A DNA stretch of 64,000 bases from Gluconobacter kanchanaburiensis NBRC 103587. Lineage in GTDB: Bacteria; Pseudomonadota; Alphaproteobacteria; Acetobacterales; Acetobacteraceae. The notes beneath the pieces were generated by a model. It was given only the letters and a program-made list of their open reading frames with translations, had not been told where the DNA came from and searched no databases. Numbering within the stretch: the stretch's first letter is position 1; every line of letters starts with the position of its first letter. The stretch spans positions 310,001 through 374,000 of the forward strand of contig NZ_BJVA01000001.1 in assembly GCF_007988905.1 (NCBI RefSeq), in the 5' to 3' direction. Below are positions 1-64,000 of this stretch, one piece after another. A program made the position numbers and the translations under genes.

Positions 1-417
1 GCATTTGTGGGGCTGATTGCTCTGGCTGACGGTCTGCTGGGTGCGGTCGGACTGTCACTGGCCCACGTGCTCGGCACGGTGTTCGCGCCATTCGCCTGGC
101 TTCTGGGGGTGCCGTGGAACGAGTGCGTGGTGGCCGGTGGACTGCTGGGGCAGAAGATCGCCTTCAATGAGTTCGTGGCCTATGTGAACCTGTCGCCGTT
201 GATCCATGCCCATGCGCTGTCGCAGCGGACGATCACGATCCTGTCCTTCGCGCTGTGCGGTTTTGCGAACATCTCCACCATCGGGATTCTGATCGGGGCG
301 TTCGGAAGTGCTGAGCCGCGTCGGCGGACGGATGTGGCGTCGCTGGCGGTACGGGCCGTCGCTGCGGGGACGTTATCCAATGCGATGAGCGCGGTTATCG
401 CAGGTCTGTTCGTTTGA
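1..417 (+). CDS. Concentrative nucleoside transporter (CNT/NupC family), 3' part only
   Basis: Only the C-terminal part (about 138 residues) lies in the window; the frame is open from base 1. These are integral inner-membrane proteins that import nucleosides with a cation gradient. The motif GQKIAFNEFVAYVNL matches the CNT family signature G-x-K-x3-N-E-F-V-A-Y, and it is followed by a second conserved stretch, FALCGFANISTIG, seen in the last membrane segments of this family. The protein ends in a hydrophobic segment (AGTLSNAMSAVIAGLFV), as expected. Substrate range cannot be read from this fragment. Family call is firm; the gene's start and neighbours lie outside the window. Confidence 0.88.
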   Translation, partial: AFVGLIALADGLLGAVGLSLAHVLGTVFAPFAWLLGVPWNECVVAGGLLGQKIAFNEFVAYVNLSPLIHAHALSQRTITILSFALCGFANISTIGILIGAFGSAEPRRRTDVASLAVRAVAAGTLSNAMSAVIAGLFV

Positions 418-472
418 TTTTATTTGCGCTCACGAATGTCTGATCTCACAAGAGGCATGATTTCAGTAAAGT

Positions 473-491
473 GAGAATGATTATCATCTTT
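473..491. promoter_or_regulatory. Fur-like box upstream of sodC
   Basis: The 19 bases GAGAATGATTATCATCTTT match the classical Fur consensus GATAATGATAATCATTATC at 14 of 19 positions, including the core AATGAT-N-ATCAT. It lies 24-42 bases before the sodC ATG at 515, where a promoter would be expected. Inference: sodC expression responds to iron through Fur or a related regulator (alphaproteobacteria may use Irr or Mur instead). Confidence 0.6.
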
Positions 492-514
492 GTGCCTGAA
501 TTGTGAGTGTCACC

Positions 515-1039
515 ATGCGTCGTTCCGGATTTCTGTCTCTTGTGCTCGCTTCTGCCTTGGCCGTTCCTTCGCTTGCGTGCGCGGCGGATCATGTCACGGG
601 TGCACTTAAGGGTACTAATGGCGCGGTCCATGGGATTGTGGACGTGACGGGCGCGCCGAAGGGTGTTCTGCTGCGCCTTCAGGTTCAGGGGCTGACGCCG
701 GGCTGGCACGGAATCCATTTCCACGAGAAGGGAAGCTGCGCGCCTCCGAAGTTCACAAGCGCGGGTGCGCATGTTCATGCGGCGACGCCAGTTGTGCATG
801 GTCTGTTGAACGCTGATGCCAATGATGCCGGAGATCTGCCGAACCTGTATGTTGCGGCAGACGGAACAGCGACGGTGGAACTTTATTCCACGCTGGTTTC
901 GCTGAAGGGCGGCAATAATCTGCCCGCACTGATGGACGCGGATGGAGCGTCTGTGGTGATCCATGCCAAGCCGGACGACTATCAGACCCAGCCGATCGGC
1001 GGTTCGGGAGACCGGGTGGCCTGCGCCGTTCTCCACTGA
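515..1039 (+). CDS. sodC: Cu/Zn superoxide dismutase, exported
   Basis: Periplasmic enzyme dismutating superoxide to peroxide and oxygen. Starting at ATG 515 gives a typical signal peptide (MRRSGFLSLVLASALAVPSLACA) with cleavage after ACA; the in-frame GTG at 503 would only add four residues. Family marks are GWHGIHFHEKGSC (two Cu ligands and the first disulfide Cys), AGAHVH...VVHG (bridging His and a Zn His), GDLPNL (Zn Asp), VVIHAKPDD (last Cu His) and DRVACAV (second Cys). At the position of the third Zn-ligand His (H-x-G-D in classical enzymes) the sequence reads D-A-G-D, so one Zn ligand is Asp here. A Fur-like box lies just upstream. It converges on gpsA with a 9-base gap. Confidence 0.9.
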   Translation: MRRSGFLSLVLASALAVPSLACAADHVTGALKGTNGAVHGIVDVTGAPKGVLLRLQVQGLTPGWHGIHFHEKGSCAPPKFTSAGAHVHAATPVVHGLLNADANDAGDLPNLYVAADGTATVELYSTLVSLKGGNNLPALMDADGASVVIHAKPDDYQTQPIGGSGDRVACAVLH

Positions 1040-1048
1040 ACCGCGTCG

Positions 1049-2023
1049 TTATTCCCGGGTCGGGGGGCGGTCCAGTAGAAGATGGCGCGCTTCCTCGATT
1101 GAAACGCCTTCGTTGAGAAGGCGGGTGACGGTTTCGATGATCGGCACCCGTACGTTGTGTCTGCGGGCGAGGGCGAGCATGGCGGGCGCGGTCAGAACGC
1201 CTTCCGCGACCGTCGTGCGTGAGGCGAGAATATCCGCGAGTGATCGACCTTCACCGAGTTCCAGTCCGACACTGTAATTACGGGAGCCGCGACTCGTACA
1301 GGTCAGAATAAGGTCTCCCATGCCCGCGAGGCCGGCAAGCGTGCTGGCGCGACCTCCAGTGGCTTCGGCGAGGCGGCCGATTTCGGCGACTGCCCGGGTG
1401 ATAAGGGCTGCGCGGGCATTTTCGCCCAGTCCCGCACCGATCGTAATACCCGCGCCGATGGCGATGACGTTCTTGGCGGCACCCGCAAGCTGGACACCGG
1501 CAGCATCATCGCTGGCATAGAGACGGAAGCTGGATGTGTTGAGAAGCGCCGTGAGAGCCTGTGCAAGCGCAATGTCCGCGCAGGCCAGCGTTGCTGCAGC
1601 GGGGAGGCCCTTGGCGATTTCTATAGCGAAATTCGGACCAGAGAGGACGCCCGTCGGGCGGTTTGGCATGGTCTGCGCTAGCACATCGAGTGGCAGGAGG
1701 GATGTGGCCTGTTCTAGCCCCTTGCAACAGGTCACGACCGGAACCGTGGGATCAAGAACGGTCTGAAGGCGCGTTGAGACGTCGCGGGCGGTCTGCACCG
1801 GGGTCACGAGCAAAACGACATCGGCTGTACGCGGAAAATCGCCCGTGATGGTGATGGTGTCGGGCAGGATGACGTCCGGCAGGCGCGGCAGGGTTCGGGT
1901 TGCCGGCGGAACGGGGTTTCGCATCCAGAGGGTGACGTCCGCGCCGGTGGCCGCCATGGCGCAGGCCAGTGCGGTTCCCCAGGCTCCGGCGCCGATAACG
2001 GTGATATGCGGACGTCTGCTCAT
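1049..2023 (-). CDS. gpsA: Glycerol-3-phosphate dehydrogenase [NAD(P)+]
   Basis: Makes sn-glycerol-3-phosphate from dihydroxyacetone phosphate for phospholipid synthesis in the cytoplasm. The 324 residues are the usual family length. The N-terminal Rossmann motif VIGAGAWGTALA binds NAD(P)H; SGPNFAIEIAKGLP and AGAAKNVIAIGAG carry the catalytic lysines; LAGMGDLILTCTSRGSRN is the classic GpsA signature in the C-terminal helical domain. It is the last gene of a minus-strand run tsaD - ubiquitin-like - DUF4132 - rlmJ - gpsA, with only two bases between the rlmJ stop and this ATG, so cotranscription is likely. Confidence 0.96.
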   Translation of the reverse strand: MSRRPHITVIGAGAWGTALACAMAATGADVTLWMRNPVPPATRTLPRLPDVILPDTITITGDFPRTADVVLLVTPVQTARDVSTRLQTVLDPTVPVVTCCKGLEQATSLLPLDVLAQTMPNRPTGVLSGPNFAIEIAKGLPAAATLACADIALAQALTALLNTSSFRLYASDDAAGVQLAGAAKNVIAIGAGITIGAGLGENARAALITRAVAEIGRLAEATGGRASTLAGLAGMGDLILTCTSRGSRNYSVGLELGEGRSLADILASRTTVAEGVLTAPAMLALARRHNVRVPIIETVTRLLNEGVSIEEARHLLLDRPPTRE

Positions 2024-2025
2024 GA

Positions 2026-2865
2026 TTATTCCTCTGCCAGCCGTTCGATATTGATCTGGATGTCTTCGGCATCGGGGGAACGCAGGCCGGTGGCGAGGGC
2101 TTCAAGAATGTTGCGGGCCTCATCCTCAAAGCCAAACGGTGCGTTGACGACCAGCAAGCCACAGCCATTCAGGCGGGACGGATCCACAGGCGGGCGGAGC
2201 AGGAACTCGCAGGCGAGCATGTCCCGGATGCCCGCGTCCTGAAGGGCCGTGTAGAAGGTGCGGACGGGTGTGCGATGCTTGATCGGGTACCAGACGGCGA
2301 TGATCCCGGCGCGAAAACGATTGCGGATCAGGGCGATGGCCTCGGCGCAGCGGGCGAAATCGTCCGGTTTTTCAAACGGCGGATCAATGAGAATGAGGCC
2401 GCGTTTAAAATCCTTAGGCGGCAGGAGTGCGCGCAGGGCCTCGTAACCGTCACGATGATGCACGGCCGCCTGCGGATCTGCGTGGAAGAGGCGGCGGAGG
2501 GGCCTGACGTCTTCCGGGTGCAGTTCGCAGGCGATGAGCTGGTCTTGCGGGCGCAGTTCGGTGCGGGCGAAGGCCGGGGAGCCGGGGTAGCGGTGCCGAT
2601 CCTGCACGTTGGGGCGGACGGCGTTGAGATAATCCGCAAGGGCCGGGGCTGCCGGACCGTCAAGCAGGCGGCCGATGCCTGCGCGCCATTCCCCGGTCTT
2701 CTCGGCTTCTTCTGACGTGAGGTCGTAGCGGCCGCATCCGGCATGGGTATCGAGGACGACGAAGCCTGCGGGTTTGCGCTTCAGGGCCTTGATCAGTGCG
2801 AGAAGCAGGGCGTGCTTCATGCAGTCGGCGAAGTTTCCGGCGTGGTAGATGTGGCGGTAGTTCAA
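2026..2865 (-). CDS. rlmJ: 23S rRNA (adenine-2030 N6)-methyltransferase RlmJ
   Basis: SAM-dependent methylation of A2030 in 23S rRNA. The N-terminus NYRHIYHAGNFADCMKH is the diagnostic opening of the family; DTHAGCGRYDL is the SAM-binding glycine motif and LILIDPPFEKPDD is the N6-adenine catalytic motif IV (DPPF/Y). Length (279) is typical. The start is TTG at 2865: it gives the conserved N-terminus and overlaps the DUF4132 stop as TTGA, which indicates translational coupling. The neighbouring tsaD also modifies RNA, but gpsA downstream does not, so the run is not a pure RNA-modification operon. Confidence 0.95.
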   Translation of the reverse strand: MNYRHIYHAGNFADCMKHALLLALIKALKRKPAGFVVLDTHAGCGRYDLTSEEAEKTGEWRAGIGRLLDGPAAPALADYLNAVRPNVQDRHRYPGSPAFARTELRPQDQLIACELHPEDVRPLRRLFHADPQAAVHHRDGYEALRALLPPKDFKRGLILIDPPFEKPDDFARCAEAIALIRNRFRAGIIAVWYPIKHRTPVRTFYTALQDAGIRDMLACEFLLRPPVDPSRLNGCGLLVVNAPFGFEDEARNILEALATGLRSPDAEDIQINIERLAEE

Positions 2866-5540
2866 GAGACGTTTTCCGGGGGGGAGGCGGGGAACTGCCT
2901 GAGGATGACGGGATCGTTGATTTTGTCATCGGCAGCGAGAAGGAAGATTTTCGACAGGATGACCGAGAGGGTCTGGTCGTCGTCGAAGGGCAGGGCGATG
3001 CTGAATTTCTTTTTGCGGGAGTCGGGTACGATGCAGATATAGCGCCGGTCGGGATCGAGGAAGATGTTTCCCGTTCCAATATGGATCCGGTAGCTGTGCA
3101 GGACGCCGCGGACATGGGCATGCGTGTCGGTAAGTTCGAGGCGGTCCGCGATGGTGAGACGGGGGAGGATCCGTTCAAGCGTCTCATAACGGATGCGGGC
3201 GCGGCCGTTGAGGGAGGTGGTTTCGTCCTGCTTCCACATGGCGAGATCACTCAGGCGGCGCCATTCGCCGATGGAACGGCCTTCCGCGCCGTCGAGATAG
3301 GTGACTTCAAGGCCGATTGAGGCCACGCTCACGAAGAGGTCCAGATCGCGCATGACTTCCGAAAAAATCAGCGGTGGGACGTCTTCGAGCGCGACCGTGT
3401 CCTTGCCGATGGTGAGCTTTTTGCCGCCGTCCTGACGCCACGAGCCCTTGTCCGTGACGGTGCGGAACTGGACCCGATCTGTGAGGATATGGGTGAATGT
3501 TCCATGATGGAAAGCGGCCTGTCCATCGACGCCGGCGGTCCAGATTTCAGCATGCAGACCGGCGGCGGGAATGGTCAGGCTGGTGGGTTCGCCCTCGCTT
3601 GAGGGCATGTGCATGCTCAGGGTGCGCACGCGCCAGCCGCGCTGGCGGCCGAGTTCGACGGACTGTGCCTGACGCAGGACCTGCCTTGCGTAGCGAAGGG
3701 AGGCCGGAGACGTGGCGCGCTCGGCGTCCGTCAGGACATAGGTTTCGCGCCAGGCCTGACGGATGGGCTGGACGAGGGCGATGGCTTCCAGTGTGTCGCG
3801 CCACTGGTTGACGAAGGCCATATCAACGTCCAGCGGATGCCAGAGTGTAAGGGTTTCGTCGTCGCGCAGGGGAGTTGTCGGGGTGCCGTCCGGGGCGATG
3901 GGTGTGCCGTTTGGGAAGAGGACGGTGCGCTGTGTGCCGTCGGGCGCAGTGAGGGTCCAGATCTGGCGGTGGGCGAGCCAGGACAGGACGGGATGGGCCA
4001 GATAGTTTGTGCGGAAACGTTCGGCGGTCCAGCGCTCCTGAGTGAGCCAGGAGCGTTCGAGACGCAGGCGGTGGGCCTGCATTTCCTTTGTCAGGTCGCG
4101 GGCTTCTTCCCTGAGTTTTTCATAGGCACGGATGGTTTTGAGTTCGGCTCGGATTGCGGGAGGGACCGGGCGCAGTTCGGTGCCATCGGCGGAGAACAGT
4201 GTGATCGTGCCGGAGGCGTTGGTTTTGAGGGACAGGGTCGCGGTCAGGCCGTTGGGAAGCGGAACGGTCCGTTCATGATGGCTGTCGAGGTCGTGGGTAT
4301 AGGCGGAGCGTTCTTCGAGCTCCGTGATGCTGGTGCCGGATTTTCGGGCGGAGTCGGCCAGGGCGGCGTTGATCTGGCCGAGCATCAGGGAATGACGGGT
4401 TTTCTGGCGCAGGGCGATCTGTTCGTTGATGGCGTCACGGTCTGCGGTGAGGCCGAGGGCACGGATAATGCGGTTGAACTCAAAGAGTTTTTCGTTCTTC
4501 TGGAATTTTTTCGCCAGTGTGCTGAGGAGTTGTACGTCTTCCGGCTCGCCACTGACGGCGACGAGCCAGAGGCAGCCACACAGGATTTTATTGAGGTTGA
4601 GCAGTTCCGCGAGAGGGCGTTTTCCCAGATTTTGCAGTCCCAGTGCCGCAGTGTCCATTCGCCAGAGGGTTTCCTGTTCCGGTATGAAAGCGTCTGGCTC
4701 GGCGGTGAGTTCGTAAGCTGCTTCCCGAACAGAGCCAGTAGCCTTGATGCGGTTGTTTGCATGCAGGACGAGGATGGGAAGAATGGCGGCGCGATAGAGC
4801 GGACCATCGATCCAGCGACCGTCCGCCATATTGAAATCGCGTAGAATGGTACGGGCCAGGATCAGAACGTCCTGTCCGTCGGGGGCAGCGAGAATGGCGG
4901 CTCGGTCGCGCAGGGTTCTGACGGAGGGCGTAACGTTATCCGGGGTGGAGAGGCGATCAAAGACGGGATCGTCCACATTGCTCGGATATAGGGTCAAGCG
5001 AATGATGTGCTGGCGGATGAGGCGGAAGGCGCCAGGGCGTTCAACAGGGATCCGGATATAGTCTGCCCGGGCCTGGGCAAGCCATTTCAGATCTATGATG
5101 CGATGGGATTCGGAATTCACGGACGGGGCTGGACCCGAGCCGAATATTTCGAAGCGGGTCCAGTAGGAATGGCGTTTCGCCAGTGGAATGGGGGCTTTGG
5201 GATCAAGGCTCTCGCGAGAGAGACGCTCCAGCCATTTCGGAGACGTAGGCCGTGGCGCTGTGCCCATCGTCTCGGGCAGGAAATAGGCGGCGAGAGGAAT
5301 GGTATCGCTGCGGTATTGGTAGGCATGCTCCTTAAAGGCGTAGCCTTTGTAGGCGCATCTCTGCTGTTCGTAGAGTTCGACCCATTTTTTTCTGGCGTCT
5401 TCAAAAACCGTAGGGCAGCGGGAGCGCATCAGGGTGCGCCACTCGATGAAGGCCCGCTCCATGTCGCCCACTTTTGACAGGAGGCGATAGAGCGGGCCGC
5501 CGGGCAGGGAGGCGACCAGAACCGGATCACGCTGCTGCAT
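2862..5540 (-). CDS. DUF4132-domain protein, large, function unknown
   Basis: An 892-residue soluble protein with no signal peptide or membrane segment. Residues about 412-610 match the DUF4132 (MolR/YehI-type) pattern as I know it: a charged segment with RLRLERSW, RWTAERFR, then HPVLSWLAHRQIW, and later the LWHPLD and VQPIRQAWRE motifs. The last ~100 residues (around YRIHIGTGNIFLDPDRRYI and the near-terminal ADDKINDPVIL) form a separate conserved-looking C-terminal module often found with DUF4132. The N-terminal 400 residues look alpha-helical and unassigned. No catalytic motif is recognised. It starts one base after the stop of the ubiquitin-like gene (TGA-T-ATG) and overlaps rlmJ by four bases, so it is translationally tied to both. 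No biochemical role is claimed. Confidence 0.85.
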   Translation of the reverse strand: MQQRDPVLVASLPGGPLYRLLSKVGDMERAFIEWRTLMRSRCPTVFEDARKKWVELYEQQRCAYKGYAFKEHAYQYRSDTIPLAAYFLPETMGTAPRPTSPKWLERLSRESLDPKAPIPLAKRHSYWTRFEIFGSGPAPSVNSESHRIIDLKWLAQARADYIRIPVERPGAFRLIRQHIIRLTLYPSNVDDPVFDRLSTPDNVTPSVRTLRDRAAILAAPDGQDVLILARTILRDFNMADGRWIDGPLYRAAILPILVLHANNRIKATGSVREAAYELTAEPDAFIPEQETLWRMDTAALGLQNLGKRPLAELLNLNKILCGCLWLVAVSGEPEDVQLLSTLAKKFQKNEKLFEFNRIIRALGLTADRDAINEQIALRQKTRHSLMLGQINAALADSARKSGTSITELEERSAYTHDLDSHHERTVPLPNGLTATLSLKTNASGTITLFSADGTELRPVPPAIRAELKTIRAYEKLREEARDLTKEMQAHRLRLERSWLTQERWTAERFRTNYLAHPVLSWLAHRQIWTLTAPDGTQRTVLFPNGTPIAPDGTPTTPLRDDETLTLWHPLDVDMAFVNQWRDTLEAIALVQPIRQAWRETYVLTDAERATSPASLRYARQVLRQAQSVELGRQRGWRVRTLSMHMPSSEGEPTSLTIPAAGLHAEIWTAGVDGQAAFHHGTFTHILTDRVQFRTVTDKGSWRQDGGKKLTIGKDTVALEDVPPLIFSEVMRDLDLFVSVASIGLEVTYLDGAEGRSIGEWRRLSDLAMWKQDETTSLNGRARIRYETLERILPRLTIADRLELTDTHAHVRGVLHSYRIHIGTGNIFLDPDRRYICIVPDSRKKKFSIALPFDDDQTLSVILSKIFLLAADDKINDPVILRQFPASPPENVS

Positions 5541-5541
5541 A

Positions 5542-5898
5542 TCAGCCTCCGACCAGCGGGATGAGGCGCATAAAGGTGATGGTCATATCCGGAATGAGGG
5601 TGATGCCGTCATCCAGATTTGGGATCTGATGGTCATTGATGATGACCAGATAGGCGCGGCGTTCAAAGCCCGTCAGGGCATGGTCGATGGCGGCTTCCAC
5701 GGTTTCGATACAGGGTGCGCCCTGCGGAACGAGGGCGGTTTTTTCGTCCTCTGTTTTGCTGCCGTTGTCCCATTCGAGACGAACGCGTTCGGCGATCAGG
5801 TCCCGCACGCGCAGTTGTCTGCGGGCTTTCCAGTCAAAGCGCAGGGCGGCTCTGCTGATGCCTGTCCCGGTCTCGTCGCGGATGAGGATGGCGGTCAT
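5542..5898 (-). CDS. Small beta-grasp (ubiquitin-like) protein ending in Gly-Gly
   Basis: A 118-residue protein I do not recognise by name. The visible pattern fits a beta-grasp fold: a strand pair at 2-23 (AILIRDET, AALRFDW), a helix at about 30-42 (LRVRDLIAERVRLEW), an acidic insert, a second helix at 66-79, then YLVIINDHQIPNLDDGI (83-99) and a final strand TITFMRLIPLVGG (106-118). That last half parallels MoaD/ThiS/Urm1-type carriers, in which a strand-loop-strand ends in an exposed Gly-Gly used for thiocarboxylation or conjugation. Here Gly-Gly are the last two codons before TGA. No E1-like, sulfurtransferase, E2-like or JAB peptidase gene is in the window. It is tightly coupled to the DUF4132 gene. 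The fold is an inference from sequence pattern alone. Confidence 0.7.
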   Translation of the reverse strand: MTAILIRDETGTGISRAALRFDWKARRQLRVRDLIAERVRLEWDNGSKTEDEKTALVPQGAPCIETVEAAIDHALTGFERRAYLVIINDHQIPNLDDGITLIPDMTITFMRLIPLVGG

Positions 5899-5910
5899 GT
5901 GGCTTCCTGT

Positions 5911-6996
5911 TCAGGCGTGAGCGGGTGTGCGTTCGGAAAGGGGCCAGCGGGGGCGGGCTGCGGTGTCGATTTCGTTGGGTGTTTCGCCCGCATGAAGGCG
6001 TTCGAGCGCGGCCCAGGCGACCATCACCGCATTGTCCGTGCACAGCCGCAGGGGCGGTGCGAAGAAAGGGATGCCGTGACTGGCAGCGACCTGTTCGAGC
6101 GCATGACGGAGAGTTTTGTTGGCCGCGACACCTCCCGCAACGACGAGGGCCGTAGCATTCGGGCTGAGGGCGAGGGCGTGTTCGGCGCGGTTGGCCATCA
6201 CATCGGCGACGGCGCGCTGGAAGGAAGCTGCGACATCTGCGGCGAACTGTCGCGGAAGGGCCTCCTGTGCTCCGGTCGGGTCCTGTGTGTCGATCAGGCG
6301 GCTGACAGCGGTTTTCAGGCCGGAGAACGAGAAATCACAGCCATCGCGGCCCTTGAGCGGACGGGGGAGCGCATAGGCGTCGTCCCGCCCTTCGGTCGCG
6401 AGTTTTTCCAGCGCGGGGCCGCCGGGCCATCCCAGGCCAAGCATCTTGGCGACCTTGTCGAAGGCCTCTCCGGCGGCGTCGTCGATCGTACCGCCAAGGC
6501 GGACATAACGGCCGGTTTCCTCGACTGAAACGCACTGGCAGTGGCCGCCCGAGACCAGCATCGTCAGGTAAGGGAAGTGTAGATCCGCGCCGAGGCTGGG
6601 GAGGCGGGGGGTGAGAATATGGGCCTCGATATGGTTCACGGCCACGAAGGGGCGGTGTAGCGCCATGGCCAGTCCTTTGGCGTAGGAACTGCCGACGATC
6701 AGACCACCGATCAGGCCGGGCCCCGTTGTCCCGGCAAAAATGTCGATGTCGGCGAGCGTCAGGGACGCTTTTTTCAGGACTTCCATCACCAACGCAGGCA
6801 GGGCGTCCAGATGGGCGCGGGCGGCGATTTCCGGGACGACGCCGCCGAGAATGGCATGGTCGGTCTGGGAGAGGACGCCTTCGGCCAGGATCGTGCCGTC
6901 GTAAGCGAGAATGGCGCAGGCCGTGTCGTCGCAGGAGGTCTCGATGGCCAGAAGCGGGCGCAGAGCCGGAATGGGACGTGCAGTGATGGGTGACAT
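5911..6996 (-). CDS. tsaD: tRNA N6-adenosine threonylcarbamoyltransferase TsaD
   Basis: Catalytic subunit of the t6A37 tRNA modification complex (with TsaB, TsaE, TsaC), cytoplasmic. ASKHA fold motifs are present: LAIETSCDDTACAIL at the N-terminus, the metal-binding HIEAH (HMEGH in many homologues), GTIDDAAGEAFDKVAK, SFSGLKTAV, and VAGGVAANK near the C-terminus. The frame is open upstream to 7260, but ATG 6996 (MSPITARP...) gives 361 residues, the normal size, and the conserved LLAIETSCD begins within the first 30 residues. A longer ATG at 7023 is possible. It is divergent from hemC and heads the run containing the ubiquitin-like and DUF4132 genes, 12 bases upstream of the former. Confidence 0.94.
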   Translation of the reverse strand: MSPITARPIPALRPLLAIETSCDDTACAILAYDGTILAEGVLSQTDHAILGGVVPEIAARAHLDALPALVMEVLKKASLTLADIDIFAGTTGPGLIGGLIVGSSYAKGLAMALHRPFVAVNHIEAHILTPRLPSLGADLHFPYLTMLVSGGHCQCVSVEETGRYVRLGGTIDDAAGEAFDKVAKMLGLGWPGGPALEKLATEGRDDAYALPRPLKGRDGCDFSFSGLKTAVSRLIDTQDPTGAQEALPRQFAADVAASFQRAVADVMANRAEHALALSPNATALVVAGGVAANKTLRHALEQVAASHGIPFFAPPLRLCTDNAVMVAWAALERLHAGETPNEIDTAARPRWPLSERTPAHA

Positions 6997-7063
6997 GGCC
7001 CATATTATGGCCGAGTCCGTCATATCATGACAGCCCCGTGTGAATGGGCTAAAGCTGCCGTTC

Positions 7064-8113
7064 ATGAATGCTCCCGTCCTGCCTTCCGACGCGCTCCAGA
7101 GAGTCGCGGCGGAAGCCGTCCGCCGTTCCCATGCCGCTGAGCCGCCTACCGGCCGCAAGCTCCCTCTGCGTGTCGGGTCGCGCGCGTCTCCGCTGGCGCT
7201 GGTCCAGACGCGGAACTTCCTGACCCGTCTGACGCGGTTCTGTCCGGTGCTGCGCGACATGGGCGCGTTTCAGGAATACCAGATCAGCACCGAGGGTGAC
7301 CGCAATCAGGCGCAGCGTCTGGCGGAGATCGGCGGCAAGGGACTTTTTGCCAAGGAAATTCATGAGGCGCTGGTGGACGGGCGGATCGATTTCGCGGTGC
7401 ACAGCCTCAAGGATCTGGAAACCAACCTGCCGCCGGGCATCGTGCTGGCCTGTACGCTCAAGCGCGAGGATGCGCGTGATGCGCTTATCCTGCGGGATCG
7501 GACCGTAACGGTCGATCCGGAACGTCCGTATGACTGTCTGCCTGAGGGTGCGCTGATCGGCTGTGCGTCCGTGCGGCGTCAGGCGCAGATGCTGCATGTG
7601 CGGCCCGATCTGCGGTTCGGACTGCTGCGGGGTAACGTGCAGACGCGACTGGACAAGTTGCGGGCCGGAGCATGCGATGCGACGCTTCTGGCGCTTGCGG
7701 GGTTGCGGCGCCTGGGCATGGAAGACCGTGTCGATGTCGTGCTCGAACCTGACCAGATGCTTCCTGCGTCCGGTCAGGGGATTGTGGGCGTGACGGTTCG
7801 TGAGAGCGATCTGGAACTGCGTGAGCTCCTGTCTGCGATTGAAGATCCGGAGGCACGTGCCGTTTCGACGGCCGAGCGTGCGCTTCTTGCCGAACTGGAC
7901 GGGTCGTGCCGCACGCCGATCGGCGGTTACGCCCGGATCGAGATGGGCGTGCTGAAACTGAGCGGCCTGATCGCCAGCGAAGACGGGACCTTCCTGCTGC
8001 GCCGGGAGATCGAGGGCGCACCGTTTGACGCGGCCCGGATGGGGACGGAACTTGCGGATGAACTCCGTCGCGATACGCCGTCCAATATCTTTGAAGACAT
8101 GAGGCGTCCCTGA
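7064..8113 (+). CDS. hemC: Hydroxymethylbilane synthase (porphobilinogen deaminase)
   Basis: Joins four porphobilinogens into hydroxymethylbilane in haem synthesis. LRVGSRASPLALVQT near the N-terminus, KGLFAKEIHEAL, DFAVHSLKDLET and the cofactor-loop LDGSCRTPIGGYA, whose Cys carries the dipyrromethane cofactor, are all intact. ATG 7064 (MNAPVLPS) gives 349 residues; the GTG at 7040 in the same frame would add eight residues without family support, and neither has a strong Shine-Dalgarno. The 67 bases to tsaD must hold both divergent promoters. hemD follows directly, as in many proteobacteria. Confidence 0.95.
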   Translation: MNAPVLPSDALQRVAAEAVRRSHAAEPPTGRKLPLRVGSRASPLALVQTRNFLTRLTRFCPVLRDMGAFQEYQISTEGDRNQAQRLAEIGGKGLFAKEIHEALVDGRIDFAVHSLKDLETNLPPGIVLACTLKREDARDALILRDRTVTVDPERPYDCLPEGALIGCASVRRQAQMLHVRPDLRFGLLRGNVQTRLDKLRAGACDATLLALAGLRRLGMEDRVDVVLEPDQMLPASGQGIVGVTVRESDLELRELLSAIEDPEARAVSTAERALLAELDGSCRTPIGGYARIEMGVLKLSGLIASEDGTFLLRREIEGAPFDAARMGTELADELRRDTPSNIFEDMRRP

Positions 8114-8148
8114 CGACTGACCGGTCTCGGGAGGGGCGCGTCGTTCTG

Positions 8149-8796
8149 GTGACGCGTCCGGAGCCCGGGCTGTCTGCTACTTTGGCGCAGGTTCGGGCAA
8201 AAGGATGGGACGCCATGGCGTGCCCCATGCTCGATATCACGACATTCGCACCGATTGTGCCCGCGCCTTTCCAGGCCGTGCTGGTGACGAGCGCCAATGC
8301 TCTGCCGGCTTTGCGGGACTGGCCGAAGGACCGGCTTATTGTTGCTGTGGGTGGCCAGACCGCTGCCCGAGCGCGCGAAGCGGGGTTTGCCAATATTCTG
8401 GCGGCGGCAGGGGATGCCCAGGCTTTGGCCGGGCTCTGTCGGAGACACGGCATAACCGGTCCGGATGTGCTTCTGGCGAGTGGCGTGGGCTACGGTGTGG
8501 AGCTGGCGCGGGAGCTCAACGTACAGCGGGTCGAGGTTTATGCCGCCTGCAAACGAACCGCACTGCCGGAAGATGTCCGGGCGGCTCTTCGGGACAATCG
8601 CGTCGATTCCGTGATGCTGTATTCCGGGAAAACGGCGGAAGCCTTCAGGGATGCTCTGGGTAGCGAGGAGGTCGCCGCACTGGGGCGCGTCAGGGCGCTC
8701 TGTTTGTCAGAGGCCATTGCCGCGCGCCTGAATTCCGGGGAATGGCGCGCGGTGACGTGGCCCGATCCGCTGGAGCAGATCGGGGCCGTAGTCTAA
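8149..8796 (+). CDS. hemD: Uroporphyrinogen-III synthase (HemD)
   Basis: Closes and flips hydroxymethylbilane to uroporphyrinogen III. HemD sequences are poorly conserved, but TRPEPG at the N-terminus, VLVTSANALPAL, and SVMLYSGKTAEAF in the second lobe are the expected landmarks, and the place directly after hemC supports the call. The first usable start codon is GTG 8149, which removes part of the first beta strand: the frame upstream reads GRVVLV right before TRPEPG and stays open to the TGA at 8092. The only earlier candidates are CTG codons at 8110 (overlapping the hemC stop) and 8146, so the true start may be the unusual CTG 8110. The protein is about 215-228 residues. Confidence 0.85.
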   Translation: MTRPEPGLSATLAQVRAKGWDAMACPMLDITTFAPIVPAPFQAVLVTSANALPALRDWPKDRLIVAVGGQTAARAREAGFANILAAAGDAQALAGLCRRHGITGPDVLLASGVGYGVELARELNVQRVEVYAACKRTALPEDVRAALRDNRVDSVMLYSGKTAEAFRDALGSEEVAALGRVRALCLSEAIAARLNSGEWRAVTWPDPLEQIGAVV

Positions 8797-8808
8797 TCAG
8801 GCTGTGGC

Positions 8809-9330
8809 TTATGCTTCGCCGGCGGGTTCCGGGAACTGCTGGGCGCGCTTGGCCTGCCACAGGGCAACGAAGTCGATCGGCTGGAGCACGACGGGGGGGA
8901 AGCCGCCATCCCGTGTGACATCGCTGACGATGGAGCGGACATACGGGAAGATCAGGCGCGGGACTTCAACCAGGAGGATCGGCTCAATGAGTTCCTGCGG
9001 CGGGTTGTTCAGCGTCACGACAGCAGCATAGGTCAGTTCGGCGATGAACACCGTCCGGCCAGCCTGTCCACCTTCCTGTGCCGGCGGTTCAGCGGCTTCC
9101 GCACGCACGGCCAGTGCGACTTCGTAAACGGCCTGCTCGTCTTCCAGGCGATTGGCCTGAACGTCGATATTGACGGAAATCTGCGGAGCGGAGCGCAGTG
9201 TGGTGAAGATCGAAGCGCCTGCCGGAACCTCGAAGGACAGGTCCTTCGTGTACTGCAGGTTGATGGCCAGCGGCATGGGCGGCACGTTTTCCTGGCCCAG
9301 GGCGGCGTTTTCGGTCGTGTTCTCGGACAT
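8809..9330 (-). CDS. secB: Protein-export chaperone SecB
   Basis: Cytoplasmic tetrameric chaperone that holds preproteins unfolded for SecA. The segment INLQYTKDLSFEVP near residue 25 and NIDVQANRLED, then FIAELTYAAVVTL and the C-terminal part with LFxP-like LIFPYVRSIVSDVTRDGGF are diagnostic of SecB. Starting at ATG 9330 (MSENTTENA) gives 173 residues and is preceded by GGAG at a good distance; the upstream frame extension to 9426 has no family support. It is divergent from timA, a common alphaproteobacterial arrangement. Confidence 0.95.
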   Translation of the reverse strand: MSENTTENAALGQENVPPMPLAINLQYTKDLSFEVPAGASIFTTLRSAPQISVNIDVQANRLEDEQAVYEVALAVRAEAAEPPAQEGGQAGRTVFIAELTYAAVVTLNNPPQELIEPILLVEVPRLIFPYVRSIVSDVTRDGGFPPVVLQPIDFVALWQAKRAQQFPEPAGEA

Positions 9331-9450
9331 ACGGTCTCCGGGTCCGCAGGGGCGAACCCCGAGGCGGACATCGATTTGGAACGATTGCGATCCTTCGGCG
9401 GTAGCATGATGTCCGCTGCGCGCCAAGACACGCTTCTACTGGACAGAAGG

Positions 9451-9479
9451 TTGAGATCGGGCGCATTGCACCCTATCTC
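9451..9479 (+). promoter_or_regulatory. Predicted promoter of timA-mltA
   Basis: TTGAGA (9451-9456) and TATCTC (9474-9479) are separated by 17 bases; the start of transcription would fall near 9486, about 40 bases before the timA ATG. The -10 part (CCTATCTCT) resembles the one before groES. It is a pattern match only. Confidence 0.45.
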
Positions 9480-9524
9480 TATGGTGAGAGATTTATCAGC
9501 ACACACTGCAAAACACAGGACGTC

Positions 9525-10322
9525 ATGTCTTCCAGCGACATCCATCTTCCCGCCGGCCTTATGGAACACGCGGGTCATCATTTTCCCTGGGACCTTGTGG
9601 TTCTTTTCGTGCTTGCCGCGGCACTTGGGGTGAGGCTCTATCGCGTGCTTGGCCGCCGTGTTGGAATGCAGGGGGTCCGTCAGGAGCGTCCGGAGGCCGG
9701 TCGTTTCGGCCTGAAGGCAAAGAAAGCCGCACCTTCCGATGCGTCCCGACCCCGCACGCCGCCTCCGCTTCCCGGACAGGCGACAGGAGAACGTGGCGAG
9801 GCGGCTTCAAATGCGCCCGCCATCCCCGAAGTTGAATATGATATTCCCGCTCCCGCAACGCGGGTAGGGCAGGCGCTGGGCGAAATAGGGGGGCTTTTCC
9901 CCGGATTTTCAGCAGCAGGCTTTCTGAAGGAGGCTGAAACGTCCTTCCGGCAGATTGTGCCCGCGTTTGCAGTCGGGGACCGGGTCGCGCTGGAAAAGCT
10001 GCTCACGCCGGCTTCCATGGACGCATTTTCTGCTGCGATTGATGCACGTTCCGAGGCTGGTGAAAGCCAGCGTAGCGATCTGCGGGGCATTGAAAGTCTG
10101 TCCATTCCCGATGCGATGCTCGTTTCGGTTGATGACGGAAGTAGAGGTGCGCGAATCGAGGTTCAGATCGTGTCGCGACAGGTGAATATCCTGACGGATC
10201 GCGCGGGAGAGCCTCTGCTGGGCACGGAGGCAGTGACCGAGTTCCATGACCTCTGGCTTTTCGAGCGGATGGCCGGACAGTCTGACACCCTATGGCGATT
10301 GGCGGCTTCACGCCCGGCCTGA
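9525..10322 (+). CDS. timA: Tim44/TimA-family inner-membrane protein
   Basis: 265 residues: a single membrane segment at about 22-38 (WDLVVLFVLAAALGVRLY), a basic motif after it (VGMQGVRQERPEAGRFG), a Pro/Ala-rich linker, and from about residue 120 a Tim44-like domain (FLKEAETSFRQIVPAFAVGD). This is the bacterial relative of mitochondrial Tim44; in alphaproteobacteria it is commonly placed beside secB and mltA and is thought to act in membrane or protein-transport functions, though its role is not settled. It precedes mltA with a 46-base gap, and the two probably form one transcript. Confidence 0.85.
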   Translation: MSSSDIHLPAGLMEHAGHHFPWDLVVLFVLAAALGVRLYRVLGRRVGMQGVRQERPEAGRFGLKAKKAAPSDASRPRTPPPLPGQATGERGEAASNAPAIPEVEYDIPAPATRVGQALGEIGGLFPGFSAAGFLKEAETSFRQIVPAFAVGDRVALEKLLTPASMDAFSAAIDARSEAGESQRSDLRGIESLSIPDAMLVSVDDGSRGARIEVQIVSRQVNILTDRAGEPLLGTEAVTEFHDLWLFERMAGQSDTLWRLAASRPA

Positions 10323-10368
10323 CAAGTCCCGTGTTCTATTGCTTACTCCCTGGATTTTCTGCCGCTCG

Positions 10369-11523
10369 ATGAAAAAAATTCTGACCCTGCTGACATTTGG
10401 GGTGCTTTGCGGCTGCACTCCTCAGAATACGTCCTCCACTCTGGCACTCACTCCGGTAGGTTATGAAAGCCTTGCAGGTTGGGGGCAGGAAGATTTCACG
10501 TCCCTGATGCCGCTTTTGCGCAGTGACTGTCGTCGTCTGTCGCAGCTGCCGCCGGAAACAGTGCTTGGGGGCAGCGAGAGCATTCCTTACGGACGGCATG
10601 TTTCGGACTGGAGCAACGCCTGTGCGGCTCTGGCCAGCGCAACGGATGGCCGGACTTATCTGGAGACGTGGTTTCAGCCCTATCAGGCGACGGATGACGC
10701 ATTTTATACTGGGTATTTCGAACCGCAGATTGCGGCGTCCCTGACGCGGGGGGGGGAGTATCAGGTTCCGGTTTACGGGCGTCCGCGTAATCTGGTCCGG
10801 GCGAAGGCGACCAATGGCCAGATGGTCAATGGACGATGGGTCAACGGACAGTTCGCGCCGTATTATGACCGTGCGGCCATTGATGGTGGAGCGCTGGACG
10901 GGCAGGGGCTGGAGATCGCCTGGTTGAAAAGTCCGGTCGATCTGTTTTTCCTTCAGATCCAGGGATCAGGGCGTCTGATTCTGCCGGATGGCGGGCAGGT
11001 ACGTGTCAGTTATGACGGGCGTAATGGTCAGGCCTATGTGCCGCTCGGGCGTGTTCTGGTGCAGGACGGCGAACTGCCTGCAGACGGGGTCAGTATGGAC
11101 AGTATCCGTAACTGGCTCGAAGCGCATCCGGACCGGATGATGTCCGTCATGGAGCGCAATCCGAATTATGTCTTTTTCCGTCGCGATGACGGCGATCTGG
11201 CTCAGGGGCCGAAAGGGGCATTCGGGATGCCGCTGACGGCCGGGCGTTCTGTGGCAGTCGATCGGTCCATGGTGCCGTTTGCGATGCCTCTCTGGGTTGA
11301 GACGAAGCTGCCTTATGGCGCGGCTCAGCCTGTGAGCTGGGATCATCTGGTGTTTGCGCAGGATATTGGGACGGACATCAAGGGGGCCGGGCGCGCCGAT
11401 CTGTTCACCGGCTGGGGCGCGACTGCGCAGTCCGTGGCGGGGAACCTTCATGCTCATGGGCGTATGATACTATTTCTGCCGCGGCAGCCTGCGGATTCGC
11501 CCCCGGGTTCTGGGGCGCAATGA
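10369..11523 (+). CDS. mltA: Membrane-bound lytic murein transglycosylase A
   Basis: Outer-membrane lipoprotein that cleaves peptidoglycan glycan strands to 1,6-anhydro ends. ATG 10369 gives a lipoprotein signal, MKKILTLLTFGVLCGC, with the lipobox ending at Cys 16; the frame runs further upstream but without a signal. YTGYFEPQIAAS and SPVDLFFLQIQGSGRL are MltA signatures, and the C-terminal 3D domain FAQDIGTDIKGAGRADLFTG carries the catalytic Asp of AQD and the Asp cluster. The length (384) fits the family. It overlaps the next gene by four bases (ATGA). Confidence 0.94.
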   Translation: MKKILTLLTFGVLCGCTPQNTSSTLALTPVGYESLAGWGQEDFTSLMPLLRSDCRRLSQLPPETVLGGSESIPYGRHVSDWSNACAALASATDGRTYLETWFQPYQATDDAFYTGYFEPQIAASLTRGGEYQVPVYGRPRNLVRAKATNGQMVNGRWVNGQFAPYYDRAAIDGGALDGQGLEIAWLKSPVDLFFLQIQGSGRLILPDGGQVRVSYDGRNGQAYVPLGRVLVQDGELPADGVSMDSIRNWLEAHPDRMMSVMERNPNYVFFRRDDGDLAQGPKGAFGMPLTAGRSVAVDRSMVPFAMPLWVETKLPYGAAQPVSWDHLVFAQDIGTDIKGAGRADLFTGWGATAQSVAGNLHAHGRMILFLPRQPADSPPGSGAQ

Positions 11524-12338
11524 TCCGCAGTCGCCGGGAGAAGCTCGGTGTCCATACGCTGATCCGGGGGGACTGTACGACGGTTCTCAAGCGTATGCCG
11601 GCGCAGAGCGTGGACGTGGTGGTGACGTCGCCGCCGTATAACCTGGGTGTGCCGTACCGGACGTATCAGGACAGGCTGCCGGAAGATGCATATCTGGACT
11701 GGCTGGAGGATGTCTGCACCAGTCTGTGCCGGGTGATGAAGGATGACGGCTCGTTCTTTTTGAACATCGCGGGATCGTCGTCCCAGCCTTGGCTGCCGTT
11801 CGAGCTGATGACGCGGCTGCGCAAGCTGTTCGTGCTTCAGAACCACATCACCTGGATCAAGTCGATTTCGGTGGGTGAGATTACTTACGGGCATTTCAAG
11901 CCGCTGAATTCGGCGCGCTTCGTCAATCGTAATCATGAGCATGTGTTCCATCTGACCAAGACGGGGAACGTGCCGGTGCAGCGGCTGGATGCGGGTGTGC
12001 CGTTTACGGACAAGAGCAATATCGTGCGCCGTCAGCACATTACGGATCGACGGTGCCGGGGTGATACGTGGTTTATCCCCTATGAGACCGTGCGTAGCCG
12101 CAAAGAGAAGTTCAGCCATCCGGGGACGTTTCCGGTGGCGCTTCCCGAAGCCTGCATTCGGTTGCATGGGCTGAGGCCGGGTGGGGTGCTGTTGGATCCG
12201 TTCATGGGATCGGGCACGACGCTGGTGGCGGCGGAACGGATGGGCTGTGTGGGGATCGGGATTGATACCGATACGTCTTATGTGAACGTGGCGCGCAAGC
12301 GGGTGCGCGCTGCGATCGATCATGAGGACGAGGATTAA
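11520..12338 (+). CDS. Solitary DNA methyltransferase, beta class (N4-C or N6-A)
   Basis: 272-residue SAM-dependent DNA methyltransferase. The catalytic motif IV TSPPYN is at residues 36-41 and precedes the SAM-binding motif I DPFMGSGTT at about 226-234, the beta-class order. The SPPY form is frequent in N4-cytosine enzymes but also occurs in N6-adenine ones, so the methylated base is open. It lacks the C-terminal extension of the cell-cycle enzyme CcrM and has DPPY replaced by SPPY, so I do not call it ccrM. No restriction endonuclease gene is near; its start overlaps the mltA stop (ATGA), so it appears embedded in a housekeeping operon rather than a restriction island. Confidence 0.9.
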   Translation: MIRSRREKLGVHTLIRGDCTTVLKRMPAQSVDVVVTSPPYNLGVPYRTYQDRLPEDAYLDWLEDVCTSLCRVMKDDGSFFLNIAGSSSQPWLPFELMTRLRKLFVLQNHITWIKSISVGEITYGHFKPLNSARFVNRNHEHVFHLTKTGNVPVQRLDAGVPFTDKSNIVRRQHITDRRCRGDTWFIPYETVRSRKEKFSHPGTFPVALPEACIRLHGLRPGGVLLDPFMGSGTTLVAAERMGCVGIGIDTDTSYVNVARKRVRAAIDHEDED

Positions 12339-12431
12339 TCGACAGCACCTGTTTTTCTGACAGGTTCAATCACTTTGACTTGCAATGCCATTTTTCCACA
12401 TTGTCACGACACCGTGAGTATGAGGAGAAAA

Positions 12432-13895
12432 ATGGTGCGTTCCAGCACGATTATAAAGGGAATTGCCGGTCTGGTGGCGCTGGGCGTTGTCGCCTGGGGC
12501 GGGACTGTCACTTATCTTGAGCATTTCGATCATGCTGGAGCACCGCAGCTTCCTGCCAGCAGCCCGACGCGACAGGACCCGACGGCCATGGCGGCGTTCA
12601 CGGCTCTGCGCGAAGTGCGCTGCGATTACTGCCATACGCAGAATGCGAACCTGCCGTTCTATTTCAGCCTGCCGCTGGCCAATCAGATCATGAAGCGCGA
12701 TCTGGTGCAGGGTCAGCGCCATTTCGAATATGCGCCGGTGCTGGCTGCGTTGCAGCAGGGCAAGCCGCCTTCTGTTGAGCAGCTTTCGCGCATCGAGGAA
12801 GTCATCACTCAGAACCGTATGCCGCCTGCGGCTTATCTGCTGATGCATCCGCACGCCCATCTGAACGAAAAGCAGCGCGTGGACATCCTGAACTGGGTGC
12901 GTGAACAGCGCGAGCGTTATTATGCGACGCCGGGTGTGGCGGCGCAGTTTCGTGGCGAGCCGATCCAGCCAATTCCTGAGAGCGTGGGCGTGGACTGGAA
13001 GAAGGCCGAGCTAGGCCGGGCGCTATTCTTCGACAAGGGGCTGTCGGGTGACGGGACGCTCAATTGTGCAAGCTGTCATGGTCTGGACAAGGGCGGCGTG
13101 GACAACCTGACGACTGCGACGGGTATTGGGGGCCAGAAGGGGCCGATCAATGTGCCCAGCGTCTATAATTCCGTGTTCAGCATGTCCCAGTTCTGGAATG
13201 GTCGTGCGAAGGATCTGGCGGAGCAGGCGGCAGGACCAGTCATGAATCCGCTCGAAATGGGTTCGCATGACTGGGCGACGGTGGCCGAGCATGTTCGGAG
13301 CACACCGGGTTATGCCGGTCAGTTCGAAGCGGCATTTGGCTCAGATCAGATCGATAAGGACACGATCACGGGTGCGATCGCGGAATATGAAAAAACGCTG
13401 ATCACGCCGGACAGCCGTTTCGATCTGTATTTGAAGGGCGATGCGAAGGCGATTACGGCGCAGGAAAAGCGCGGCTATGAGCGTTTCAAGGAAATCGGCT
13501 GCTCAGGCTGCCATAGCGGTATTGCTGTGGGCGGTGACGCTTACGAGATTCTTGGGTTGGAAGGCCCGTATTTCGAAAACCGTCACACGAAGCTGACGGC
13601 TGCCGACGAAGGGCGCCTGTCTGTGACCCATGCGGAAGGCGATCGGGCGCGGTTCAAGGTCCCGAACCTGCGCAATGTCGAACTGACCGGCCCGTGGCTG
13701 CATGATGGTTCGGCCACCACACTGGAGCAGGTCGTGCGGGAGATGGCACGTTACGAGACCCCGGATCGGGACATCGCCGATCAGGATGTCGCGGATATCG
13801 TGGCGTTCCTCAGAACGCTGACGGGAAAATACGAAGGCATTCCGTTGAAGGATGTGCCTGCTGACCAGCCGCTACAGGCTCCGGCTTCCAACTGA
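12432..13895 (+). CDS. Tri-haem cytochrome c peroxidase-like protein
   Basis: 487 residues, anchored by an N-terminal membrane segment (about 8-25) and facing the periplasm. There are three CXXCH haem c sites: CDYCH (64-68) in an N-terminal haem-binding domain, CASCH (212-216) and CSGCH (357-361) in the two domains of a MauG/CcpA-type peroxidase. GPINVPSVYNSVFSMSQFWNG and the C-terminal FKVPNLRNVELTGPWLHDGS are strong di-haem peroxidase signatures. The added haem domain recalls E. coli YhjA, which takes electrons from quinol. The ATG at 12432 is chosen because GAGGAG lies directly before it. Likely role: peroxide reduction or quinol-peroxidase activity; MauG-like maturation is less likely. 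A strong terminator follows. Confidence 0.88.
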   Translation: MVRSSTIIKGIAGLVALGVVAWGGTVTYLEHFDHAGAPQLPASSPTRQDPTAMAAFTALREVRCDYCHTQNANLPFYFSLPLANQIMKRDLVQGQRHFEYAPVLAALQQGKPPSVEQLSRIEEVITQNRMPPAAYLLMHPHAHLNEKQRVDILNWVREQRERYYATPGVAAQFRGEPIQPIPESVGVDWKKAELGRALFFDKGLSGDGTLNCASCHGLDKGGVDNLTTATGIGGQKGPINVPSVYNSVFSMSQFWNGRAKDLAEQAAGPVMNPLEMGSHDWATVAEHVRSTPGYAGQFEAAFGSDQIDKDTITGAIAEYEKTLITPDSRFDLYLKGDAKAITAQEKRGYERFKEIGCSGCHSGIAVGGDAYEILGLEGPYFENRHTKLTAADEGRLSVTHAEGDRARFKVPNLRNVELTGPWLHDGSATTLEQVVREMARYETPDRDIADQDVADIVAFLRTLTGKYEGIPLKDVPADQPLQAPASN

Positions 13896-13901
13896 TAAGA
13901 G

Positions 13902-13932
13902 ACGGCCCCGAAATTTTCGGGGCCGTTTTTTT
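13902..13932. terminator. Bidirectional terminator between the peroxidase and hydrolase genes
   Basis: The stem ACGGCCCCGAA / TTCGGGGCCGT (11 bp, short AT loop) is followed by a T run on the plus strand. It sits between convergent genes and can serve both, though the A/T flank is better for the plus-strand gene. Confidence 0.85.
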
Positions 13933-13947
13933 AAGGGATGACCGCGA

Positions 13948-15156
13948 TTACTGCGGAATGGGCGTGCACTGGGGAGAGACCGGTTTGCCCGACATCACGG
14001 CCGTGGTGAAAGTTGCGGAGTCCGGCAGGGAGGCATTGACCGTCTGGCTGTGGTCAAGCCCTTTGTAGAGATGGGCCTGGACAGTGGAACCCGCCGCACA
14101 GGCAGCTTTCACCAGCCCGAGTTGCAGAGGTGGTGGTACGTCCCGGTCTTCCGTGCCCGTTCCGGTAAAAAGAGGCTGGGCCAGCTTCAGGGTCGGGAAG
14201 GTCATGGCTTGCAGCGCGGGGCTCATGGCCTTCAGGAAGGTCGGCTGAAGACTGTTCTGCAACGTCAGGCCTGCATCTTTTGTTTGCCGTGAAAGTGTCG
14301 TCAGACATTCGTGGGCAGCGTTGCGATACACAGCAAGCGCTTTTGACGTGAATGCCTGTTCGGGGCGAAAGCGGGAGTCATGTCCCTCCAGGCCGGCGGC
14401 AAGATAGAAAACATAGTCGATAAGCGGACTGTAGCCCGCATCAGGACGTGCGGCCGCTTTCAGAAGACCGCCTAGCAGTTCAGGTGTCACATAAGGTGCG
14501 CCGGTGGCGACCGTGCCACGAATGTCCAGTTCAGGAGCATAGGTGGGAGCGTAAGCCGCTGTGGCGACCGCAGCCCCTCCACCCTGGGACTGACCGACGA
14601 TCATGATTTTGTTCTGAAGATCGGGGACGCTGCTCAGTGCTGCGCGGAGACTGTCCAGCACGCTGTAGGCTTCTACGCGGGTGTCCAGATAGGCATGGGT
14701 TCCGGGGGTGCCGAGGCCCTGATAATCCGTTGCGACAATGGCGAACCCCCTTTTCATCCAGGTCGAGAGGTAGGCGCTGTTGCGGTCACTGTAAGGGTTG
14801 AGTGAGGGGGCACAGCTATCGTCGACGCCAACTGTGCCATGAGCCCAGGCAACGATTGGCCAGCCGCCTTCGGGAGGCGGTCCTGGGGGAAGTATGATTT
14901 CTGCCGTTACGGGAACCAGCCCTTTACCAGTAATGCCATTTGTCGACAGGTAGGTTATCCGCAGGGAACGTCCCGCATCTGGAAGGCCGAGAGGATCAGC
15001 AAGGGGAGCCGAGGCGACGAGGGCGCCGGGTTTGTGCGCCGTGGTTTTCTGAATGCTGGCAGGAGCCGCTGCCAGCACCGGATCTGTGAGCGCAGCCGCG
15101 CAGAGAGCTGTGCCTGCAAGCAGGAAAGAGAACATTCGCGGATAATGCAGAGGCAT
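13948..15156 (-). CDS. Exported alpha/beta hydrolase, secretory-lipase-like
   Basis: 402 residues with an N-terminal signal peptide (hydrophobic core at about 9-28, cleavage after VLAA). The mature part is an alpha/beta hydrolase: PIVAWAHGTVGVDDSC (oxyanion-hole region), nucleophile elbow GQSQGGG (catalytic Ser), a late Asp in GTEDRDVPP and His in LDHSQTV complete a plausible triad. The layout resembles the secretory lipase (LIP) family; the real substrate, ester or otherwise, is unknown. Two internal Cys pairs could form disulfides, consistent with export. Its upstream region carries a perfect 16-bp inverted repeat that ends 12 bases before the start codon. Convergent with the peroxidase gene. 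Confidence 0.82.
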   Translation of the reverse strand: MPLHYPRMFSFLLAGTALCAAALTDPVLAAAPASIQKTTAHKPGALVASAPLADPLGLPDAGRSLRITYLSTNGITGKGLVPVTAEIILPPGPPPEGGWPIVAWAHGTVGVDDSCAPSLNPYSDRNSAYLSTWMKRGFAIVATDYQGLGTPGTHAYLDTRVEAYSVLDSLRAALSSVPDLQNKIMIVGQSQGGGAAVATAAYAPTYAPELDIRGTVATGAPYVTPELLGGLLKAAARPDAGYSPLIDYVFYLAAGLEGHDSRFRPEQAFTSKALAVYRNAAHECLTTLSRQTKDAGLTLQNSLQPTFLKAMSPALQAMTFPTLKLAQPLFTGTGTEDRDVPPPLQLGLVKAACAAGSTVQAHLYKGLDHSQTVNASLPDSATFTTAVMSGKPVSPQCTPIPQ

Positions 15157-15168
15157 AGGAAATCCTTT

Positions 15169-15246
15169 GTCAGTCTCGTCTGAACCGGGCGCGCAGCCGA
15201 AATATGCAGCCGGGGCAGGCTTGCGTCAGCTTCAGACGAGACTGAC
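15169..15246. repeat. Perfect 16-bp inverted repeat upstream of the hydrolase gene
   Basis: GTCAGTCTCGTCTGAA at 15169-15184 is exactly repeated in inverse orientation at 15231-15246, with 46 bases between. On the minus strand the element lies just before the Shine-Dalgarno (AAAGGA) and ATG (15156) of the hydrolase gene. It could be a pair of operator half-sites, a long leader hairpin, or the ends of a tiny mobile element. No flanking target duplication is visible. Confidence 0.8.
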
Positions 15247-15329
15247 GCCCTGATCGTTAACGTCAAGTGAATTTCCTGGGTTGAATTCTCCGGACCCAGA
15301 CTGAGCTGATGATTTATGAAAGATCGCAG

Positions 15330-15539
15330 TCAGTCGTCCTGTGCAAGCCGGCGGTCGGCCGCCTTGTAGATTTGGTCGCGCTCGTCGGTTGAAAGAAGTC
15401 CCCGTTCATATTCCTGTGTCGCGCGGGCCTTGGCGTTACTGGCGCGGGCCCGCGTATCGACCGGGTAGGCACGCTTCTCGGGAAGGCCAAAGGCACTATC
15501 AGGCAGGCTGTCGCGTTCTTCCTGGGTGAGGTGGCTCAT
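15330..15539 (-). CDS. Small hydrophilic protein, DUF6582-like
   Basis: 69 residues, very charged, no signal or membrane segment. The pattern LTQEERDSLPDSAFGLPEKR followed by YPVD and A-x-NAKARATQ is a familiar arrangement in small conserved hypothetical proteins (DUF6582 as I recall the name). Function unknown. It stands alone on the minus strand, about 80 bases downstream of the inverted repeat in genome coordinates, and is divergent from the Smr gene. Confidence 0.7.
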   Translation of the reverse strand: MSHLTQEERDSLPDSAFGLPEKRAYPVDTRARASNAKARATQEYERGLLSTDERDQIYKAADRRLAQDD

Positions 15540-15704
15540 GATCCTGTTCCGTAAGCGGTTGAAGGCCGGACGATAAACCTATCAGCGTCGGAAAAGACCT
15601 GAAATCCCGAAAGAATATTGTTCAATCATGCTGGAAGCCGTTACATGCTCAGGACCCCGGGAGGGCTGTCGGACAAGATAGGCCGGACAGGAAGCGAGGA
15701 TGGT

Positions 15705-16280
15705 GTGGCGAAACGGGATCTGAGAGAAGACGAGGAGACGCTGTGGCGGATGGTTGTCCGCGACATCAGACCGTTACGGTCTCCCCGGTCCCCGTATAGG
15801 TTCCCGCGTTTTGTCGCGTCTGTAGAAAAATCCGTACCGTCACTGCCAGCCCGTGATGGGGTGCACTCCGGAGCCGTAATGTCACGGATCTCGCCTGCCA
15901 GTGCGCCTTCCGCCAGACCTGTCGTGCGTCCTTCAGAACTGTCCGTAGGAGTTCGGGCACCGGGGCTGGACGATACGAGCTGGAAGCGGTTGTCCCGCGG
16001 ACAGATGAAAGTGGATGCGAGACTGGATCTGCATGGATATGTCGTTCAGGAAGCGTTCGAGCGGCTGCATGACTTCATGCAGAGGGCTCGAACGAGGAAC
16101 TGGCGCTGTGTAGAAGTTGTGACAGGGCTCGGCAGTGGTCAGACGAGTGGTCAGATCCGCCGTGAACTCCCTCTGTGGCTCCAGCGTGGGGATTTGCGAT
16201 CCATGGTACTGGCCGTCGTTCATCCTCATGCGGCCAATCATGGGTCAGTCCGGATTCTGTTGAAGACCCGCCGTCGCTGA
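15705..16280 (+). CDS. Smr-domain protein (putative DNA/RNA endonuclease)
   Basis: About 191 residues. The C-terminal Smr domain (from about residue 105) shows LDLHGYVVQEAFERLHDFM, VVTGLGSG and a final VHPHAANHGSVRILLK, the standard LDxHG - TGxG - PxxxGG order of MutS2/Smr nickases, although the last motif reads HAANHG. The frame is open upstream to 15618, but GTG 15705 gives the N-terminus AKRDLREDEETLWRMVVRDI that alphaproteobacterial homologues begin with, and GAGGA lies before it. In relatives this gene often follows mltA; here three genes intervene. Converges on the next gene with a three-base gap. Confidence 0.82.
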   Translation: MAKRDLREDEETLWRMVVRDIRPLRSPRSPYRFPRFVASVEKSVPSLPARDGVHSGAVMSRISPASAPSARPVVRPSELSVGVRAPGLDDTSWKRLSRGQMKVDARLDLHGYVVQEAFERLHDFMQRARTRNWRCVEVVTGLGSGQTSGQIRRELPLWLQRGDLRSMVLAVVHPHAANHGSVRILLKTRRR

Positions 16281-16283
16281 CGT

Positions 16284-17366
16284 TCAGATGTGACGGGTTT
16301 CCTGCCCCTGTCGCCACCGTGGAGTATTGACGGCGAGCCAGCGTCGCAGGGCCAGCGTAGCGCCAAGATCGGGAACAGTCCGGGACAGGAACGGCTCAGC
16401 GTTTTCGCCTGTGGCCAGTTTGAAATGGTGCAGATCTGCCCAGTGCCGGACGCCTGAATCTGAAACGGTTGCAGAGCACGCCCGGCTCCACTTCCCGACG
16501 ACTTCCGGGGGGGTCAGCATCGGCAGGGCGATTGCCATGGCTGTATCTGCGGAAGCGGAGACAGCCTGCCATGCGTGATAGAAGGGGCCTTCAGGAGCGC
16601 GGCGGCGTGCCTGCTGATAGGCTTCCAGAAAAATCGGAATGTTGCTCGAATGGGTGTCGGTCAGATCCCCGGTGTAATAGATCGCGCCTGTTCCTTCAGG
16701 CAGGTTGGCCAGAACGTCATCTAGCGGGCGATCGAGCGTGTACGGAGAAATTTGGACTGCATCCACGTCCCCGGCATGTAGGGCGCTTAGGGCTGCGGAA
16801 GAGTCGACGTAGCCCACGACCGGAATGGGGCGGAGGCCGAGTAATGACAGGCCCATCAGCGCATTCAGTTCCGGACCGCCGATATGGGAGACAGCCAGAC
16901 GCACCGGGTGATCATGGAAAAAACCCGTCAGACGGCTGCGAAGAGTCTTGTGCAGTTCGGTGCGTGCGATCACGACAGTGGTCGTGGATGCTACGAGAAC
17001 CGGCGTCCAGCGCCCGAAATCGTAGTGAACGCGCGTGTCCCCTGTCAGGGAGGCCAGTAGGGTGGATCCCGGGAAAGCGAGAGCAGTGTTGCCGTCGGGA
17101 GCGCTGTTGGCGTCGAACAGGTTGGCGGCGCGCACTCCGTCCTGACCGATATCGGGGGTCAGTTCGAGGGGGGTGTCCAGATCCAGGGATCGTGAGAGCG
17201 CGGCATTCGCGAGTTCTGCGAACTGTCCGGGAATGGAGGTTAGCGTGCCGCCCAGAAGAAGCTGCACGTCCGTTGCAGCGGCGGCCCATGCCGGGGTTTT
17301 CAGGCCGGAGGTCGCGCCTGCGAGGCCTGCCAGTCCCCCGAGGGCTGCACGTCGGGTCAGTTTCAC
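16284..17366 (-). CDS. Exported solute-binding-like protein (TctC/TAXI-like), Tat signal
   Basis: 360 residues starting with a twin-arginine signal ([15 protein letters not shown]) and cleavage near AWA-AAA. The body resembles periplasmic receptors of tripartite tricarboxylate transporters: [18 protein letters not shown], then [20 protein letters not shown], a typical G-x-x-x-a-x-x-A-l-x-x-G-x-v-D stretch. No TctA/TctB-type membrane genes are near, so the ligand and the partner are unknown. Its ATG overlaps the hemF stop (ATGA), implying translational coupling to hemF. Family assignment is tentative. Confidence 0.6.
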
Positions 17367-18280
17367 GGCCAGCGGACTTCCGGCGGCATGCTCATGAGAA
17401 TGGCCTCAGTATTGCCGCCCGTTTTGAGGCCGAACAGCGTGCCGCGGTCATGGAGGAGATTGAATTCCACGTAGCGGCCACGTCGGATCAGTTGTGCGTC
17501 CCTGTCGGCATCCGTCCAGGGTGTGAACATACGGCGGCGTACGACCGCAGGATAGGCATCATGAAACGCCATGCCGACATCCCGGGTAAACGCGAAATCA
17601 AGATCGGCGTCGCCAGTGTAGAATTGATCGTAGAAAATGCCGCCCAGACCGCGCGGTTCGTTGCGGTGATGCAGATGGAAATACCGGTCACACCATTCCT
17701 TGAAGCGGGGATAGTGCTCCGGATCGTGCCGGTTGCAGGCATCTTCGAAGGATTTGTGGAAATAGGCCGCGTCTGACTGTGCTTCTGCGCTTTCGGGGAA
17801 CATCGGGGTGATGTCGCCGCCGCCGCCGAACCAGCCCTTGGTCGTGATGATCATGCGCGTGTTGAAATGCGCCGCGCTGACATGCGGGTTGCACGGATGG
17901 GCGACGAGCGAAACGCCGGTTGCGAAAAAGCGCGGGTCTTCGTCGGCGCCGGGGATATTCTTGCGGAATTCTGGGGAGAATTCGCCCCAGACGGTCGAGA
18001 CGTTGACGCCGACTTTTTCAAACACGCGCCCACGCATGACAGACATCACACCGGCCCCGCCTTCGGGGCGGCTCCAGGCCGTGCGCTCGAAGCGGCCGGG
18101 AGCGGTGCGGTCACGCAGGACCTGCGATCCACCTTCAGCGGCTTCGTCTTCGAGTTTTTCGTAGGACGCGCAGATACGGTCACGGAGGGTTTCGAACCAG
18201 GCTTTGGCGTCCTGCTTGAGGGCGTCGTGAGGCACGTCTGGACGAACGGTTTCGACGAAACCGGGGCTGATCTGGTCCAT
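17363..18280 (-). CDS. hemF: Oxygen-dependent coproporphyrinogen III oxidase
   Basis: Converts coproporphyrinogen III to protoporphyrinogen IX with O2. Signatures [42 protein letters not shown] and the C-terminal [16 protein letters not shown] are all present, including the conserved active-site residues. The 305 residues are typical. The oxygen-dependent form fits an obligate aerobe. It is divergent from mtnP across 275 bases with no clear operator, and its end overlaps an exported binding-protein-like gene. Confidence 0.96.
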
Positions 18281-18555
18281 TTTTTCTTCCCCCGTCTATA
18301 CAGGACAAAACTTCGTTACGCGCAGTGTCCTAGCAAATCGTGCCGTCGCCGAACAGTTAGCTGATGCATGCCTGCCGGTGATCCGTGGCGGGACGATGGC
18401 GCAAAGACGTTTTTCATTTCGTAAAAATGGCAGCGTTTTGTGAAAAAGTTTCTCTGAATGCTGAAATACACCGGGTATGGGCCGCAAGGCTTGCGTGTCG
18501 GGCCGTCTCGTGGTCCAGAACTGGCGAGCAGATCAACCACCAGTCAGGAACAGAC

Positions 18556-19440
18556 ATGTCTTCGGAACAGGAAATCCAGCCCGTCATCGGTGTGATCGGT
18601 GGCTCGGGACTATATGATATCGACGGACTCGAGAACAAGGAGTGGCGCCGGGTGGAAACGCCCTGGGGTGAGCCGTCCGACGAACTGCTGTTCGGCACTT
18701 TTGAAGGCGTGCAGTGCGTGTTTCTGCCGCGTCATGGGCGGGGGCATCCCATTCCGCCGTCGCGCCTGAATTTTCGCGCCAATATCGATGCACTCAAACG
18801 TGCGGGTGTAACGGATATCCTGTCACTTTCGGCGGTGGGATCGCTCAAGGAAGAGCTGCCGCCGGGGCATTTCGTGCTGGTGGACCAGTTCATCGACCGT
18901 AGCTTCGCACGTGAGAAGAGCTTTTTCGACACGGGCTGTGTGGCGCATGTCGGGATGGCGGATCCGGTTTCGGCACGCGTGCTGGATGTGGTGCAGGGCG
19001 AGGCAAGTGCGCTTGGTATTCCGTTCACACGGGGCGGGACGTATCTGGTGATGGAAGGTCCGCAGTTCTCCACACGCGCAGAGAGCGAACTGTACCGATC
19101 CTGGGGTTGCTCGGTCGTGGGTATGACGAACATGCCGGAAGCCAAGCTCGCACGCGAAGCAGAGATGAACTACGCGACTGTTGCAATGGTCACGGATTTC
19201 GACTGCTGGCATACCGAGCATGACAGCGTGACGGTCGAGGCGGTCGTGAAGGTCATGACGGGCAATGCGGAGAATGCGCGTCGTCTTGTGAAGGCTGTTA
19301 TTCCAGCTTTAGGCAAGAAGCGTCCGGTTGATGCAAGTGCCGAACGGGCTCTGGATCATGCGATCATTACGGCGCCTGCCGCGCGCGACCCGAAGCTGGT
19401 TGCAAAGCTCGATGCCGTTGCGGGCCGTGTTCTGAAGTAG
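18556..19440 (+). CDS. mtnP: S-methyl-5'-thioadenosine phosphorylase
   Basis: Purine-nucleoside-phosphorylase-fold enzyme (class PNP/MTAP) that cleaves methylthioadenosine with phosphate in methionine salvage. GVIGGSGLYDI, the phosphate-binding FLPRHGRGHPIPP, LSAVGSLKEELPPG, VMEGPQFSTRAES and VGMTNMPEAKLAREAE are the expected motifs, with the TNxPE substrate loop. ATG 18556 gives 294 residues and is preceded by AGGAA; the frame extends upstream without family resemblance. No other mtn genes are adjacent. Confidence 0.95.
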   Translation: MSSEQEIQPVIGVIGGSGLYDIDGLENKEWRRVETPWGEPSDELLFGTFEGVQCVFLPRHGRGHPIPPSRLNFRANIDALKRAGVTDILSLSAVGSLKEELPPGHFVLVDQFIDRSFAREKSFFDTGCVAHVGMADPVSARVLDVVQGEASALGIPFTRGGTYLVMEGPQFSTRAESELYRSWGCSVVGMTNMPEAKLAREAEMNYATVAMVTDFDCWHTEHDSVTVEAVVKVMTGNAENARRLVKAVIPALGKKRPVDASAERALDHAIITAPAARDPKLVAKLDAVAGRVLK

Positions 19441-19458
19441 GGCCGAAGCCCTGTAGTT

Positions 19459-19481
19459 GCCGCGCCTTTGTCAGGCGCGGC
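19459..19481. terminator. GC-rich hairpin between convergent mtnP and the DUF2934 gene
   Basis: GCCGCGCCT / AGGCGCGGC forms a 9-bp stem with the loop TTGTC. There is no U run, so it may be a weak terminator or an mRNA 3'-end stabilising hairpin. Confidence 0.5.
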
Positions 19482-19492
19482 GTGAATCACAC

Positions 19493-19756
19493 TCAGTCGA
19501 AATTGTGGTTCGGGTCTGCGTTCAGGTCGATGCCTGCACGCGCATCATCAATTTCTACGCCGTCCAGTTCTACCGGCGGCAGATCCTTGACCGGGGTGCC
19601 CTGCGGCACGCCTTTGATGGCGATCAGATCGGTCGCTTTTTCGAGGTAGGCTTCGGGGCCACCGTCCGGCTTTCCGTCGGCTTCCCACAGAAGGTGCGCT
19701 TCGTGTCGGATCGCGGCGTCGCGCTTGGGATCGTCTTTGAGCGGATTGGTGCTCAT
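19493..19756 (-). CDS. Small DUF2934-type protein
   Basis: 87 residues, acidic, no signal. The segment DAAIRHEAHLLWEADGKPDG matches the DUF2934 pattern (IRxRAYxLWExxGxPxG), with the residues GPEAYLEKA following as usual. ATG 19756 is preceded by AGGAG eight bases away; the frame extension to 19846 is not supported. Function unknown. Confidence 0.78.
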   Translation of the reverse strand: MSTNPLKDDPKRDAAIRHEAHLLWEADGKPDGGPEAYLEKATDLIAIKGVPQGTPVKDLPPVELDGVEIDDARAGIDLNADPNHNFD

Positions 19757-19876
19757 CTTGAAACTCCTGTCTGATCCGGTGCGGTATTGGCCGGAATTGC
19801 CATCGTTATAAAACCCCTCCAACGGTTTTGCGACATGCTGTGTCATCGGAAGGGGTGCCTGAAGGACGCAATGACC

Positions 19877-20587
19877 TCAGGCGAGGTTGGTTTTCAGGAA
19901 ATCGATGCTGCGGGACCAGGCGAGATCGCGGGCATCACGGTTGAAGCTCGGGCGCTCGGGGCAGCCGAAACCGTGACCGGCATCGTCATAGACATATTCC
20001 TCGACCTCGGGGCGGGTATCGCGGATCTTCTGAACTTCGGTATGGGGAATGGAGGAATCCTCCCCACCGAAATGTAGTTCGACCGGACAATGCGGTGCAG
20101 TTTCGATATGGTTGGCGATGCCGCCGCCATACCAGCTTACGGCTGCGTCCACCTCATGAGTGCGCGTCGCGGTCAGCCAGGCGAGCAGACCGCCCCAGCA
20201 GAAGCCGATGATGCCGATTTTTTTGTGCCCGGCATCGCGCAGGGACTGCACGCAGGCGGTGATGTCGGCCAGCGTTTTGTCGGATGGAATCTTGCTACGG
20301 AGTTCGAGGCCTTCCTTCACGCCGTTCTGTGAATAGGGTAGCACAACGTCGGTTTTCGCGCGGTCGAAAGCTGCGGGCGCAAGGACGTGGAAACCTTTCG
20401 ATGCGAAGTCGTTGCAGACATTGCGGATGTGATCGGTGAGGCCGAAAATTTCCTGCATAACGACGAGGGCGAAGGGCGACTCCGCTGAGCCTGTTTCCCA
20501 GGCACCAAAGCTATGTCCGTCTGTTGCCGTCAGGGTCACCATCTGGCCTGAAACGGGGGTTTTCTTGTCTGCGGGGCTGTGTTTCAT
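19877..20587 (-). CDS. Dienelactone hydrolase family protein
   Basis: 236-residue cytoplasmic alpha/beta hydrolase. VVMQEIFGLTDHIRNVCNDF, the nucleophile elbow GFCWGG (Cys instead of Ser, as in carboxymethylenebutenolidase), Asp in FGGEDSSIP and His in DAGHGFGC make up the family's Cys-Asp-His triad. The true substrate is unknown, since many members are not dienelactonases. ATG 20587 is the first Met that gives a normal length; the frame extends upstream to 20674 across the divergent DUF4169 gene. Confidence 0.88.
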   Translation of the reverse strand: MKHSPADKKTPVSGQMVTLTATDGHSFGAWETGSAESPFALVVMQEIFGLTDHIRNVCNDFASKGFHVLAPAAFDRAKTDVVLPYSQNGVKEGLELRSKIPSDKTLADITACVQSLRDAGHKKIGIIGFCWGGLLAWLTATRTHEVDAAVSWYGGGIANHIETAPHCPVELHFGGEDSSIPHTEVQKIRDTRPEVEEYVYDDAGHGFGCPERPSFNRDARDLAWSRSIDFLKTNLA

Positions 20588-20630
20588 GTCTGTGTGTCCA
20601 ATTCTTTTGCTGCCGGGAAGGCCATGAGCC

Positions 20631-20825
20631 GTGAGCGACATCATTAATCTCCGTCGGGAACGTAAACGCCGCAAGGGGATTGAAGATGCGCGGCTGGCAG
20701 ATGCGAACCGGAGACTGCATGGACGTACAAAGGGCCAGAAGGTTTTGGAAAAGCAGGAGAAAGACCGTCTGAATGTTCTGCTGGACGGGCGGAAACTTTC
20801 TCGGGACGACAGCGAGACTCCTTGA
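20631..20825 (+). CDS. Small basic protein, DUF4169-like
   Basis: 64 residues, very rich in Arg/Lys, beginning SDIINLRRERKRRKG, the opening typical of DUF4169 (x-I-I-N-L-R-x-x-R-K). The start is GTG 20631. Its stop codon (20823-20825) lies inside the -35 region of the groES promoter. Function unknown. Confidence 0.72.
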   Translation: MSDIINLRRERKRRKGIEDARLADANRRLHGRTKGQKVLEKQEKDRLNVLLDGRKLSRDDSETP

Positions 20826-20850
20826 CGAAAAAGGCATGGGGGCCTATCTC
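20822..20850 (+). promoter_or_regulatory. Predicted heat-shock (RpoH-type) promoter of groESL
   Basis: CTTGACG (-35, TTGACG at 20822-20827) and CCTATCTC (-10, TATCTC at 20845-20850) with a 17-base spacer resemble the alphaproteobacterial sigma-32 pattern CTTG-N17-CYTATNT as well as a weak sigma-70 site. It lies directly before the CIRCE element. Confidence 0.6.
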
Positions 20851-20851
20851 A

Positions 20852-20878
20852 TTGGCACTCTCCATGCGAGAGTGCCAA
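20852..20878. promoter_or_regulatory. CIRCE element (HrcA operator)
   Basis: TTGGCACTC - nine bases - GAGTGCCAA, a perfect inverted repeat that differs from the consensus TTAGCACTC-N9-GAGTGCTAA by one symmetrical base per arm. HrcA bound here would repress groESL in the absence of heat stress. Confidence 0.95.
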
Positions 20879-20955
20879 AATGCACTGCAGTCATTGAGTG
20901 CAGCAACCCGGTCACGCTGCTTTGTACAAGGGTGTGGCCATAAATGGAGCGATCC

Positions 20956-21246
20956 ATGACGAAGTTTCGTCCCCTTCATGACCGCGTGGTGGTCCGTCGC
21001 CTGACGGGCGAAGAGAAGACCGCTGGCGGCATCATCATTCCTGACACCGCCAAGGACAAGCCGACCGAAGGCGAAGTCGTTTCCGTCGGCCCGGGTGCCC
21101 GCAACGAGCAGGGCCAGATCGTGGCTCTGGACGTCAAGGCTGGTGACAAGGTGCTGTTCGGCAAGTGGTCCGGCACCGAGGTCAAGATCGACGGCGAAGA
21201 GCTGCTGATCATGAAAGAGAGCGACATCATGGGTGTGATCGGCTGA
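20956..21246 (+). CDS. groES: Co-chaperonin GroES
   Basis: 96-residue lid of the GroEL chamber. [13 protein letters not shown], the mobile loop [18 protein letters not shown] and the ending ILMKESDI-like [14 protein letters not shown] are standard. ATG 20956 is preceded by GGAG at 7 bases. The CIRCE element and the heat-shock-type promoter lie about 80-130 bases upstream, and groEL follows after 50 bases. Confidence 0.98.
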
Positions 21247-21272
21247 TCAGCCGTCCCCGTTTCCTCTCGTAA

Positions 21273-22937
<1,665 letters not shown>

Positions 22938-23002
22938 TCGAAGCCCGGTCTGCCTCCTGCCTCTTCCTGAGAAGAGGCGGGGATGCCTGATCTGTTGCAA
23001 GA

Positions 23003-23037
23003 AAGCCTCTGCCCTTCGGGGAAGGGGCTTTTTTTAT
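23003..23037 (+). terminator. Terminator after groEL
   Basis: AAGCC-TCTG-CCCTTC / GAAGGGGCTT pairs with a small internal mismatch around the loop GGG and is followed by seven T residues. Confidence 0.75.
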
Positions 23038-23079
23038 TTTAGTTTTGTTGCTGAATCCAAACGAAAAACCTGGGCCGGG

Positions 23080-23085
23080 TATAAT
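23080..23085 (+). promoter_or_regulatory. Possible -10 box for the TonB-dependent receptor gene
   Basis: A perfect TATAAT lies 130 bases before the ATG at 23216. No matching -35 is found 16-18 bases upstream, so it is a weak candidate that may need an activator. Confidence 0.3.
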
Positions 23086-23149
23086 CGTTGCATTTATCAC
23101 ACATGTTGCATCCAAGTGCTCTCTGGAAGCATGGCTGGTATGTATTTTT

Positions 23150-23162
23150 CGTGACAGTCACG
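23150..23162. promoter_or_regulatory. 13-base palindrome in the receptor leader
   Basis: CGTGAC-A-GTCACG is a perfect odd palindrome between the possible -10 box and the receptor start, a position suited to an operator. No regulator can be named. Confidence 0.35.
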
Positions 23163-23215
23163 CTCTGAGATCTTTAGACAGGGAACAACATTTTTCTGAA
23201 GGATTTTGTTCTTTG

Positions 23216-26176
23216 ATGAGCACATCTCGTCGCCACTTGTTGCTGTGTGCATCAATTCTCGGAGTTGGGACCCTGTCAGGAACGGCTTTCGCCGCTTCCA
23301 CGACACAGCCGGAACATCGTTCCCACAGGGCTGTGCATCACAAGGCAGCCGCTTCGACGACTGTTGCAAAACCTGCTGTTGCGCCCCTGCAATCCGTGTC
23401 TGTGCCTGTCGCCACGACGGCCCCAACCTCTGCCAGCCGCCGTCGTGCTGCTGTTCTTGAGGCGCAGGGCGTTTCGGGTGGTTCCGAGCGTATGGTCGTT
23501 ACGGGATCGGCGCTTGCCTCCTCGAACAACCAGAACGCCAACCCTGTCCAGATCGTGACGGCCAAGCAGATTCAGCAGACTGGCGCCACGACGCTCAGTG
23601 ACTTCTTCGCGCGTATTCCGTCTATCGGTGGGACAGGGTCAAACAACGCGGAAACCAACGGTACGGGCGGTGCGTCCTGCACAGACATCCGTAACCTTGG
23701 CTCCAACCGCGTGCTGGTCCTGATCGATGGCAAGCGTGCCACGCTGAATGGTCAGACGAATTGCATCGATCTGAACGCGCTGCCGGTTCAGCAGATCGCC
23801 AGCGTCGAAATCCTCAAGGATGGCGGTTCCGAACTGTATGGAGCGGATGCTGTGTCGGGCGTCATCAACATCAAGATGCGTCATAATCTCTCGGATGGAA
23901 ACATCACGGTCCGTGGTGGCATTACCGGGCAAGGCGACAACGATACAGGCATGATTTCCGCCTACAAGGGCTGGAACTTCGATCATGACAAAGGCAACCT
24001 CACGCTGTTCGGTCAGTACATGACCCAGGGTGGTGTACTGCAGCGTAACCGCAGCTGGGCCAACCCGGTGCAGCTGTCCGATAATCCGCTGGGTTCGGGT
24101 GGAGAGTCCTTCGGATCCGGTTATTCCAACTACACGCATGTCCAGAGCGCATCTGGCTTGAGTGCTGCAGTTGCGCCGGACGGCAAGACGGTGAGTAGCT
24201 GGGGTGCGAACGACCGTTATGACTATGGGCGGCATCAGAGCCTGCTCAACCAGCTTCAGGATGCCAGCCTCTCGGGTGATTTCCACTACGAGTTCAACAG
24301 GCATGCCAACCTGTACTCCAATGTGATGTACTCGCATCGGACCAGCTCCACCTATATGGCAGCCGAGCCGTTTGACGGTTCTGTCCAGCCAAGCACGCTG
24401 CCGTCCGTTCTGACTGTGCCGGCCAATGATCCGAACAACCCGTTCGGTCAGGACGTGGACATCACAAAGCGTCTGACGGAGCTCGGGGACCGCCGCGACG
24501 AGAACGCAACCGACACGGTCACGGCCAAGGTGGGTGTGAATGGTGAGATTGCTTACGGCTGGAATTACGACCTGTCGTATACCTACGGTTCCAACATGTC
24601 GACGGATCATCTGGAGAACGTGGGGTCGTACACGAAGCTGCTGAACGCCTATGGTCTACAGCAGGTTGACCCGTCCAGCGCGACGAGTGCTCTGGTTTAT
24701 AACCCGTCGGTTTGCCCGTCTTTCGGGTGCAGCAATCCGTTCGGGACGATGGGCAGCCAGGCTGCATCCTACGTCAACTACAACACGAACACGCATTCGC
24801 ATTACCAGCTTCGTGACTGGAACCTGCGCATCAACAACAACCACGTGACGACGATGCCCTGGAAGGGCGGCGGCGATCTGGGTATTGCGGTGGGCTTCGA
24901 GCATCGTGGTGAGCAACTGACCAACACGCCTGATGAACTGATCAGCAGCGGTCAGAGTCTGACCAACACGGTTCTGCCGACCAGCGGTGGCTTCGACGTG
25001 ACGGAAGGTTATGCGGAAGCCAAGGCGACGTTGCTGAAGAACGTCTTCCTTGCGAAGGATCTGACGGTTGACGTGCAGGGGCGTGCGTCTGGTTACAGCA
25101 CGACGTCGGATACGGCGAAGAACTGGAAGGCCTCCATCAACTGGGCCCCGACGCAGGATATCCGTTTCCGCGGTACGATCGGTACCTCCTATCGTCAGCC
25201 GAACGTCTATGAGCTGTATGGCGGCCAGTCGCTCAGCTACAACCTTGCCAACGATCCGTGTGATGCGGGTCAGGTCGGCAACTATGGTGCTGCTTCGGCG
25301 ACGGTTGCGGCGACCTGTGCAAAGCAGGGCATCAACACCTCTACGTTCCATCAGTCCGGTACTGGCCAGGTTCCGACGCTGGGTGGCGGTAATGCACATC
25401 TGGCACCTGAAATCGGACGGACCTACACGTTCGGTACGATCATAACGCCGCGTTGGATCCCGAACCTCTCTATTTCCGGTGAGTTCTGGCACTATTCGGT
25501 CAACCACACGATTAGCGCGCTTCCGACGCAGTATATTCTGGACGCATGTTACAAGGGCACCAGTCCGTCGCTGTGCAATTCGGTAAACCGCCTATCGAAT
25601 GGCCAGATCAATACGGTATCGGCGACGGACCAGAACACAGGCGCTCTGCATGAAAGCGGTGTGGACTTTGATTTCGACTACCGTATCCGTGTGGCACGTC
25701 GTGATGTCCTCTCGGTATCCAACAACTTCCAGTACCTGCTGAACTACACGCAGCAACTCGTTCCGGGCGGTCCGTTCACCAACTACACAGGTGCGCTGCT
25801 GTATGCCGGTGGTCCGAACAACGGCAATGCATCCTATGGCATTCCGCGCGTTCGTGATTATGCGACCTTCGGCTGGACCCATGGTGCGTTCACGGCGACC
25901 TATATGGTGCAGTTCATCGGCGGGATGCGCTGGAACGATCAGACCGAGTTCCTGAACTCTACGTCGGCTGGCCGTTACAAGACGCCGATGATGATCGAAC
26001 AGGATCTGACGCTGGCATACCGCTGGAAGAAGTGGAACTTCGAGAGCGGCATCAACAACATCACCAACAAGAAGCCGCCATTCGTGGCCAGTGGCGTGGA
26101 TAACAGCGCCGGCGCGACCTATGGCAGCTTCTATCAGGGACGTTATTTCTTCCTGCAGGCCGGTTTGAACTTCTGA
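23216..26176 (+). CDS. TonB-dependent outer-membrane receptor
   Basis: 986 residues. Signal peptide MSTSRRHLLLCASILGVG... cleaved near AFA-AST, then an Ala/Thr/Pro-rich spacer, a TonB-box-like RMVVTGSAL, a plug domain (NANPVQIVTAKQIQQTGATT through SVEILKDGGSELYGADAVSG) and a long barrel ending FFLQAGLNF with the C-terminal Phe needed for outer-membrane insertion. It takes up a substrate across the outer membrane with TonB-ExbBD energy; the ligand is not evident, and no iron-siderophore genes flank it. ATG 23216 is chosen for the signal peptide; the frame is open further upstream. A Cys pair in the plug could be disulfide bonded. Its closest-looking family is the large group of receptors with LxxxPVQIVTA plugs. 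Confidence 0.93.
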   Translation: MSTSRRHLLLCASILGVGTLSGTAFAASTTQPEHRSHRAVHHKAAASTTVAKPAVAPLQSVSVPVATTAPTSASRRRAAVLEAQGVSGGSERMVVTGSALASSNNQNANPVQIVTAKQIQQTGATTLSDFFARIPSIGGTGSNNAETNGTGGASCTDIRNLGSNRVLVLIDGKRATLNGQTNCIDLNALPVQQIASVEILKDGGSELYGADAVSGVINIKMRHNLSDGNITVRGGITGQGDNDTGMISAYKGWNFDHDKGNLTLFGQYMTQGGVLQRNRSWANPVQLSDNPLGSGGESFGSGYSNYTHVQSASGLSAAVAPDGKTVSSWGANDRYDYGRHQSLLNQLQDASLSGDFHYEFNRHANLYSNVMYSHRTSSTYMAAEPFDGSVQPSTLPSVLTVPANDPNNPFGQDVDITKRLTELGDRRDENATDTVTAKVGVNGEIAYGWNYDLSYTYGSNMSTDHLENVGSYTKLLNAYGLQQVDPSSATSALVYNPSVCPSFGCSNPFGTMGSQAASYVNYNTNTHSHYQLRDWNLRINNNHVTTMPWKGGGDLGIAVGFEHRGEQLTNTPDELISSGQSLTNTVLPTSGGFDVTEGYAEAKATLLKNVFLAKDLTVDVQGRASGYSTTSDTAKNWKASINWAPTQDIRFRGTIGTSYRQPNVYELYGGQSLSYNLANDPCDAGQVGNYGAASATVAATCAKQGINTSTFHQSGTGQVPTLGGGNAHLAPEIGRTYTFGTIITPRWIPNLSISGEFWHYSVNHTISALPTQYILDACYKGTSPSLCNSVNRLSNGQINTVSATDQNTGALHESGVDFDFDYRIRVARRDVLSVSNNFQYLLNYTQQLVPGGPFTNYTGALLYAGGPNNGNASYGIPRVRDYATFGWTHGAFTATYMVQFIGGMRWNDQTEFLNSTSAGRYKTPMMIEQDLTLAYRWKKWNFESGINNITNKKPPFVASGVDNSAGATYGSFYQGRYFFLQAGLNF

Positions 26177-26223
26177 TCCTGTCAGTCTGAAAAACGGCCT
26201 GGATCTTTCGGGGTCCTGAAGAG

Positions 26224-26253
26224 CCCCCGGCCTGTGTGGTCGGGGGTTTTTTT
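26224..26253 (+). terminator. Terminator after the TonB-dependent receptor gene
   Basis: CCCCCGGCC / GGTCGGGGG (one G-U pair) with the loop TGTGT, followed by seven T residues. Confidence 0.85.
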
Positions 26254-26707
26254 GTGCGAGTTTTTCGGGGCGAGGGGAGGAGCGCGATTTCCTGATTGAT
26301 GGCCGCTAAAACATGTCGAAATGTAACTGGATTCTTGGAGAGAGGCTCATGCGTGGGAATATCGACGATCTTGCAGCGCTGATCAGGGAGGCTGAAGGCG
26401 GTTGTAAGCACCTTCTGGAGAAGTTCGCGGTGTTTTGCGATTAGGCTTTTCCGCGCCAGACGACAGTGTCGCGCATGAGTGAGGCGGGTTGAAGTAGACG
26501 GGCAATTTCGGGAGATGGGCTGTCAGGCCGTACATGGAGGCGGACCGAAAGATCCTTGAACTCGTGACAGATAACGTCACCGATGGCGCAGAACGACAGG
26601 CTCGCGGTCGAGCGGACGTACGAGCAGGAACAGGAACTACGCCAGCTTTATGATCGCCTGGCCAGCAGTATGCGAAGTCTGTCGCAGCATTCGGTTCGGC
26701 CTTTGGG
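26254..26707. other. Gene-poor gap with short ORFs, possibly decayed
   Basis: Between the receptor terminator and the end of the helicase gene I see no convincing gene. Two short plus-strand frames stand out: 26349-26444 (31 codons, start MRGNIDDLAALIREAEGG) and 26583-26717 (44 codons, MAQNDRLAVERTYEQEQELR), the second helical and charged, overlapping the helicase 3' end by ten bases. A third frame from ATG 26534 (MEADRKILELVTDNVTDG) ends within 40 codons. None has a good Shine-Dalgarno. They may be remnants of one frameshifted gene or chance. Confidence 0.35.
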
Positions 26708-29650
26708 TCAGCCCTGAAGGAGGTGAGGTCCGTTTTCCTGTTCCTCGGGGCGCAAAAAGCGGGCGATGTCTTCTAGCGCTTCGGCCAATGGCATGCGGCG
26801 CACGTCTACCCCGTCTGGAAACGCGGAGAGGAGGCGTGAGGGCATGCGGCGATCCAGCATGACGAAGACACCGCGATCGGTGCCCTGACGGATCAGGCGG
26901 CCGAAAGCCTGTCGTAGGCGCATGCGGGTAATGCGGTCGTCGTAATCGCCGGGACGCCCTTCGGAGAGTAAGCGGCGGCGTTCGCGGTGCAGTATGTCGG
27001 GGCGGGGCCAGGGTGTCTTTTCGAACACGACCATGCGCAGGGCTTCACCAGGGACGTCCACGCCATCGCGCATGGCGTCCGTGCCCAGCAGGCAGCTATG
27101 GGTTTCGGTGCGGAAGACGTCCACGAGGGTGGCGTTGTCCATCGCATCGACATGCTGGGCGTAGAGCGGGAAACCCTGCGTCTCCAGCGGTTCGTGGATA
27201 CGGCGATGGACTTCGCGCAGACGGCGGATAGCTGTGAAGAGGCCGAGCGCGCCACCTCCTGCTGTTTCAAATAGTGCGCGGAAGGCATGGGCAAGCGACG
27301 GGATTTCGCCTGAGACGTCCGTGATGACATAGGCGCGCGTCTGCGTGGCGTAGTTGAACGGACTCATGACTGAAGCGCGGATGGGCGGCTTGAGGAAATG
27401 CGTAGCGCCCAGACGCAATTCGGCTGCATGCCAGCTTGCTTCGTTCTGCGTGTCTCCATGGCCGGTCTGGTCGCGCAGGGTGGCGGAGGTCAGGAGCAGG
27501 CCGTGAGCAGGTGTCTGGATTGTCGAGACGAAGGGAATGGTCGGGTCCAGCCAGTGCCGGTAGAGGCCGATATCGTGGTCGCCCTGTGTCGCGCGGGTGC
27601 GGGGCAGGCGTTCGGTGCGGATGAAGTCCACGAAGGTGGGAGTGATGTCTGGTTCCGGCGGTGTCTGAAGAGCGTCCAGCATGCCGATCCAGCCCGATAG
27701 GCGGCTGATAGCGCGGCGGTGCAGGGTCCGGATCATGGCTTCGATGCGTTGGCGGGTCGGGGCGTCCATTTCTGCATCGTCCTCGACCTGTGCGGCAAGG
27801 CGATCGGCCAGCATCCTGATGGGATCGCGCAGGCGGGTCAGGGCGCGGCTGAGGGTTTCGGCGGTGCTGCCGACATCCTCATTGACGGGATGTAGATCAC
27901 ATTCCGCAGAAATATAGCCATCGCGACTGTCCTTGGTCTGCCGGGCGCAGAGCTGTTGATCCAGCGCGCGCAGGAAGGCTTCGGACGGGTTTTCTGGTGC
28001 GGGCTCCTCTGGGATCAGCAGGGGTGTTTCGCCGGGCAGCGGGATAAGGTCAGGGTTCTGTTCGGGCTCGGCCTGGGGGCGCAGGCGCGTGCTCCAGCCG
28101 GGGGCGGGGAGGCTCCGCGCTGCCTGCAGCGCGGCTTGCAGCGGCGTGTCGATCATGGGCAGGCGTTCGACCAGATCATCCAGACGGCGTTGCAGGCCAC
28201 GGGCGCGGGAGCGGCTGCCTTCCGCTCCGAGAAGCCAGCGGCGGAGTTCGGCGGCTTCGAGGCCGGACAGGGCCGTGGCGAAGGCGCTGTCGGCGGCGTC
28301 GGGGATGTGATGACCTTCGTCGAAAACGTAGCGCGTGGGAGTAGTGTCTTCGTCCGGCAGGCCGGGCGGGGCCAGGGCGGCCCAGGCGGCCTGGGAGAGG
28401 ACGAGGGCGTGGTTCGCGACGACCAGATCGGCCTGACGAGCACGGCGGATGCCGTGTTCGACGAAGCAGGTTTGATAATGCGGGCAGGCCGCGTGGATGC
28501 ATTCGCCGCGTCGGTCGGCCACGCCAAACAATGTGCCGGAGCCGAAGAGTTCGCCAAACCAGCCGGGGAGATCGCCGCCCATGAGATCGCCGTCACGACT
28601 GGCTTCGGCCCAGCGGGCGAGCAGAGCCATCGGAAGGAGCGCGGAGTAACCGTCAGGGCCGCGGGAGCTTGCGACGTTGAGCAGGTCTTCCATGTTCAGC
28701 AGGCACAGATAGTTTTCCCGACCTTTGCGGACGACGACTTTGTTCCGCAGGGTCGTTTCGTCCGGGTAGAGGCGGCGGAGTTCCTGCTCGATCTGGCGCT
28801 GGAGATGGCGGGTATAGGTGCTGATCCAGACGGCGCCATCATTCTGTTCGGCCCAAAGGCTGGCAGGGGCGATATAGCCGAGTGTCTTGCCCGTACCGGT
28901 TCCGGCTTCTGCGAGGACAACATTGGGAGAGCCGATGCTTTCGCGCGGTTCGAACGCGCCAGTGGCAACTGAGGCGAAATCGGCTTGGCCGGGGCGGATT
29001 TCAGCTTTTTCTCCAAGGATATCTCGCAGGCGCTGACGGGCGGCGTTTGGGGAGACAGGCTGGCTTCCGGGTGCGGGACGCGGGGCGGTTTCTTCCCAGC
29101 GCGGCAGGCGCTTCCAGATGCGGATGGCCTCGTAAGGGTGTGTGCCCGTGGTGTCTCGCGGGGTGCCGAGAATGTCCGTAATTTCGCCGCTCCAGGCCCA
29201 TCCGGCGCGGGTTAGGGGAACCATAAGGGCGCGCAGGAAGGTGCCTTCGGGCGTTTCGACCTTGTGTCGTAGTTCGTCGAGCAGGGTTTCGCACAGAACG
29301 GGGAGGAGATCCGCACCGATGGCTTCGGGTGCTTCGATACCGAGGGCGAGCGCCAGTCCGCGTGGGGTGGGGGCGACGGTTGTGGCAGGGCGGACGAACA
29401 GGAACAGGTCTAGCAGGTCGAACCACGGCACGGGTTGGGATAACGGGGAGAGGTCCAGCGCGCGAAGGGCGGCGGGGCCGTGGACCAGAAGGGGCGGGGG
29501 GAGTTGGGTGAGGCGCTCGCGTGTTTCTTCTGCCGTGAGGTCCAGCAGTTCGCCATCCGGAGTGAGGAGCGAGGACAGGCCGCGGCGGGCGACGAGGGCC
29601 GGAGCGTCGAATGGCGAGAGAAAGGTGGGGGCGCGGGGCATTCTCTCCAC
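26708..29650 (-). CDS. ATP-dependent DNA helicase, DinG/XPD-type
   Basis: 980 residues, superfamily 2, 5'-3' helicase of the iron-sulfur XPD/DinG type. Walker A AEAGTGTGKTLGYIAPAS at about 245-262, the Fe-S cysteines ENYLCL and GECIHAACPHYQTC, the DEAH-box variant FDEGHHIPDAAD, and motif VI QAFGRLIRQGTDRG are all visible. The N-terminal 200 residues are variable and show no exonuclease motif. Such proteins act in DNA repair, often at R-loops or stalled forks. The ORF is intact. Confidence 0.9.
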   Translation of the reverse strand: MERMPRAPTFLSPFDAPALVARRGLSSLLTPDGELLDLTAEETRERLTQLPPPLLVHGPAALRALDLSPLSQPVPWFDLLDLFLFVRPATTVAPTPRGLALALGIEAPEAIGADLLPVLCETLLDELRHKVETPEGTFLRALMVPLTRAGWAWSGEITDILGTPRDTTGTHPYEAIRIWKRLPRWEETAPRPAPGSQPVSPNAARQRLRDILGEKAEIRPGQADFASVATGAFEPRESIGSPNVVLAEAGTGTGKTLGYIAPASLWAEQNDGAVWISTYTRHLQRQIEQELRRLYPDETTLRNKVVVRKGRENYLCLLNMEDLLNVASSRGPDGYSALLPMALLARWAEASRDGDLMGGDLPGWFGELFGSGTLFGVADRRGECIHAACPHYQTCFVEHGIRRARQADLVVANHALVLSQAAWAALAPPGLPDEDTTPTRYVFDEGHHIPDAADSAFATALSGLEAAELRRWLLGAEGSRSRARGLQRRLDDLVERLPMIDTPLQAALQAARSLPAPGWSTRLRPQAEPEQNPDLIPLPGETPLLIPEEPAPENPSEAFLRALDQQLCARQTKDSRDGYISAECDLHPVNEDVGSTAETLSRALTRLRDPIRMLADRLAAQVEDDAEMDAPTRQRIEAMIRTLHRRAISRLSGWIGMLDALQTPPEPDITPTFVDFIRTERLPRTRATQGDHDIGLYRHWLDPTIPFVSTIQTPAHGLLLTSATLRDQTGHGDTQNEASWHAAELRLGATHFLKPPIRASVMSPFNYATQTRAYVITDVSGEIPSLAHAFRALFETAGGGALGLFTAIRRLREVHRRIHEPLETQGFPLYAQHVDAMDNATLVDVFRTETHSCLLGTDAMRDGVDVPGEALRMVVFEKTPWPRPDILHRERRRLLSEGRPGDYDDRITRMRLRQAFGRLIRQGTDRGVFVMLDRRMPSRLLSAFPDGVDVRRMPLAEALEDIARFLRPEEQENGPHLLQG

Positions 29651-29811
29651 TGTAGCGGTTAGGGGAAAATCGGGCGAGGATGTTTTGCGGGTTTTGCGAA
29701 CGGAACGTGAAAGCTGGCTCTCTTCAAGGGCTTGGGAAGTGCGGAAAAGTCCTTGAAATATTTCGTAACCATATGGATGTGTCTGGCTGAAACCGCAATG
29801 TGTCGTATTGC

Positions 29812-29840
29812 TTGACCGGGAAGAGGTGTCTCCCTACCTT
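29812..29840 (+). promoter_or_regulatory. Predicted promoter of the lysS-mprF-marC run
   Basis: TTGACC (29812-29817) and TACCTT (29835-29840), spacer 17 bases. The predicted start point is about 29847, only a few bases before the ATG at 29852, so the transcript would be almost leaderless. No Shine-Dalgarno is seen before that ATG. Confidence 0.45.
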
Positions 29841-29851
29841 TTCCGGTAATC

Positions 29852-31483
29852 ATGCAGAAAACCAAGACACCTATCGCCTCGTCCCTCTCTCCTGACGCGC
29901 CGCTTCCGAAAGCATGGCCGTTCGACGAGGCACGAAAAATCACCGCGCGCATGGACGCGCGCGCATCTGATGCTTTGGAGCAGGCTCCTGCCCTTCTGGA
30001 AACGGGCTATGGCCCGTCGGGTCTGCCGCATATCGGTACGTTCGGCGAAGTGGCGCGGACGACCTGGGTGCGCCAGGCCTATGAGGCGCTGACCGGCCGT
30101 CCGACGCGTCTGCTTGCGTTCTCCGATGACATGGATGCTCTACGCAAGGTGCCGACCAATGTGCCCGAGCAGGAGATGCTCGCAAAGCATCTGGGTCTGC
30201 CGCTGACGCGGGTGCCTGATCCATTTGGCGAATATGACAGCTTTGCCGCGCATAATAATGCGCGCCTTCGCCAGTTCCTCGACAGTTTCGGTTTCGACTA
30301 CGAATTCGCTTCCGCCACGCAGTATTATACCAACGGCACGTTCGATGCGGCTCTGCGCCGTATGCTCGAAGTCCATGACGAAGTCGTGGCGACCATTATT
30401 CCGACGCTTGGTCCGGAGCGCCGGGCGACCTATTCGCCGGTTCTGCCGATCCATCCCGAAACCGGGCAGGTCATGCAGGTGCCGATCATCAAGGTTGATC
30501 CGGATGCCGGGACCGTTGTCTGGAAAGACGACGCCGGAAAGACGTTCGAGACGTCCGTTCTGGGTGGTCATGCCAAGATGCAGTGGAAGGCCGACTGGGC
30601 CATGCGCTGGTATGCGTTGGGCGTGGATTATGAAATGTCCGGCAAGGATCTGATCGACAGTGTGAAGTTGTCTTCGAAGATCTGCCGTATTCTGGGTAAA
30701 GAGCCGCCTGCTGGGCTGACCTATGAGCTGTTTCTTGATGCGCAGGGGCAGAAGATCAGCAAGTCCAAAGGCAATGGCCTGTCGGTTGAGGAATGGCTGC
30801 GTTACGGTACGCCGGAGAGTCTGGCGCAGTACATGTTCCAGCAGCCGACACGGGCCAAGCGTCTGTTCTTTGATGTCATTCCGCGTGCGACGGATGATTA
30901 TCTGACGCTTGTCCAGAAGGCTGAGACGCAGGAAGGACCGGATCTACTGGCCAATCCGGTGTGGTTCATCCATGGCGGAACGATTCGTCCGGAAGACACC
31001 AGCCCGGTGTCCTATACAGCGCTCCTGAACCTTGCGAACGTGGCCAATGCCGACAAGCCTGAGACGCTGTGGAAGTTCCTGCGGCGCTATGATCCGACGT
31101 TGTCGCCCGAGACGCATCCGTATGTGAACCGGCTCGTGCATTGTGCGCTGACCTATTTCAAGGAGCAGGTGTACCCTAACAAGACCTATCGCGCGCCGAC
31201 GGAGACCGAGCGCAAAGGGCTTGTGGATCTGGCGGATGAACTGGCGAAGCTCGCTCCGGACACGGCACCGGGCGATGTGCAGGATGTCGTGTTCGAGGTT
31301 GGCAAGCGCTATTTCGCCAAGCCGGAACTGCGGTCCTGGTTCGGGTGCTTGTATGAAGTGCTGCTGGGGCAGAGCGAAGGACCGCGTTTCGGGATTTTCG
31401 CATCGCTGTTTGGTCTGCCGGAGACGGTCGGCCTGATCCGGGATGCTCTCGCGCGGCCTGATGAAGAGCCTGTGCAGGGCTGA
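29852..31483 (+). CDS. lysS: Lysyl-tRNA synthetase, class I
   Basis: 543 residues. This is the class I (Rossmann-fold) LysRS, found in archaea, spirochaetes and a number of alphaproteobacteria. GYGPSGLPHIGTFGEVART contains the HIGH-type motif (PHIGT), and KISKSKGNG the KMSKS loop. The enzyme charges tRNA-Lys with lysine. The next gene, three bases downstream, is an MprF-like protein whose family uses Lys-tRNA as donor. No RBS precedes ATG 29852 and a promoter lies immediately upstream, suggesting leaderless initiation. Whether a class II LysRS also exists in this genome cannot be told from the window. Archaeal-type class I LysRS is often named lysK. Confidence 0.94.
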   Translation: MQKTKTPIASSLSPDAPLPKAWPFDEARKITARMDARASDALEQAPALLETGYGPSGLPHIGTFGEVARTTWVRQAYEALTGRPTRLLAFSDDMDALRKVPTNVPEQEMLAKHLGLPLTRVPDPFGEYDSFAAHNNARLRQFLDSFGFDYEFASATQYYTNGTFDAALRRMLEVHDEVVATIIPTLGPERRATYSPVLPIHPETGQVMQVPIIKVDPDAGTVVWKDDAGKTFETSVLGGHAKMQWKADWAMRWYALGVDYEMSGKDLIDSVKLSSKICRILGKEPPAGLTYELFLDAQGQKISKSKGNGLSVEEWLRYGTPESLAQYMFQQPTRAKRLFFDVIPRATDDYLTLVQKAETQEGPDLLANPVWFIHGGTIRPEDTSPVSYTALLNLANVANADKPETLWKFLRRYDPTLSPETHPYVNRLVHCALTYFKEQVYPNKTYRAPTETERKGLVDLADELAKLAPDTAPGDVQDVVFEVGKRYFAKPELRSWFGCLYEVLLGQSEGPRFGIFASLFGLPETVGLIRDALARPDEEPVQG

Positions 31484-31486
31484 GGC

Positions 31487-33664
31487 ATGGGCATGCCCGT
31501 GGATTACAGACCTTTTGACAATATCCCCGAGAACCGGGGGGAGGGGATGCTGGAGGAGGATGGCAAAGCGATGTCATCCGCTTCGTCGGAATTATGTGAC
31601 TCCGTGACCATTGGCCCGGCCGATGTTGTCTGCACGGAAGGGCCAGAGTCGAAAAACCACTGGCAGGCCCTGCTGTCGCGGGCACCTGCATTGGTTGGGC
31701 TTGTTCTGCTGGTTGCGGCGGTGTTCGTCATCTGGCGCGAGCTGCGGCATCTGTCGCTGCATGACATTACAGAAAGTCTGAGTGCCATTCCCGGCACAGC
31801 GCTGCTGGCGGGTGGGGCTGCGACGCTGCTGTCCTATTTCATTCTGTCTTTCTATGACCGTCTGGCGTGCCTGCACGTGCGCGCTGATGTGCCCTACCGG
31901 CGTTCCGCTTTCGCTGCGTTCTGCTCCTATGTCTTGTCCCATAATTTGGGCTGTGCGGCGATCTCGGGGGCGGCGGTCCGGTTCCGTCTTTATCGGAGCT
32001 GGGGCGTGGCTCCGGGTGCAATCGCCCAGATTATTGCGTTCTGTTCCGCGACATACCTGTTGGGAACGATGGCGCTGATCGGCGGTATTCTGCTGATCGA
32101 GCCTCACGCCGTACCGATTCTGTCGCACCTCCCCGAATTTCTGCTGCGTTTCGTTGGGCTGGGTCTGTGGGGCGTTCTGCTGGCTTATGTTCTGGTGTCG
32201 CGTGTGCGCCGGCATGTCCGGATCTGGAAATATGAGATCGAACTGCCTGGTCCCGGCATTGCGGTAGCGCAGATTGTCGTCAGTTCGGCTGACATGGCGG
32301 CGACCGCGCTGATCGCCTATTGCGTGCTTCCACCCCTTCCGCCCGAAGCGCATTTCGGGTTCGGGACGTTTCTTGCGATCTATCTGGCATCCTATACGGC
32401 CGGGCTGGTCGCAAGCGTGCCGGGTGGTCTGGGTGTTTTCGATGGCGCTATGCTGCTGGCATTGCAGGCCTATCTGCCGACATCGCAGATCATGGGTGCC
32501 ATTCTTGTTTTCCGGCTGTTCTATTACATTGTGCCACTTCTTCTCGCTGGGCTGATGTTTGCCGGACATGAGCTCTTTCTGCGTGGAGAGCAGGCCCTCG
32601 TATCGGCAGGACAGACGCCCCGCCGCATCCGCCCGAGTCAGGTTATCCGTGAGTCAGAAGCTGATTTTTCGGTTGGCGTGGCAACGAGTGTTCAGGCCGT
32701 AGCCGGCATTTTTCTCCTGCTTTATGCTCTGGTCGCCCATCTGCCGACCTTTCAGAGTCCGCTGGGTGCCGCGGTGTCGCAGATTGCCGATCTGCTTTTG
32801 ACACTCAACGGCGTTGGACTCGTCGCCCTGTCCTGGGGGCTTTCGCAACGTGTGGCGCTCGCCTGGAAGTTTTCAGTCGGGATGCTAGGTTTGGCTGTTT
32901 TCCTGCTGATCCTGAGGCATGCGGTATGGGAAGGGCCTGTGGTCATCCTTCTGGTCATGCTGCTGCTGCTGCCGTTCCGGAACTGCTATTACAGGCGGGC
33001 ACATCTTCTCGTTGCGCCGTTCACCCCGTCGATGCTCGCGCCGCTGTCCCTGTGGGGACTGGGGCTTGTGGGGGTGGGGTGGGTCGCGTTGCAGAGGCAT
33101 TTGGGGCCGATCTGGTGGCGGTCGATGATCTACGATGCCCATACGGCCGTGGGACGCTGGTTTCTGGGTTTTTCCGCCCTGTGCGGGTTTTATGTCCTGT
33201 GGCACGGGATGCGGCGGACGCGAATCCGTTTTGAAGCCTGGACTGCCGAAAATGCCTGTCACTACCACAGTTTGGCCCATGCGTTGCCACAGCTTGGCGC
33301 CCGCCGGCCGACCGGCCTTCTGCTGGACGAAGCGGGACGCGCGGCCATTCCTTTCCTGCGGACTGGACAGTTTATCATCGGGCTGGGTGATCCTGCGGGA
33401 TCGGAACGGAACTGCGTAGCCGCGATCTGGCGACTGCGCGATCTCGCTTTGCAGGAAGGATGCAAGCTCGCTTTCATACAGGTTGGCCAGTCCCTGATGG
33501 CAGTCTATAACGATCTCGGACTGACGGTCTGTTCAGACAGGACAACCGGGACGGTCTGCTGTTTTTCCGAGGACTATCGGATGTTGCGGGCTTATCTGAA
33601 GGGTGAAGAACGTCTGGCGCGCAGACGTCAGCCGCAGTCGATGTCAGGCGTGATATCCTCGTGA
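31487..33664 (+). CDS. MprF-like polytopic protein with a shortened synthase domain
   Basis: 725 residues. About 13-14 membrane segments begin near residue 60, including the flippase-domain signature VASVPGGLGVFDGAMLLAL of the UPF0104/LPG-synthase N-terminal family. The cytoplasmic C-terminal part (about 575-725) resembles only the first GNAT-like half of the MprF synthase domain (LLDEAGRAAIPFLRTG, FIIGLGDPAG, CKLAFIQVGQSLMAVYNDLG). The second half, which holds the lysyl-transfer site in full-length MprF, is absent. The stop overlaps the marC start, so the short form is not a window edge. ATG 31487 is used; ATGs at 31547 and 31571 follow better Shine-Dalgarno sequences. The gap to lysS is three bases. 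Confidence 0.78.
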   Translation: MGMPVDYRPFDNIPENRGEGMLEEDGKAMSSASSELCDSVTIGPADVVCTEGPESKNHWQALLSRAPALVGLVLLVAAVFVIWRELRHLSLHDITESLSAIPGTALLAGGAATLLSYFILSFYDRLACLHVRADVPYRRSAFAAFCSYVLSHNLGCAAISGAAVRFRLYRSWGVAPGAIAQIIAFCSATYLLGTMALIGGILLIEPHAVPILSHLPEFLLRFVGLGLWGVLLAYVLVSRVRRHVRIWKYEIELPGPGIAVAQIVVSSADMAATALIAYCVLPPLPPEAHFGFGTFLAIYLASYTAGLVASVPGGLGVFDGAMLLALQAYLPTSQIMGAILVFRLFYYIVPLLLAGLMFAGHELFLRGEQALVSAGQTPRRIRPSQVIRESEADFSVGVATSVQAVAGIFLLLYALVAHLPTFQSPLGAAVSQIADLLLTLNGVGLVALSWGLSQRVALAWKFSVGMLGLAVFLLILRHAVWEGPVVILLVMLLLLPFRNCYYRRAHLLVAPFTPSMLAPLSLWGLGLVGVGWVALQRHLGPIWWRSMIYDAHTAVGRWFLGFSALCGFYVLWHGMRRTRIRFEAWTAENACHYHSLAHALPQLGARRPTGLLLDEAGRAAIPFLRTGQFIIGLGDPAGSERNCVAAIWRLRDLALQEGCKLAFIQVGQSLMAVYNDLGLTVCSDRTTGTVCCFSEDYRMLRAYLKGEERLARRRQPQSMSGVISS

Positions 33665-34362
33665 GTATGGCGCCCGGGCTGGGGAATACGCTCAACAGCT
33701 GGCTGATTGCCTTTCCGGCACTTTTCTCGATCATAAACCCGCTGGGGGCCTCGCTAATTTTCGCGCAGGCCACCGAGGGGCGTGAGCGACGGGAAGTGGT
33801 CGAACTCGCCCGTCAGGTCGCGCTGAATTCGCTGGGCATCATGCTTGTGTCCATCTGGTTCGGAAGCTGGATTCTGGGCTTTTTCGGCATCTCGATGAAC
33901 GCTCTGCGGATCACGGGCGGTCTGGTTGTGGCGTCGCGGGCATGGCTGATGCTTCTCCAGCCCGAAACATCCGAAGCCCGCAAGGAAAAGCAGGCGCTTC
34001 AGGGCGGCCGGACCGTTACAACGCCGGATCTTCGGGAAAAAGCCTTCTTCCCGCTGGCCATGCCGTTTACCGTCGGTCCCGGAAGTATTTCGGTAGCAAT
34101 CGCCCTGAGTTCATCCACGCCTCCTCACATGCCGACGGCGGACTATTATCTGGGCGTCTCGGCTGCCGCTACGACGATGGCCGTTGTCGTTGCGGTGGCC
34201 TATGCCTATGCCGAACGTGTTGTGGCCATGTTGGGGGTTACGGGTGCGCGGATCGTAAGCCGGCTGGCGGCACTCATTCTTCTTGCCATCGGCGTGCAGA
34301 TTCTCGCCTCCGGAGTAGAAGGTTTTCTCGTAGAGGCTATTCGGCAGGGTAGGGCGCCCTGA
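33661..34362 (+). CDS. MarC-family integral membrane protein
   Basis: 233 residues with about six membrane segments. FPALFSIINPLGASLIFAQA near the N-terminus and FFPLAMPFTVGPGSISVAIA in the middle are the two conserved NPxG/PxxxGPG repeats of the MarC/UPF0056 family. Function remains uncertain; the old link to multiple antibiotic resistance was not confirmed. The GTG start overlaps the stop of the MprF-like gene as GTGA. Its stop codon abuts that of the convergent UDG-family gene with no spacer. Confidence 0.9.
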   Translation: MSMAPGLGNTLNSWLIAFPALFSIINPLGASLIFAQATEGRERREVVELARQVALNSLGIMLVSIWFGSWILGFFGISMNALRITGGLVVASRAWLMLLQPETSEARKEKQALQGGRTVTTPDLREKAFFPLAMPFTVGPGSISVAIALSSSTPPHMPTADYYLGVSAAATTMAVVVAVAYAYAERVVAMLGVTGARIVSRLAALILLAIGVQILASGVEGFLVEAIRQGRAP

Positions 34363-35016
34363 TCAGGGTTCCGCCATCAGGGTATGCATGCGCTCCCGCA
34401 ACGCGGGAATGACATCTTCCTGAAACCAGGGCGCTTTTCGTTCCCAGACGCCTGTCCGCCATGATGGATGAGGCAGAGGAAAATATTCCGGAAGATACTG
34501 TCGGAAATTCCGAACGCGATCAGTCACGGATCCTCGGCCCAGATGATAATTCTGGGAGTAGCTGCCCACGAGAAGGATCAGTCTGAGGTTCGGCATGAGA
34601 GACAAAATTCGCCTGCGCCAGAGTGGCGCGCATTCAGGACGGGGAGGTTTGTCGCCTCCGTTGGGCAGACGTCCAGGATAGCACAGGCCCATCGGCAGAA
34701 TGGCGACACGGCTGGCGTCATAAAAAACTTCTTCCGGAAGATCGAGCCAGGTCCGAAGCCGGTTCCCGGACGGATCGTAAAACGATTTGCCGGCAATATG
34801 AGCCTTTGTTCCCGGAGCCTGACTGGCGATCAAGATGCGGGACATGGGCGAAACCTGAATCAGGGGACGCGCGCCCAGAGGCAGGTGAGGTTCACAGACC
34901 CGGCAGGCCCGGACTTCCTGCTCAAGCGCTCCAAGTCTTCTGCCGGTGTCCGCATCGGTCTGCCCGACACCCACCCGGAAAATCTGTCCGGGCGTCTGGT
35001 GGAGGGTAGGGGTCAT
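34363..35016 (-). CDS. Uracil-DNA glycosylase superfamily protein
   Basis: 217 residues. ILIASQAPGTKAHIAGKSFYDP is a UDG motif-A region and PLPHPSWRTGVW a motif-B region (HPS). Four Cys in the order CRVC (about 37-40), GLCYPG and PECAPLW, with 16 residues between the last two, fit the Fe-S cluster spacing of family 4/5-like enzymes. It probably excises a damaged or deaminated base, but substrate is uncertain. The ATG overlaps the stop of the upstream ThpR-like gene (ATGA), so the two are cotranscribed. Confidence 0.82.
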   Translation of the reverse strand: MTPTLHQTPGQIFRVGVGQTDADTGRRLGALEQEVRACRVCEPHLPLGARPLIQVSPMSRILIASQAPGTKAHIAGKSFYDPSGNRLRTWLDLPEEVFYDASRVAILPMGLCYPGRLPNGGDKPPRPECAPLWRRRILSLMPNLRLILLVGSYSQNYHLGRGSVTDRVRNFRQYLPEYFPLPHPSWRTGVWERKAPWFQEDVIPALRERMHTLMAEP

Positions 35017-35576
35017 TCTTCCTCTGGGGTCAGGGGTATCTCCGGTTGCCAGGCATATTCCGCGCGGGGAACATAGACATGCTGGCCGAGACTACGGAGG
35101 CTCTCAAACAATGTAACGTGATCGACGAACATCGGTTTGCTGCGAAACAGGTTGTGGCTTTGGACCCACTGAATGGCATCTCCCCGTTGTCCGGCGGAAA
35201 AATGGCCCAGTGTGACTGCTGGCTGAAAGCGCCGGCGCGCCGGCGCGCAGCCCGCACGACGCAAAATGCGCTCGATCTGTGCCTGAAGCGCATCCAGTTG
35301 CGGTGTACGCTCAACCGTAATGAGAAGACTGTCCGCATTGAGGCCCTCGCGGATATCCGCCTGTGCCAAGGACAGTTCGAACGGTTTCCAGGTCAGTCGG
35401 GAGAGAGCAAGATCGATTTCCTCCAGTCTGTGCCTTTCCGTGATTTCTCCTATAAAGCGAAGGCCGATGTGATGGTTCTCGGCAGGAACCCATTGCACAC
35501 CTGGCATGGAACCGCGCATCAGGGCGAGCGTTTCGCGGATGTCGGCGGGGAGGGCGAGTGCGACAAAAAGTCTCAA
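35013..35576 (-). CDS. ThpR/LigT-like 2H family protein with altered HxTx motifs
   Basis: 187 residues with the overall layout of RNA 2',3'-cyclic phosphodiesterase ThpR: MRLFVALALPADIRETLA at the start, WVPAENHHIGLRFIGEI where family members have NxHxTxRFxGE, and FQPAVTLGHF where they have FxPHxTLGR. Thus motif 1 reads H-x-G (Thr to Gly) and motif 2 A-x-T (His to Ala). Loss of one residue in each of the paired catalytic motifs suggests that the classical activity is weakened or lost. The ORF is otherwise intact and coupled to the UDG-family gene. No Shine-Dalgarno problem is seen: AAAGGAGG-like bases lie upstream in the minus direction only weakly. Confidence 0.8.
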   Translation of the reverse strand: MRLFVALALPADIRETLALMRGSMPGVQWVPAENHHIGLRFIGEITERHRLEEIDLALSRLTWKPFELSLAQADIREGLNADSLLITVERTPQLDALQAQIERILRRAGCAPARRRFQPAVTLGHFSAGQRGDAIQWVQSHNLFRSKPMFVDHVTLFESLRSLGQHVYVPRAEYAWQPEIPLTPEEE

Positions 35577-35726
35577 GAGGCGCGTTTCCCATGAAAAAGA
35601 AGTAAAGGAGGTCGGAGTATTCTTGACCCTCCCGGTAAAAACCCCACATTCAGGTAGAGTGTACGGACGGCCCTCCCGGGTTCGTCAAGCGCCCTTTTCA
35701 AAGGGCCTCTCATTGGAAAAGGTGTC

Positions 35727-36497
35727 ATGGCTTTCAATTCCAACTTCAGCAGAGCTGGCATTCAGACCGGAGCCGGCAGCCTCGATGCCGGACTGCGCGC
35801 CTATATGTGCCGGGTCTTCAACTGGATGGCGCTTGGTCTGGTGGTAACGGGGCTGGTCGCATACGGCGTTGCGCAAACGTCCCTTCGTGCGCTGTTCTTC
35901 CATCTGGCCGAAATGCCGAACGGAGCGATCGTACTGCGTCCGACGCTGCTCGGCGGGATCAGCATCTTCGCGCCGCTGGTTTTCGTGATGGTACTGTCTT
36001 TCGGCGTCAACCGGCTTTCTCGCCCGGCTGTGCAGGGGTTGTTCCTTCTGTTCAGCGTGGCCATGGGAGCGAGCATGGCAAATCTCTTGCTGAGCTATAC
36101 CGGGGTTTCGGTGGCGCGGACTTTCTTCGTGACCGCCATAACCTTCGCCGGAATGTCGCTGTGGGGATACACGACCGGAGCCAATCTCGCTCGACTCGGA
36201 TCGTTCCTCTTCATGGGACTGATTGGCATCGTGCTGGCCTCTGTAGCGAACATTTTTCTGCACAGTTCGCCATTGGCCACGCTTGTTTCAGTAATAGGCG
36301 TCGGTCTTTTTACCGTGCTTGCGGCCTATGATACGCAGCGGATCAAGATCACCTATCAGCAGTACATGACATATGCTGGTCCTGAGGAAGTCGCGAAACT
36401 CAGTGTTTATGATGCATTGACGATGTATCTCAATTTCGTGAACTTGTTCCAGTTTCTCATTCAGTTCATGGGGGTCCGTTCAGGTAACAACGACTGA
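35727..36497 (+). CDS. BAX inhibitor-1/YccA-family membrane protein
   Basis: 256 residues with seven membrane segments. LRAYMCRVFNWMALGLVVTG, the central LGIYTG-like GYTTGANLARLG, AYDTQRIK with the conserved Asp, and the end NLFQFLIQFMG are TMBIM/BI-1 landmarks. Members form proton- or calcium-leak channels or interact with FtsH in bacteria. A Shine-Dalgarno-like GGAAAAGG precedes the ATG. Followed by a terminator and then the cyo leader. Confidence 0.92.
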   Translation: MAFNSNFSRAGIQTGAGSLDAGLRAYMCRVFNWMALGLVVTGLVAYGVAQTSLRALFFHLAEMPNGAIVLRPTLLGGISIFAPLVFVMVLSFGVNRLSRPAVQGLFLLFSVAMGASMANLLLSYTGVSVARTFFVTAITFAGMSLWGYTTGANLARLGSFLFMGLIGIVLASVANIFLHSSPLATLVSVIGVGLFTVLAAYDTQRIKITYQQYMTYAGPEEVAKLSVYDALTMYLNFVNLFQFLIQFMGVRSGNND

Positions 36498-36528
36498 CAA
36501 TACTCTCTTTGCGATACTGGGTTCCCGG

Positions 36529-36558
36529 AAAGGGGTGGCAATTGTTGCCGCCCCTTTT
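36529..36558 (+). terminator. Terminator after the BAX-inhibitor-like gene
   Basis: AAAGGGGTGGCAA / TTGCCGCCCCTTTT (one G-U) with the loop TTG, ending in four T residues. Confidence 0.75.
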
Positions 36559-36963
36559 CTGCTTTTGGGACCAAAAAAGTCTTGAATTATTTCCCTGAAT
36601 TCTATGTTGGATCACATTAAAAATCCGTAATATAACAAATTAATTAAAGTGCGTATTTGTTCAAATGTGGCGAAAAACAGCCATTCTCTTGTCGCGTTAG
36701 GGGTTGGAGAGTGCTCACGAAATCCGTGATAAGCCTTGTCTTTAAGGCGATTCAGGCGGAAAAAACCTGAGGAACCGGGACAGCAGTGTCCCATGCTGAA
36801 TGAATTTCAGGATCGGATCTTTAATCCGGTTCCTGACGTCAGGATACGAACGAGAAAGGTAGCAGACTATGGCAGCGTTCGGCGGCACTGATGCGGACCT
36901 TATCGTGTCAAACCGTTTCCCGGCGACCACTGCAAGCCGGAACGGATGATGAAAGCAGGACCG
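36559..36963 (+). promoter_or_regulatory. Long structured leader of the cyo operon
   Basis: The first part (36570-36670) is AT-rich and probably contains the promoter; no clear -35/-10 pair was chosen. The rest is a leader with several hairpins: GCCTT/AAGGC at 36733-36748; AGGAACCGG (36770-36778) pairing with CCGGTTCCT (36826-36834); and an inner GGGACA/TGTCCC at 36778-36793. A 26-codon ORF follows (36869-36949). The arrangement suggests control at the mRNA level, but no known riboswitch class was recognised. Confidence 0.45.
36869..36949 (+). CDS. Possible 26-residue leader peptide upstream of cyoA
   Basis: ATG 36869 with AGAAAGG about ten bases upstream opens a short frame (MAAFGGTDADLIVSNRF...) that stops at TGA 36947-36949. 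The stop overlaps an in-frame cyoA start candidate ATG 36946 as ATGA, so translation could be coupled. The peptide shows no known motif and no run of a single amino acid. It may be chance. Confidence 0.35.
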   Translation: MAAFGGTDADLIVSNRFPATTASRNG

Positions 36964-37884
36964 ATGAAAAAACTCTGGCGATATCTCCCAGCGTTGCCGG
37001 CGCTGATGCTATCGGGTTGTACGGTTGATCTGCTTCAGCCGCGCGGCCCGGTCGCAGAATTGAATCGCGATGTCATGGTGGCGGAATTCGTCATCATGAT
37101 GCTGATCGTGGTTCCTACCTGCGCCGCGACGCTTTATTTTGCGTGGAAGTATCGTGCTTCCAACAAAGAGGCCGAATACCTCCCGACTTGGGATCATTCG
37201 ACCGTAATTGAATATGTCATCTGGGGCGTCCCCGCCATTCTGATCGCCGTTCTCGGCGCCATCAGCTGGTGGAGCACGCATGCCTATGACCCGTACCGCC
37301 CCCTTCAGACGGCTGACAACGTCAAGCCCCTGAATGTTCAGGTGGTCTCACTCGACTGGAAGTGGATGTTCATCTATCCGGACCTTGGGATCGCAACGAT
37401 CAACCAGCTAGATGTCCCGACGAACACGCCGCTGAACTTCCAGATCACCTCTGATACCGTCATGACGTCGTTCTTCATCCCCCGTCTGGGCTCGATGATC
37501 TACGCCATGCCGGGTCAGCAGACGCAGCTGCACCTGCTTGCTAATGAGTCCGGGGACTACCTGGGCGAGGCTTCGCAGTTCAGCGGTCGTGGTTTCTCGG
37601 ACATGAAGTTCCGTACGCTTGCCATGGATCCGGCTCAGTTCAATGACTGGGTTGAGAAAGTGAAGAGCGGAAGCGAAAATCTCGACGACACCACATACCC
37701 GAAATATGCTGCACCGCAGGAAGCTGCCCCGGTTCAGTATTTCGCGCATGTCCAGCCGGATCTCTTCGATGGCATCGTTGCCAAGTATAACAATGGCATG
37801 ATGGTGGATAAGACGACGGGTAAGGTCATGCACATGCAGTCTGCTTCCAATGCTGCACCGTCCGACACTGGCATGAAGGAATAA
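36964..37884 (+). CDS. cyoA: Cytochrome bo3 ubiquinol oxidase subunit II
   Basis: 306 residues. Lipoprotein signal [19 protein letters not shown], two membrane segments (about 30-55 and 75-97), then a cupredoxin domain that lacks the CuA ligands, as is normal for quinol oxidases. [20 protein letters not shown] and [16 protein letters not shown] are subunit II motifs. ATG 36964 is preferred because AGGA precedes it and the signal peptide starts there; ATG 36946 is an alternative overlapping the leader ORF. First gene of cyoABCD. Confidence 0.95.
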
Positions 37885-37891
37885 CCGACAG

Positions 37892-39880
37892 ATGCTCGGA
37901 AAACTCTCCTTTTCAGCCATACCGTTGGATGTGCCGATTCTTGTCGGTACATTCCTTGGTGTTGCTGTTATCGGTCTCGCCGTACTGGGTGCTGTCACCT
38001 ACTATGGTAAATGGGGCTATCTCTGGCGTGAATGGCTGACGACTGTCGACCACAAGCGTCTCGCGGTAATGTACGTCATTCTGGCGATCGTCATGCTGTT
38101 CCGCGGTTTCGCGGACGCCATCATGATGCGCACCCAGCTCGCGCTGGCTTACAAGGGTAATCCCGGTTACCTGCCGCCGCATCACTATGACCAGATCTTC
38201 TCCGCTCACGGCACCATCATGATTTTCTTCATGGCGATGGCGTTTATGACGGGTCTGTTGAACCTGGTTGTTCCCCTTCAGATCGGTGCGCGCGACGTTG
38301 CGTTCCCGTTCCTGAACTCGCTCAGCTTCTATATGACGCTGGTCGGCGCCCTGCTGATCAATATCTCGCTGTTCATCGGTGAGTTCGCTCAGTGCGGCTG
38401 GCTGGTTTACCCGCCTCTGTCCGAGATGCAGTTCAGCCCGGGTGTCGGCGTCGACTACTATATCTGGGCCGTTCAGATCTCCGGTGTCGGTACGCTGCTG
38501 ACGGGCGTGAACTTCTTCACGACCATCGTCAAGATGCGTGCGCCTGGCATGGGCTGGATGCAGATGCCGGTTTTCACCTGGACTGCGTTCTGCACGACCG
38601 TTCTGATCATGGTGTCCTTCCCAGTTCTGACGGTGACGCTGGCTCTGCTCAGCCTTGACCGTTACCTCGGCATGCACTTCTTCACGAACGATGCCGGCGG
38701 CAACGTCATGCTTTACCTCAGCATGATCTGGACCTGGGGCCATCCGGAAGTTTACATCCTTGTTATTCCGGCATTCGGTGTTTTCTCCGAGGTTACGGCA
38801 ACGTTCTCTCAGAAGCCGCTCTTCGGCTATAAGACGATGGTGTACGCCACGTGCTCCATCATGGTGCTCTCCTTCGTCGTGTGGGTGCATCACTTCTTCA
38901 CCATGGGTGCTGGTGCCAACGTCAATACCTTCTTCGGTATCATGACGATGATCATCGCCGTCCCGACGGGTGTGAAGATCTACAACTGGCTGTTCACGAT
39001 GTATAAGGGCCGCGTGGAATTCACGGCTCCGATGTACTGGACGATCGGTTTCATGATCACCTTCTCCATCGGTGGTATGACTGGTGTCATGATGGCCATG
39101 CCGGCCGCCGACTGGATCCTGCATAACTCCCTGTTCCTGATTGCCCACTTCCACAACGTCATCATTGGCGGTGTGTACTTCGGCTACATTGCAGGCATGG
39201 GTTTCTGGTTCCCGAAGGCTTTTGGCTTCAAACTGAACGAAGCCTGGGGCAAGCGCGCGTTTTGGTGCTGGTTCATCGGCTTCTATCTGGCCTTCGTTCC
39301 GCTCTATATCCTCGGTCTCGAGGGCATGACGCGTCGTATGAACCACTACGACAATCCTGACTGGTATCCGTGGATGCTGGTTGCTGAAGCCGGTGCGATC
39401 GTTATTGCTTGCGGTATCGCCTGCCAGCTGACGCAGCTTTATGTGTCTATCCGCGATCGTAACCTGCCCGAGAACCTTGATCTGACAGGTGATCCGTGGA
39501 ACGGCCGTACGCTGGAGTGGGCCATTTCTTCTCCGCCGCCGGCTTATAACTTCGCGGTCATTCCCGACATTCACGGTCTCGACACGTTCCACACCGAGAA
39601 GCAGCTGGGTCTGAAGGCTCACGGCAAGCCGCTGGCACCGATCCACATGCCGAAGAACACCTCCGCTGGTGTCTTTATCGGTCTGTTCGCGTTCCTGTTC
39701 GGCTTCGCTTCGATCTGGTACATCTGGTGGCTTGCCGCCATTTCCCTGATCGGTATCGTTGCAACCATGATCCTGCGCAGCGCCAATCGTGACGTCGACT
39801 ATTACGTTCCGGTGAGCGAAATCGAGCACAACGAGGAAGTTTATTCCCGTCGTATCGCCGCTGCACAGGCAGCAGAGTAA
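37892..39880 (+). CDS. cyoB: Cytochrome bo3 ubiquinol oxidase subunit I
   Basis: 662 residues, about 15 membrane segments; carries haem b, haem o and CuB, reduces O2 and pumps protons. [13 protein letters not shown] (haem ligand), [15 protein letters not shown] (CuB His with cross-linked Tyr), HHFFTMG (CuB His pair), and HFHNVIIGG (haem ligands) are intact, as is the N-terminal ubiquinol-oxidase-specific part. Codon use is strongly optimised, which fits high expression in an acetic acid bacterium that oxidises sugars and alcohols through quinone. Seven bases after cyoA. Confidence 0.98.
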
Positions 39881-39898
39881 GAGGGGCGCATAAGACTT

Positions 39899-40516
39899 AT
39901 GGCTCACGAAGCAACAATGTCGCCTCTGGCACACGCTGACGACCACCACGGGGAACACCACGAGACCCCCAATGTGTTCGGCTTCTGGCTCTACCTGATG
40001 ACGGACTGCATCCTGTTCGGGTCGATCTTCGCTGCCTTTGCGGTTCTCCGGAATCAGTTTGCCGGTGGTCCGTCGGGTAAGGAGCTCTTCGATCTGACGA
40101 ACGTGGGGATTGAGACGGCTATTCTGCTGTTCTCGTCCATCACGTACGGCTTCGCCTCGCTGAATGCGATGGCGAAGAACAAGACGATGGTCCTTCTGTG
40201 GCTGGCCGTCACTTTCGTTCTGGGCGCATCCTTCGTCGGTCTCGAGTTGAACGAGTTCAGCTCCATGATCGCCGAGGGCAACGGTCCTGACCGTTCGGCA
40301 TTCCTTTCCGCGTTCTTCACGCTGGTGGGAACGCATGGTCTGCACGTCACTTGCGGTCTGATCTGGATGGTCGTGCTGATGGTGCAGATGATGGGGCCGC
40401 AGGACCTGTCCGAGCGTATGATGAACAAGCTGACCTGCCTCAGCCTGTTCTGGCACTTCCTCGACATCGTCTGGATCTGTGTCTTCTCGTTCGTCTATCT
40501 CGCAGGAGTGATGTAA
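39899..40516 (+). CDS. cyoC: Cytochrome bo3 ubiquinol oxidase subunit III
   Basis: 205 residues with five membrane segments. After a His-rich N-terminus (HADDHHGEHHE) come FGFWLYLMTDCILFGSIFAA, LNEFSSMIAEG and TLVGTHGLHVTCGLIWM, all subunit III signatures. Starts 18 bases after cyoB; its TAA overlaps the cyoD ATG by one base (TAATG). Confidence 0.97.
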   Translation: MAHEATMSPLAHADDHHGEHHETPNVFGFWLYLMTDCILFGSIFAAFAVLRNQFAGGPSGKELFDLTNVGIETAILLFSSITYGFASLNAMAKNKTMVLLWLAVTFVLGASFVGLELNEFSSMIAEGNGPDRSAFLSAFFTLVGTHGLHVTCGLIWMVVLMVQMMGPQDLSERMMNKLTCLSLFWHFLDIVWICVFSFVYLAGVM

Positions 40517-40845
40517 TGGCCCAGGCACATACAGCCCACGATGGTAGCCACGGCTCCTATTCGGCTTATCTAATCGGCTTTGTTCTGGCAGTGATCCTGA
40601 CAGTGGCATCTTTTGCCGCCGTTATGACCCACGCCCTGTCTCCGGGGATGGCGCTGGCCGCACTGACGGTTCTCGCAGTCGTGCAGATCGTCGTCCACCT
40701 GGTGTTCTTCCTTCACATGAACACCAGCAGTGAGCAGAGCTGGAACCTGATGTGCTTCATCTTTGCCGCGGCATCGGTGATTGTCATTATTGGTGGTACG
40801 ATCTTCATCATGCATGACACCGCGATCAACATGATGTCCCGATAA
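40516..40845 (+). CDS. cyoD: Cytochrome bo3 ubiquinol oxidase subunit IV
   Basis: 109 residues with three membrane segments and the motif QIVVHLVFFLHMN of the subunit IV family. ATG 40516 overlaps the cyoC stop, giving tight coupling; a longer frame upstream is inside cyoC. No cyoE (haem O synthase) follows, so this must be encoded elsewhere. Confidence 0.95.
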   Translation: MAQAHTAHDGSHGSYSAYLIGFVLAVILTVASFAAVMTHALSPGMALAALTVLAVVQIVVHLVFFLHMNTSSEQSWNLMCFIFAAASVIVIIGGTIFIMHDTAINMMSR

Positions 40846-40871
40846 GGTTTCTTCTGAAACCTGAAAGGGAA

Positions 40872-40909
40872 AAAGGGCTGGCAGAAGAAATTCTGCCAGC
40901 CCTTTTTTT
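40872..40909 (+). terminator. Terminator of the cyo operon
   Basis: AAAGGGCTGGCAGAA / TTCTGCCAGCCCTTT, loop GAAA, then a run of T. A strong 15-bp rho-independent terminator. Confidence 0.93.
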
Positions 40910-40967
40910 GTCCCTTGCGGAGGTTTTATCGGCCTCAGGGATAGACTGTTCTTCGTGTATTAAGGAC

Positions 40968-41000
40968 AAAAAAAACCCGGCCTCTGAGAAGAGACCGGGT
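40968..41000 (-). terminator. Terminator of fdxA
   Basis: On the minus strand ACCCGGTCTC / GAGGCCGGGT forms a hairpin with loop TTCTCA, followed by a run of seven or more T residues. Confidence 0.85.
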
Positions 41001-41025
41001 GAAACCGTGCCGGGCGAAAAGGGGC

Positions 41026-41358
41026 TTAGTTTTTGTGAGGCGCCTCGGAGAGCATTTCAGCTTTGCCCGGTTTATCTTTCCATTCTTCCGCATCCGGCAT
41101 TGCGTCAATTTTGCGCGTCATGTTCGGCCACTGTGCGGAATATTTCGCATTGACCTCGATCCATGGTGCGGCGCGGTTGTCGCTGTCAGGGAAAATGGCT
41201 TCTGCCGGGCATTCCGGCTCACACACGCCGCAATCGATGCACTCGTCGGGATTGATGACAAGGAAGTTCTCGCCTGCGTAGAAGCAGTCTACGGGACAGA
41301 CTTCCACACAATCCGTGAACTTGCAGCGAATGCAGTTTTCGGTGACCACATAGGTCAT
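41026..41358 (-). CDS. fdxA: Seven-iron ferredoxin FdxA
   Basis: 110 residues. The N-terminal [20 protein letters not shown] supplies most ligands of the [3Fe-4S] centre (Cys-x7-Cys form) and [12 protein letters not shown] those of the [4Fe-4S] cluster; the C-terminal helix region [15 protein letters not shown] is typical for alphaproteobacterial FdxA. Cytoplasmic electron carrier. In this group it regularly follows hslR and the SUV3-like helicase gene, as here. Confidence 0.95.
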
Positions 41359-41450
41359 TGACGTCTCCGATCGTCTTGCTGGTCCGGCATCCGGCCGGTT
41401 TCATCCGAGCGGGATGATATGCGAAGGTTTGGCGTCCGACGCAAGCACCG

Positions 41451-41729
41451 TTAGCCGTCTTCTGTGATGGCTTCATAAAGACGTGCGGCTTCCTTTGCCG
41501 GACCGCGGCGTTCACCAAGATCCAAGACGCGCCACACGCGCACTTCTCCGCCAGAAACAGCAGGAAAAGTCAATATGTCGCCAATGTGAAGTTTGGCATG
41601 GGGCTTGCTTGTAGGCTGGCGATTGATACGCATGCGGCCTTTGCTGACGATGCTTGCACAAAGCGCCCGCGTTTTGGCGATGCGGGCGTAATACAGCCAC
41701 TGATCCAGCCGCTGATAGGGTTCGCTCAT
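41451..41729 (-). CDS. hslR: S4-domain RNA-binding protein, Hsp15-like
   Basis: 92 residues with the S4 fold: RLDQWLYYARIAKTRALCASIVSKGRMRIN, shown here in part as RLDQWLYYARIAKTR, and later KPHAKLHIGDILTF. Hsp15 (HslR) binds free 50S subunits with stalled nascent chains. The ATG overlaps the helicase stop (ATGA). Call at family level is good; specific equivalence to E. coli HslR is inferred. Confidence 0.85.
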   Translation of the reverse strand: MSEPYQRLDQWLYYARIAKTRALCASIVSKGRMRINRQPTSKPHAKLHIGDILTFPAVSGGEVRVWRVLDLGERRGPAKEAARLYEAITEDG

Positions 41730-44320
41730 CGCCAGACCTTTTCTCTCAAGGCCGCAAGGGCTGCGAAAGGGCTGTCTGGGCGCATGGGCTGTCCAGATCT
41801 GTTTGCGGACTCATGGGCGTGTCTGCGTCGTCGGGAAGCACGGGCTCTACGGTCCTTAAGGATCATCAAAGGGCGAGGTGGTCCGGCATGGGTTGGCGAG
41901 GGAGGTTCTGCAGGCTGATGGGTTATGCTCAATCCCTTCAGGACGGAGGGAAGTGCATCGGCCTTCACACCCAGTCTGGAGGCCAGATCAGGAGGGGCAA
42001 TGCAGTCGTGATGCAGAACTCTGTGATGAAGTTCGGCAATACAGCGTTCCGCTATGTCCAGACGCAGTCCTGTATCGGAGGCGCGGATCCAGCCGAACTG
42101 CCCGGCGATCTGTCGCCAGGGCAGGGACACCCGACCGGGGGGCGTGGGATGGAAGGGGGTGCCATGATGCAGGGCGTGCAGCAGGCCGAGAAGGGCGAGT
42201 GGGCGTGCGCGGAAGAGTGCGGAACAGAAGACCGAGAAACGCCCGATCTCCACACCGCTCTTTCGTAACTTTTTTTGCAGGGCCGGGGAGAGTGCATGGT
42301 CTTCCGGAAGGGCATCAGTGATGCCGCCATCGTCTCTGAGGCGATGGAGAATGGCGCGGAGACCGGGTTCATGCGCGGCAAGATCATAGGCGCGGTGCAG
42401 GGCTTTAAGCTCGGTTTGGATAAAATGGACCACGACCGCCAGTAAACGCGTCTCCACCAGTGTTTTCTGGACGGTGTCGCTGAATTCAGCAGGAAAAAGT
42501 CTGATGGTCGGGCGCAGCAGGGAAGAGCCTGCGGCAAGGCGACCAAGAGGGATTTCGTCCCAAAAGACGTTCCCGGTTGTGATGTCCAGTCTGAAGGCTG
42601 TGTCCGGTGCCTCCTGCAGGAGACGGATGCGGCGGGGGATCTCGTGGATCAGGGCCCTGCGCCCGGCGCGCAGGATCATCTGACGGTCGGGTCCGGAGGC
42701 AACATCCGTTTCCAGCGTAAAGCCAAGGATGCGGCCGATGCTGTGGCCTTCAACAAGAACTTCTCCGTCTGGTTTGACGGCTGAAAGCAGGGTCCGGTCG
42801 CCATCGCTGTCGAGGCGCCGCAGGAGGGTCGTGGCCCGGCGATCCACAAAGCGGGCGGTGAGGCGTTCGTGCAGGGCGTCGGAGAGTTGGTCTTCCACTT
42901 CGCGGGCGCGTTCCTGCCACATCGCGGAATGGCGGCTCCATTCGGTACGAGCCGCGACATAAGAGCACACACGGACGCCGGTGAGGCGGTGCATGAGTGT
43001 GTCTATATCGCCTTCGGTCTTGGCCAGCCCACGGATATGTCCTTCCATCCAGTTGGCGGGAACGGAGCCTTCCTTGACAAGATGGGTATAGAGGCGCGCG
43101 CAGAGGCGGGTGTGGCTGTCATCGCCGAGTTTGCGGAAATCGGGGATCTGGCAGACGTCCCAGAGCAGGGCGGTGGCGCGTTTGCCGCGTGCGATCTCGC
43201 GGATGTCCGGATCGAGAATCAGGGATTCGAGCGTGGTGACGTCGGACGCGACGCGCCCTGCTGTCAGACCACGCAGCGGTGGCGGTCGGGTCAGGCTTTT
43301 GAGCAGATTGGCGGGGTTCGTGAAATCCAGTTCGTGGTTGCGCCAGTAGAGGCGCTGGATCGGATCGAAGCGGTGCTGCTCCACGGCTTCGACGAGGACG
43401 GTGGACATGGGTGGGCAGTCGGCAGTCGTGCCGAAGGTGCCATCTTTCATGCCACGTCCCGCGCGCCCGGCGATCTGGGCGATTTCCTGCGGGAACAGGG
43501 GGCGGGGGGCGGTGCCGTCGAACTTGCTGAGCTGGGCCAGAGCGACATGGTCGACATCCATGTTCAGGCCCATGCCGATGGCGTCGGTTGCGACGAGATA
43601 ATCGACTTCGCGGTTCTGGTAGAGCTCGACCTGGGCGTTGCGGGTGCGGGGACTGAGCTGGCCCATGATGACGGCGCAACCGCCGCGCCGTCTGCGAATG
43701 ACTTCTGCCAGCGCGTAAACCTCGCTCATGGAAAAGGCGACGATGGCCGAGCGTGGCGGCAGGCGGGAGAGTTTCGTGTGGCCGGTGCTGGCGAGGCTGG
43801 AGAGCCGGGTGCGGATGTCGATTTCGATGCCGGGGACGAGTTTCTGAAGCAGAGGACGGATGGTCTCGGCGCCGAGAAAGAGCGTCTCGACGGTGCCGCG
43901 CGCGTGGAGAAGGCGGTCCGTGAAGACGTGGCCTCGGTCGGGGTCCGAGGCGAGCTGGATTTCGTCGATGGCGACGAACTCGGCTTTGCGATCCAGTGGC
44001 ATGGCTTCGACGGTGCAGGAAAACCAGCGCGCGCCGGGGGGGACGATTTTTTCCTCGCCGGTAATGAGTGCGACGTGACGCTCGCCCTTGATTTTGACAA
44101 GGCGCTCGTAATTTTCCCGGGCCAGCAGGCGCAGGGGAAAGCCGATGATGCCGGAGGAATGGGCCATCATGCGCGTCAGGGCATAATGGGTCTTGCCGGT
44201 ATTGGTGGGGCCAAGGGCAGCACGGATGCTGGCTGGCATGGTATGGTGGCTGGACGAGGTTCCGTGGAATGCACCCTTCATGCCTGAATGGTCGGGTGCC
44301 TGCGGGACAAAAGCAAGCAT
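41726..44320 (-). CDS. SUV3-like superfamily 2 RNA/DNA helicase
   Basis: 864 residues. Walker A ALGPTNTGKTHYALTRM, Walker B-like FVAIDEIQLASDPDRG, VYALAEVIRRRRGGCAVIMG, DAIGMGLNMDVDHV and QIAGRAGRGMKDGTFG match the mitochondrial SUV3 / alphaproteobacterial helicase family; C-terminal half less conserved, ending in a basic tail (DRRARASRRRRHAHE). Role is likely in RNA turnover or ribosome-associated remodelling by analogy. The start is uncertain: ATG 44320, 44281 or 44239 (the last just before the Walker region); none has a clear Shine-Dalgarno. Divergent from the aminopeptidase gene. Confidence 0.88.
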   Translation of the reverse strand: MLAFVPQAPDHSGMKGAFHGTSSSHHTMPASIRAALGPTNTGKTHYALTRMMAHSSGIIGFPLRLLARENYERLVKIKGERHVALITGEEKIVPPGARWFSCTVEAMPLDRKAEFVAIDEIQLASDPDRGHVFTDRLLHARGTVETLFLGAETIRPLLQKLVPGIEIDIRTRLSSLASTGHTKLSRLPPRSAIVAFSMSEVYALAEVIRRRRGGCAVIMGQLSPRTRNAQVELYQNREVDYLVATDAIGMGLNMDVDHVALAQLSKFDGTAPRPLFPQEIAQIAGRAGRGMKDGTFGTTADCPPMSTVLVEAVEQHRFDPIQRLYWRNHELDFTNPANLLKSLTRPPPLRGLTAGRVASDVTTLESLILDPDIREIARGKRATALLWDVCQIPDFRKLGDDSHTRLCARLYTHLVKEGSVPANWMEGHIRGLAKTEGDIDTLMHRLTGVRVCSYVAARTEWSRHSAMWQERAREVEDQLSDALHERLTARFVDRRATTLLRRLDSDGDRTLLSAVKPDGEVLVEGHSIGRILGFTLETDVASGPDRQMILRAGRRALIHEIPRRIRLLQEAPDTAFRLDITTGNVFWDEIPLGRLAAGSSLLRPTIRLFPAEFSDTVQKTLVETRLLAVVVHFIQTELKALHRAYDLAAHEPGLRAILHRLRDDGGITDALPEDHALSPALQKKLRKSGVEIGRFSVFCSALFRARPLALLGLLHALHHGTPFHPTPPGRVSLPWRQIAGQFGWIRASDTGLRLDIAERCIAELHHRVLHHDCIAPPDLASRLGVKADALPSVLKGLSITHQPAEPPSPTHAGPPRPLMILKDRRARASRRRRHAHESANRSGQPMRPDSPFAALAALREKVWR

Positions 44321-44376
44321 CAGAAGTCATTCGGGACGATCTTTATGGGATCTCTCCGGATTTCAGGAGAAAAGTC

Positions 44377-45771
44377 ATGATGAAGCCGCATCCCCAGCTT
44401 CCATTCGTTACGTCCGCCGAGGCTCTTCCGGCACGCCAGGTGCATCTGGTGTCCATCAGCGATCGGGAGGCTCTGGCAGGACTTCTGGGTGATTTTTCCG
44501 GGTTTCTTGAGGGACAGGGCTTCGATGGCAAGGATGGTGCGTTCACGTTTCTGCCGGGGAATACGGGCGTCGGAGCAGCCATTCTGTGCGTGGACCCTGC
44601 ACGGGCAAACGATCCGCTTGCGTTCGGCGGCCTTGGTAAGAGGCTTCCGAAGGGGGACTGGACCATCGTGCTGCACGGGCTGGACCCGGTCGCTCGTGAG
44701 AGCGCGCTTCTCGGCTTCTGTATGGGCGCATACCGGTTCAGCCTGAATGAAGCTGGTGTTCCCGACACCCGACTGGTTGTGCCGAATGAGGCGCGAAACG
44801 TGGTCGCCCTGTCGAAAGCTGTCTGGTTTGGACGCGACCTGATCAACATGCCTGCCAATCTGCTCGGTCCGCGCGAACTGGCGGACATGGCCGAGCGGGC
44901 ATTGGTGCATCGGGGCGCGAGCGTCAGCGTTGTTGAGGGGGATGATCTGCGTCGGGCCTATCCCTGTCTGGCGGATGTAGGAGAAGGGTCCGAGCGCAAG
45001 CCGACGGTTGTGGTGGCCCGATGGAAGGCGCGTGAGGGGGCGCCGAGAGTTTCGCTGATCGGCAAGGGGGTCTGTTTCGATACGGGCGGATACGATCTCA
45101 AGGGCGCCGCCGGAATGCTGCGTATGAAAAAGGATATGGGCGGCGCCGCGCTCATGCTGGCCGTTATGTGCGCTGCAATCGATATGGAACTGGATGTCGA
45201 TCTGGAACTCCGGCTGGGCTGTGTCGAGAACAGTGTCTCAGGCCATGCCATGCGTCCGGGTGACATTCTGAGAACGCGGAGCGGACAGACGGTCGAGATC
45301 GGCAACACGGATGCAGAAGGTCGGCTGGTGTTGTGTGATCTCATAACGGAAGCGGCCGAAAGTCATCCTGATGCTATTCTGGACGCTGCAACCCTGACGG
45401 GTGCTGCGCGTGTGGCACTCGGTCCGGATGTGCCGGCACTCTTTAGCAATGACGATGAACTGGCTTCATTCATTCTCGAATCGGGAAAAGAAACGAATGA
45501 CGCGATGTGGAGAATGCCGCTCTGGCATGGTTATGACGCATGGCTGGATAGTAAAGTCGCGGACTTTGGAAATGTGACCTCCAAACCGATGGCTGGCGCC
45601 ATAACGGCCGCACTCTATCTGCAGAAATTCGTACCAGAGGGCCAAAAATGGGCCCATATCGACACTTACGCCTGGAACGATGGCGATCGTCCCGGCCGCC
45701 CGGAAGGCGGCGAAGTCCTCGGGATACGGACAATTCTTAAAGCATTGTCACGAATTCATAATAATTCATGA
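44377..45771 (+). CDS. pepA: Leucyl aminopeptidase, M17 family
   Basis: 464 residues; dinuclear-metal aminopeptidase. LIGKGVCFDTGGYDLKGA (metal Lys/Asp), KKDMGGAA, and NTDAEGRLVLCDLI (metal Asp/Glu and catalytic Arg) are the M17 signatures. The N-terminal macro-like domain is divergent, which is usual for the alphaproteobacterial form. ATG 44377 has AGGAGA before it; the longer frame to 44269 overlaps the opposing helicase gene. The symbol is used in the family sense. Confidence 0.9.
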   Translation: MMKPHPQLPFVTSAEALPARQVHLVSISDREALAGLLGDFSGFLEGQGFDGKDGAFTFLPGNTGVGAAILCVDPARANDPLAFGGLGKRLPKGDWTIVLHGLDPVARESALLGFCMGAYRFSLNEAGVPDTRLVVPNEARNVVALSKAVWFGRDLINMPANLLGPRELADMAERALVHRGASVSVVEGDDLRRAYPCLADVGEGSERKPTVVVARWKAREGAPRVSLIGKGVCFDTGGYDLKGAAGMLRMKKDMGGAALMLAVMCAAIDMELDVDLELRLGCVENSVSGHAMRPGDILRTRSGQTVEIGNTDAEGRLVLCDLITEAAESHPDAILDAATLTGAARVALGPDVPALFSNDDELASFILESGKETNDAMWRMPLWHGYDAWLDSKVADFGNVTSKPMAGAITAALYLQKFVPEGQKWAHIDTYAWNDGDRPGRPEGGEVLGIRTILKALSRIHNNS

Positions 45772-46049
45772 GCTTCTTTAACCCGTTTCATTCCCCCAAC
45801 AATGGAACGGAATGGATGAGTGCTGAAAGATTATGGTGTCAAACGTCGTTTAATGAGGCATACGGCCCTTATCGTTTCGATGCAGAGTCATCGTCTACTG
45901 GAATGTTTTGGAACCCGTATGCTTGCGCATGCGTTTCGAAACACTATCTGAGGTCATACCGGTCTGTTCCCCAGGGGAGAGACAGTTATCATTTTCACCT
46001 CACTCTCTGTCCGGCAGTCCCTGTTGTGGGATCGGACAACACGGAGTGA
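45768..46049 (+). CDS. Unrecognised 93-residue ORF coupled to pepA
   Basis: The ATG overlaps the pepA stop (ATGA). The translation (MSFFNPFHSPNNGTEWMSAE...) has six Trp/Cys-rich aromatic patches and no family I recognise, no signal and no membrane segment. The DNA is lower in GC than flanking genes, so it may instead be the marR promoter region or the remains of a lost gene. Low confidence. Confidence 0.3.
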   Translation: MSFFNPFHSPNNGTEWMSAERLWCQTSFNEAYGPYRFDAESSSTGMFWNPYACACVSKHYLRSYRSVPQGRDSYHFHLTLCPAVPVVGSDNTE

Positions 46050-46070
46050 CCGTTTCTTAGGAGAGAGATC

Positions 46071-46472
46071 ATGCCCCAGGCTACCAATGATCAAATGCTC
46101 AATCTTCTGTGCGACACTATCGTTTCCATGGTGCGCCGCGACGGCCCCGATCTTTCCGCCCGCCAGCTCGCAGTATTCCTGACCTGCTATCTGCGTGACG
46201 GTGCCCACACGGTTCGCGGACTGGCACTGGAGCTGAAAGTGTCCAAGCCGGCCATCACGCGCGCCCTCGACCGTCTGGGTGAGCTGGATCTGGCCCGCCG
46301 CAAGGTTGATCCGCTGGATCGTCGTTCCGTTCTGGTTCAGCGCACGCTGAAGGGTTCGACCTTCCTGCGTGAAATGCGCGCCGTCATGGCCGAAGCCTCC
46401 GGCACGCGCTCGACACGCACCGAGCGTGCTTCGGCATCTGTCGAGCGTCTGAGCAGCCGCCGCGCTGGCTGA
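46071..46472 (+). CDS. MarR-family transcriptional regulator
   Basis: 133 residues. A winged helix of MarR type is visible: LSARQLAVFLTCYLRDG (helices 1-2), HTVRGLALELKVSKPAITRA (recognition helix region), LDRLGELDLARRKVDPLDRR (wing). The C-terminal tail is short, Ser/Arg-rich and probably not a full dimerisation helix. AGGAGAG precedes the ATG. Its target is unknown; similar regulators lie beside M17 peptidase genes in related genomes as I recall, which is weak support only. Confidence 0.85.
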   Translation: MPQATNDQMLNLLCDTIVSMVRRDGPDLSARQLAVFLTCYLRDGAHTVRGLALELKVSKPAITRALDRLGELDLARRKVDPLDRRSVLVQRTLKGSTFLREMRAVMAEASGTRSTRTERASASVERLSSRRAG

Positions 46473-46501
46473 GTTGGTTCGGCCGGATTTTCCGGCCGGT
46501 T

Positions 46502-47473
46502 TTACCAGCGATCCTGCACGCGGACTCTTGCCCGCGTGCAGACATATCCTGTCCATATCAGTTGTGGCAGGAGGATCATCAGGATGGTTGTGATGATCCC
46601 GCCGGCGGCAAAAGCCACGGCGCCCCACAAAGCCGCTCCCCAGTAAAGTCCCGTCACCAACGGAACAGGTAGTCCCGAGCGGACTGCAAGCTGATAGAGA
46701 TGGCCGCGATGTGCCTCTGTCAGTCTGTCGCCAGCCCTTGCGCGCCGCAGGAGCGTAAAGGCGACGTCCCACAGGACACCTGACAGAAGGGCGATAACGA
46801 GTACGCCACCACCGGTACTGAAACCCGTCATGCCGCCCCAGGCCATGGCGAGGCCCACCGGCTGGCTGCCCACATCCCCCATGAAGATGCGCGCTTTCGG
46901 GAAATTATAGGGCAGGAAGCTCAGCAGACAGACGGCCAGAAGCACGAACGCTGCCGGCATGATTCCCGCACTGGCCAGAACCAGTGAGGAAATTGCCATC
47001 ACCCCGGATGCCAGGCCATTGATGCCGTCGATAAAGTTGAGCGCATTGGTAATGAACACGGCGACCAGAACAAACGGAACCAGCTCATACAGGGACGCTC
47101 CCGTGCCGAGAGACGCGGCGATGGCGGCCAGAAACTGGGCGGCGAGTTTGTAGCGGGCCGGGAAGGGGCGGACATCGTCCAGCCAGGAAACCGCACCCAG
47201 CAGAATCATTCCGGTCAGTAATCCGAGCGCAGCCCGCAGGGTGGCGGGGCTCACCGTGCCTGCGTAGAGGGCGGGGATGAGACACAGGACAAAGCTTCCC
47301 GCGATTCCGATCCCGCCGCCTTTCGGTGTCGGGCGGGTATGGGAGCTCCGGGCCACCGGATGGTCGAGAATTCCGGCACGGATCATCAGCAGGATCAGGA
47401 TATTGCACAGGATGATGGCCAGAAGACAGGGAAGCGTGAAGCCGACTGTCAGGGTCTGCAGAGAAAAAGGCAT
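46502..47473 (-). CDS. Polyprenyl-phosphate HexNAc-1-phosphate transferase (WecA/MraY superfamily)
   Basis: 323 residues with about ten membrane segments. SSHTRPTPKGGGIGI (substrate/nucleotide loop), SWLDDVRP (catalytic DD), LNFIDGINGLASG and FMGDVGSQPVG are the conserved loops. It starts assembly of a surface glycan by loading a sugar-1-phosphate on undecaprenyl phosphate. The divergent neighbours make an NDP-amino-sugar, so they probably supply its substrate. Only 45 bases separate it from the dehydratase gene. Confidence 0.9.
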   Translation of the reverse strand: MPFSLQTLTVGFTLPCLLAIILCNILILLMIRAGILDHPVARSSHTRPTPKGGGIGIAGSFVLCLIPALYAGTVSPATLRAALGLLTGMILLGAVSWLDDVRPFPARYKLAAQFLAAIAASLGTGASLYELVPFVLVAVFITNALNFIDGINGLASGVMAISSLVLASAGIMPAAFVLLAVCLLSFLPYNFPKARIFMGDVGSQPVGLAMAWGGMTGFSTGGGVLVIALLSGVLWDVAFTLLRRARAGDRLTEAHRGHLYQLAVRSGLPVPLVTGLYWGAALWGAVAFAAGGIITTILMILLPQLIWTGYVCTRARVRVQDRW

Positions 47474-47518
47474 GGGACGACTTTATGGGAGGGAGGCTTT
47501 TGGCGCTATAAGGGGCGC

Positions 47519-49567
47519 GTGACATCCATTCATCCTACAGGCTCTGCGTCTTCGGCCTCAATGCCTCCTTCGGCGCTTCCTCCGGGGCCCTCTCCCGCGG
47601 CTGCCCCCGGCTCTCCTCAAGGCCCGCAGTCCCGCACGTCGATGCAGGCACGACGCATTGCGCTCAACGTGGCACTGGATGGAGTCGTGTCCGCCGCTGC
47701 TGCACCGGTGGCACGCTGGCTGGCCGATCCGGCCGGTGGGTGGCTGCATCCGCTATGGTTCATTGCGGGGGGCGGCATCACGCTCCTCGTCAGCGGACTG
47801 CCATTTCGCATTCCACAGCAGTACTGGCGTTTTTCCGGCGTTGCGGATCTGTTCAACATTGCCTGCGCTTCGGTTCTGAGTGCGCTGCTGTTCGCGGTGC
47901 TGCTTCATATCGGGGGTTACCCCCTGCCAACGCCGACCTTCCCGATCATCCATGCCCTGGTGCTGCTGACATTCCTCGGGGCGATCCGCATGATGTGGAG
48001 ACTGGCCGCACGGCGCAGGAGCCTTGCCCAGGATGGTGAACGTATTCTGCTTCTTGGTGCCGATCACGAGGCGGACCTGTTTCTGCGGGCCATGGAGCGT
48101 GACAGCGAGAACAATCGCCGGGTCGTAGGACTTCTCACCGGCGGTGCGCAGCAGGCCGGACGTCGTATCCATGACTGCCCGATCCTCGGGACGATTCCGG
48201 AGACACCTGCCATCCTGGAACGGCTGTTTGCCGCCGGGAAGCTGCCCGATGCGCTGGTTGTCACGGCGGGAGAAATCAAGGGGCGCGAACTCGCTGCCAT
48301 TCTCGAGGCGGCCCGGGTTTACGATATCGACGTCCAGCGCACGCCGTCTCTGACGGCGTTGCAGCCTGCGGATCGTGTCGAACTCCGGCCCATCGCGATC
48401 GAGGATCTGCTGAACCGGCCTCCGGTCGCGCTCGACTCGCAGGGTATGGCGCGCCTGATCGGAGAACGTGTTGTCGCCGTGACGGGAGCGGGGGGGAGCA
48501 TCGGTTCCGAGCTGGCGCGGCAGATCGCCTCCTTCAAACCCTCGCTGCTATTGCTGATCGAGAGCAGCGAATACGCGCTGTGGCAGATCAATCTGGATAT
48601 TTCGGAGCGTTTTGGCACCGTCGCGCGTCATCAGATCATCGCGGATGTGCGGGATCGTCGTCGCATGGCCGAAATCTTCGGGGCTTATCGCCCGCAGATC
48701 GTTTTTCATGCCGCGGCGCTCAAACATGTGCCGATCGTGGAGGATAATCCGCTTGAAGGCGTTCTGACGAACGTAATCGGAACGCGGATCGTCGCCGACG
48801 AGGCCGAGCGGGCAGGCGCACAGGCCATGGTGATGATTTCCACAGACAAGGCGGTCAATCCGTCCAGCCTGATGGGGGCCAGCAAGCGCTGTGCCGAGGT
48901 CTACGGGCAGGCGCTCGATATGCGCGCGCGGGCCGGGCAGGGCAGTATGCGTTGCGTGACAGTGAGGTTCGGCAATGTGCTGGGCTCTACCGGCTCGGTC
49001 GTCCCGCTCTTCCGGCGTCAGCTTGAGCATGGCGGCCCCCTGACGGTCACACATCCGGACATGACACGCTATTTTATGACAGTGCCGGAAGCGGTGGGTC
49101 TGGTGTTGCAGGCTGCCGTTCGCGGGACATATGAGCGGGCGGGAAACGATGCCACGGATCAGCGTCTCAGGCAGGGCGGCATTTTCGTGCTGGATATGGG
49201 AGATCCGGTGCGGATCATGGATCTGGCCTTCCAGATGATCCGGCTGGCAGGGTTGCGTCCGGAAAGCGATATCGAAATCCGCTTCACCGGTCTCCGTCCT
49301 GGCGAAAAGCTCTTCGAAGAGCTGTTCCACGGTCGGGAAGCACCTGTTCCGACAGATGCCCCGGGTCTGCGGATGGCGTCGCCCCGTACCGTTGACTTCG
49401 CCGTGGCCGCTGAGGCGATGGATGCTCTTGAAGCGGCCTGTCATGCGAGCGATCTGGCCGCCGTCATGAAGATCCTGTACCGGCTGGTACCCGAATTCAT
49501 TCATAACCGTGACGGCGGAATGCCGGTTGCGGTCTCCCGTCCCGATCCGGAGATGATAGCCCCATGA
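47519..49567 (+). CDS. Membrane-anchored NDP-sugar 4,6-dehydratase/epimerase (CapD/WbpM/PglF-like)
   Basis: 682 residues. Pro/Ser-rich N-terminus, four predicted membrane segments (about 45-140), a first Rossmann domain (ERILLLGADHEADLFLRA), then the catalytic short-chain domain with VTGAGGSIGSELARQI (NAD site), AALKHVPIVEDNP and MVMISTDKAVNPSSLMGASK, where the usual SDR Tyr is replaced as in WbpM-type enzymes. It likely makes a UDP-4-keto-6-deoxy-HexNAc. GTG 47519 is chosen; the longer frame runs into the divergent gene. The next gene overlaps by four bases (ATGA). Confidence 0.9.
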   Translation: MTSIHPTGSASSASMPPSALPPGPSPAAAPGSPQGPQSRTSMQARRIALNVALDGVVSAAAAPVARWLADPAGGWLHPLWFIAGGGITLLVSGLPFRIPQQYWRFSGVADLFNIACASVLSALLFAVLLHIGGYPLPTPTFPIIHALVLLTFLGAIRMMWRLAARRRSLAQDGERILLLGADHEADLFLRAMERDSENNRRVVGLLTGGAQQAGRRIHDCPILGTIPETPAILERLFAAGKLPDALVVTAGEIKGRELAAILEAARVYDIDVQRTPSLTALQPADRVELRPIAIEDLLNRPPVALDSQGMARLIGERVVAVTGAGGSIGSELARQIASFKPSLLLLIESSEYALWQINLDISERFGTVARHQIIADVRDRRRMAEIFGAYRPQIVFHAAALKHVPIVEDNPLEGVLTNVIGTRIVADEAERAGAQAMVMISTDKAVNPSSLMGASKRCAEVYGQALDMRARAGQGSMRCVTVRFGNVLGSTGSVVPLFRRQLEHGGPLTVTHPDMTRYFMTVPEAVGLVLQAAVRGTYERAGNDATDQRLRQGGIFVLDMGDPVRIMDLAFQMIRLAGLRPESDIEIRFTGLRPGEKLFEELFHGREAPVPTDAPGLRMASPRTVDFAVAAEAMDALEAACHASDLAAVMKILYRLVPEFIHNRDGGMPVAVSRPDPEMIAP

Positions 49568-50721
49568 CAAGGCAGCCTGAAAAAAGGCAGATTGCGTTCC
49601 TCGACCTTCCCGCCCAGCAGGCGAGGCTCGGTGGCAGTATCCAGAAGCGTGTGGATGCCGTCATGGCGCATTGCCGTTTCGTCCTCGGCCCCGAAGTGCA
49701 GGAACTGGAGCAGCGTCTGGCGGCGTTTGGCGGTGCAAAACACGCCATCGGTGTGGCGTCCGGGACGGATGCGTTGCTGATGGTTCTCATGGGGGAAGAA
49801 ATCGGCCCGGGAGACGCGGTCTTCCTGCCTGCTTTCACCTACACTGCCACGGCAGAAGTCGTTCTGCTGCTCGGTGGCACGCCGGTCTTCGTGGATGTGG
49901 ATCCGCAGACATTCCAGATCAGTCTGGCGTCTTTGAAAGATCGGCTTGAAGCCGTGCGTGAAGCCGGGGACCTTGAACCCCGGGCCGTGATCGGTGTGGA
50001 CCTGTTCGGTCAACCCGCCCCCTGGGACGAGCTGAAAAGCTGGGCGACCGCCGAGGGCCTGACGCTCATAGCGGACTGTGCGCAGTCTTTCGGCGCCAGC
50101 TATCGCGGGCGACGTCTGGGACATGAGGCGAAAGCCACCACGCTGTCCTTCTTTCCGTCCAAGCCGCTGGGCGGATACGGGGATGGCGGCGCGATTCTGA
50201 CGGATGATGACGATCTGGCGGCGTTGTATCATTCGCTCCGGACACATGGCGAGGGGCGCACCCGCTACGAGGTCGAGCGGATTGGAATCAATGGACGGCT
50301 CGATACGCTTCAGGCGGCCGTGCTGCTGGCGAAACTGGACGTGTTCGAAGGGGAACTGAAGCGTCGGGACGCGATCGCAGCCTCTTATGACGCGGAAATG
50401 CCAGCAGGGATTGTTCCACCTGCGCGCGTGCCGGACAGCGAGAGCGCCTGGGCGATCTATAGCGTCCTGTTGCCGGACGCCGCGAAACGGGATGCGCTTC
50501 AGTCGTTCCTGAAAGACGCAGGCATTCCCACTGCGGTCTATTATCCGAAGCCGTTGCATTACCAGCCAGCCTATGCTCCGCATCACGACGGTGCATCCCT
50601 GCCGGTGGCTGAAGGACTTGGCGCCCGGGTTCTGGCGCTCCCCATTCATCCCGAACTGACGGACGAGGATGTCCGTCACATCATTGAAGCCCTCAATCGC
50701 TGGGCAGGAGAGCAGGCGTGA
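49564..50721 (+). CDS. DegT/DnrJ/EryC1/StrS-type sugar aminotransferase
   Basis: 385 residues, PLP enzyme that aminates a keto-sugar nucleotide. FLDLPAQQARLGGSIQKRVD at the start, GVASGTDALLMVL, PAFTYTATAEVVLLLGGTPVF, DCAQSFGASYRG and the PLP-lysine motif FFPSKPLGGYGDGG are standard. It is coupled to the dehydratase, matching PglF-PglE-like pairs that build bacillosamine-type 4-amino sugars. The exact sugar is not proven. GTGA overlap with the next gene. Confidence 0.93.
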   Translation: MTRQPEKRQIAFLDLPAQQARLGGSIQKRVDAVMAHCRFVLGPEVQELEQRLAAFGGAKHAIGVASGTDALLMVLMGEEIGPGDAVFLPAFTYTATAEVVLLLGGTPVFVDVDPQTFQISLASLKDRLEAVREAGDLEPRAVIGVDLFGQPAPWDELKSWATAEGLTLIADCAQSFGASYRGRRLGHEAKATTLSFFPSKPLGGYGDGGAILTDDDDLAALYHSLRTHGEGRTRYEVERIGINGRLDTLQAAVLLAKLDVFEGELKRRDAIAASYDAEMPAGIVPPARVPDSESAWAIYSVLLPDAAKRDALQSFLKDAGIPTAVYYPKPLHYQPAYAPHHDGASLPVAEGLGARVLALPIHPELTDEDVRHIIEALNRWAGEQA

Positions 50722-51143
50722 GACGCGAGCAGAAACTTCTTCTGGTTTTCGGGGCGCTGGTCCTGATTCCGGTCGGCATTATCTGGTTTGTGACCTGGCC
50801 ACTGCTCCATGCTTGGAAGCTGCCGGAAGTCACGGCAGGTCAGATCGCAGCGCCCGTAAGCCGCGTTCTGACGGCAGACGAGGTGCAGAAGGTCAATCTG
50901 TGGCTTCAGTCTCATGAAACCGCCTGGGGCCCGTCAGGTGAGCGTCCGCCTGCGCCGGGTCAGGTGATTCTTGAAATGACCACGGCGCAGGGCCAGCCGG
51001 TGATTGTCTCCATCTGGAAGCACAAGAATCAGGACGACATCATCGGCGTTCAGCTTGAAAAGAACGGCCCATACCGGATGAATTCGTCCCCCGATGAACA
51101 GGTCATGGCGCTTCAGCCTGATGGCGCGCGGCCGACAGAATGA
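50718..51143 (+). CDS. Small membrane-anchored protein of unknown function
   Basis: 141 residues; GTG start overlaps the aminotransferase stop (GTGA). One N-terminal membrane segment (about 7-30, LLLVFGALVLIPVGIIWFVT) followed by a periplasmic part with VILEMTTAQGQPVIVSIWKH and no recognised domain. The coupling suggests a link to the surface-sugar genes, but no function is assigned. Its 3' end overlaps the convergent MerR-type gene by 41 bases. Confidence 0.6.
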   Translation: MRREQKLLLVFGALVLIPVGIIWFVTWPLLHAWKLPEVTAGQIAAPVSRVLTADEVQKVNLWLQSHETAWGPSGERPPAPGQVILEMTTAQGQPVIVSIWKHKNQDDIIGVQLEKNGPYRMNSSPDEQVMALQPDGARPTE

Positions 51144-51885
51144 AATCCTGAACGTCCGGGCTGAAAGGTAGCTTTCGTCCGGACGTTTCCCAGTTGCTTC
51201 GCTCCAGATACATCCGGTTTGCCTTGCTCCAGAGTTCGGGGCCGGTCGCATCCTGAAGCGGCTTCTGAAGAGCTTTCCAGTCTTTCAGCAAAGCTGCCGC
51301 TTCGTCGCTGGCCGGGGAAATATCCCGTCGAAGGGCGTCTTCGCAGCGGCCGATCAGGTCTTCCCATTGCTCTATATACGCCGTGCGATCGGTGGGCGGG
51401 AAATGGCTGTTGGCCATTTCCCGCCAGCGCTCCTGCTCATCGGGTGTAAAATACTCGTCCAGAACGTCTTTCATGGCGTCGGAGGTCATGTACTGCTGTC
51501 CTTTGCTGATGAGGGCACAGAAAGACTTCAGGTCCGGCACCGTTTCTCCTGTTATCAGGTCGCAGGCGGCCTTCATCTGACCAATTACGGTGTCGAGGTC
51601 GGCACGGCGTGCTTCGAGAACACGGAGCTGAACCAGTAGAAGTCTTTTTGCATCGAGCGGCCCGTGCGAAAGGGAGGCGATCTCCGTCAGGGTGTAGCCA
51701 GCCCGTTTCAGGAGCAGGATGTGGGTGAGCGTTCCGACATCGGTCGCTTTGTAGGCCCGGCGCCCGTTTTCCGACCGTCGTGGATGAAGCAGGCCCGCGG
51801 CTTCGAAGTGTCGCAGGGCACGGGGCGTGACGCCGGTTGCGGCCGCGAGTTCGCCGATTGTCAGGATTTGTGTGGTCATCATCAT
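51103..51885 (-). CDS. MerR-family transcriptional regulator with TipAS-like effector region
   Basis: 260 residues. N-terminal MerR winged helix: LTIGELAAATGVTPRALRHF, GLLHPRRSENGRRAY, then a coiled linker RLLLVQLRVLEARRADLDTV. The C-terminal 130 residues (YFTPDEQERWREMANSHFPP, WEDLIGRCEDALRRD) resemble the TipAS antibiotic-recognition domain. So it may be an activator responding to small molecules. Three successive Met codons at the start; AGGAG in the inverted repeat serves as the Shine-Dalgarno. Downstream of the AI-2E-type permease gene on the same strand. Confidence 0.82.
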   Translation of the reverse strand: MMMTTQILTIGELAAATGVTPRALRHFEAAGLLHPRRSENGRRAYKATDVGTLTHILLLKRAGYTLTEIASLSHGPLDAKRLLLVQLRVLEARRADLDTVIGQMKAACDLITGETVPDLKSFCALISKGQQYMTSDAMKDVLDEYFTPDEQERWREMANSHFPPTDRTAYIEQWEDLIGRCEDALRRDISPASDEAAALLKDWKALQKPLQDATGPELWSKANRMYLERSNWETSGRKLPFSPDVQDFILSAARHQAEAP

Positions 51886-51929
51886 GCTCCTGACGCACCA
51901 TCAAGGGTGATGACGTTACGTCAGGAGCA
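51885..51929. promoter_or_regulatory. Inverted repeat at the start of the MerR-type gene
   Basis: TGCTCCTGACG (51885-51895) is perfectly inverted as CGTCAGGAGCA (51919-51929), with 23 bases between. A nested perfect 13-base palindrome TGACGT-T-ACGTCA spans 51911-51923. One arm contains the Shine-Dalgarno of the MerR-type gene. Either autoregulation by this MerR protein or an mRNA hairpin that hides the ribosome site fits. Confidence 0.55.
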
Positions 51930-51938
51930 AGCAGAAAT

Positions 51939-53090
51939 TCACTTCTGCTTTTTTTCTTCTTCTTCTTCTTCCGTCATCTCGCCAACGGCACGGCGGGTCT
52001 GGTTTTCGTCTTCCAGCGGGGCCGTCGCTTTGTCGCCCATGGCCAGCAGAGCAGCCGTGATGGGAGAGGCGAGAATGAGACCCGGGGCTCCAAGGATAGA
52101 TCCGAAAACCGTCTGCGAAAGAATGGCCAGTGCGGGCGGCATGTGAACGGCGCGCCGCTGGATCAGGGGTGCGAGCACATTGCCTTCAAAAAACTGGATA
52201 GTGCAGTAGAGTGCCGTCACGAATAGGGCTTCATGCGTACCAACGGAAAGACCCAGAAGGATCGCTGGTACTGCGCCCAGGATAGCACCGATATAGGGAA
52301 TGAAATTGCAGAGTCCTGCTACGACACCCAGCGCGAGCGCGAGCGGGATGCCGATCAGGGAAAGGCCGATTCCGGAGAGAAGCCCAACCACGAGCATGTC
52401 CAGCGCCTGCCCGGCTGTCCATGCCCAGAGGGTTGCACCAGCCGTGAGCAGAAGCTCCCTGGCTGCGGGGCGGTGCTGGGGCGGGACGAGGCGCAGCATG
52501 CCGTCGATATAGATGGCAGGACTAAGTGCGAAATAAAGTCCGGCGATCAGCACGACCAGAATCGTGCCGAGGATACCGAATACGCTGCTGAGCAGGCCGG
52601 TTACCGAACCTGCGATACCAGAACCCAGTGAACTGAGGCCGCCTGTGCCCGGGGCGTTGCCCCCTAGGGAAGACGGAAGATGATCGAGAACCATCTGTCC
52701 GATCGTGGAGCCGGACAGGTGGCTTCGCAGTTCTCCAGACTGGGTGATGAGCGCCTGCTTGAGGCGGATGAACTGATCGCTGATCGACGGACCACTATAC
52801 CATCCCAGTCCGATGACGGCGACCAGGATCGCAACGGTCACCAGAGCGACAGCTCCCTGATAGGGGATGACCGGAGCATGCTTGCGTAGCATGCGGGCAA
52901 GGCCGTGCAGGACCACCGCGACGAGAGCCGAGGCGAAGATCACAGTCAGGACATCACCGATCAACCAGATGGCCAGAAGGATCAGGGCCAGTGCCAGCGT
53001 GATGCGCATGAGCCCGGCGATCCGGGACAGTTCCCGCGCACGCGGTTCAGTTTCGCTGCGTTCCGCCGGATCGGAAAAGGATATGGGCAT
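51939..53090 (-). CDS. AI-2E/UPF0118-family permease
   Basis: 383 residues with about eight membrane segments, an extended loop (about 130-180, Gly/Ser-rich) and the conserved C-terminal half: LGTILVVLIAGLYFALSPA, LGVVAGLCNFIPYIGAILG (family signature FIPYxG) and ILASPITAALL. The family includes TqsA and PerM, some of which are Na+/H+ antiporters; the substrate is open. The C-terminus is a Glu/Lys run (EEEEEEKKQK). Likely cotranscribed with the MerR-type regulator downstream. Confidence 0.88.
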   Translation of the reverse strand: MPISFSDPAERSETEPRARELSRIAGLMRITLALALILLAIWLIGDVLTVIFASALVAVVLHGLARMLRKHAPVIPYQGAVALVTVAILVAVIGLGWYSGPSISDQFIRLKQALITQSGELRSHLSGSTIGQMVLDHLPSSLGGNAPGTGGLSSLGSGIAGSVTGLLSSVFGILGTILVVLIAGLYFALSPAIYIDGMLRLVPPQHRPAARELLLTAGATLWAWTAGQALDMLVVGLLSGIGLSLIGIPLALALGVVAGLCNFIPYIGAILGAVPAILLGLSVGTHEALFVTALYCTIQFFEGNVLAPLIQRRAVHMPPALAILSQTVFGSILGAPGLILASPITAALLAMGDKATAPLEDENQTRRAVGEMTEEEEEEKKQK

Positions 53091-53229
53091 GGAAGGGGGC
53101 TGTCCTTGGTCAGTCGTTGTGGACTGGCTTATGGGCAGAGGGATGGGGGGTCAATGGGGGCAGCAGCGCCGGAGTCGTTCTGTGTAAAAGACGATGTCTC
53201 TTACGACGCCAGCATGAAAAGAAATCGAT

Positions 53230-53265
53230 AAAAAAACAGGGCTCTGGACGGTCTGTCCAGAACCC
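53230..53265 (-). terminator. Terminator downstream of the Hint pseudogene
   Basis: On the minus strand GGGTTCTGGAC / GTCCAGAGCCC (one G-U pair) with the loop AGACC, then TGTTTTTTT. It ends the minus-strand transcript from the ABC-F side. Confidence 0.85.
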
Positions 53266-53329
53266 GGTTTCCGTGTCATGTGCCTGGATCAGGCGTGTCA
53301 TCCAGTCACCTGACGAAGGCTTGCGACTC

Positions 53330-54420
53330 AGGCGCTCAGAACAACCGGAGCAGCGTCGTCTTCAAGGTTGCACAGAGCAGCCGGCAACGATCTGTACGGT
53401 TAGCACTGCTGCTGCCGTAGTATTGAGCCCGAGCACGGCATTGCCGGATGTCCAGCGCACGGCTGAAGCCTCGCGTCCGTACCAGCCAGTCGATGGAGTC
53501 CGTCGTGAGATGGTCGGTGACCAGCGCTTTCGAACAGCGTGATGTCGCGCACCAGAACACCGAGTTCGCGGGGATCGTTGATGAACGGAGAGACCATGTC
53601 ACGGGGACGGCTGGTCCGGGAGACGATGCGAACGTCACGGACACCATCGGGCAGGCTGAAAACGGCGCGATCGCCTGCCATGTGACGGGGCGCAAGCAGT
53701 GTTCCGCAGGGAAGTTGCAGACTCAGGTTGGATTCCGTCGTTGTGGCCGCCGCAGCGGCAGCAACACCCGCACGGGTGACGATAGGCGTCCAGATCGGCT
53801 CGACGCGTTCACGGTCCGTCATTAGTTCTGCGGCGGCGTCATGCTCCCAGGTCATTGCGACGTTGCCAAATGCGACGACGCGGCTGGACTACGTGACGCT
53901 GCGACGGTTGCCCGTGCGATGAATGCGTCGTTGATCAGCCGGCGCAGACACGGCTGTGGGTACGACCGATTTAAGTCAAGGTGCGCTTCTCTCCTTTGGG
54001 GCTGATGACGCGGTCGCCGATCTCAAAGGTCTCAACCAGACTCTCGCCATCCCGCGTTGCAATCAGGGCGCCCGTCAGGAAGCAGGCTTCCTGGAGATGA
54101 ACAGGCGTGCTGCTGTCGTGCGACAGGACAACGGTCTGACCGGCATAGCCGTTGTAGTTGCAGCGAGCTTGAAGATGACCTTGGTGTTCCGGGGGCTGCC
54201 CCAGCTCGAAACGACTGGGGTTCGCCGTCACCAACGCTGATACCGTCGGCCTCGCCGTTCTGGATATACTGGGTGCTGACCTTGCCGACCGTCGCGTTGC
54301 TTGCGATGTCACCGAACAAGATTTGATCGTCACCGTTGAGCGCCGGGAAGCAGTACGTTTCACGATTGTTAGTAAAAAAAATTATTTTGAGAGTCTGTGC
54401 CCGCCAATAATCCGGAAAAT
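53330..54420 (-). pseudogene. Frameshifted Hint-domain (hedgehog/intein-type) protein gene
   Basis: No single frame covers this 1.1 kb, but three minus-strand pieces read like one protein. Piece 1 (about 54360-54200) gives RETYCFPALNGDDQILFGD and NATVGKVSTQYIQNG. Piece 2, in another frame (about 54170-53974), gives NGYAGQTVVLSHDSS, then the Hint start ACFLTGALIATRDGE and IGDRVISPKGEKRT. Piece 3 (about 53770-53540) gives LPDGVRDVRIVSRTSRP and INDPRELGVLVRDITLFE, the typical C-terminal part. At least two frameshifts and several stops separate them and the 5' end is missing. Surface proteins with a C-terminal Hint module are common in Acetobacteraceae as I recall. It is read as a decayed gene. 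Confidence 0.7.
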
Positions 54421-56328
54421 TCAGCTCATCGAATCTTCCAGCTCTGCCTGCGCTTCAAGCCATGTCTCCTCGACGGTTTCGAGAGTGGCGTTCAGCGCGG
54501 AAAGATGAACATTCAATGAGGTCAGTTCGCCAGCATCGCCTGACTGGTAAAGCGCCGGATCCGCTAGCTTGTCCTCTATTTTTTTCTTTTCGCTGGTGAG
54601 TTGCGCCATTTTCGCTTCGGCATCCCGGATTTTACGACGCAGGGGAGCGAGGGCCCGGGTCTGTTCCTTGCGGTCGATGCGTTTCTGGGCCGAGGAGGAG
54701 CCGCTTTCTGTCGACGCCGTGGCCGCCCTGCTTCGCTCGGCGATTTCGGAGCGGGCCTTGCGGGCGCGTTCGAGGAGCCAGGCACGGTATTCGGCCATGT
54801 CGCCCTCGAAGGGAGCGATCGTGCCGTCTTCGACGAGCCAGAAGCGGTCAGCCACCGATTCCACGAGATGGCTGTCATGGCTGATGAGGATCACAGCGCC
54901 TTCAAAGGCCGACAGCGCGCGGATCAGGGCGTCACGGGCGTCGAGATCGAGATGGTTGGTTGGCTCATCGAGGATCAGCAGGTGTGGGGCTTCGCGAGTG
55001 GAGAGAGCGAGGAGCAGGCGAGCCTTTTCGCCGCCTGAGAGCTCTCCGACTTTTGTTTCCGCACGGTTTTCATCGAGGCCGAACCGGGCGAGTTGGGCCC
55101 GGACGGCTGCGGGGAGCGCGTCCGGCATGGCGCGGCTCATGTGGTCGATAGGTGTGTCGGTCAGGACGAGTTCGTCACTCTGGTGCTGGGCGAAATAGCC
55201 TATCTTCAGCTTGGGGGAATGCGTGTAGGTGCCCGACATCGGCTCCAGTCGACCGGCCAGAAGCTTCGCGAAGGTGGATTTTCCACGTCCGTTCTGACCG
55301 AGCAGGGCGATCCGGTCTTCCATGTCCAGACGCTGGTTCAGGCCCTTGAGGACGACACGCCCGTCATAGCCGAGGCTGACATTGTTCAGGCTCAGCATTG
55401 GCGGGGGTAGCGGCTGCGGCTCGGGGAAAGAGAAGCGGGTAGGGGTGTCTTCCACGACGCTGTCGATCTGGGGAAGGCGTTCGAGGGCCTTCAGGCGGGC
55501 CTGGGCCTGCTTGGCTTTTGTGGCTTTGGCGCGAAAACGGTCCACGAAAGACTGCATGTGCGCGCGCTGGGCAGCGATGCGCTCCGCAGCGCGGTTCTGC
55601 TGAAGCGCCTGTTCCGTGCGAATACGGACGAAATTGTCGTAGCCACCGGGGGTAACGCTGATTTTCTGGTGATCGAGGTGGGCGATGGCATCGACGGTGT
55701 TGTCGAGCAGGGAGCGGTCATGGCTGACGATGATCGCAGCACCGGAAAACTTCGCGAGCCAGGATTCCAGCCAGAGCGTGGCCTCGATATCGAGATGGTT
55801 GGTCGGCTCGTCGAGCAGCAAAAGATCGGGGTTCAGGAACAGAGCTGTTGCAAGCGACACGCGCATCCGCCAGCCGCCGGAGAAGTCCGAAACGGCGCGG
55901 TTCTGTGCCTCCTGATCGAAGCCGAGGCCGGACAGGATGGCGCCGGCACGGGCGGGGGCAGTGTAGGCGTCGATGGCGATGAGGCGTTCGTGGACGTCGG
56001 CGATGCGGGCCGGGTCGGTCGCGGTTTCGGCTTCCGCAAGCAGGCGCGTGCGCTCTAGGTCGCCTTCGAGGACCGTATCAAGGATGGAGGTGCTGCCCGA
56101 GGGGGTTTCCTGTTTGACGCGGCCCATTGTAGCGCGAGCGGCGAGGGTGATGGTGCCACCATCGGGGGCGAAATCACCGGCGATCGCGGCCAGGAGGGTG
56201 GATTTTCCAGCACCGTTCTTGCCGATCAGACCGATCTTGCGTCCCGGGTCCACGCTGAGGGACGCATTGTCCAGCAGGGTACGGCCCGCGATGCGGAGGG
56301 TCAGGTCGGTGATGGTGAGCAGGCTCAC
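54421..56328 (-). CDS. ABC-F family ATPase (Uup/YheS type)
   Basis: 635 residues with two ATP-binding domains and no membrane part. Walker [13 protein letters not shown] and [11 protein letters not shown], signature [15 protein letters not shown] and [13 protein letters not shown], Walker [14 protein letters not shown] and [13 protein letters not shown]. The linker (about 240-310, basic and coiled: [19 protein letters not shown]) and a C-terminal coiled coil (about 530-635) are typical of translation-associated ABC-F proteins such as YheS or Uup. Likely acts on the ribosome. The start ATG 56328 lies 147 bases from ndk (divergent). Confidence 0.92.
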
Positions 56329-56475
56329 AGGCGCCTCGATCAGTCGGAAGAAAAGAAACAGGGGACGTTAAAATACTGCGACAGACCTATCAGGAACGAT
56401 GAATTTGCTCTAGTGGAACGGCGGTATTTACCCGCTGGTCCCGGAAAGGGGCCGGTCCTAACCAGGAGAAGAAAG

Positions 56476-56898
56476 ATGGCTCTCGAGCGCACGCTTTCCA
56501 TCATCAAGCCCGACGCAACCAAGCGTAACCTGACCGGCAAGATCAATGCCGTGTTCGAAGGCGCTGGCCTGCGTATCGTTGCCCAGAAGCGCATCCACCT
56601 GACCGAGAAGCAGGCTGGCGCTTTCTATGCGGTTCACAAGGAGCGTCCGTTCTACGGCAGCCTCGTGTCCTCCATGATCGCCGAGCCGGTTGTCGTGCAG
56701 GTTCTTCAGGGTGAAGGCGCTGTCGCCAAGAACCGCGAAGTCATGGGTGCAACCAACCCGGCCGACGCTGCTGAAGGCACCGTTCGCAAGCTGTTCGCCG
56801 AGAGCATCGAAGCCAACTCCGTGCATGGTTCGGACAGCCTCGAGAACGCGAAGAACGAGATTTCCTTCTTCTTCGCCGAGACTGAAATTCTGCCGTAA
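56476..56898 (+). CDS. ndk: Nucleoside diphosphate kinase
   Basis: 140 residues; exchanges gamma-phosphate between NTPs through a phosphohistidine. [20 protein letters not shown], and the active-site [16 protein letters not shown] with His, are standard. ATG 56476 follows AGGAGAAG. Highly biased codons. Confidence 0.98.
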
Positions 56899-56923
56899 TC
56901 TGCGGAAGTTCGTGTGTTGAAAA

Positions 56924-56957
56924 GGCTCCTGGGACGGATGTTCCGGGAGCTTTTTTT
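56924..56957 (+). terminator. Terminator after ndk
   Basis: GGCTCCTGGGA / TTCCGGGAGC pairs (with a G-U and a small mismatch) around CGGATG and is followed by seven T residues. The T run reaches the stop codon of the convergent membrane-protein gene. Confidence 0.8.
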
Positions 56958-58203
56958 ATCGGATGAGGGTGACGGAAGAATTGGGCCGTACAGGCACTGT
57001 CACTGAGGTTCCCGGAGGAGCGTTGTCGAACGCCCGGGCCGCGGCGCCGAAACCACGATCGGTTTCGACATAGATCCTGCGATCGTGTGGAACGCCGAAT
57101 AACAGTACGGCAAGAAGGCCCACTGTTGCGAAAACACGCAGAAGTCCTCGCCCCGAAAAGGTGACGGCCGTAAGTGCCGCCATCCAGAACAGGGTCGGCA
57201 TGAAGAAATAGCGCATGCCCGTATCGGGGATGAACATGACGTCCCACTGCGGGATTGTCGTACTGACCACAGGATGGCTCAGTGCCGCCGCCAGAACCAG
57301 AATGATGAACAAAAGAGCATAACGCATCGCTGGCCAGCGTCTTGCAGCCTCAAGGCAGACGAGACCGGCGATGAGGTCAACCACGCAAGGGAAAAGTGGA
57401 TTTAGCCAGATCCTGTTTGCATAGAGTGCATTAAGATGATGATGCCCTATGAGCGGAACCAGAAAAAGCTGTGCTGCAAGAAGTCGGATCAGTGTGAAAG
57501 GTCGGGCCCCCAGAGGGGTATCCAGCCTTGTGCTGCCGCTGGTCTCAATGAGCGGAATGGCCTGTATGGCCACTCCAAGCGTCAGAATGGCAAGCCGGAT
57601 CAGCGGAGCCGGTCTGCGGTCTGTGGCGGCCCGGAAAGCCGCGACGGGGAACAGAAGCAGGCAGAAAGGCCCACTGAGGGCTGATATCGCCAGAAAACAG
57701 TAGTCAAAAATTCTGCCCGCTGTTGTTTCGGGTGGCTCCGAGACAATGATCAGGAATGCCAGCACCGCGAGATGCCACTGGCTGTTAGTCAGATTGACGA
57801 AGACTTCAGTCGTATTCGGGGCCAGGCAGAACAGGCATCCGAGAAGAAACCGCACTGCCCGACTGGGGCACAGGCTAGCGCCACGGTCTGAAAACAGAAA
57901 GGCTGCGGGTAGCAACTGGAAGATGAAAGCGAAACCCGCATAGATCGTCGGATTCCAGGCGAGCGGGAAAGGTGCGCCCACAAGCGCTATGAGGCGACTG
58001 ATCGTCTGGAAATAGCCGGTATGGGGAAGAAAAAGGGAAGACAGACCCAGATGGTAAGCTTCCGGATACCAGTTCCAGCCATCTTCGCCCCAGAACTGAG
58101 CGTGAAGCAGGATGTTGGGCGCCCGGAAAAAGAGCAGTCCTGCGAAAACAAGCAGTCCAAGCCAGAAACGGAGGGTCGGGCGTGAAGAGATGAGGAAGCC
58201 CAC
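56956..58203 (-). CDS. Polytopic membrane protein, possibly GT-C-type glycosyltransferase
   Basis: 415 residues with about ten membrane segments and no close family that I can name. The first outer loop contains AQFWGEDGWNWYPEAYHLG, an acidic pair placed as in GT-C fold glycosyltransferases, and a short C-terminal soluble tail (PPGTSVTVPVRPNSSVTLIR) follows. The sugar donor and acceptor are unknown. Convergent with ndk; same strand as purM-purN but separated from them by 105 bases. Confidence 0.6.
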   Translation of the reverse strand: MGFLISSRPTLRFWLGLLVFAGLLFFRAPNILLHAQFWGEDGWNWYPEAYHLGLSSLFLPHTGYFQTISRLIALVGAPFPLAWNPTIYAGFAFIFQLLPAAFLFSDRGASLCPSRAVRFLLGCLFCLAPNTTEVFVNLTNSQWHLAVLAFLIIVSEPPETTAGRIFDYCFLAISALSGPFCLLLFPVAAFRAATDRRPAPLIRLAILTLGVAIQAIPLIETSGSTRLDTPLGARPFTLIRLLAAQLFLVPLIGHHHLNALYANRIWLNPLFPCVVDLIAGLVCLEAARRWPAMRYALLFIILVLAAALSHPVVSTTIPQWDVMFIPDTGMRYFFMPTLFWMAALTAVTFSGRGLLRVFATVGLLAVLLFGVPHDRRIYVETDRGFGAAARAFDNAPPGTSVTVPVRPNSSVTLIR

Positions 58204-58308
58204 CGGGTCATGTCCCTTGTTACTAACCGCTCCGGAACGGTTGGAGAAAGCAGGCCCGGATCGGGGTGTCGGAAAAAGACGCCCGCGAAGGATCTGGCCA
58301 GGTGGCTG

Positions 58309-58941
58309 TTACTTCGCGAACACGTCGCAGATCATTTCCAGAACTTCCGGATAGAGAAGATGCTCCTGTTCCAGAACACGGGCTGCGAGAGTGTCCGGCG
58401 TGTCGGTTTCGAGGACGGGAACGCTCGCCTGTCCGAGAATAGGGCCTTCGTCCACCCCCGATGTGACGAGATGGACGGTGCAGCCGTGCTCTTTTGCCCC
58501 GGCCTTGATGGCGGCTTCATGGGTGTGCAGGCCGGGGAAGGCGGGTAGGAGGCTCGGGTGGATGTTGAGCATCCTGTCTTCCCAGGCCTTGACCAGCCAG
58601 GGTGTCAGGACGCGCATATAGCCTGCAAGGACGACGAGCATGGCGCCGGACGCCTGAAGGGCGGCGTCGATTTCGCGTTCGTGGGCTTCGCGATCCTTGC
58701 CGAAAGGCTTGTGGTCGATGATGAGGGTCTTAAGGCCAGCGGCTTCAGCGACCTCGAGGCCCGGAGCGTCCGGCCGGTTGCTGAGCACCAGCACGATTTC
58801 AGCGGGGTAGTCCGGACGGGCGCAGGCCTCGATCAGGGCGCGCATGTTGCTGCCACGGCCGCTGATGAGGATCGCGATGGGGACTTTTTCGGTCTTTTTG
58901 GCAGGAGCTTTTGCTCTGCTTTTGGAATGCGGCTTCTTCAT
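58309..58941 (-). CDS. purN: Phosphoribosylglycinamide formyltransferase
   Basis: 210 residues; transfers formyl from 10-formyl-THF to GAR in purine synthesis. After a Lys-rich N-terminal extension of about 20 residues come [44 protein letters not shown] (catalytic Asn-His) and [15 protein letters not shown] (catalytic Asp). The ATG overlaps the purM stop (ATGA). Confidence 0.96.
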
Positions 58942-60023
58942 GCGAAGGAGACCGGTACTGTCAGGGTGTAGGCGTCGCCGGAGCGGACGATTTGGCCCAT
59001 GAGGAAGCCGGTTTCACCGCGCGCATCCAGTTCCGCCATGACTTTTTCAGGCTCGGAGGTGACGAGCACCATGCCGATGCCGCAGTTGAAGACGCGGAGC
59101 ATTTCATCAGCGGCTACGTTGCCGGTTTCGGCCAGCCAGCGGAATACAGGCGGAACGATCCATGCGGAGCCATCGACGCGTACACCGAGGCCTTCGGGCA
59201 GGACGCGGGGCAGGTTGCCGGGCAGGCCGCCGCCTGTGATGTGCGCGCAGCCGTTCAGTAGGCCCTTTGCATGCAGCTCCAGGACCGTGCGGACATAGAG
59301 TTTCGTGGGCGTCAGGAGGGCTTCGGCCAGCGTGTGACCTTCGGCGAAGGGGGCCGGGTCGTTCCAGCCGAGGCCGGAGCGGCGCACGACTTCGCGGACG
59401 AGTGAGAAACCGTTGGAATGAACGCCGGAGGAGGGTAGGCCGATCAGCGTGTCGCCTTCGGCAATATTGGCGGGGAGAAGGTTGTTCCGCTCGGCAGCGC
59501 CCACACTGAAACCTGCGAGGTCATAATGGCCGGGGGCGTACATGCCGGGCATTTCGGCCGTTTCACCGCCGACGAGGGCACAACCGGATTCGGCGCAGCC
59601 CTTGGCGATGCCCTTTACGACTGTGGCGGCGGCCTCGACGGAGAGTTTTCCGGTTGCGAGATAGTCCAGAAAGAACAGTGGCGTCGCGCCCTGCACCACG
59701 AGATCGTTGACGCACATGGCGACGAGATCGATTCCGACCTCATCGTGTTTTCCGGCTTCGATGGCGACCATCAGCTTCGTGCCGACGCCGTCGGTGCAGC
59801 TGACGAGGACGGGATCGGTGAAGCCAGCGGCCTTGAGATCGAACAGGGCGCCGAAACCGCCGAGGCCACCCATGGTTCCGGGACGGTTCGTAGCCTTGGC
59901 TGCGGGCTTGATCGCATCGACCAGCGCATCTCCTGCGGCGATGTCCACGCCGGCCTGTGCGTAGCTTGCGCCGCCGGTCGTGCTGTGGCTCTTGCCCGGG
60001 AAGGTGTCAGGCTGATCGGTCAT
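58938..60023 (-). CDS. purM: Phosphoribosylformylglycinamidine cyclo-ligase
   Basis: 361 residues (AIR synthetase). [71 protein letters not shown] and [16 protein letters not shown] are the family motifs. The frame extends to 60551, but ATG 60023 gives the normal size and the longer part overlaps the divergent hda gene. Couples directly to purN. Confidence 0.97.
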
Positions 60024-60125
60024 GGTCGAAGGTTCCCGCTGGTTGACGTGACGCCGTTCTAGAGCATCCTGCGCGCTGGCGGAACGCCTGTTTGAGGGCG
60101 TAACGGCAGGAAAAAGGGGCGTGGG

Positions 60126-60836
60126 ATGACAAAACGGGATACGGCCGGCGCTACGGGGGGGCACGGGGCCACGCAGATGGCGTTTCCGCTGCGACGTATG
60201 ACGGCCATGACGTCCGAGCGCTTCATCAACGGGTCGTCCAATGCGGCAGCACGAGCCTGGCTGTCCCGTTCCCGTTGGCCGGACGGCCGTCTGTGGCTCT
60301 GGGGACCGCCAGGAACGGGGAAGACCCACCTGCTGACGGCCTGGGCGCATGACCATGATGCCACTGTACTGGATGCCCGCCTTTTCTCCACGTCCTCCGC
60401 GGGGGGGCGCATCCGGGTGCAGGGCAATCTGGCGATCGACAATGCCGATTCGCCGGGGGACGAAGCCACAATGCTCCATCTTCTGAATGATGCTCTGGCG
60501 CAGGGAGACCGTGTGCTGATGGTCGGGCAGTTTCCGCCGTCGCGCAGTCATTTCATGCTTCCCGATCTGGCAAGCCGCCTCCGTGCAACCGCGACGACCG
60601 CAACCGGTGAGCCGGAGGACGATCTGCGAGCCACGCTGCTGCTGTCCCTGCTCGCAGACCGCCAGCTCGTCGTGTCACAATCAGTCACGGAATGGTTGTG
60701 GCGTCATTTGCCGCGTACCGGAAGCGCTCTGGTGTCCGCGGTCGAGCGTCTCGACGAGGCAGCGCTGACCCGGAAACAGCCGATCACACGTGCTCTTGCG
60801 CTGGAAATGCTTCCGGATCTGCTCCGCCCGGAGTGA
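60126..60836 (+). CDS. hdaA: DnaA-related replication regulator (Hda/HdaA)
   Basis: 236 residues, one AAA+ domain without DNA-binding domain. [18 protein letters not shown] (Walker A), LAIDNAD (Walker B), and SRLRATATT with the arginine-finger region match Hda, which with the clamp stimulates DnaA-ATP hydrolysis. QMAFPLRR at residues 17-24 is the N-terminal clamp-binding motif of Hda (Q-x-x-L/F-P-L). Position between purM and ppk is the standard alphaproteobacterial order. Confidence 0.85.
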
Positions 60837-60938
60837 GAGGTGTCCGGGCAGTGACACAAAAACTCTGTTTGACATGCCCAGACTGGGGGATGACCTTTCG
60901 GCAGACCCGTACTTCCGTGTGTTCCCGAAGGCCTGATC

Positions 60939-63227
60939 GTGACTGAAGATTCCCGCCCCGCCCCGCGTCGCCGTTCCTCCCGCAAGCCGCGCAATGTCGT
61001 GACCCCGGCTGGCAGCACTGTCGGCCGTCGGCGTCAGACAGCCGCCCGGGCCGAGGATTACGCGCATATGCCGACTTCGCCCGAACGCTTCCTCAACCGC
61101 GAACTATCATGGCTGGACTTTAATCAGCGCGTCATCGACGAAGCTGAAAACACTCGTAACCCGCTGCTGGAACGGGTGCGCTTTCTGTCGATCAGTTCCA
61201 GTAATCTCGACGAATTCTATTCCGTGCGTGTTGCCGGCCTGGTGGGGCAGGTCCGTGAGGGCATGGTGGTCCGCAGTCCCGATGGCCTGACACCCGTCCA
61301 ACAGCTCGCGCAGGTTCGGCAGAAGGCGCGCTATCTGCTTGAGGAGCAGCAGCGCGTCTGGCACATCCTTGAAGATGAGCTGAAAGATGCCGGGATCGTC
61401 ATTCTGCCGACCGACTCGTTGGACGAGACCGATCTGGCGCAGCTTTCCACCCTTTTTGATGAAAGGGTATTTCCGGTCCTGACGCCCATGGCTGTCGATC
61501 CGTCCCATCCGCTGCCGTTCATTCCCAATATGGGTCTGGCGCTTGTAATGCGGCTGAAGGATCCGGCCTCGTCCATCCATGTCATGGATGGATTGATCCT
61601 GCTGCCGGCGCAGGTTCCACGTTTCCTGCGCCTTCCGGCCCGCGTGACGGAGGGGCAGAGTACACCTGACCAGATCCGGTTCATATTGCTGGAAGACCTC
61701 ATCACGCTGTTTGCGGACCGGCTGTTTCCCGGTCTGGCGATTGGAGATGCGGGCGTGCTCCGCATCATTCGCGATACGGACGTGGAATTCGAGGATGAGG
61801 CCGAAGATCTGGTCCGGTCCTACGAGACCGCGCTCAAGCAGCGCCGTCGGGGCGTGTGCATTCATCTGGCGCTCGATCACAAGCTGCCGGAAGCGCTGGG
61901 CCGCGAGATGGGTGAAGAACTCGGTGTTGGCGAGGAAGACGTCGTCGTCCTGCCGTCTTTCGTGGGTGTAACCGATCTCAAGCAGTTGATTGTCGATGAT
62001 CGCCCGGATCTCGTGTTTCCGCCTTACACGCCGCGCTTTCCGGAACGGGTTCTGGATTATGACGGCAACTGTTTTGCGGCCATTCGCGCCAAAGACATGC
62101 TGGTCCACCATCCGTTCGAGAGCTTCGACGTCGTGGTACAGTTCCTGCGTCAGGCAGCGCTTGATCCCAACGTGCTGGCGATCAAGCAGACCCTCTACCG
62201 TACTTCACGTGACAGTCCGATCGTCCATGCACTGATCGAGGCGGCTGAGGCCGGGAAGTCGGTCACGGCGATGGTCGAGCTTCGGGCGCGGTTTGACGAG
62301 GAAGCTAATATTCGTCTCGCTCGTGCTCTCGAAGCGGCGGGCGTTCAGGTCGTGTTCGGTTTTGCGCATCTCAAGACCCATGCCAAGCTGAGCCTTGTGG
62401 TTCGTCGCGAGAACGGGTCGCTCCGGTCCTATGCGCATTTCGGAACGGGGAATTACCATCCCATCACGGCCCGGATCTATACGGATCTGTCGTTCTTTAC
62501 CTGTGATCCGAAGCTGGCATCGGATTCGGCACGCCTGTTCAATTACATGACAGGCTATGCCACTCCGGCGAAAATGGACGCGCTTGCGTTCTCCCCGATC
62601 ACGATCCGCTCGACGCTTGAGCAATTGATTCAAGACGAGATCGACCATGCGAAAGCCGGTCGTCCGGGTCGGATCTGGCTGAAAATGAACAGCCTTGTGG
62701 ACGCCGAACTGATCGACAGGCTCTATGCCGCATCACAGGCGGGTGTGAAAATTGTGGGAATCATCCGGGGAATCTGCTGTCTGAGGCCCGGCGTGCCGGG
62801 TCTGTCCGAAAATATTGAAATCAAGTCGATTGTCGGGCGTTTTCTGGAACATGCGCGGGTTTTTGCTTTTGGAAACGGCCACAGAATGCCGTCTCACAAG
62901 GCAAAAGTTTTCATTTCTTCCGCAGACTGGATGGTGCGGAACATGGACTGGAGGGTAGAAGCCATGGTGCCCATCACGAACCCGACGGTCCATGCGCAGA
63001 TTCTTGGCCAGATCATGACGATGAACATCAAGGACAACCTTCAGAGCTGGACGCTCACGAGGGACGGCTACTGGCATCGGGTTTCGCCAGGCGCACATCC
63101 GTTCTCCGCCCACGAATACTTCATGAACAATCCATCCCTGTCCGGCCGGGGCTCTGCCGCACGGGAAAAGGTCCTTCCGGAGGCTCATCGCCCCCGTGAA
63201 CGGCCCGACAGGATTCTGGAAGACTGA
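60939..63227 (+). CDS. ppk: Polyphosphate kinase 1
   Basis: 762 residues; makes polyphosphate from ATP via a phosphohistidine. [19 protein letters not shown] (N domain), [47 protein letters not shown] (catalytic His) and [17 protein letters not shown] are the expected motifs. The start is GTG 60939 with a basic, poorly conserved first 50 residues. A perfect -35 TTGACA lies at 60869-60874, without a clear -10. Confidence 0.97.
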
Positions 63228-63232
63228 CCTTC

Positions 63233-64000
63233 ATGTCCTCATCCTCACAGCGTTCCGCCATCGTCGATCTCGGTTCAAATTCGGTTCGGCTGGTTGTTTT
63301 CGAAGGGGTGACGCGTAATCCCTTGCCGATCTTCAACGAGAAGGTCACGCTCAAGCTGGGGCGAGGTCTGGATGCAACAGGCCGTCTCAATGATGAAGGC
63401 GTGGCGCTTGCGATGGATGTGCTGGGGCGGTTTCATACTGTCGCCCGTGCCATGGGCGCCGAGCCGTTCGAGGTTCTCGCAACTGCTGCGGTCCGCGATG
63501 CCACTAACGGTCCGGATTTCGTGGATGCGATCCGCGCCCGGATGCCTGGCGTACCGATCCGGGTTCTGGAAGGGACTGAGGAAGCCGACTATGCCGCCCG
63601 CGGCGTTCTGTGCGGTCTGCCGGAGGCGAACGGATTGGTGGCGGATATTGGTGGCGGTTCGCTGGAACTGATTCATGTTGCGGATGGGCAGTATTTTGAG
63701 GCAGTGACGACCAAGCTTGGCGTTATCCGGCTGCATGATCGTGCCAAAGGCAGTATCGAGCGCGCGGGCGAAATTGCGAATGAAATGCTGACAGAAGTGA
63801 ACTGGCTGCCGGGCATGACCGGCCGTCCTCTTTATCTGGTCGGTGGCGCGTTCCGGGCTCTTGCCCGCCTCCAGATCGCCCGGACACAGTATCCGCTGAA
63901 TCTTGTCCATCTCTTTACCCTTTCCGAAGGGGCCGCCCGTGAAATGGCGGACTGGGTCATCAGCGCGCCGAAGCGCACGCTTGAGAAGCTGCCGGGTGCG
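63233..64000 (+). CDS. ppx: Exopolyphosphatase / GppA-type phosphatase, 5' part
   Basis: 256 codons are present; the frame is still open at the window end. Starting MSSSSQRSAIVDLGSNSVRL, with VFEGVTRNPLPIFNEK, EVLATAAVRDATNG, EGTEEADYAARGV and ADIGGGSLELIH, it is a Ppx/GppA ASKHA-fold enzyme that removes terminal phosphate from polyphosphate (or pppGpp). ATG 63233 is six bases after the ppk stop. Together with ppk it forms a polyphosphate turnover pair. Confidence 0.92.
   Translation, partial: MSSSSQRSAIVDLGSNSVRLVVFEGVTRNPLPIFNEKVTLKLGRGLDATGRLNDEGVALAMDVLGRFHTVARAMGAEPFEVLATAAVRDATNGPDFVDAIRARMPGVPIRVLEGTEEADYAARGVLCGLPEANGLVADIGGGSLELIHVADGQYFEAVTTKLGVIRLHDRAKGSIERAGEIANEMLTEVNWLPGMTGRPLYLVGGAFRALARLQIARTQYPLNLVHLFTLSEGAAREMADWVISAPKRTLEKLPGA

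Follow-up and report, generated by a model that had tools for sequence, protein, structure and literature searches.

Small candidate ubiquitin-like proteins (UBLs) that end in Gly-Gly raise the question of whether the tail is chemically active and which protein it works with. We analyzed a 64,000-nt stretch of the Gluconobacter kanchanaburiensis NBRC 103587 genome (the window, C1:310001-374000), in which a UBL ending in LIPLVGG directly precedes an 892-aa DUF4132 protein. An earlier note, made from the sequence alone, had described a 118-aa product ending LVGG that stops 1 nt before the DUF4132 gene; its coordinates, lengths and end were exact (Table 1). At E up to 10, DUF4132 and DUF7737 were the only Pfam matches of the large protein, and the window UBL matched no Pfam family, nor any NCBIfam or PADLOC family. 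Within Gluconobacter, dN/dS was 0.05-0.31 for UBL (6 pairs) and 0.12-0.24 for the DUF4132 gene (10 pairs), and purifying selection acts on both genes.

Table 1. Features of the UBL-DUF4132 locus (positions in the window)
Feature	Position	Strand	Basis
UBL, 118 aa, probable MoaD-like (beta-grasp) protein	5542..5898	-	ORF; 20-locus family; low-confidence model; Foldseek top six MoaD/MPT synthase chains, none significant alone
DUF4132/DUF7737 protein, 892 aa, putative UBL partner	2862..5540	-	Pfam PF13569 + PF24879
DUF4132 domain, residues 454-636	3633..4181	-	PF13569, 109 bits, cut-off 27
DUF7737 domain, residues 782-882, putative UBL docking site	2895..3197	-	PF24879, 119.4 bits
Terminal Gly-Gly codons GGA GGC, also forming a GGAGG ribosome-binding-like site of the DUF4132 gene	5545..5550	-	sequence
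tsaD ORF, ending 12 nt before UBL; neighbourhood found in Gluconobacter alone	5911..7260	-	PF00814
rlmJ ORF, sharing bases with the end of the DUF4132 gene; neighbourhood found in Gluconobacter alone	2026..2865	-	PF04378

The DUF4132 gene is followed by rlmJ and then gpsA, and the position between tsaD and rlmJ had been read as a possible hint at Urm1-like RNA modification. We searched 19 loci (L013 excluded) by tblastn with the window tsaD, rlmJ and gpsA, which matched only the window and three Gluconobacter loci (L011, L012 and L014). Since this setting was found only in Gluconobacter, the RNA-modification hint is unsupported and we rejected it.

To find out how widely the pair is conserved, as the earlier note had proposed, we surveyed UBL relatives across genomes. 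The results showed that they immediately precede DUF4132 genes in four phyla (Pseudomonadota, Actinomycetota, Deinococcota and Bacteroidota). The DUF4132 gene is the next one downstream in 19 of 20 loci, at a spacing of -4 to +54 nt (18 loci measured). The loci retrieved by the UBL search alone gave the same picture (12/13 adjacent, window excluded from the count). At the 20th locus, in G630, the DUF5724-DUF4132-DUF7737 proteins sit on other contigs. Among 200 genomes of the family, UBL was present in 4 and a DUF4132 match in 6 (5 above the cut-off), including all 4 UBL genomes (hypergeometric 2.3e-7, relatedness not controlled). The two proteins also diverge jointly (Mantel r 0.93, 13 pairs, 0/5000 permutations as high), a correlation that mere co-inheritance would also explain. 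G580 was dropped before counting as a chance match (25.2 bits; a 298-aa ORF, 19.5 bits; no DUF4132), and a Fusobacterium fragment (H38, E 0.6) with in-frame stops upstream, whose record is absent among the DUF4132 hits, was left out of the 20. G202, G211, G214 and G215 were not added because their UBL scores and ends are the same as those of L011-L014. A phage or viral origin was rejected: searches of phages with two queries, the DUF4132 protein of the window and the UBL of D. radiodurans, gave no match, and four pattern scans of viral contigs (DUF4132 alignment, UBL alignment and two DUF4132 proteins) confirmed no relatives. PADLOC returned one weak match, SduA on the UBL of L030 (E 0.0059), which we judged to be chance.

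The fold of UBL was then predicted and compared with known structures. The best model was of low confidence (pLDDT 55.6, pTM 0.56; the other four 37-39), with strands and helices ordered as in MoaD, and Foldseek with this model placed MoaD or MPT synthase chains at ranks 1-6 (best E 0.25). The D. radiodurans orthologue was modelled independently in the part of PMC9650054 available to us (section 33), which supports a MoaD-like beta-grasp fold. The profile comparisons were not significant: hhalign gave a probability of 0.5% against MoaD, 0.5% against ThiS and 2.7% against both joined, column-shuffled MoaD controls reached an equal score in 18/100 cases, a profile search of solved structures returned only two chance-level hits, and PF02597 in the source genome (G000) picks up other genes, not UBL. 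UBL is thus probably a MoaD-like beta-grasp protein as far as models can tell; the order of its strands and helices and the Foldseek ranking point to the carrier fold claimed earlier, although no Foldseek hit is significant alone. UBL resembles MoaD/ThiS (PF02597) in predicted fold, in its terminal Gly-Gly and as a small protein with a larger partner, but it is longer (117-148 aa versus 58-83 aa in 19 fragments, some cut at the start), its tail is not strictly GG, and no MoaE or ThiG neighbour was recognised.

We next compared the C-terminal tails. The conserved tail is mostly PLxGG; 16 of the 20 homologues end in GG, 2 in SG and 2 in GRLW, so that glycine is terminal in 18/20. The GRLW tails belong to Bacteroides and to G630, a Pseudomonadota genome other than that of the window, and the broken Fusobacterium copy has GRMW. 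The Gly-Gly end noted earlier thus holds for the window UBL and 16/20 homologues, but not for the other four, and homologues lacking it had been named beforehand as evidence against the claim. GG-ending ORFs made up 3/184 of the 80-200-aa ORFs in the window (UBL included) and 25/919 in 31 loci (homologues included). Gly-Gly at an ORF end is weak evidence on its own; the UBL tail stands above chance because it is conserved. A by-product of the ribosome-binding site was rejected, since L026, L031, L035, L071 and L072 retain GG with the codons GGC GGC or GGC GGA, which give no GGAGG.

To identify the part of the large protein that may receive this tail, we turned to its C-terminal DUF7737 domain. 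The model of the DUF4132 protein (pLDDT 34.8) was useless and too poor for a fold search. DUF7737 was found in 12/12 UBL-linked partners scanned (101.8-132.2 bits; seven near-kin partners lay outside the scan) and in both G630 DUF5724-DUF4132-DUF7737 proteins (115 bits). In G206 and Acetobacter, whose two proteins are together sister to that of the window (clade support 100/99) and have no UBL next door at the locus, DUF4132 still scores 106.6 and 109.4 bits (window 109.0), but DUF7737 falls to 69.4 and 73.8. In an alignment without yehI and Burkholderia, 5 of 18 conserved C-terminal positions are changed in both and 12 are unchanged; L850, F852 and K864 are among the changed ones and are invariant in the 17 other rows. 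A Burkholderia DUF4132 protein, likewise without a UBL next door at the locus, has no DUF7737 match and stands beside the UBL-linked Nonomuraea protein on the tree (L024 excluded), on a long branch of unsure placement. The loss argument is limited to these two events, and against it stands a second Nonomuraea DUF4132 protein that has a DUF7737-like end and no UBL next door, although a UBL occurs elsewhere in that genome. On the DUF4132 tree, the UBL label requires 3 changes, as low as in 118/500 shuffles, indicating no significant clustering. From DUF7737 being kept with UBL and decayed or undetected in three relatives without UBL at the locus, we infer by sequence and analogy that UBL may dock on DUF7737 as MoaD does on MoaE, which gives DUF7737 a testable role.

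To link the pair to a function, we examined the D. radiodurans orthologue of the window UBL, DR_A0165 (SEP068184), which ends TALAGG and lies directly before DRA0166, a DUF5724-DUF4132-DUF7737 protein; the pairs are homologous, except that the window protein lacks the extra DUF5724 region. PMC9650054 (section 33) treats DR_A0165 as confined to Deinococcus, and PMC8533742 places its operon in the DdrO/IrrE DNA-damage regulon. We found an RDR-like motif upstream in 4/4 Deinococcus loci: three share a 15-base core with 1 mismatch to the printed consensus and one has 2 mismatches, and L038 contains the exact printed 20-base site. The motif was not found upstream of the window UBL, which lies 12 nt behind tsaD, and the 300 nt preceding each of 14 UBL genes showed no SOS-type LexA box with the consensus patterns used. 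The published 'Deinococcus-only' stress peptide thus joins a family found in four phyla and gains a conserved partner, and the pair probably constitutes a genuine stress module of two parts that has not been described before.

How UBL acts within the pair can be read in several ways. We consider it about an even bet, on sequence and analogy, that UBL and the DUF4132 protein would form a complex in which UBL is the small subunit and its mostly PLxGG tail docks into DUF7737, the partner's C-terminal module, in the way that the tail of MoaD enters MoaE; in Deinococcus, the pair is made upon DNA damage. Gene neighbourhood and domain correlation support the earlier proposal of DUF4132 as the putative UBL partner. 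Counting against docking, the available part of PMC9650054 does not list DRA0166 among the co-IP partners. According to the same paper, cells lacking DR_A0165 withstand H2O2 better and have more catalase activity, survival of the overexpressing strain with the complementing plasmid is below that of wild type, and a pull-down points to Trx1 (DR_A0164). These phenotypes and the Trx1 pull-down favour the SEP068184 proposal that UBL acts mainly on targets such as thioredoxin, lowering oxidative-stress resistance, with DUF4132 merely an operon neighbour; however, of the four Deinococcus loci, that of D. radiodurans alone has an annotated thioredoxin gene as a neighbour (gene tables incomplete per PLSDB), and the DUF4132 gene adjoins UBL in 19/20 loci, so we find this improbable.

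A chemically active tail was weighed in three forms. The absence of an E1 from the window, noted earlier, was confirmed for the ThiF type: in the source genome, PF00899 matches are confined to contigs C10 and C20, and the search yielded no E1-type candidates other than its MoeB- and ThiF-type genes. By tblastn at E up to 1e-3, which could miss a distant E1, neither has a relative close to the pair in any of 19 loci. A strong PF00899 gene (of MoeB type by its look in G000) occurs in 26/26 Gluconobacter genomes, and a second one in 5/5 with UBL versus 9/21 without (Fisher 0.042, relatedness not controlled). We rejected this second gene as a dedicated E1: it correlates weakly with UBL but in G000, the only copy read in context, it is ThiF within a thiamine operon. 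That UBL, in lineages whose tail ends in GG, is a sulfur or adenylate carrier, its tail adenylated by housekeeping MoeB or ThiF and converted to a thiocarboxylate that supplies sulfur to the DUF4132 protein or by way of it, is unlikely but the least far-fetched of these forms. These E1-type genes, the MoaD-like model, GG in 16/20 and glycine last in 18/20 tails, and a tail kept also without ribosome-binding-like codons favour it, but SG and GRLW tails exist, the search next to the pair turned up no E1-type gene, PF02597 carriers occur in 9/10 UBL-bearing genomes tested but not in G630, the PF00899 gene is missing in 1/8 (G145, 66% complete), and no product that requires sulfur is known.

We consider it very unlikely that the terminal glycine is conjugated onto lysines, DUF4132 serving as the ligase or the receptor and the GRLW tails being precursors that undergo trimming. 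The free glycine in 18/20 UBLs and the similar three-residue extensions fit this reading, but the search next to the pair found no E1-type gene, no adduct is reported in the available part of the literature, and the C- and N-terminally tagged DR_A0165 co-IPs share 157 proteins (available part of PMC9650054), contacts that need no free tail. Bacterial E1/E2/JAB systems (available parts of PMC7159879 and PMC10097602) likewise encode, within an operon, a small beta-grasp protein with a Gly end, but next to the pair the tblastn search of 19 loci found no E1-type gene. Only slightly less remote, and still improbable, would be a ubiquitin-like system without its own E1, in which the DUF4132/DUF7737 protein activates, accepts or transfers the UBL glycine, induced by DNA damage in Deinococcus, and the GR(L/M)W branch is trimmed or replaces the glycine chemistry. 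With a chemically active tail, the pair would add to bacteria a MoaD-like or ubiquitin-like route that is new and linked to DNA damage; with an inactive one, it would clearly exemplify a carrier-like fold that persists as a subunit while its tail varies. The DUF4132 domain is also shared with MolR/YehI (WGR-DUF4132) proteins; the window protein lacks their N-terminal WGR domain (Pfam, E up to 10), while yehI, L024, L089 and L090 lack DUF7737, and yehI has no annotated UBL next door but MoxR AAA and VWA genes nearby.

On the minus strand of the window, the gene order is tsaD, the ORF for the small ubiquitin-like protein (UBL), the ORF for its large DUF4132/DUF7737 partner, rlmJ and gpsA. A single nucleotide separates the UBL stop from the start codon of the DUF4132 gene, and a comparison within Gluconobacter showed purifying selection on both genes. 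UBL and the relatives scanned belonged to no Pfam, NCBIfam or PADLOC family, the weak matches being judged chance.

Coordinates of the gene pair, its relatives and associated features
Feature	Sequence	Position	Strand	Remark
UBL ORF	window	5542-5898	-	118 aa; C-terminus LIPLVGG
DUF4132/DUF7737 ORF	window	2862-5540	-	892 aa; DUF7737 C-terminal
Variant UBL, Bacteroides	L037	1209-1628		GRLW tail
Variant UBL, G630	L070	9932-10372		GRLW tail
Broken variant UBL, Fusobacterium	L042	about 6990-7170		GRMW tail
Tyrosine integrase	L022	6676-8010		adjoins pair
RNA-repair-like cluster	L030 (G228:C32:18001-38000)	1061-17280		contains pair
384-aa gene	L071	5388-6542		overlaps DUF4132 gene end
384-aa gene	L072	5685-6839		overlaps DUF4132 gene end
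Second ThiF-type gene	G000:C20	4697-5371		in thiamine operon (context from G000)
RDR site	L038	4729-4748		20 bases

Searches with UBL alone found it in 4 of 200 genomes of the window's family, 5 of 26 of its genus, 4 of 295 in the order of G228 and 1 of 248 (G420 itself) in the family of G420, and a plasmid-collection search added Nonomuraea gerenzanensis. At phylum level 4 of 398 genomes gave matches, one of which (G580) was rejected as chance. The UBLs of Novosphingobium humi, four Deinococcus species and Bacteroides finegoldii were found by inspecting upstream of DUF4132 genes; with the D. ficus UBL as query, those four Deinococcus records and Bacteroides came up again. The final set held 20 distinct UBL loci, window included. 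DUF4132 lay directly downstream in 12 of the 13 loci from the UBL-only search (four of the 13 being close Gluconobacter kin), while adjacency is inherent in the discovery route of the six loci reached via DUF4132. The exception was G630: its UBL neighbours a response-regulator gene, and other contigs encode two DUF5724-DUF4132-DUF7737 proteins. The pair is thus old and patchy. It may also be mobile, since an integrase lies beside L022 and ORFs that we take to be transposase-like lie upstream of the pair in L034.

The tyrosine integrase adjoining the L022 pair suggests a genomic island. In L030 the pair sits among genes for Band_7, RtcB, RNA 3'-phosphate cyclase, HD, a second RtcB, KptA/Tpt1 and a proteasome-like subunit, an arrangement observed in a single genome. 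The 384-aa gene occurs in two related genomes, and its L071 copy gave no Pfam match at an E-value cut-off of 0.001. Queries with the D. radiodurans UBL and the window DUF4132 protein revealed no phage relatives, and scans of viral contigs with a DUF4132 alignment, a UBL alignment and two DUF4132 proteins confirmed none.

The UBL tail was GG in 16 of 20 loci, SG in two (L021 and L022) and GRLW in two (Bacteroides and G630); the GRLW copies and the broken Fusobacterium copy, ending in GRMW, make up a variant branch. The GG codons of the window also form a ribosome-binding-like site for the DUF4132 gene. GG is kept in other lineages where its codons have no such role, so selection acts at the protein level.

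From an input of five close sequences, AlphaFold2 gave a UBL model with pLDDT 55.6 and pTM 0.56, the other four models reaching pLDDT 37-39. A Foldseek search of the PDB with this model listed MoaD/MPT-synthase small subunits as hits 1-6 (best E 0.25) and a ThiS as hit 24, no hit being significant by itself. Profile-profile comparison against 19 MoaD/ThiS fragments, drawn from E. coli, D. radiodurans and the genomes studied here, gave no significant match (0.5% for MoaD, 0.5% for ThiS, 2.7% for all 19). Zhou et al. (2022) also modelled the D. radiodurans UBL, and the structures listed in that paper include MPT synthase and SAMP1 (PMC9650054). The predicted fold is likely MoaD-like.

DUF7737 was present in 12 of 12 UBL-linked partners scanned. 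A G206 protein and an Acetobacter plasmid protein, the sister pair of the window partner, have no UBL next door; their DUF7737 scores were about 45-50 bits lower with normal DUF4132 scores, and a genome search found no UBL in G206. DUF7737 was undetected in a Burkholderia DUF4132 protein (long branch, tree position unsure) and absent from four further DUF4132 proteins scanned (yehI, L024, L089 and L090). The conserved C-terminus was kept in DUF4132 proteins unlinked to UBL but from UBL-bearing genomes, namely in G630 and, by eye, the second Nonomuraea protein. On the simplest reading, drawn from two loss events, DUF7737 would be the UBL-binding site.

MoeB or ThiF might activate UBL. The source genome, G000, carries a MoeB-type gene, with a comparable match in 26 of 26 Gluconobacter genomes; its second ThiF-type gene is unevenly distributed across the genus, occurring in 14 of 26 genomes, including 5 of 5 with UBL. 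No E1-type gene was detected beside the pair in 19 loci searched by tblastn with both G000 proteins (E up to 1e-3). Separate PF02597 carriers were present in 9 of 10 UBL-bearing genomes tested.

Among the open-access full texts searched, we recognised none describing the pair as a system, though work on RNA repair in biological conflicts may mention it; for the few terms checked, two beta-grasp surveys (PMC1779556, PMC1949818) named neither DRA0165 nor MolR. The D. radiodurans pair corresponds to drA0165-drA0166. PMC8533742 lists an RDR motif upstream of DRA0165 and reports that the operon rises upon DdrO depletion and that mitomycin C raises tagged DRA0166 in wild type, an increase missing from an irrE mutant. 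PMC9650054 denies such a motif; contrary to this, the printed site matches L038 exactly, beginning 82 nt ahead of the DR_A0165 start codon, and RDR-like motifs precede the pair in 4 of 4 Deinococcus loci. The same paper reports that DR_A0165 deletion increased H2O2 resistance and catalase activity, that an overexpressing complemented strain had lower survival than wild type, and that pull-down showed the protein to bind Trx1. It also terms the protein Deinococcus-only, which the homologues found here contradict.
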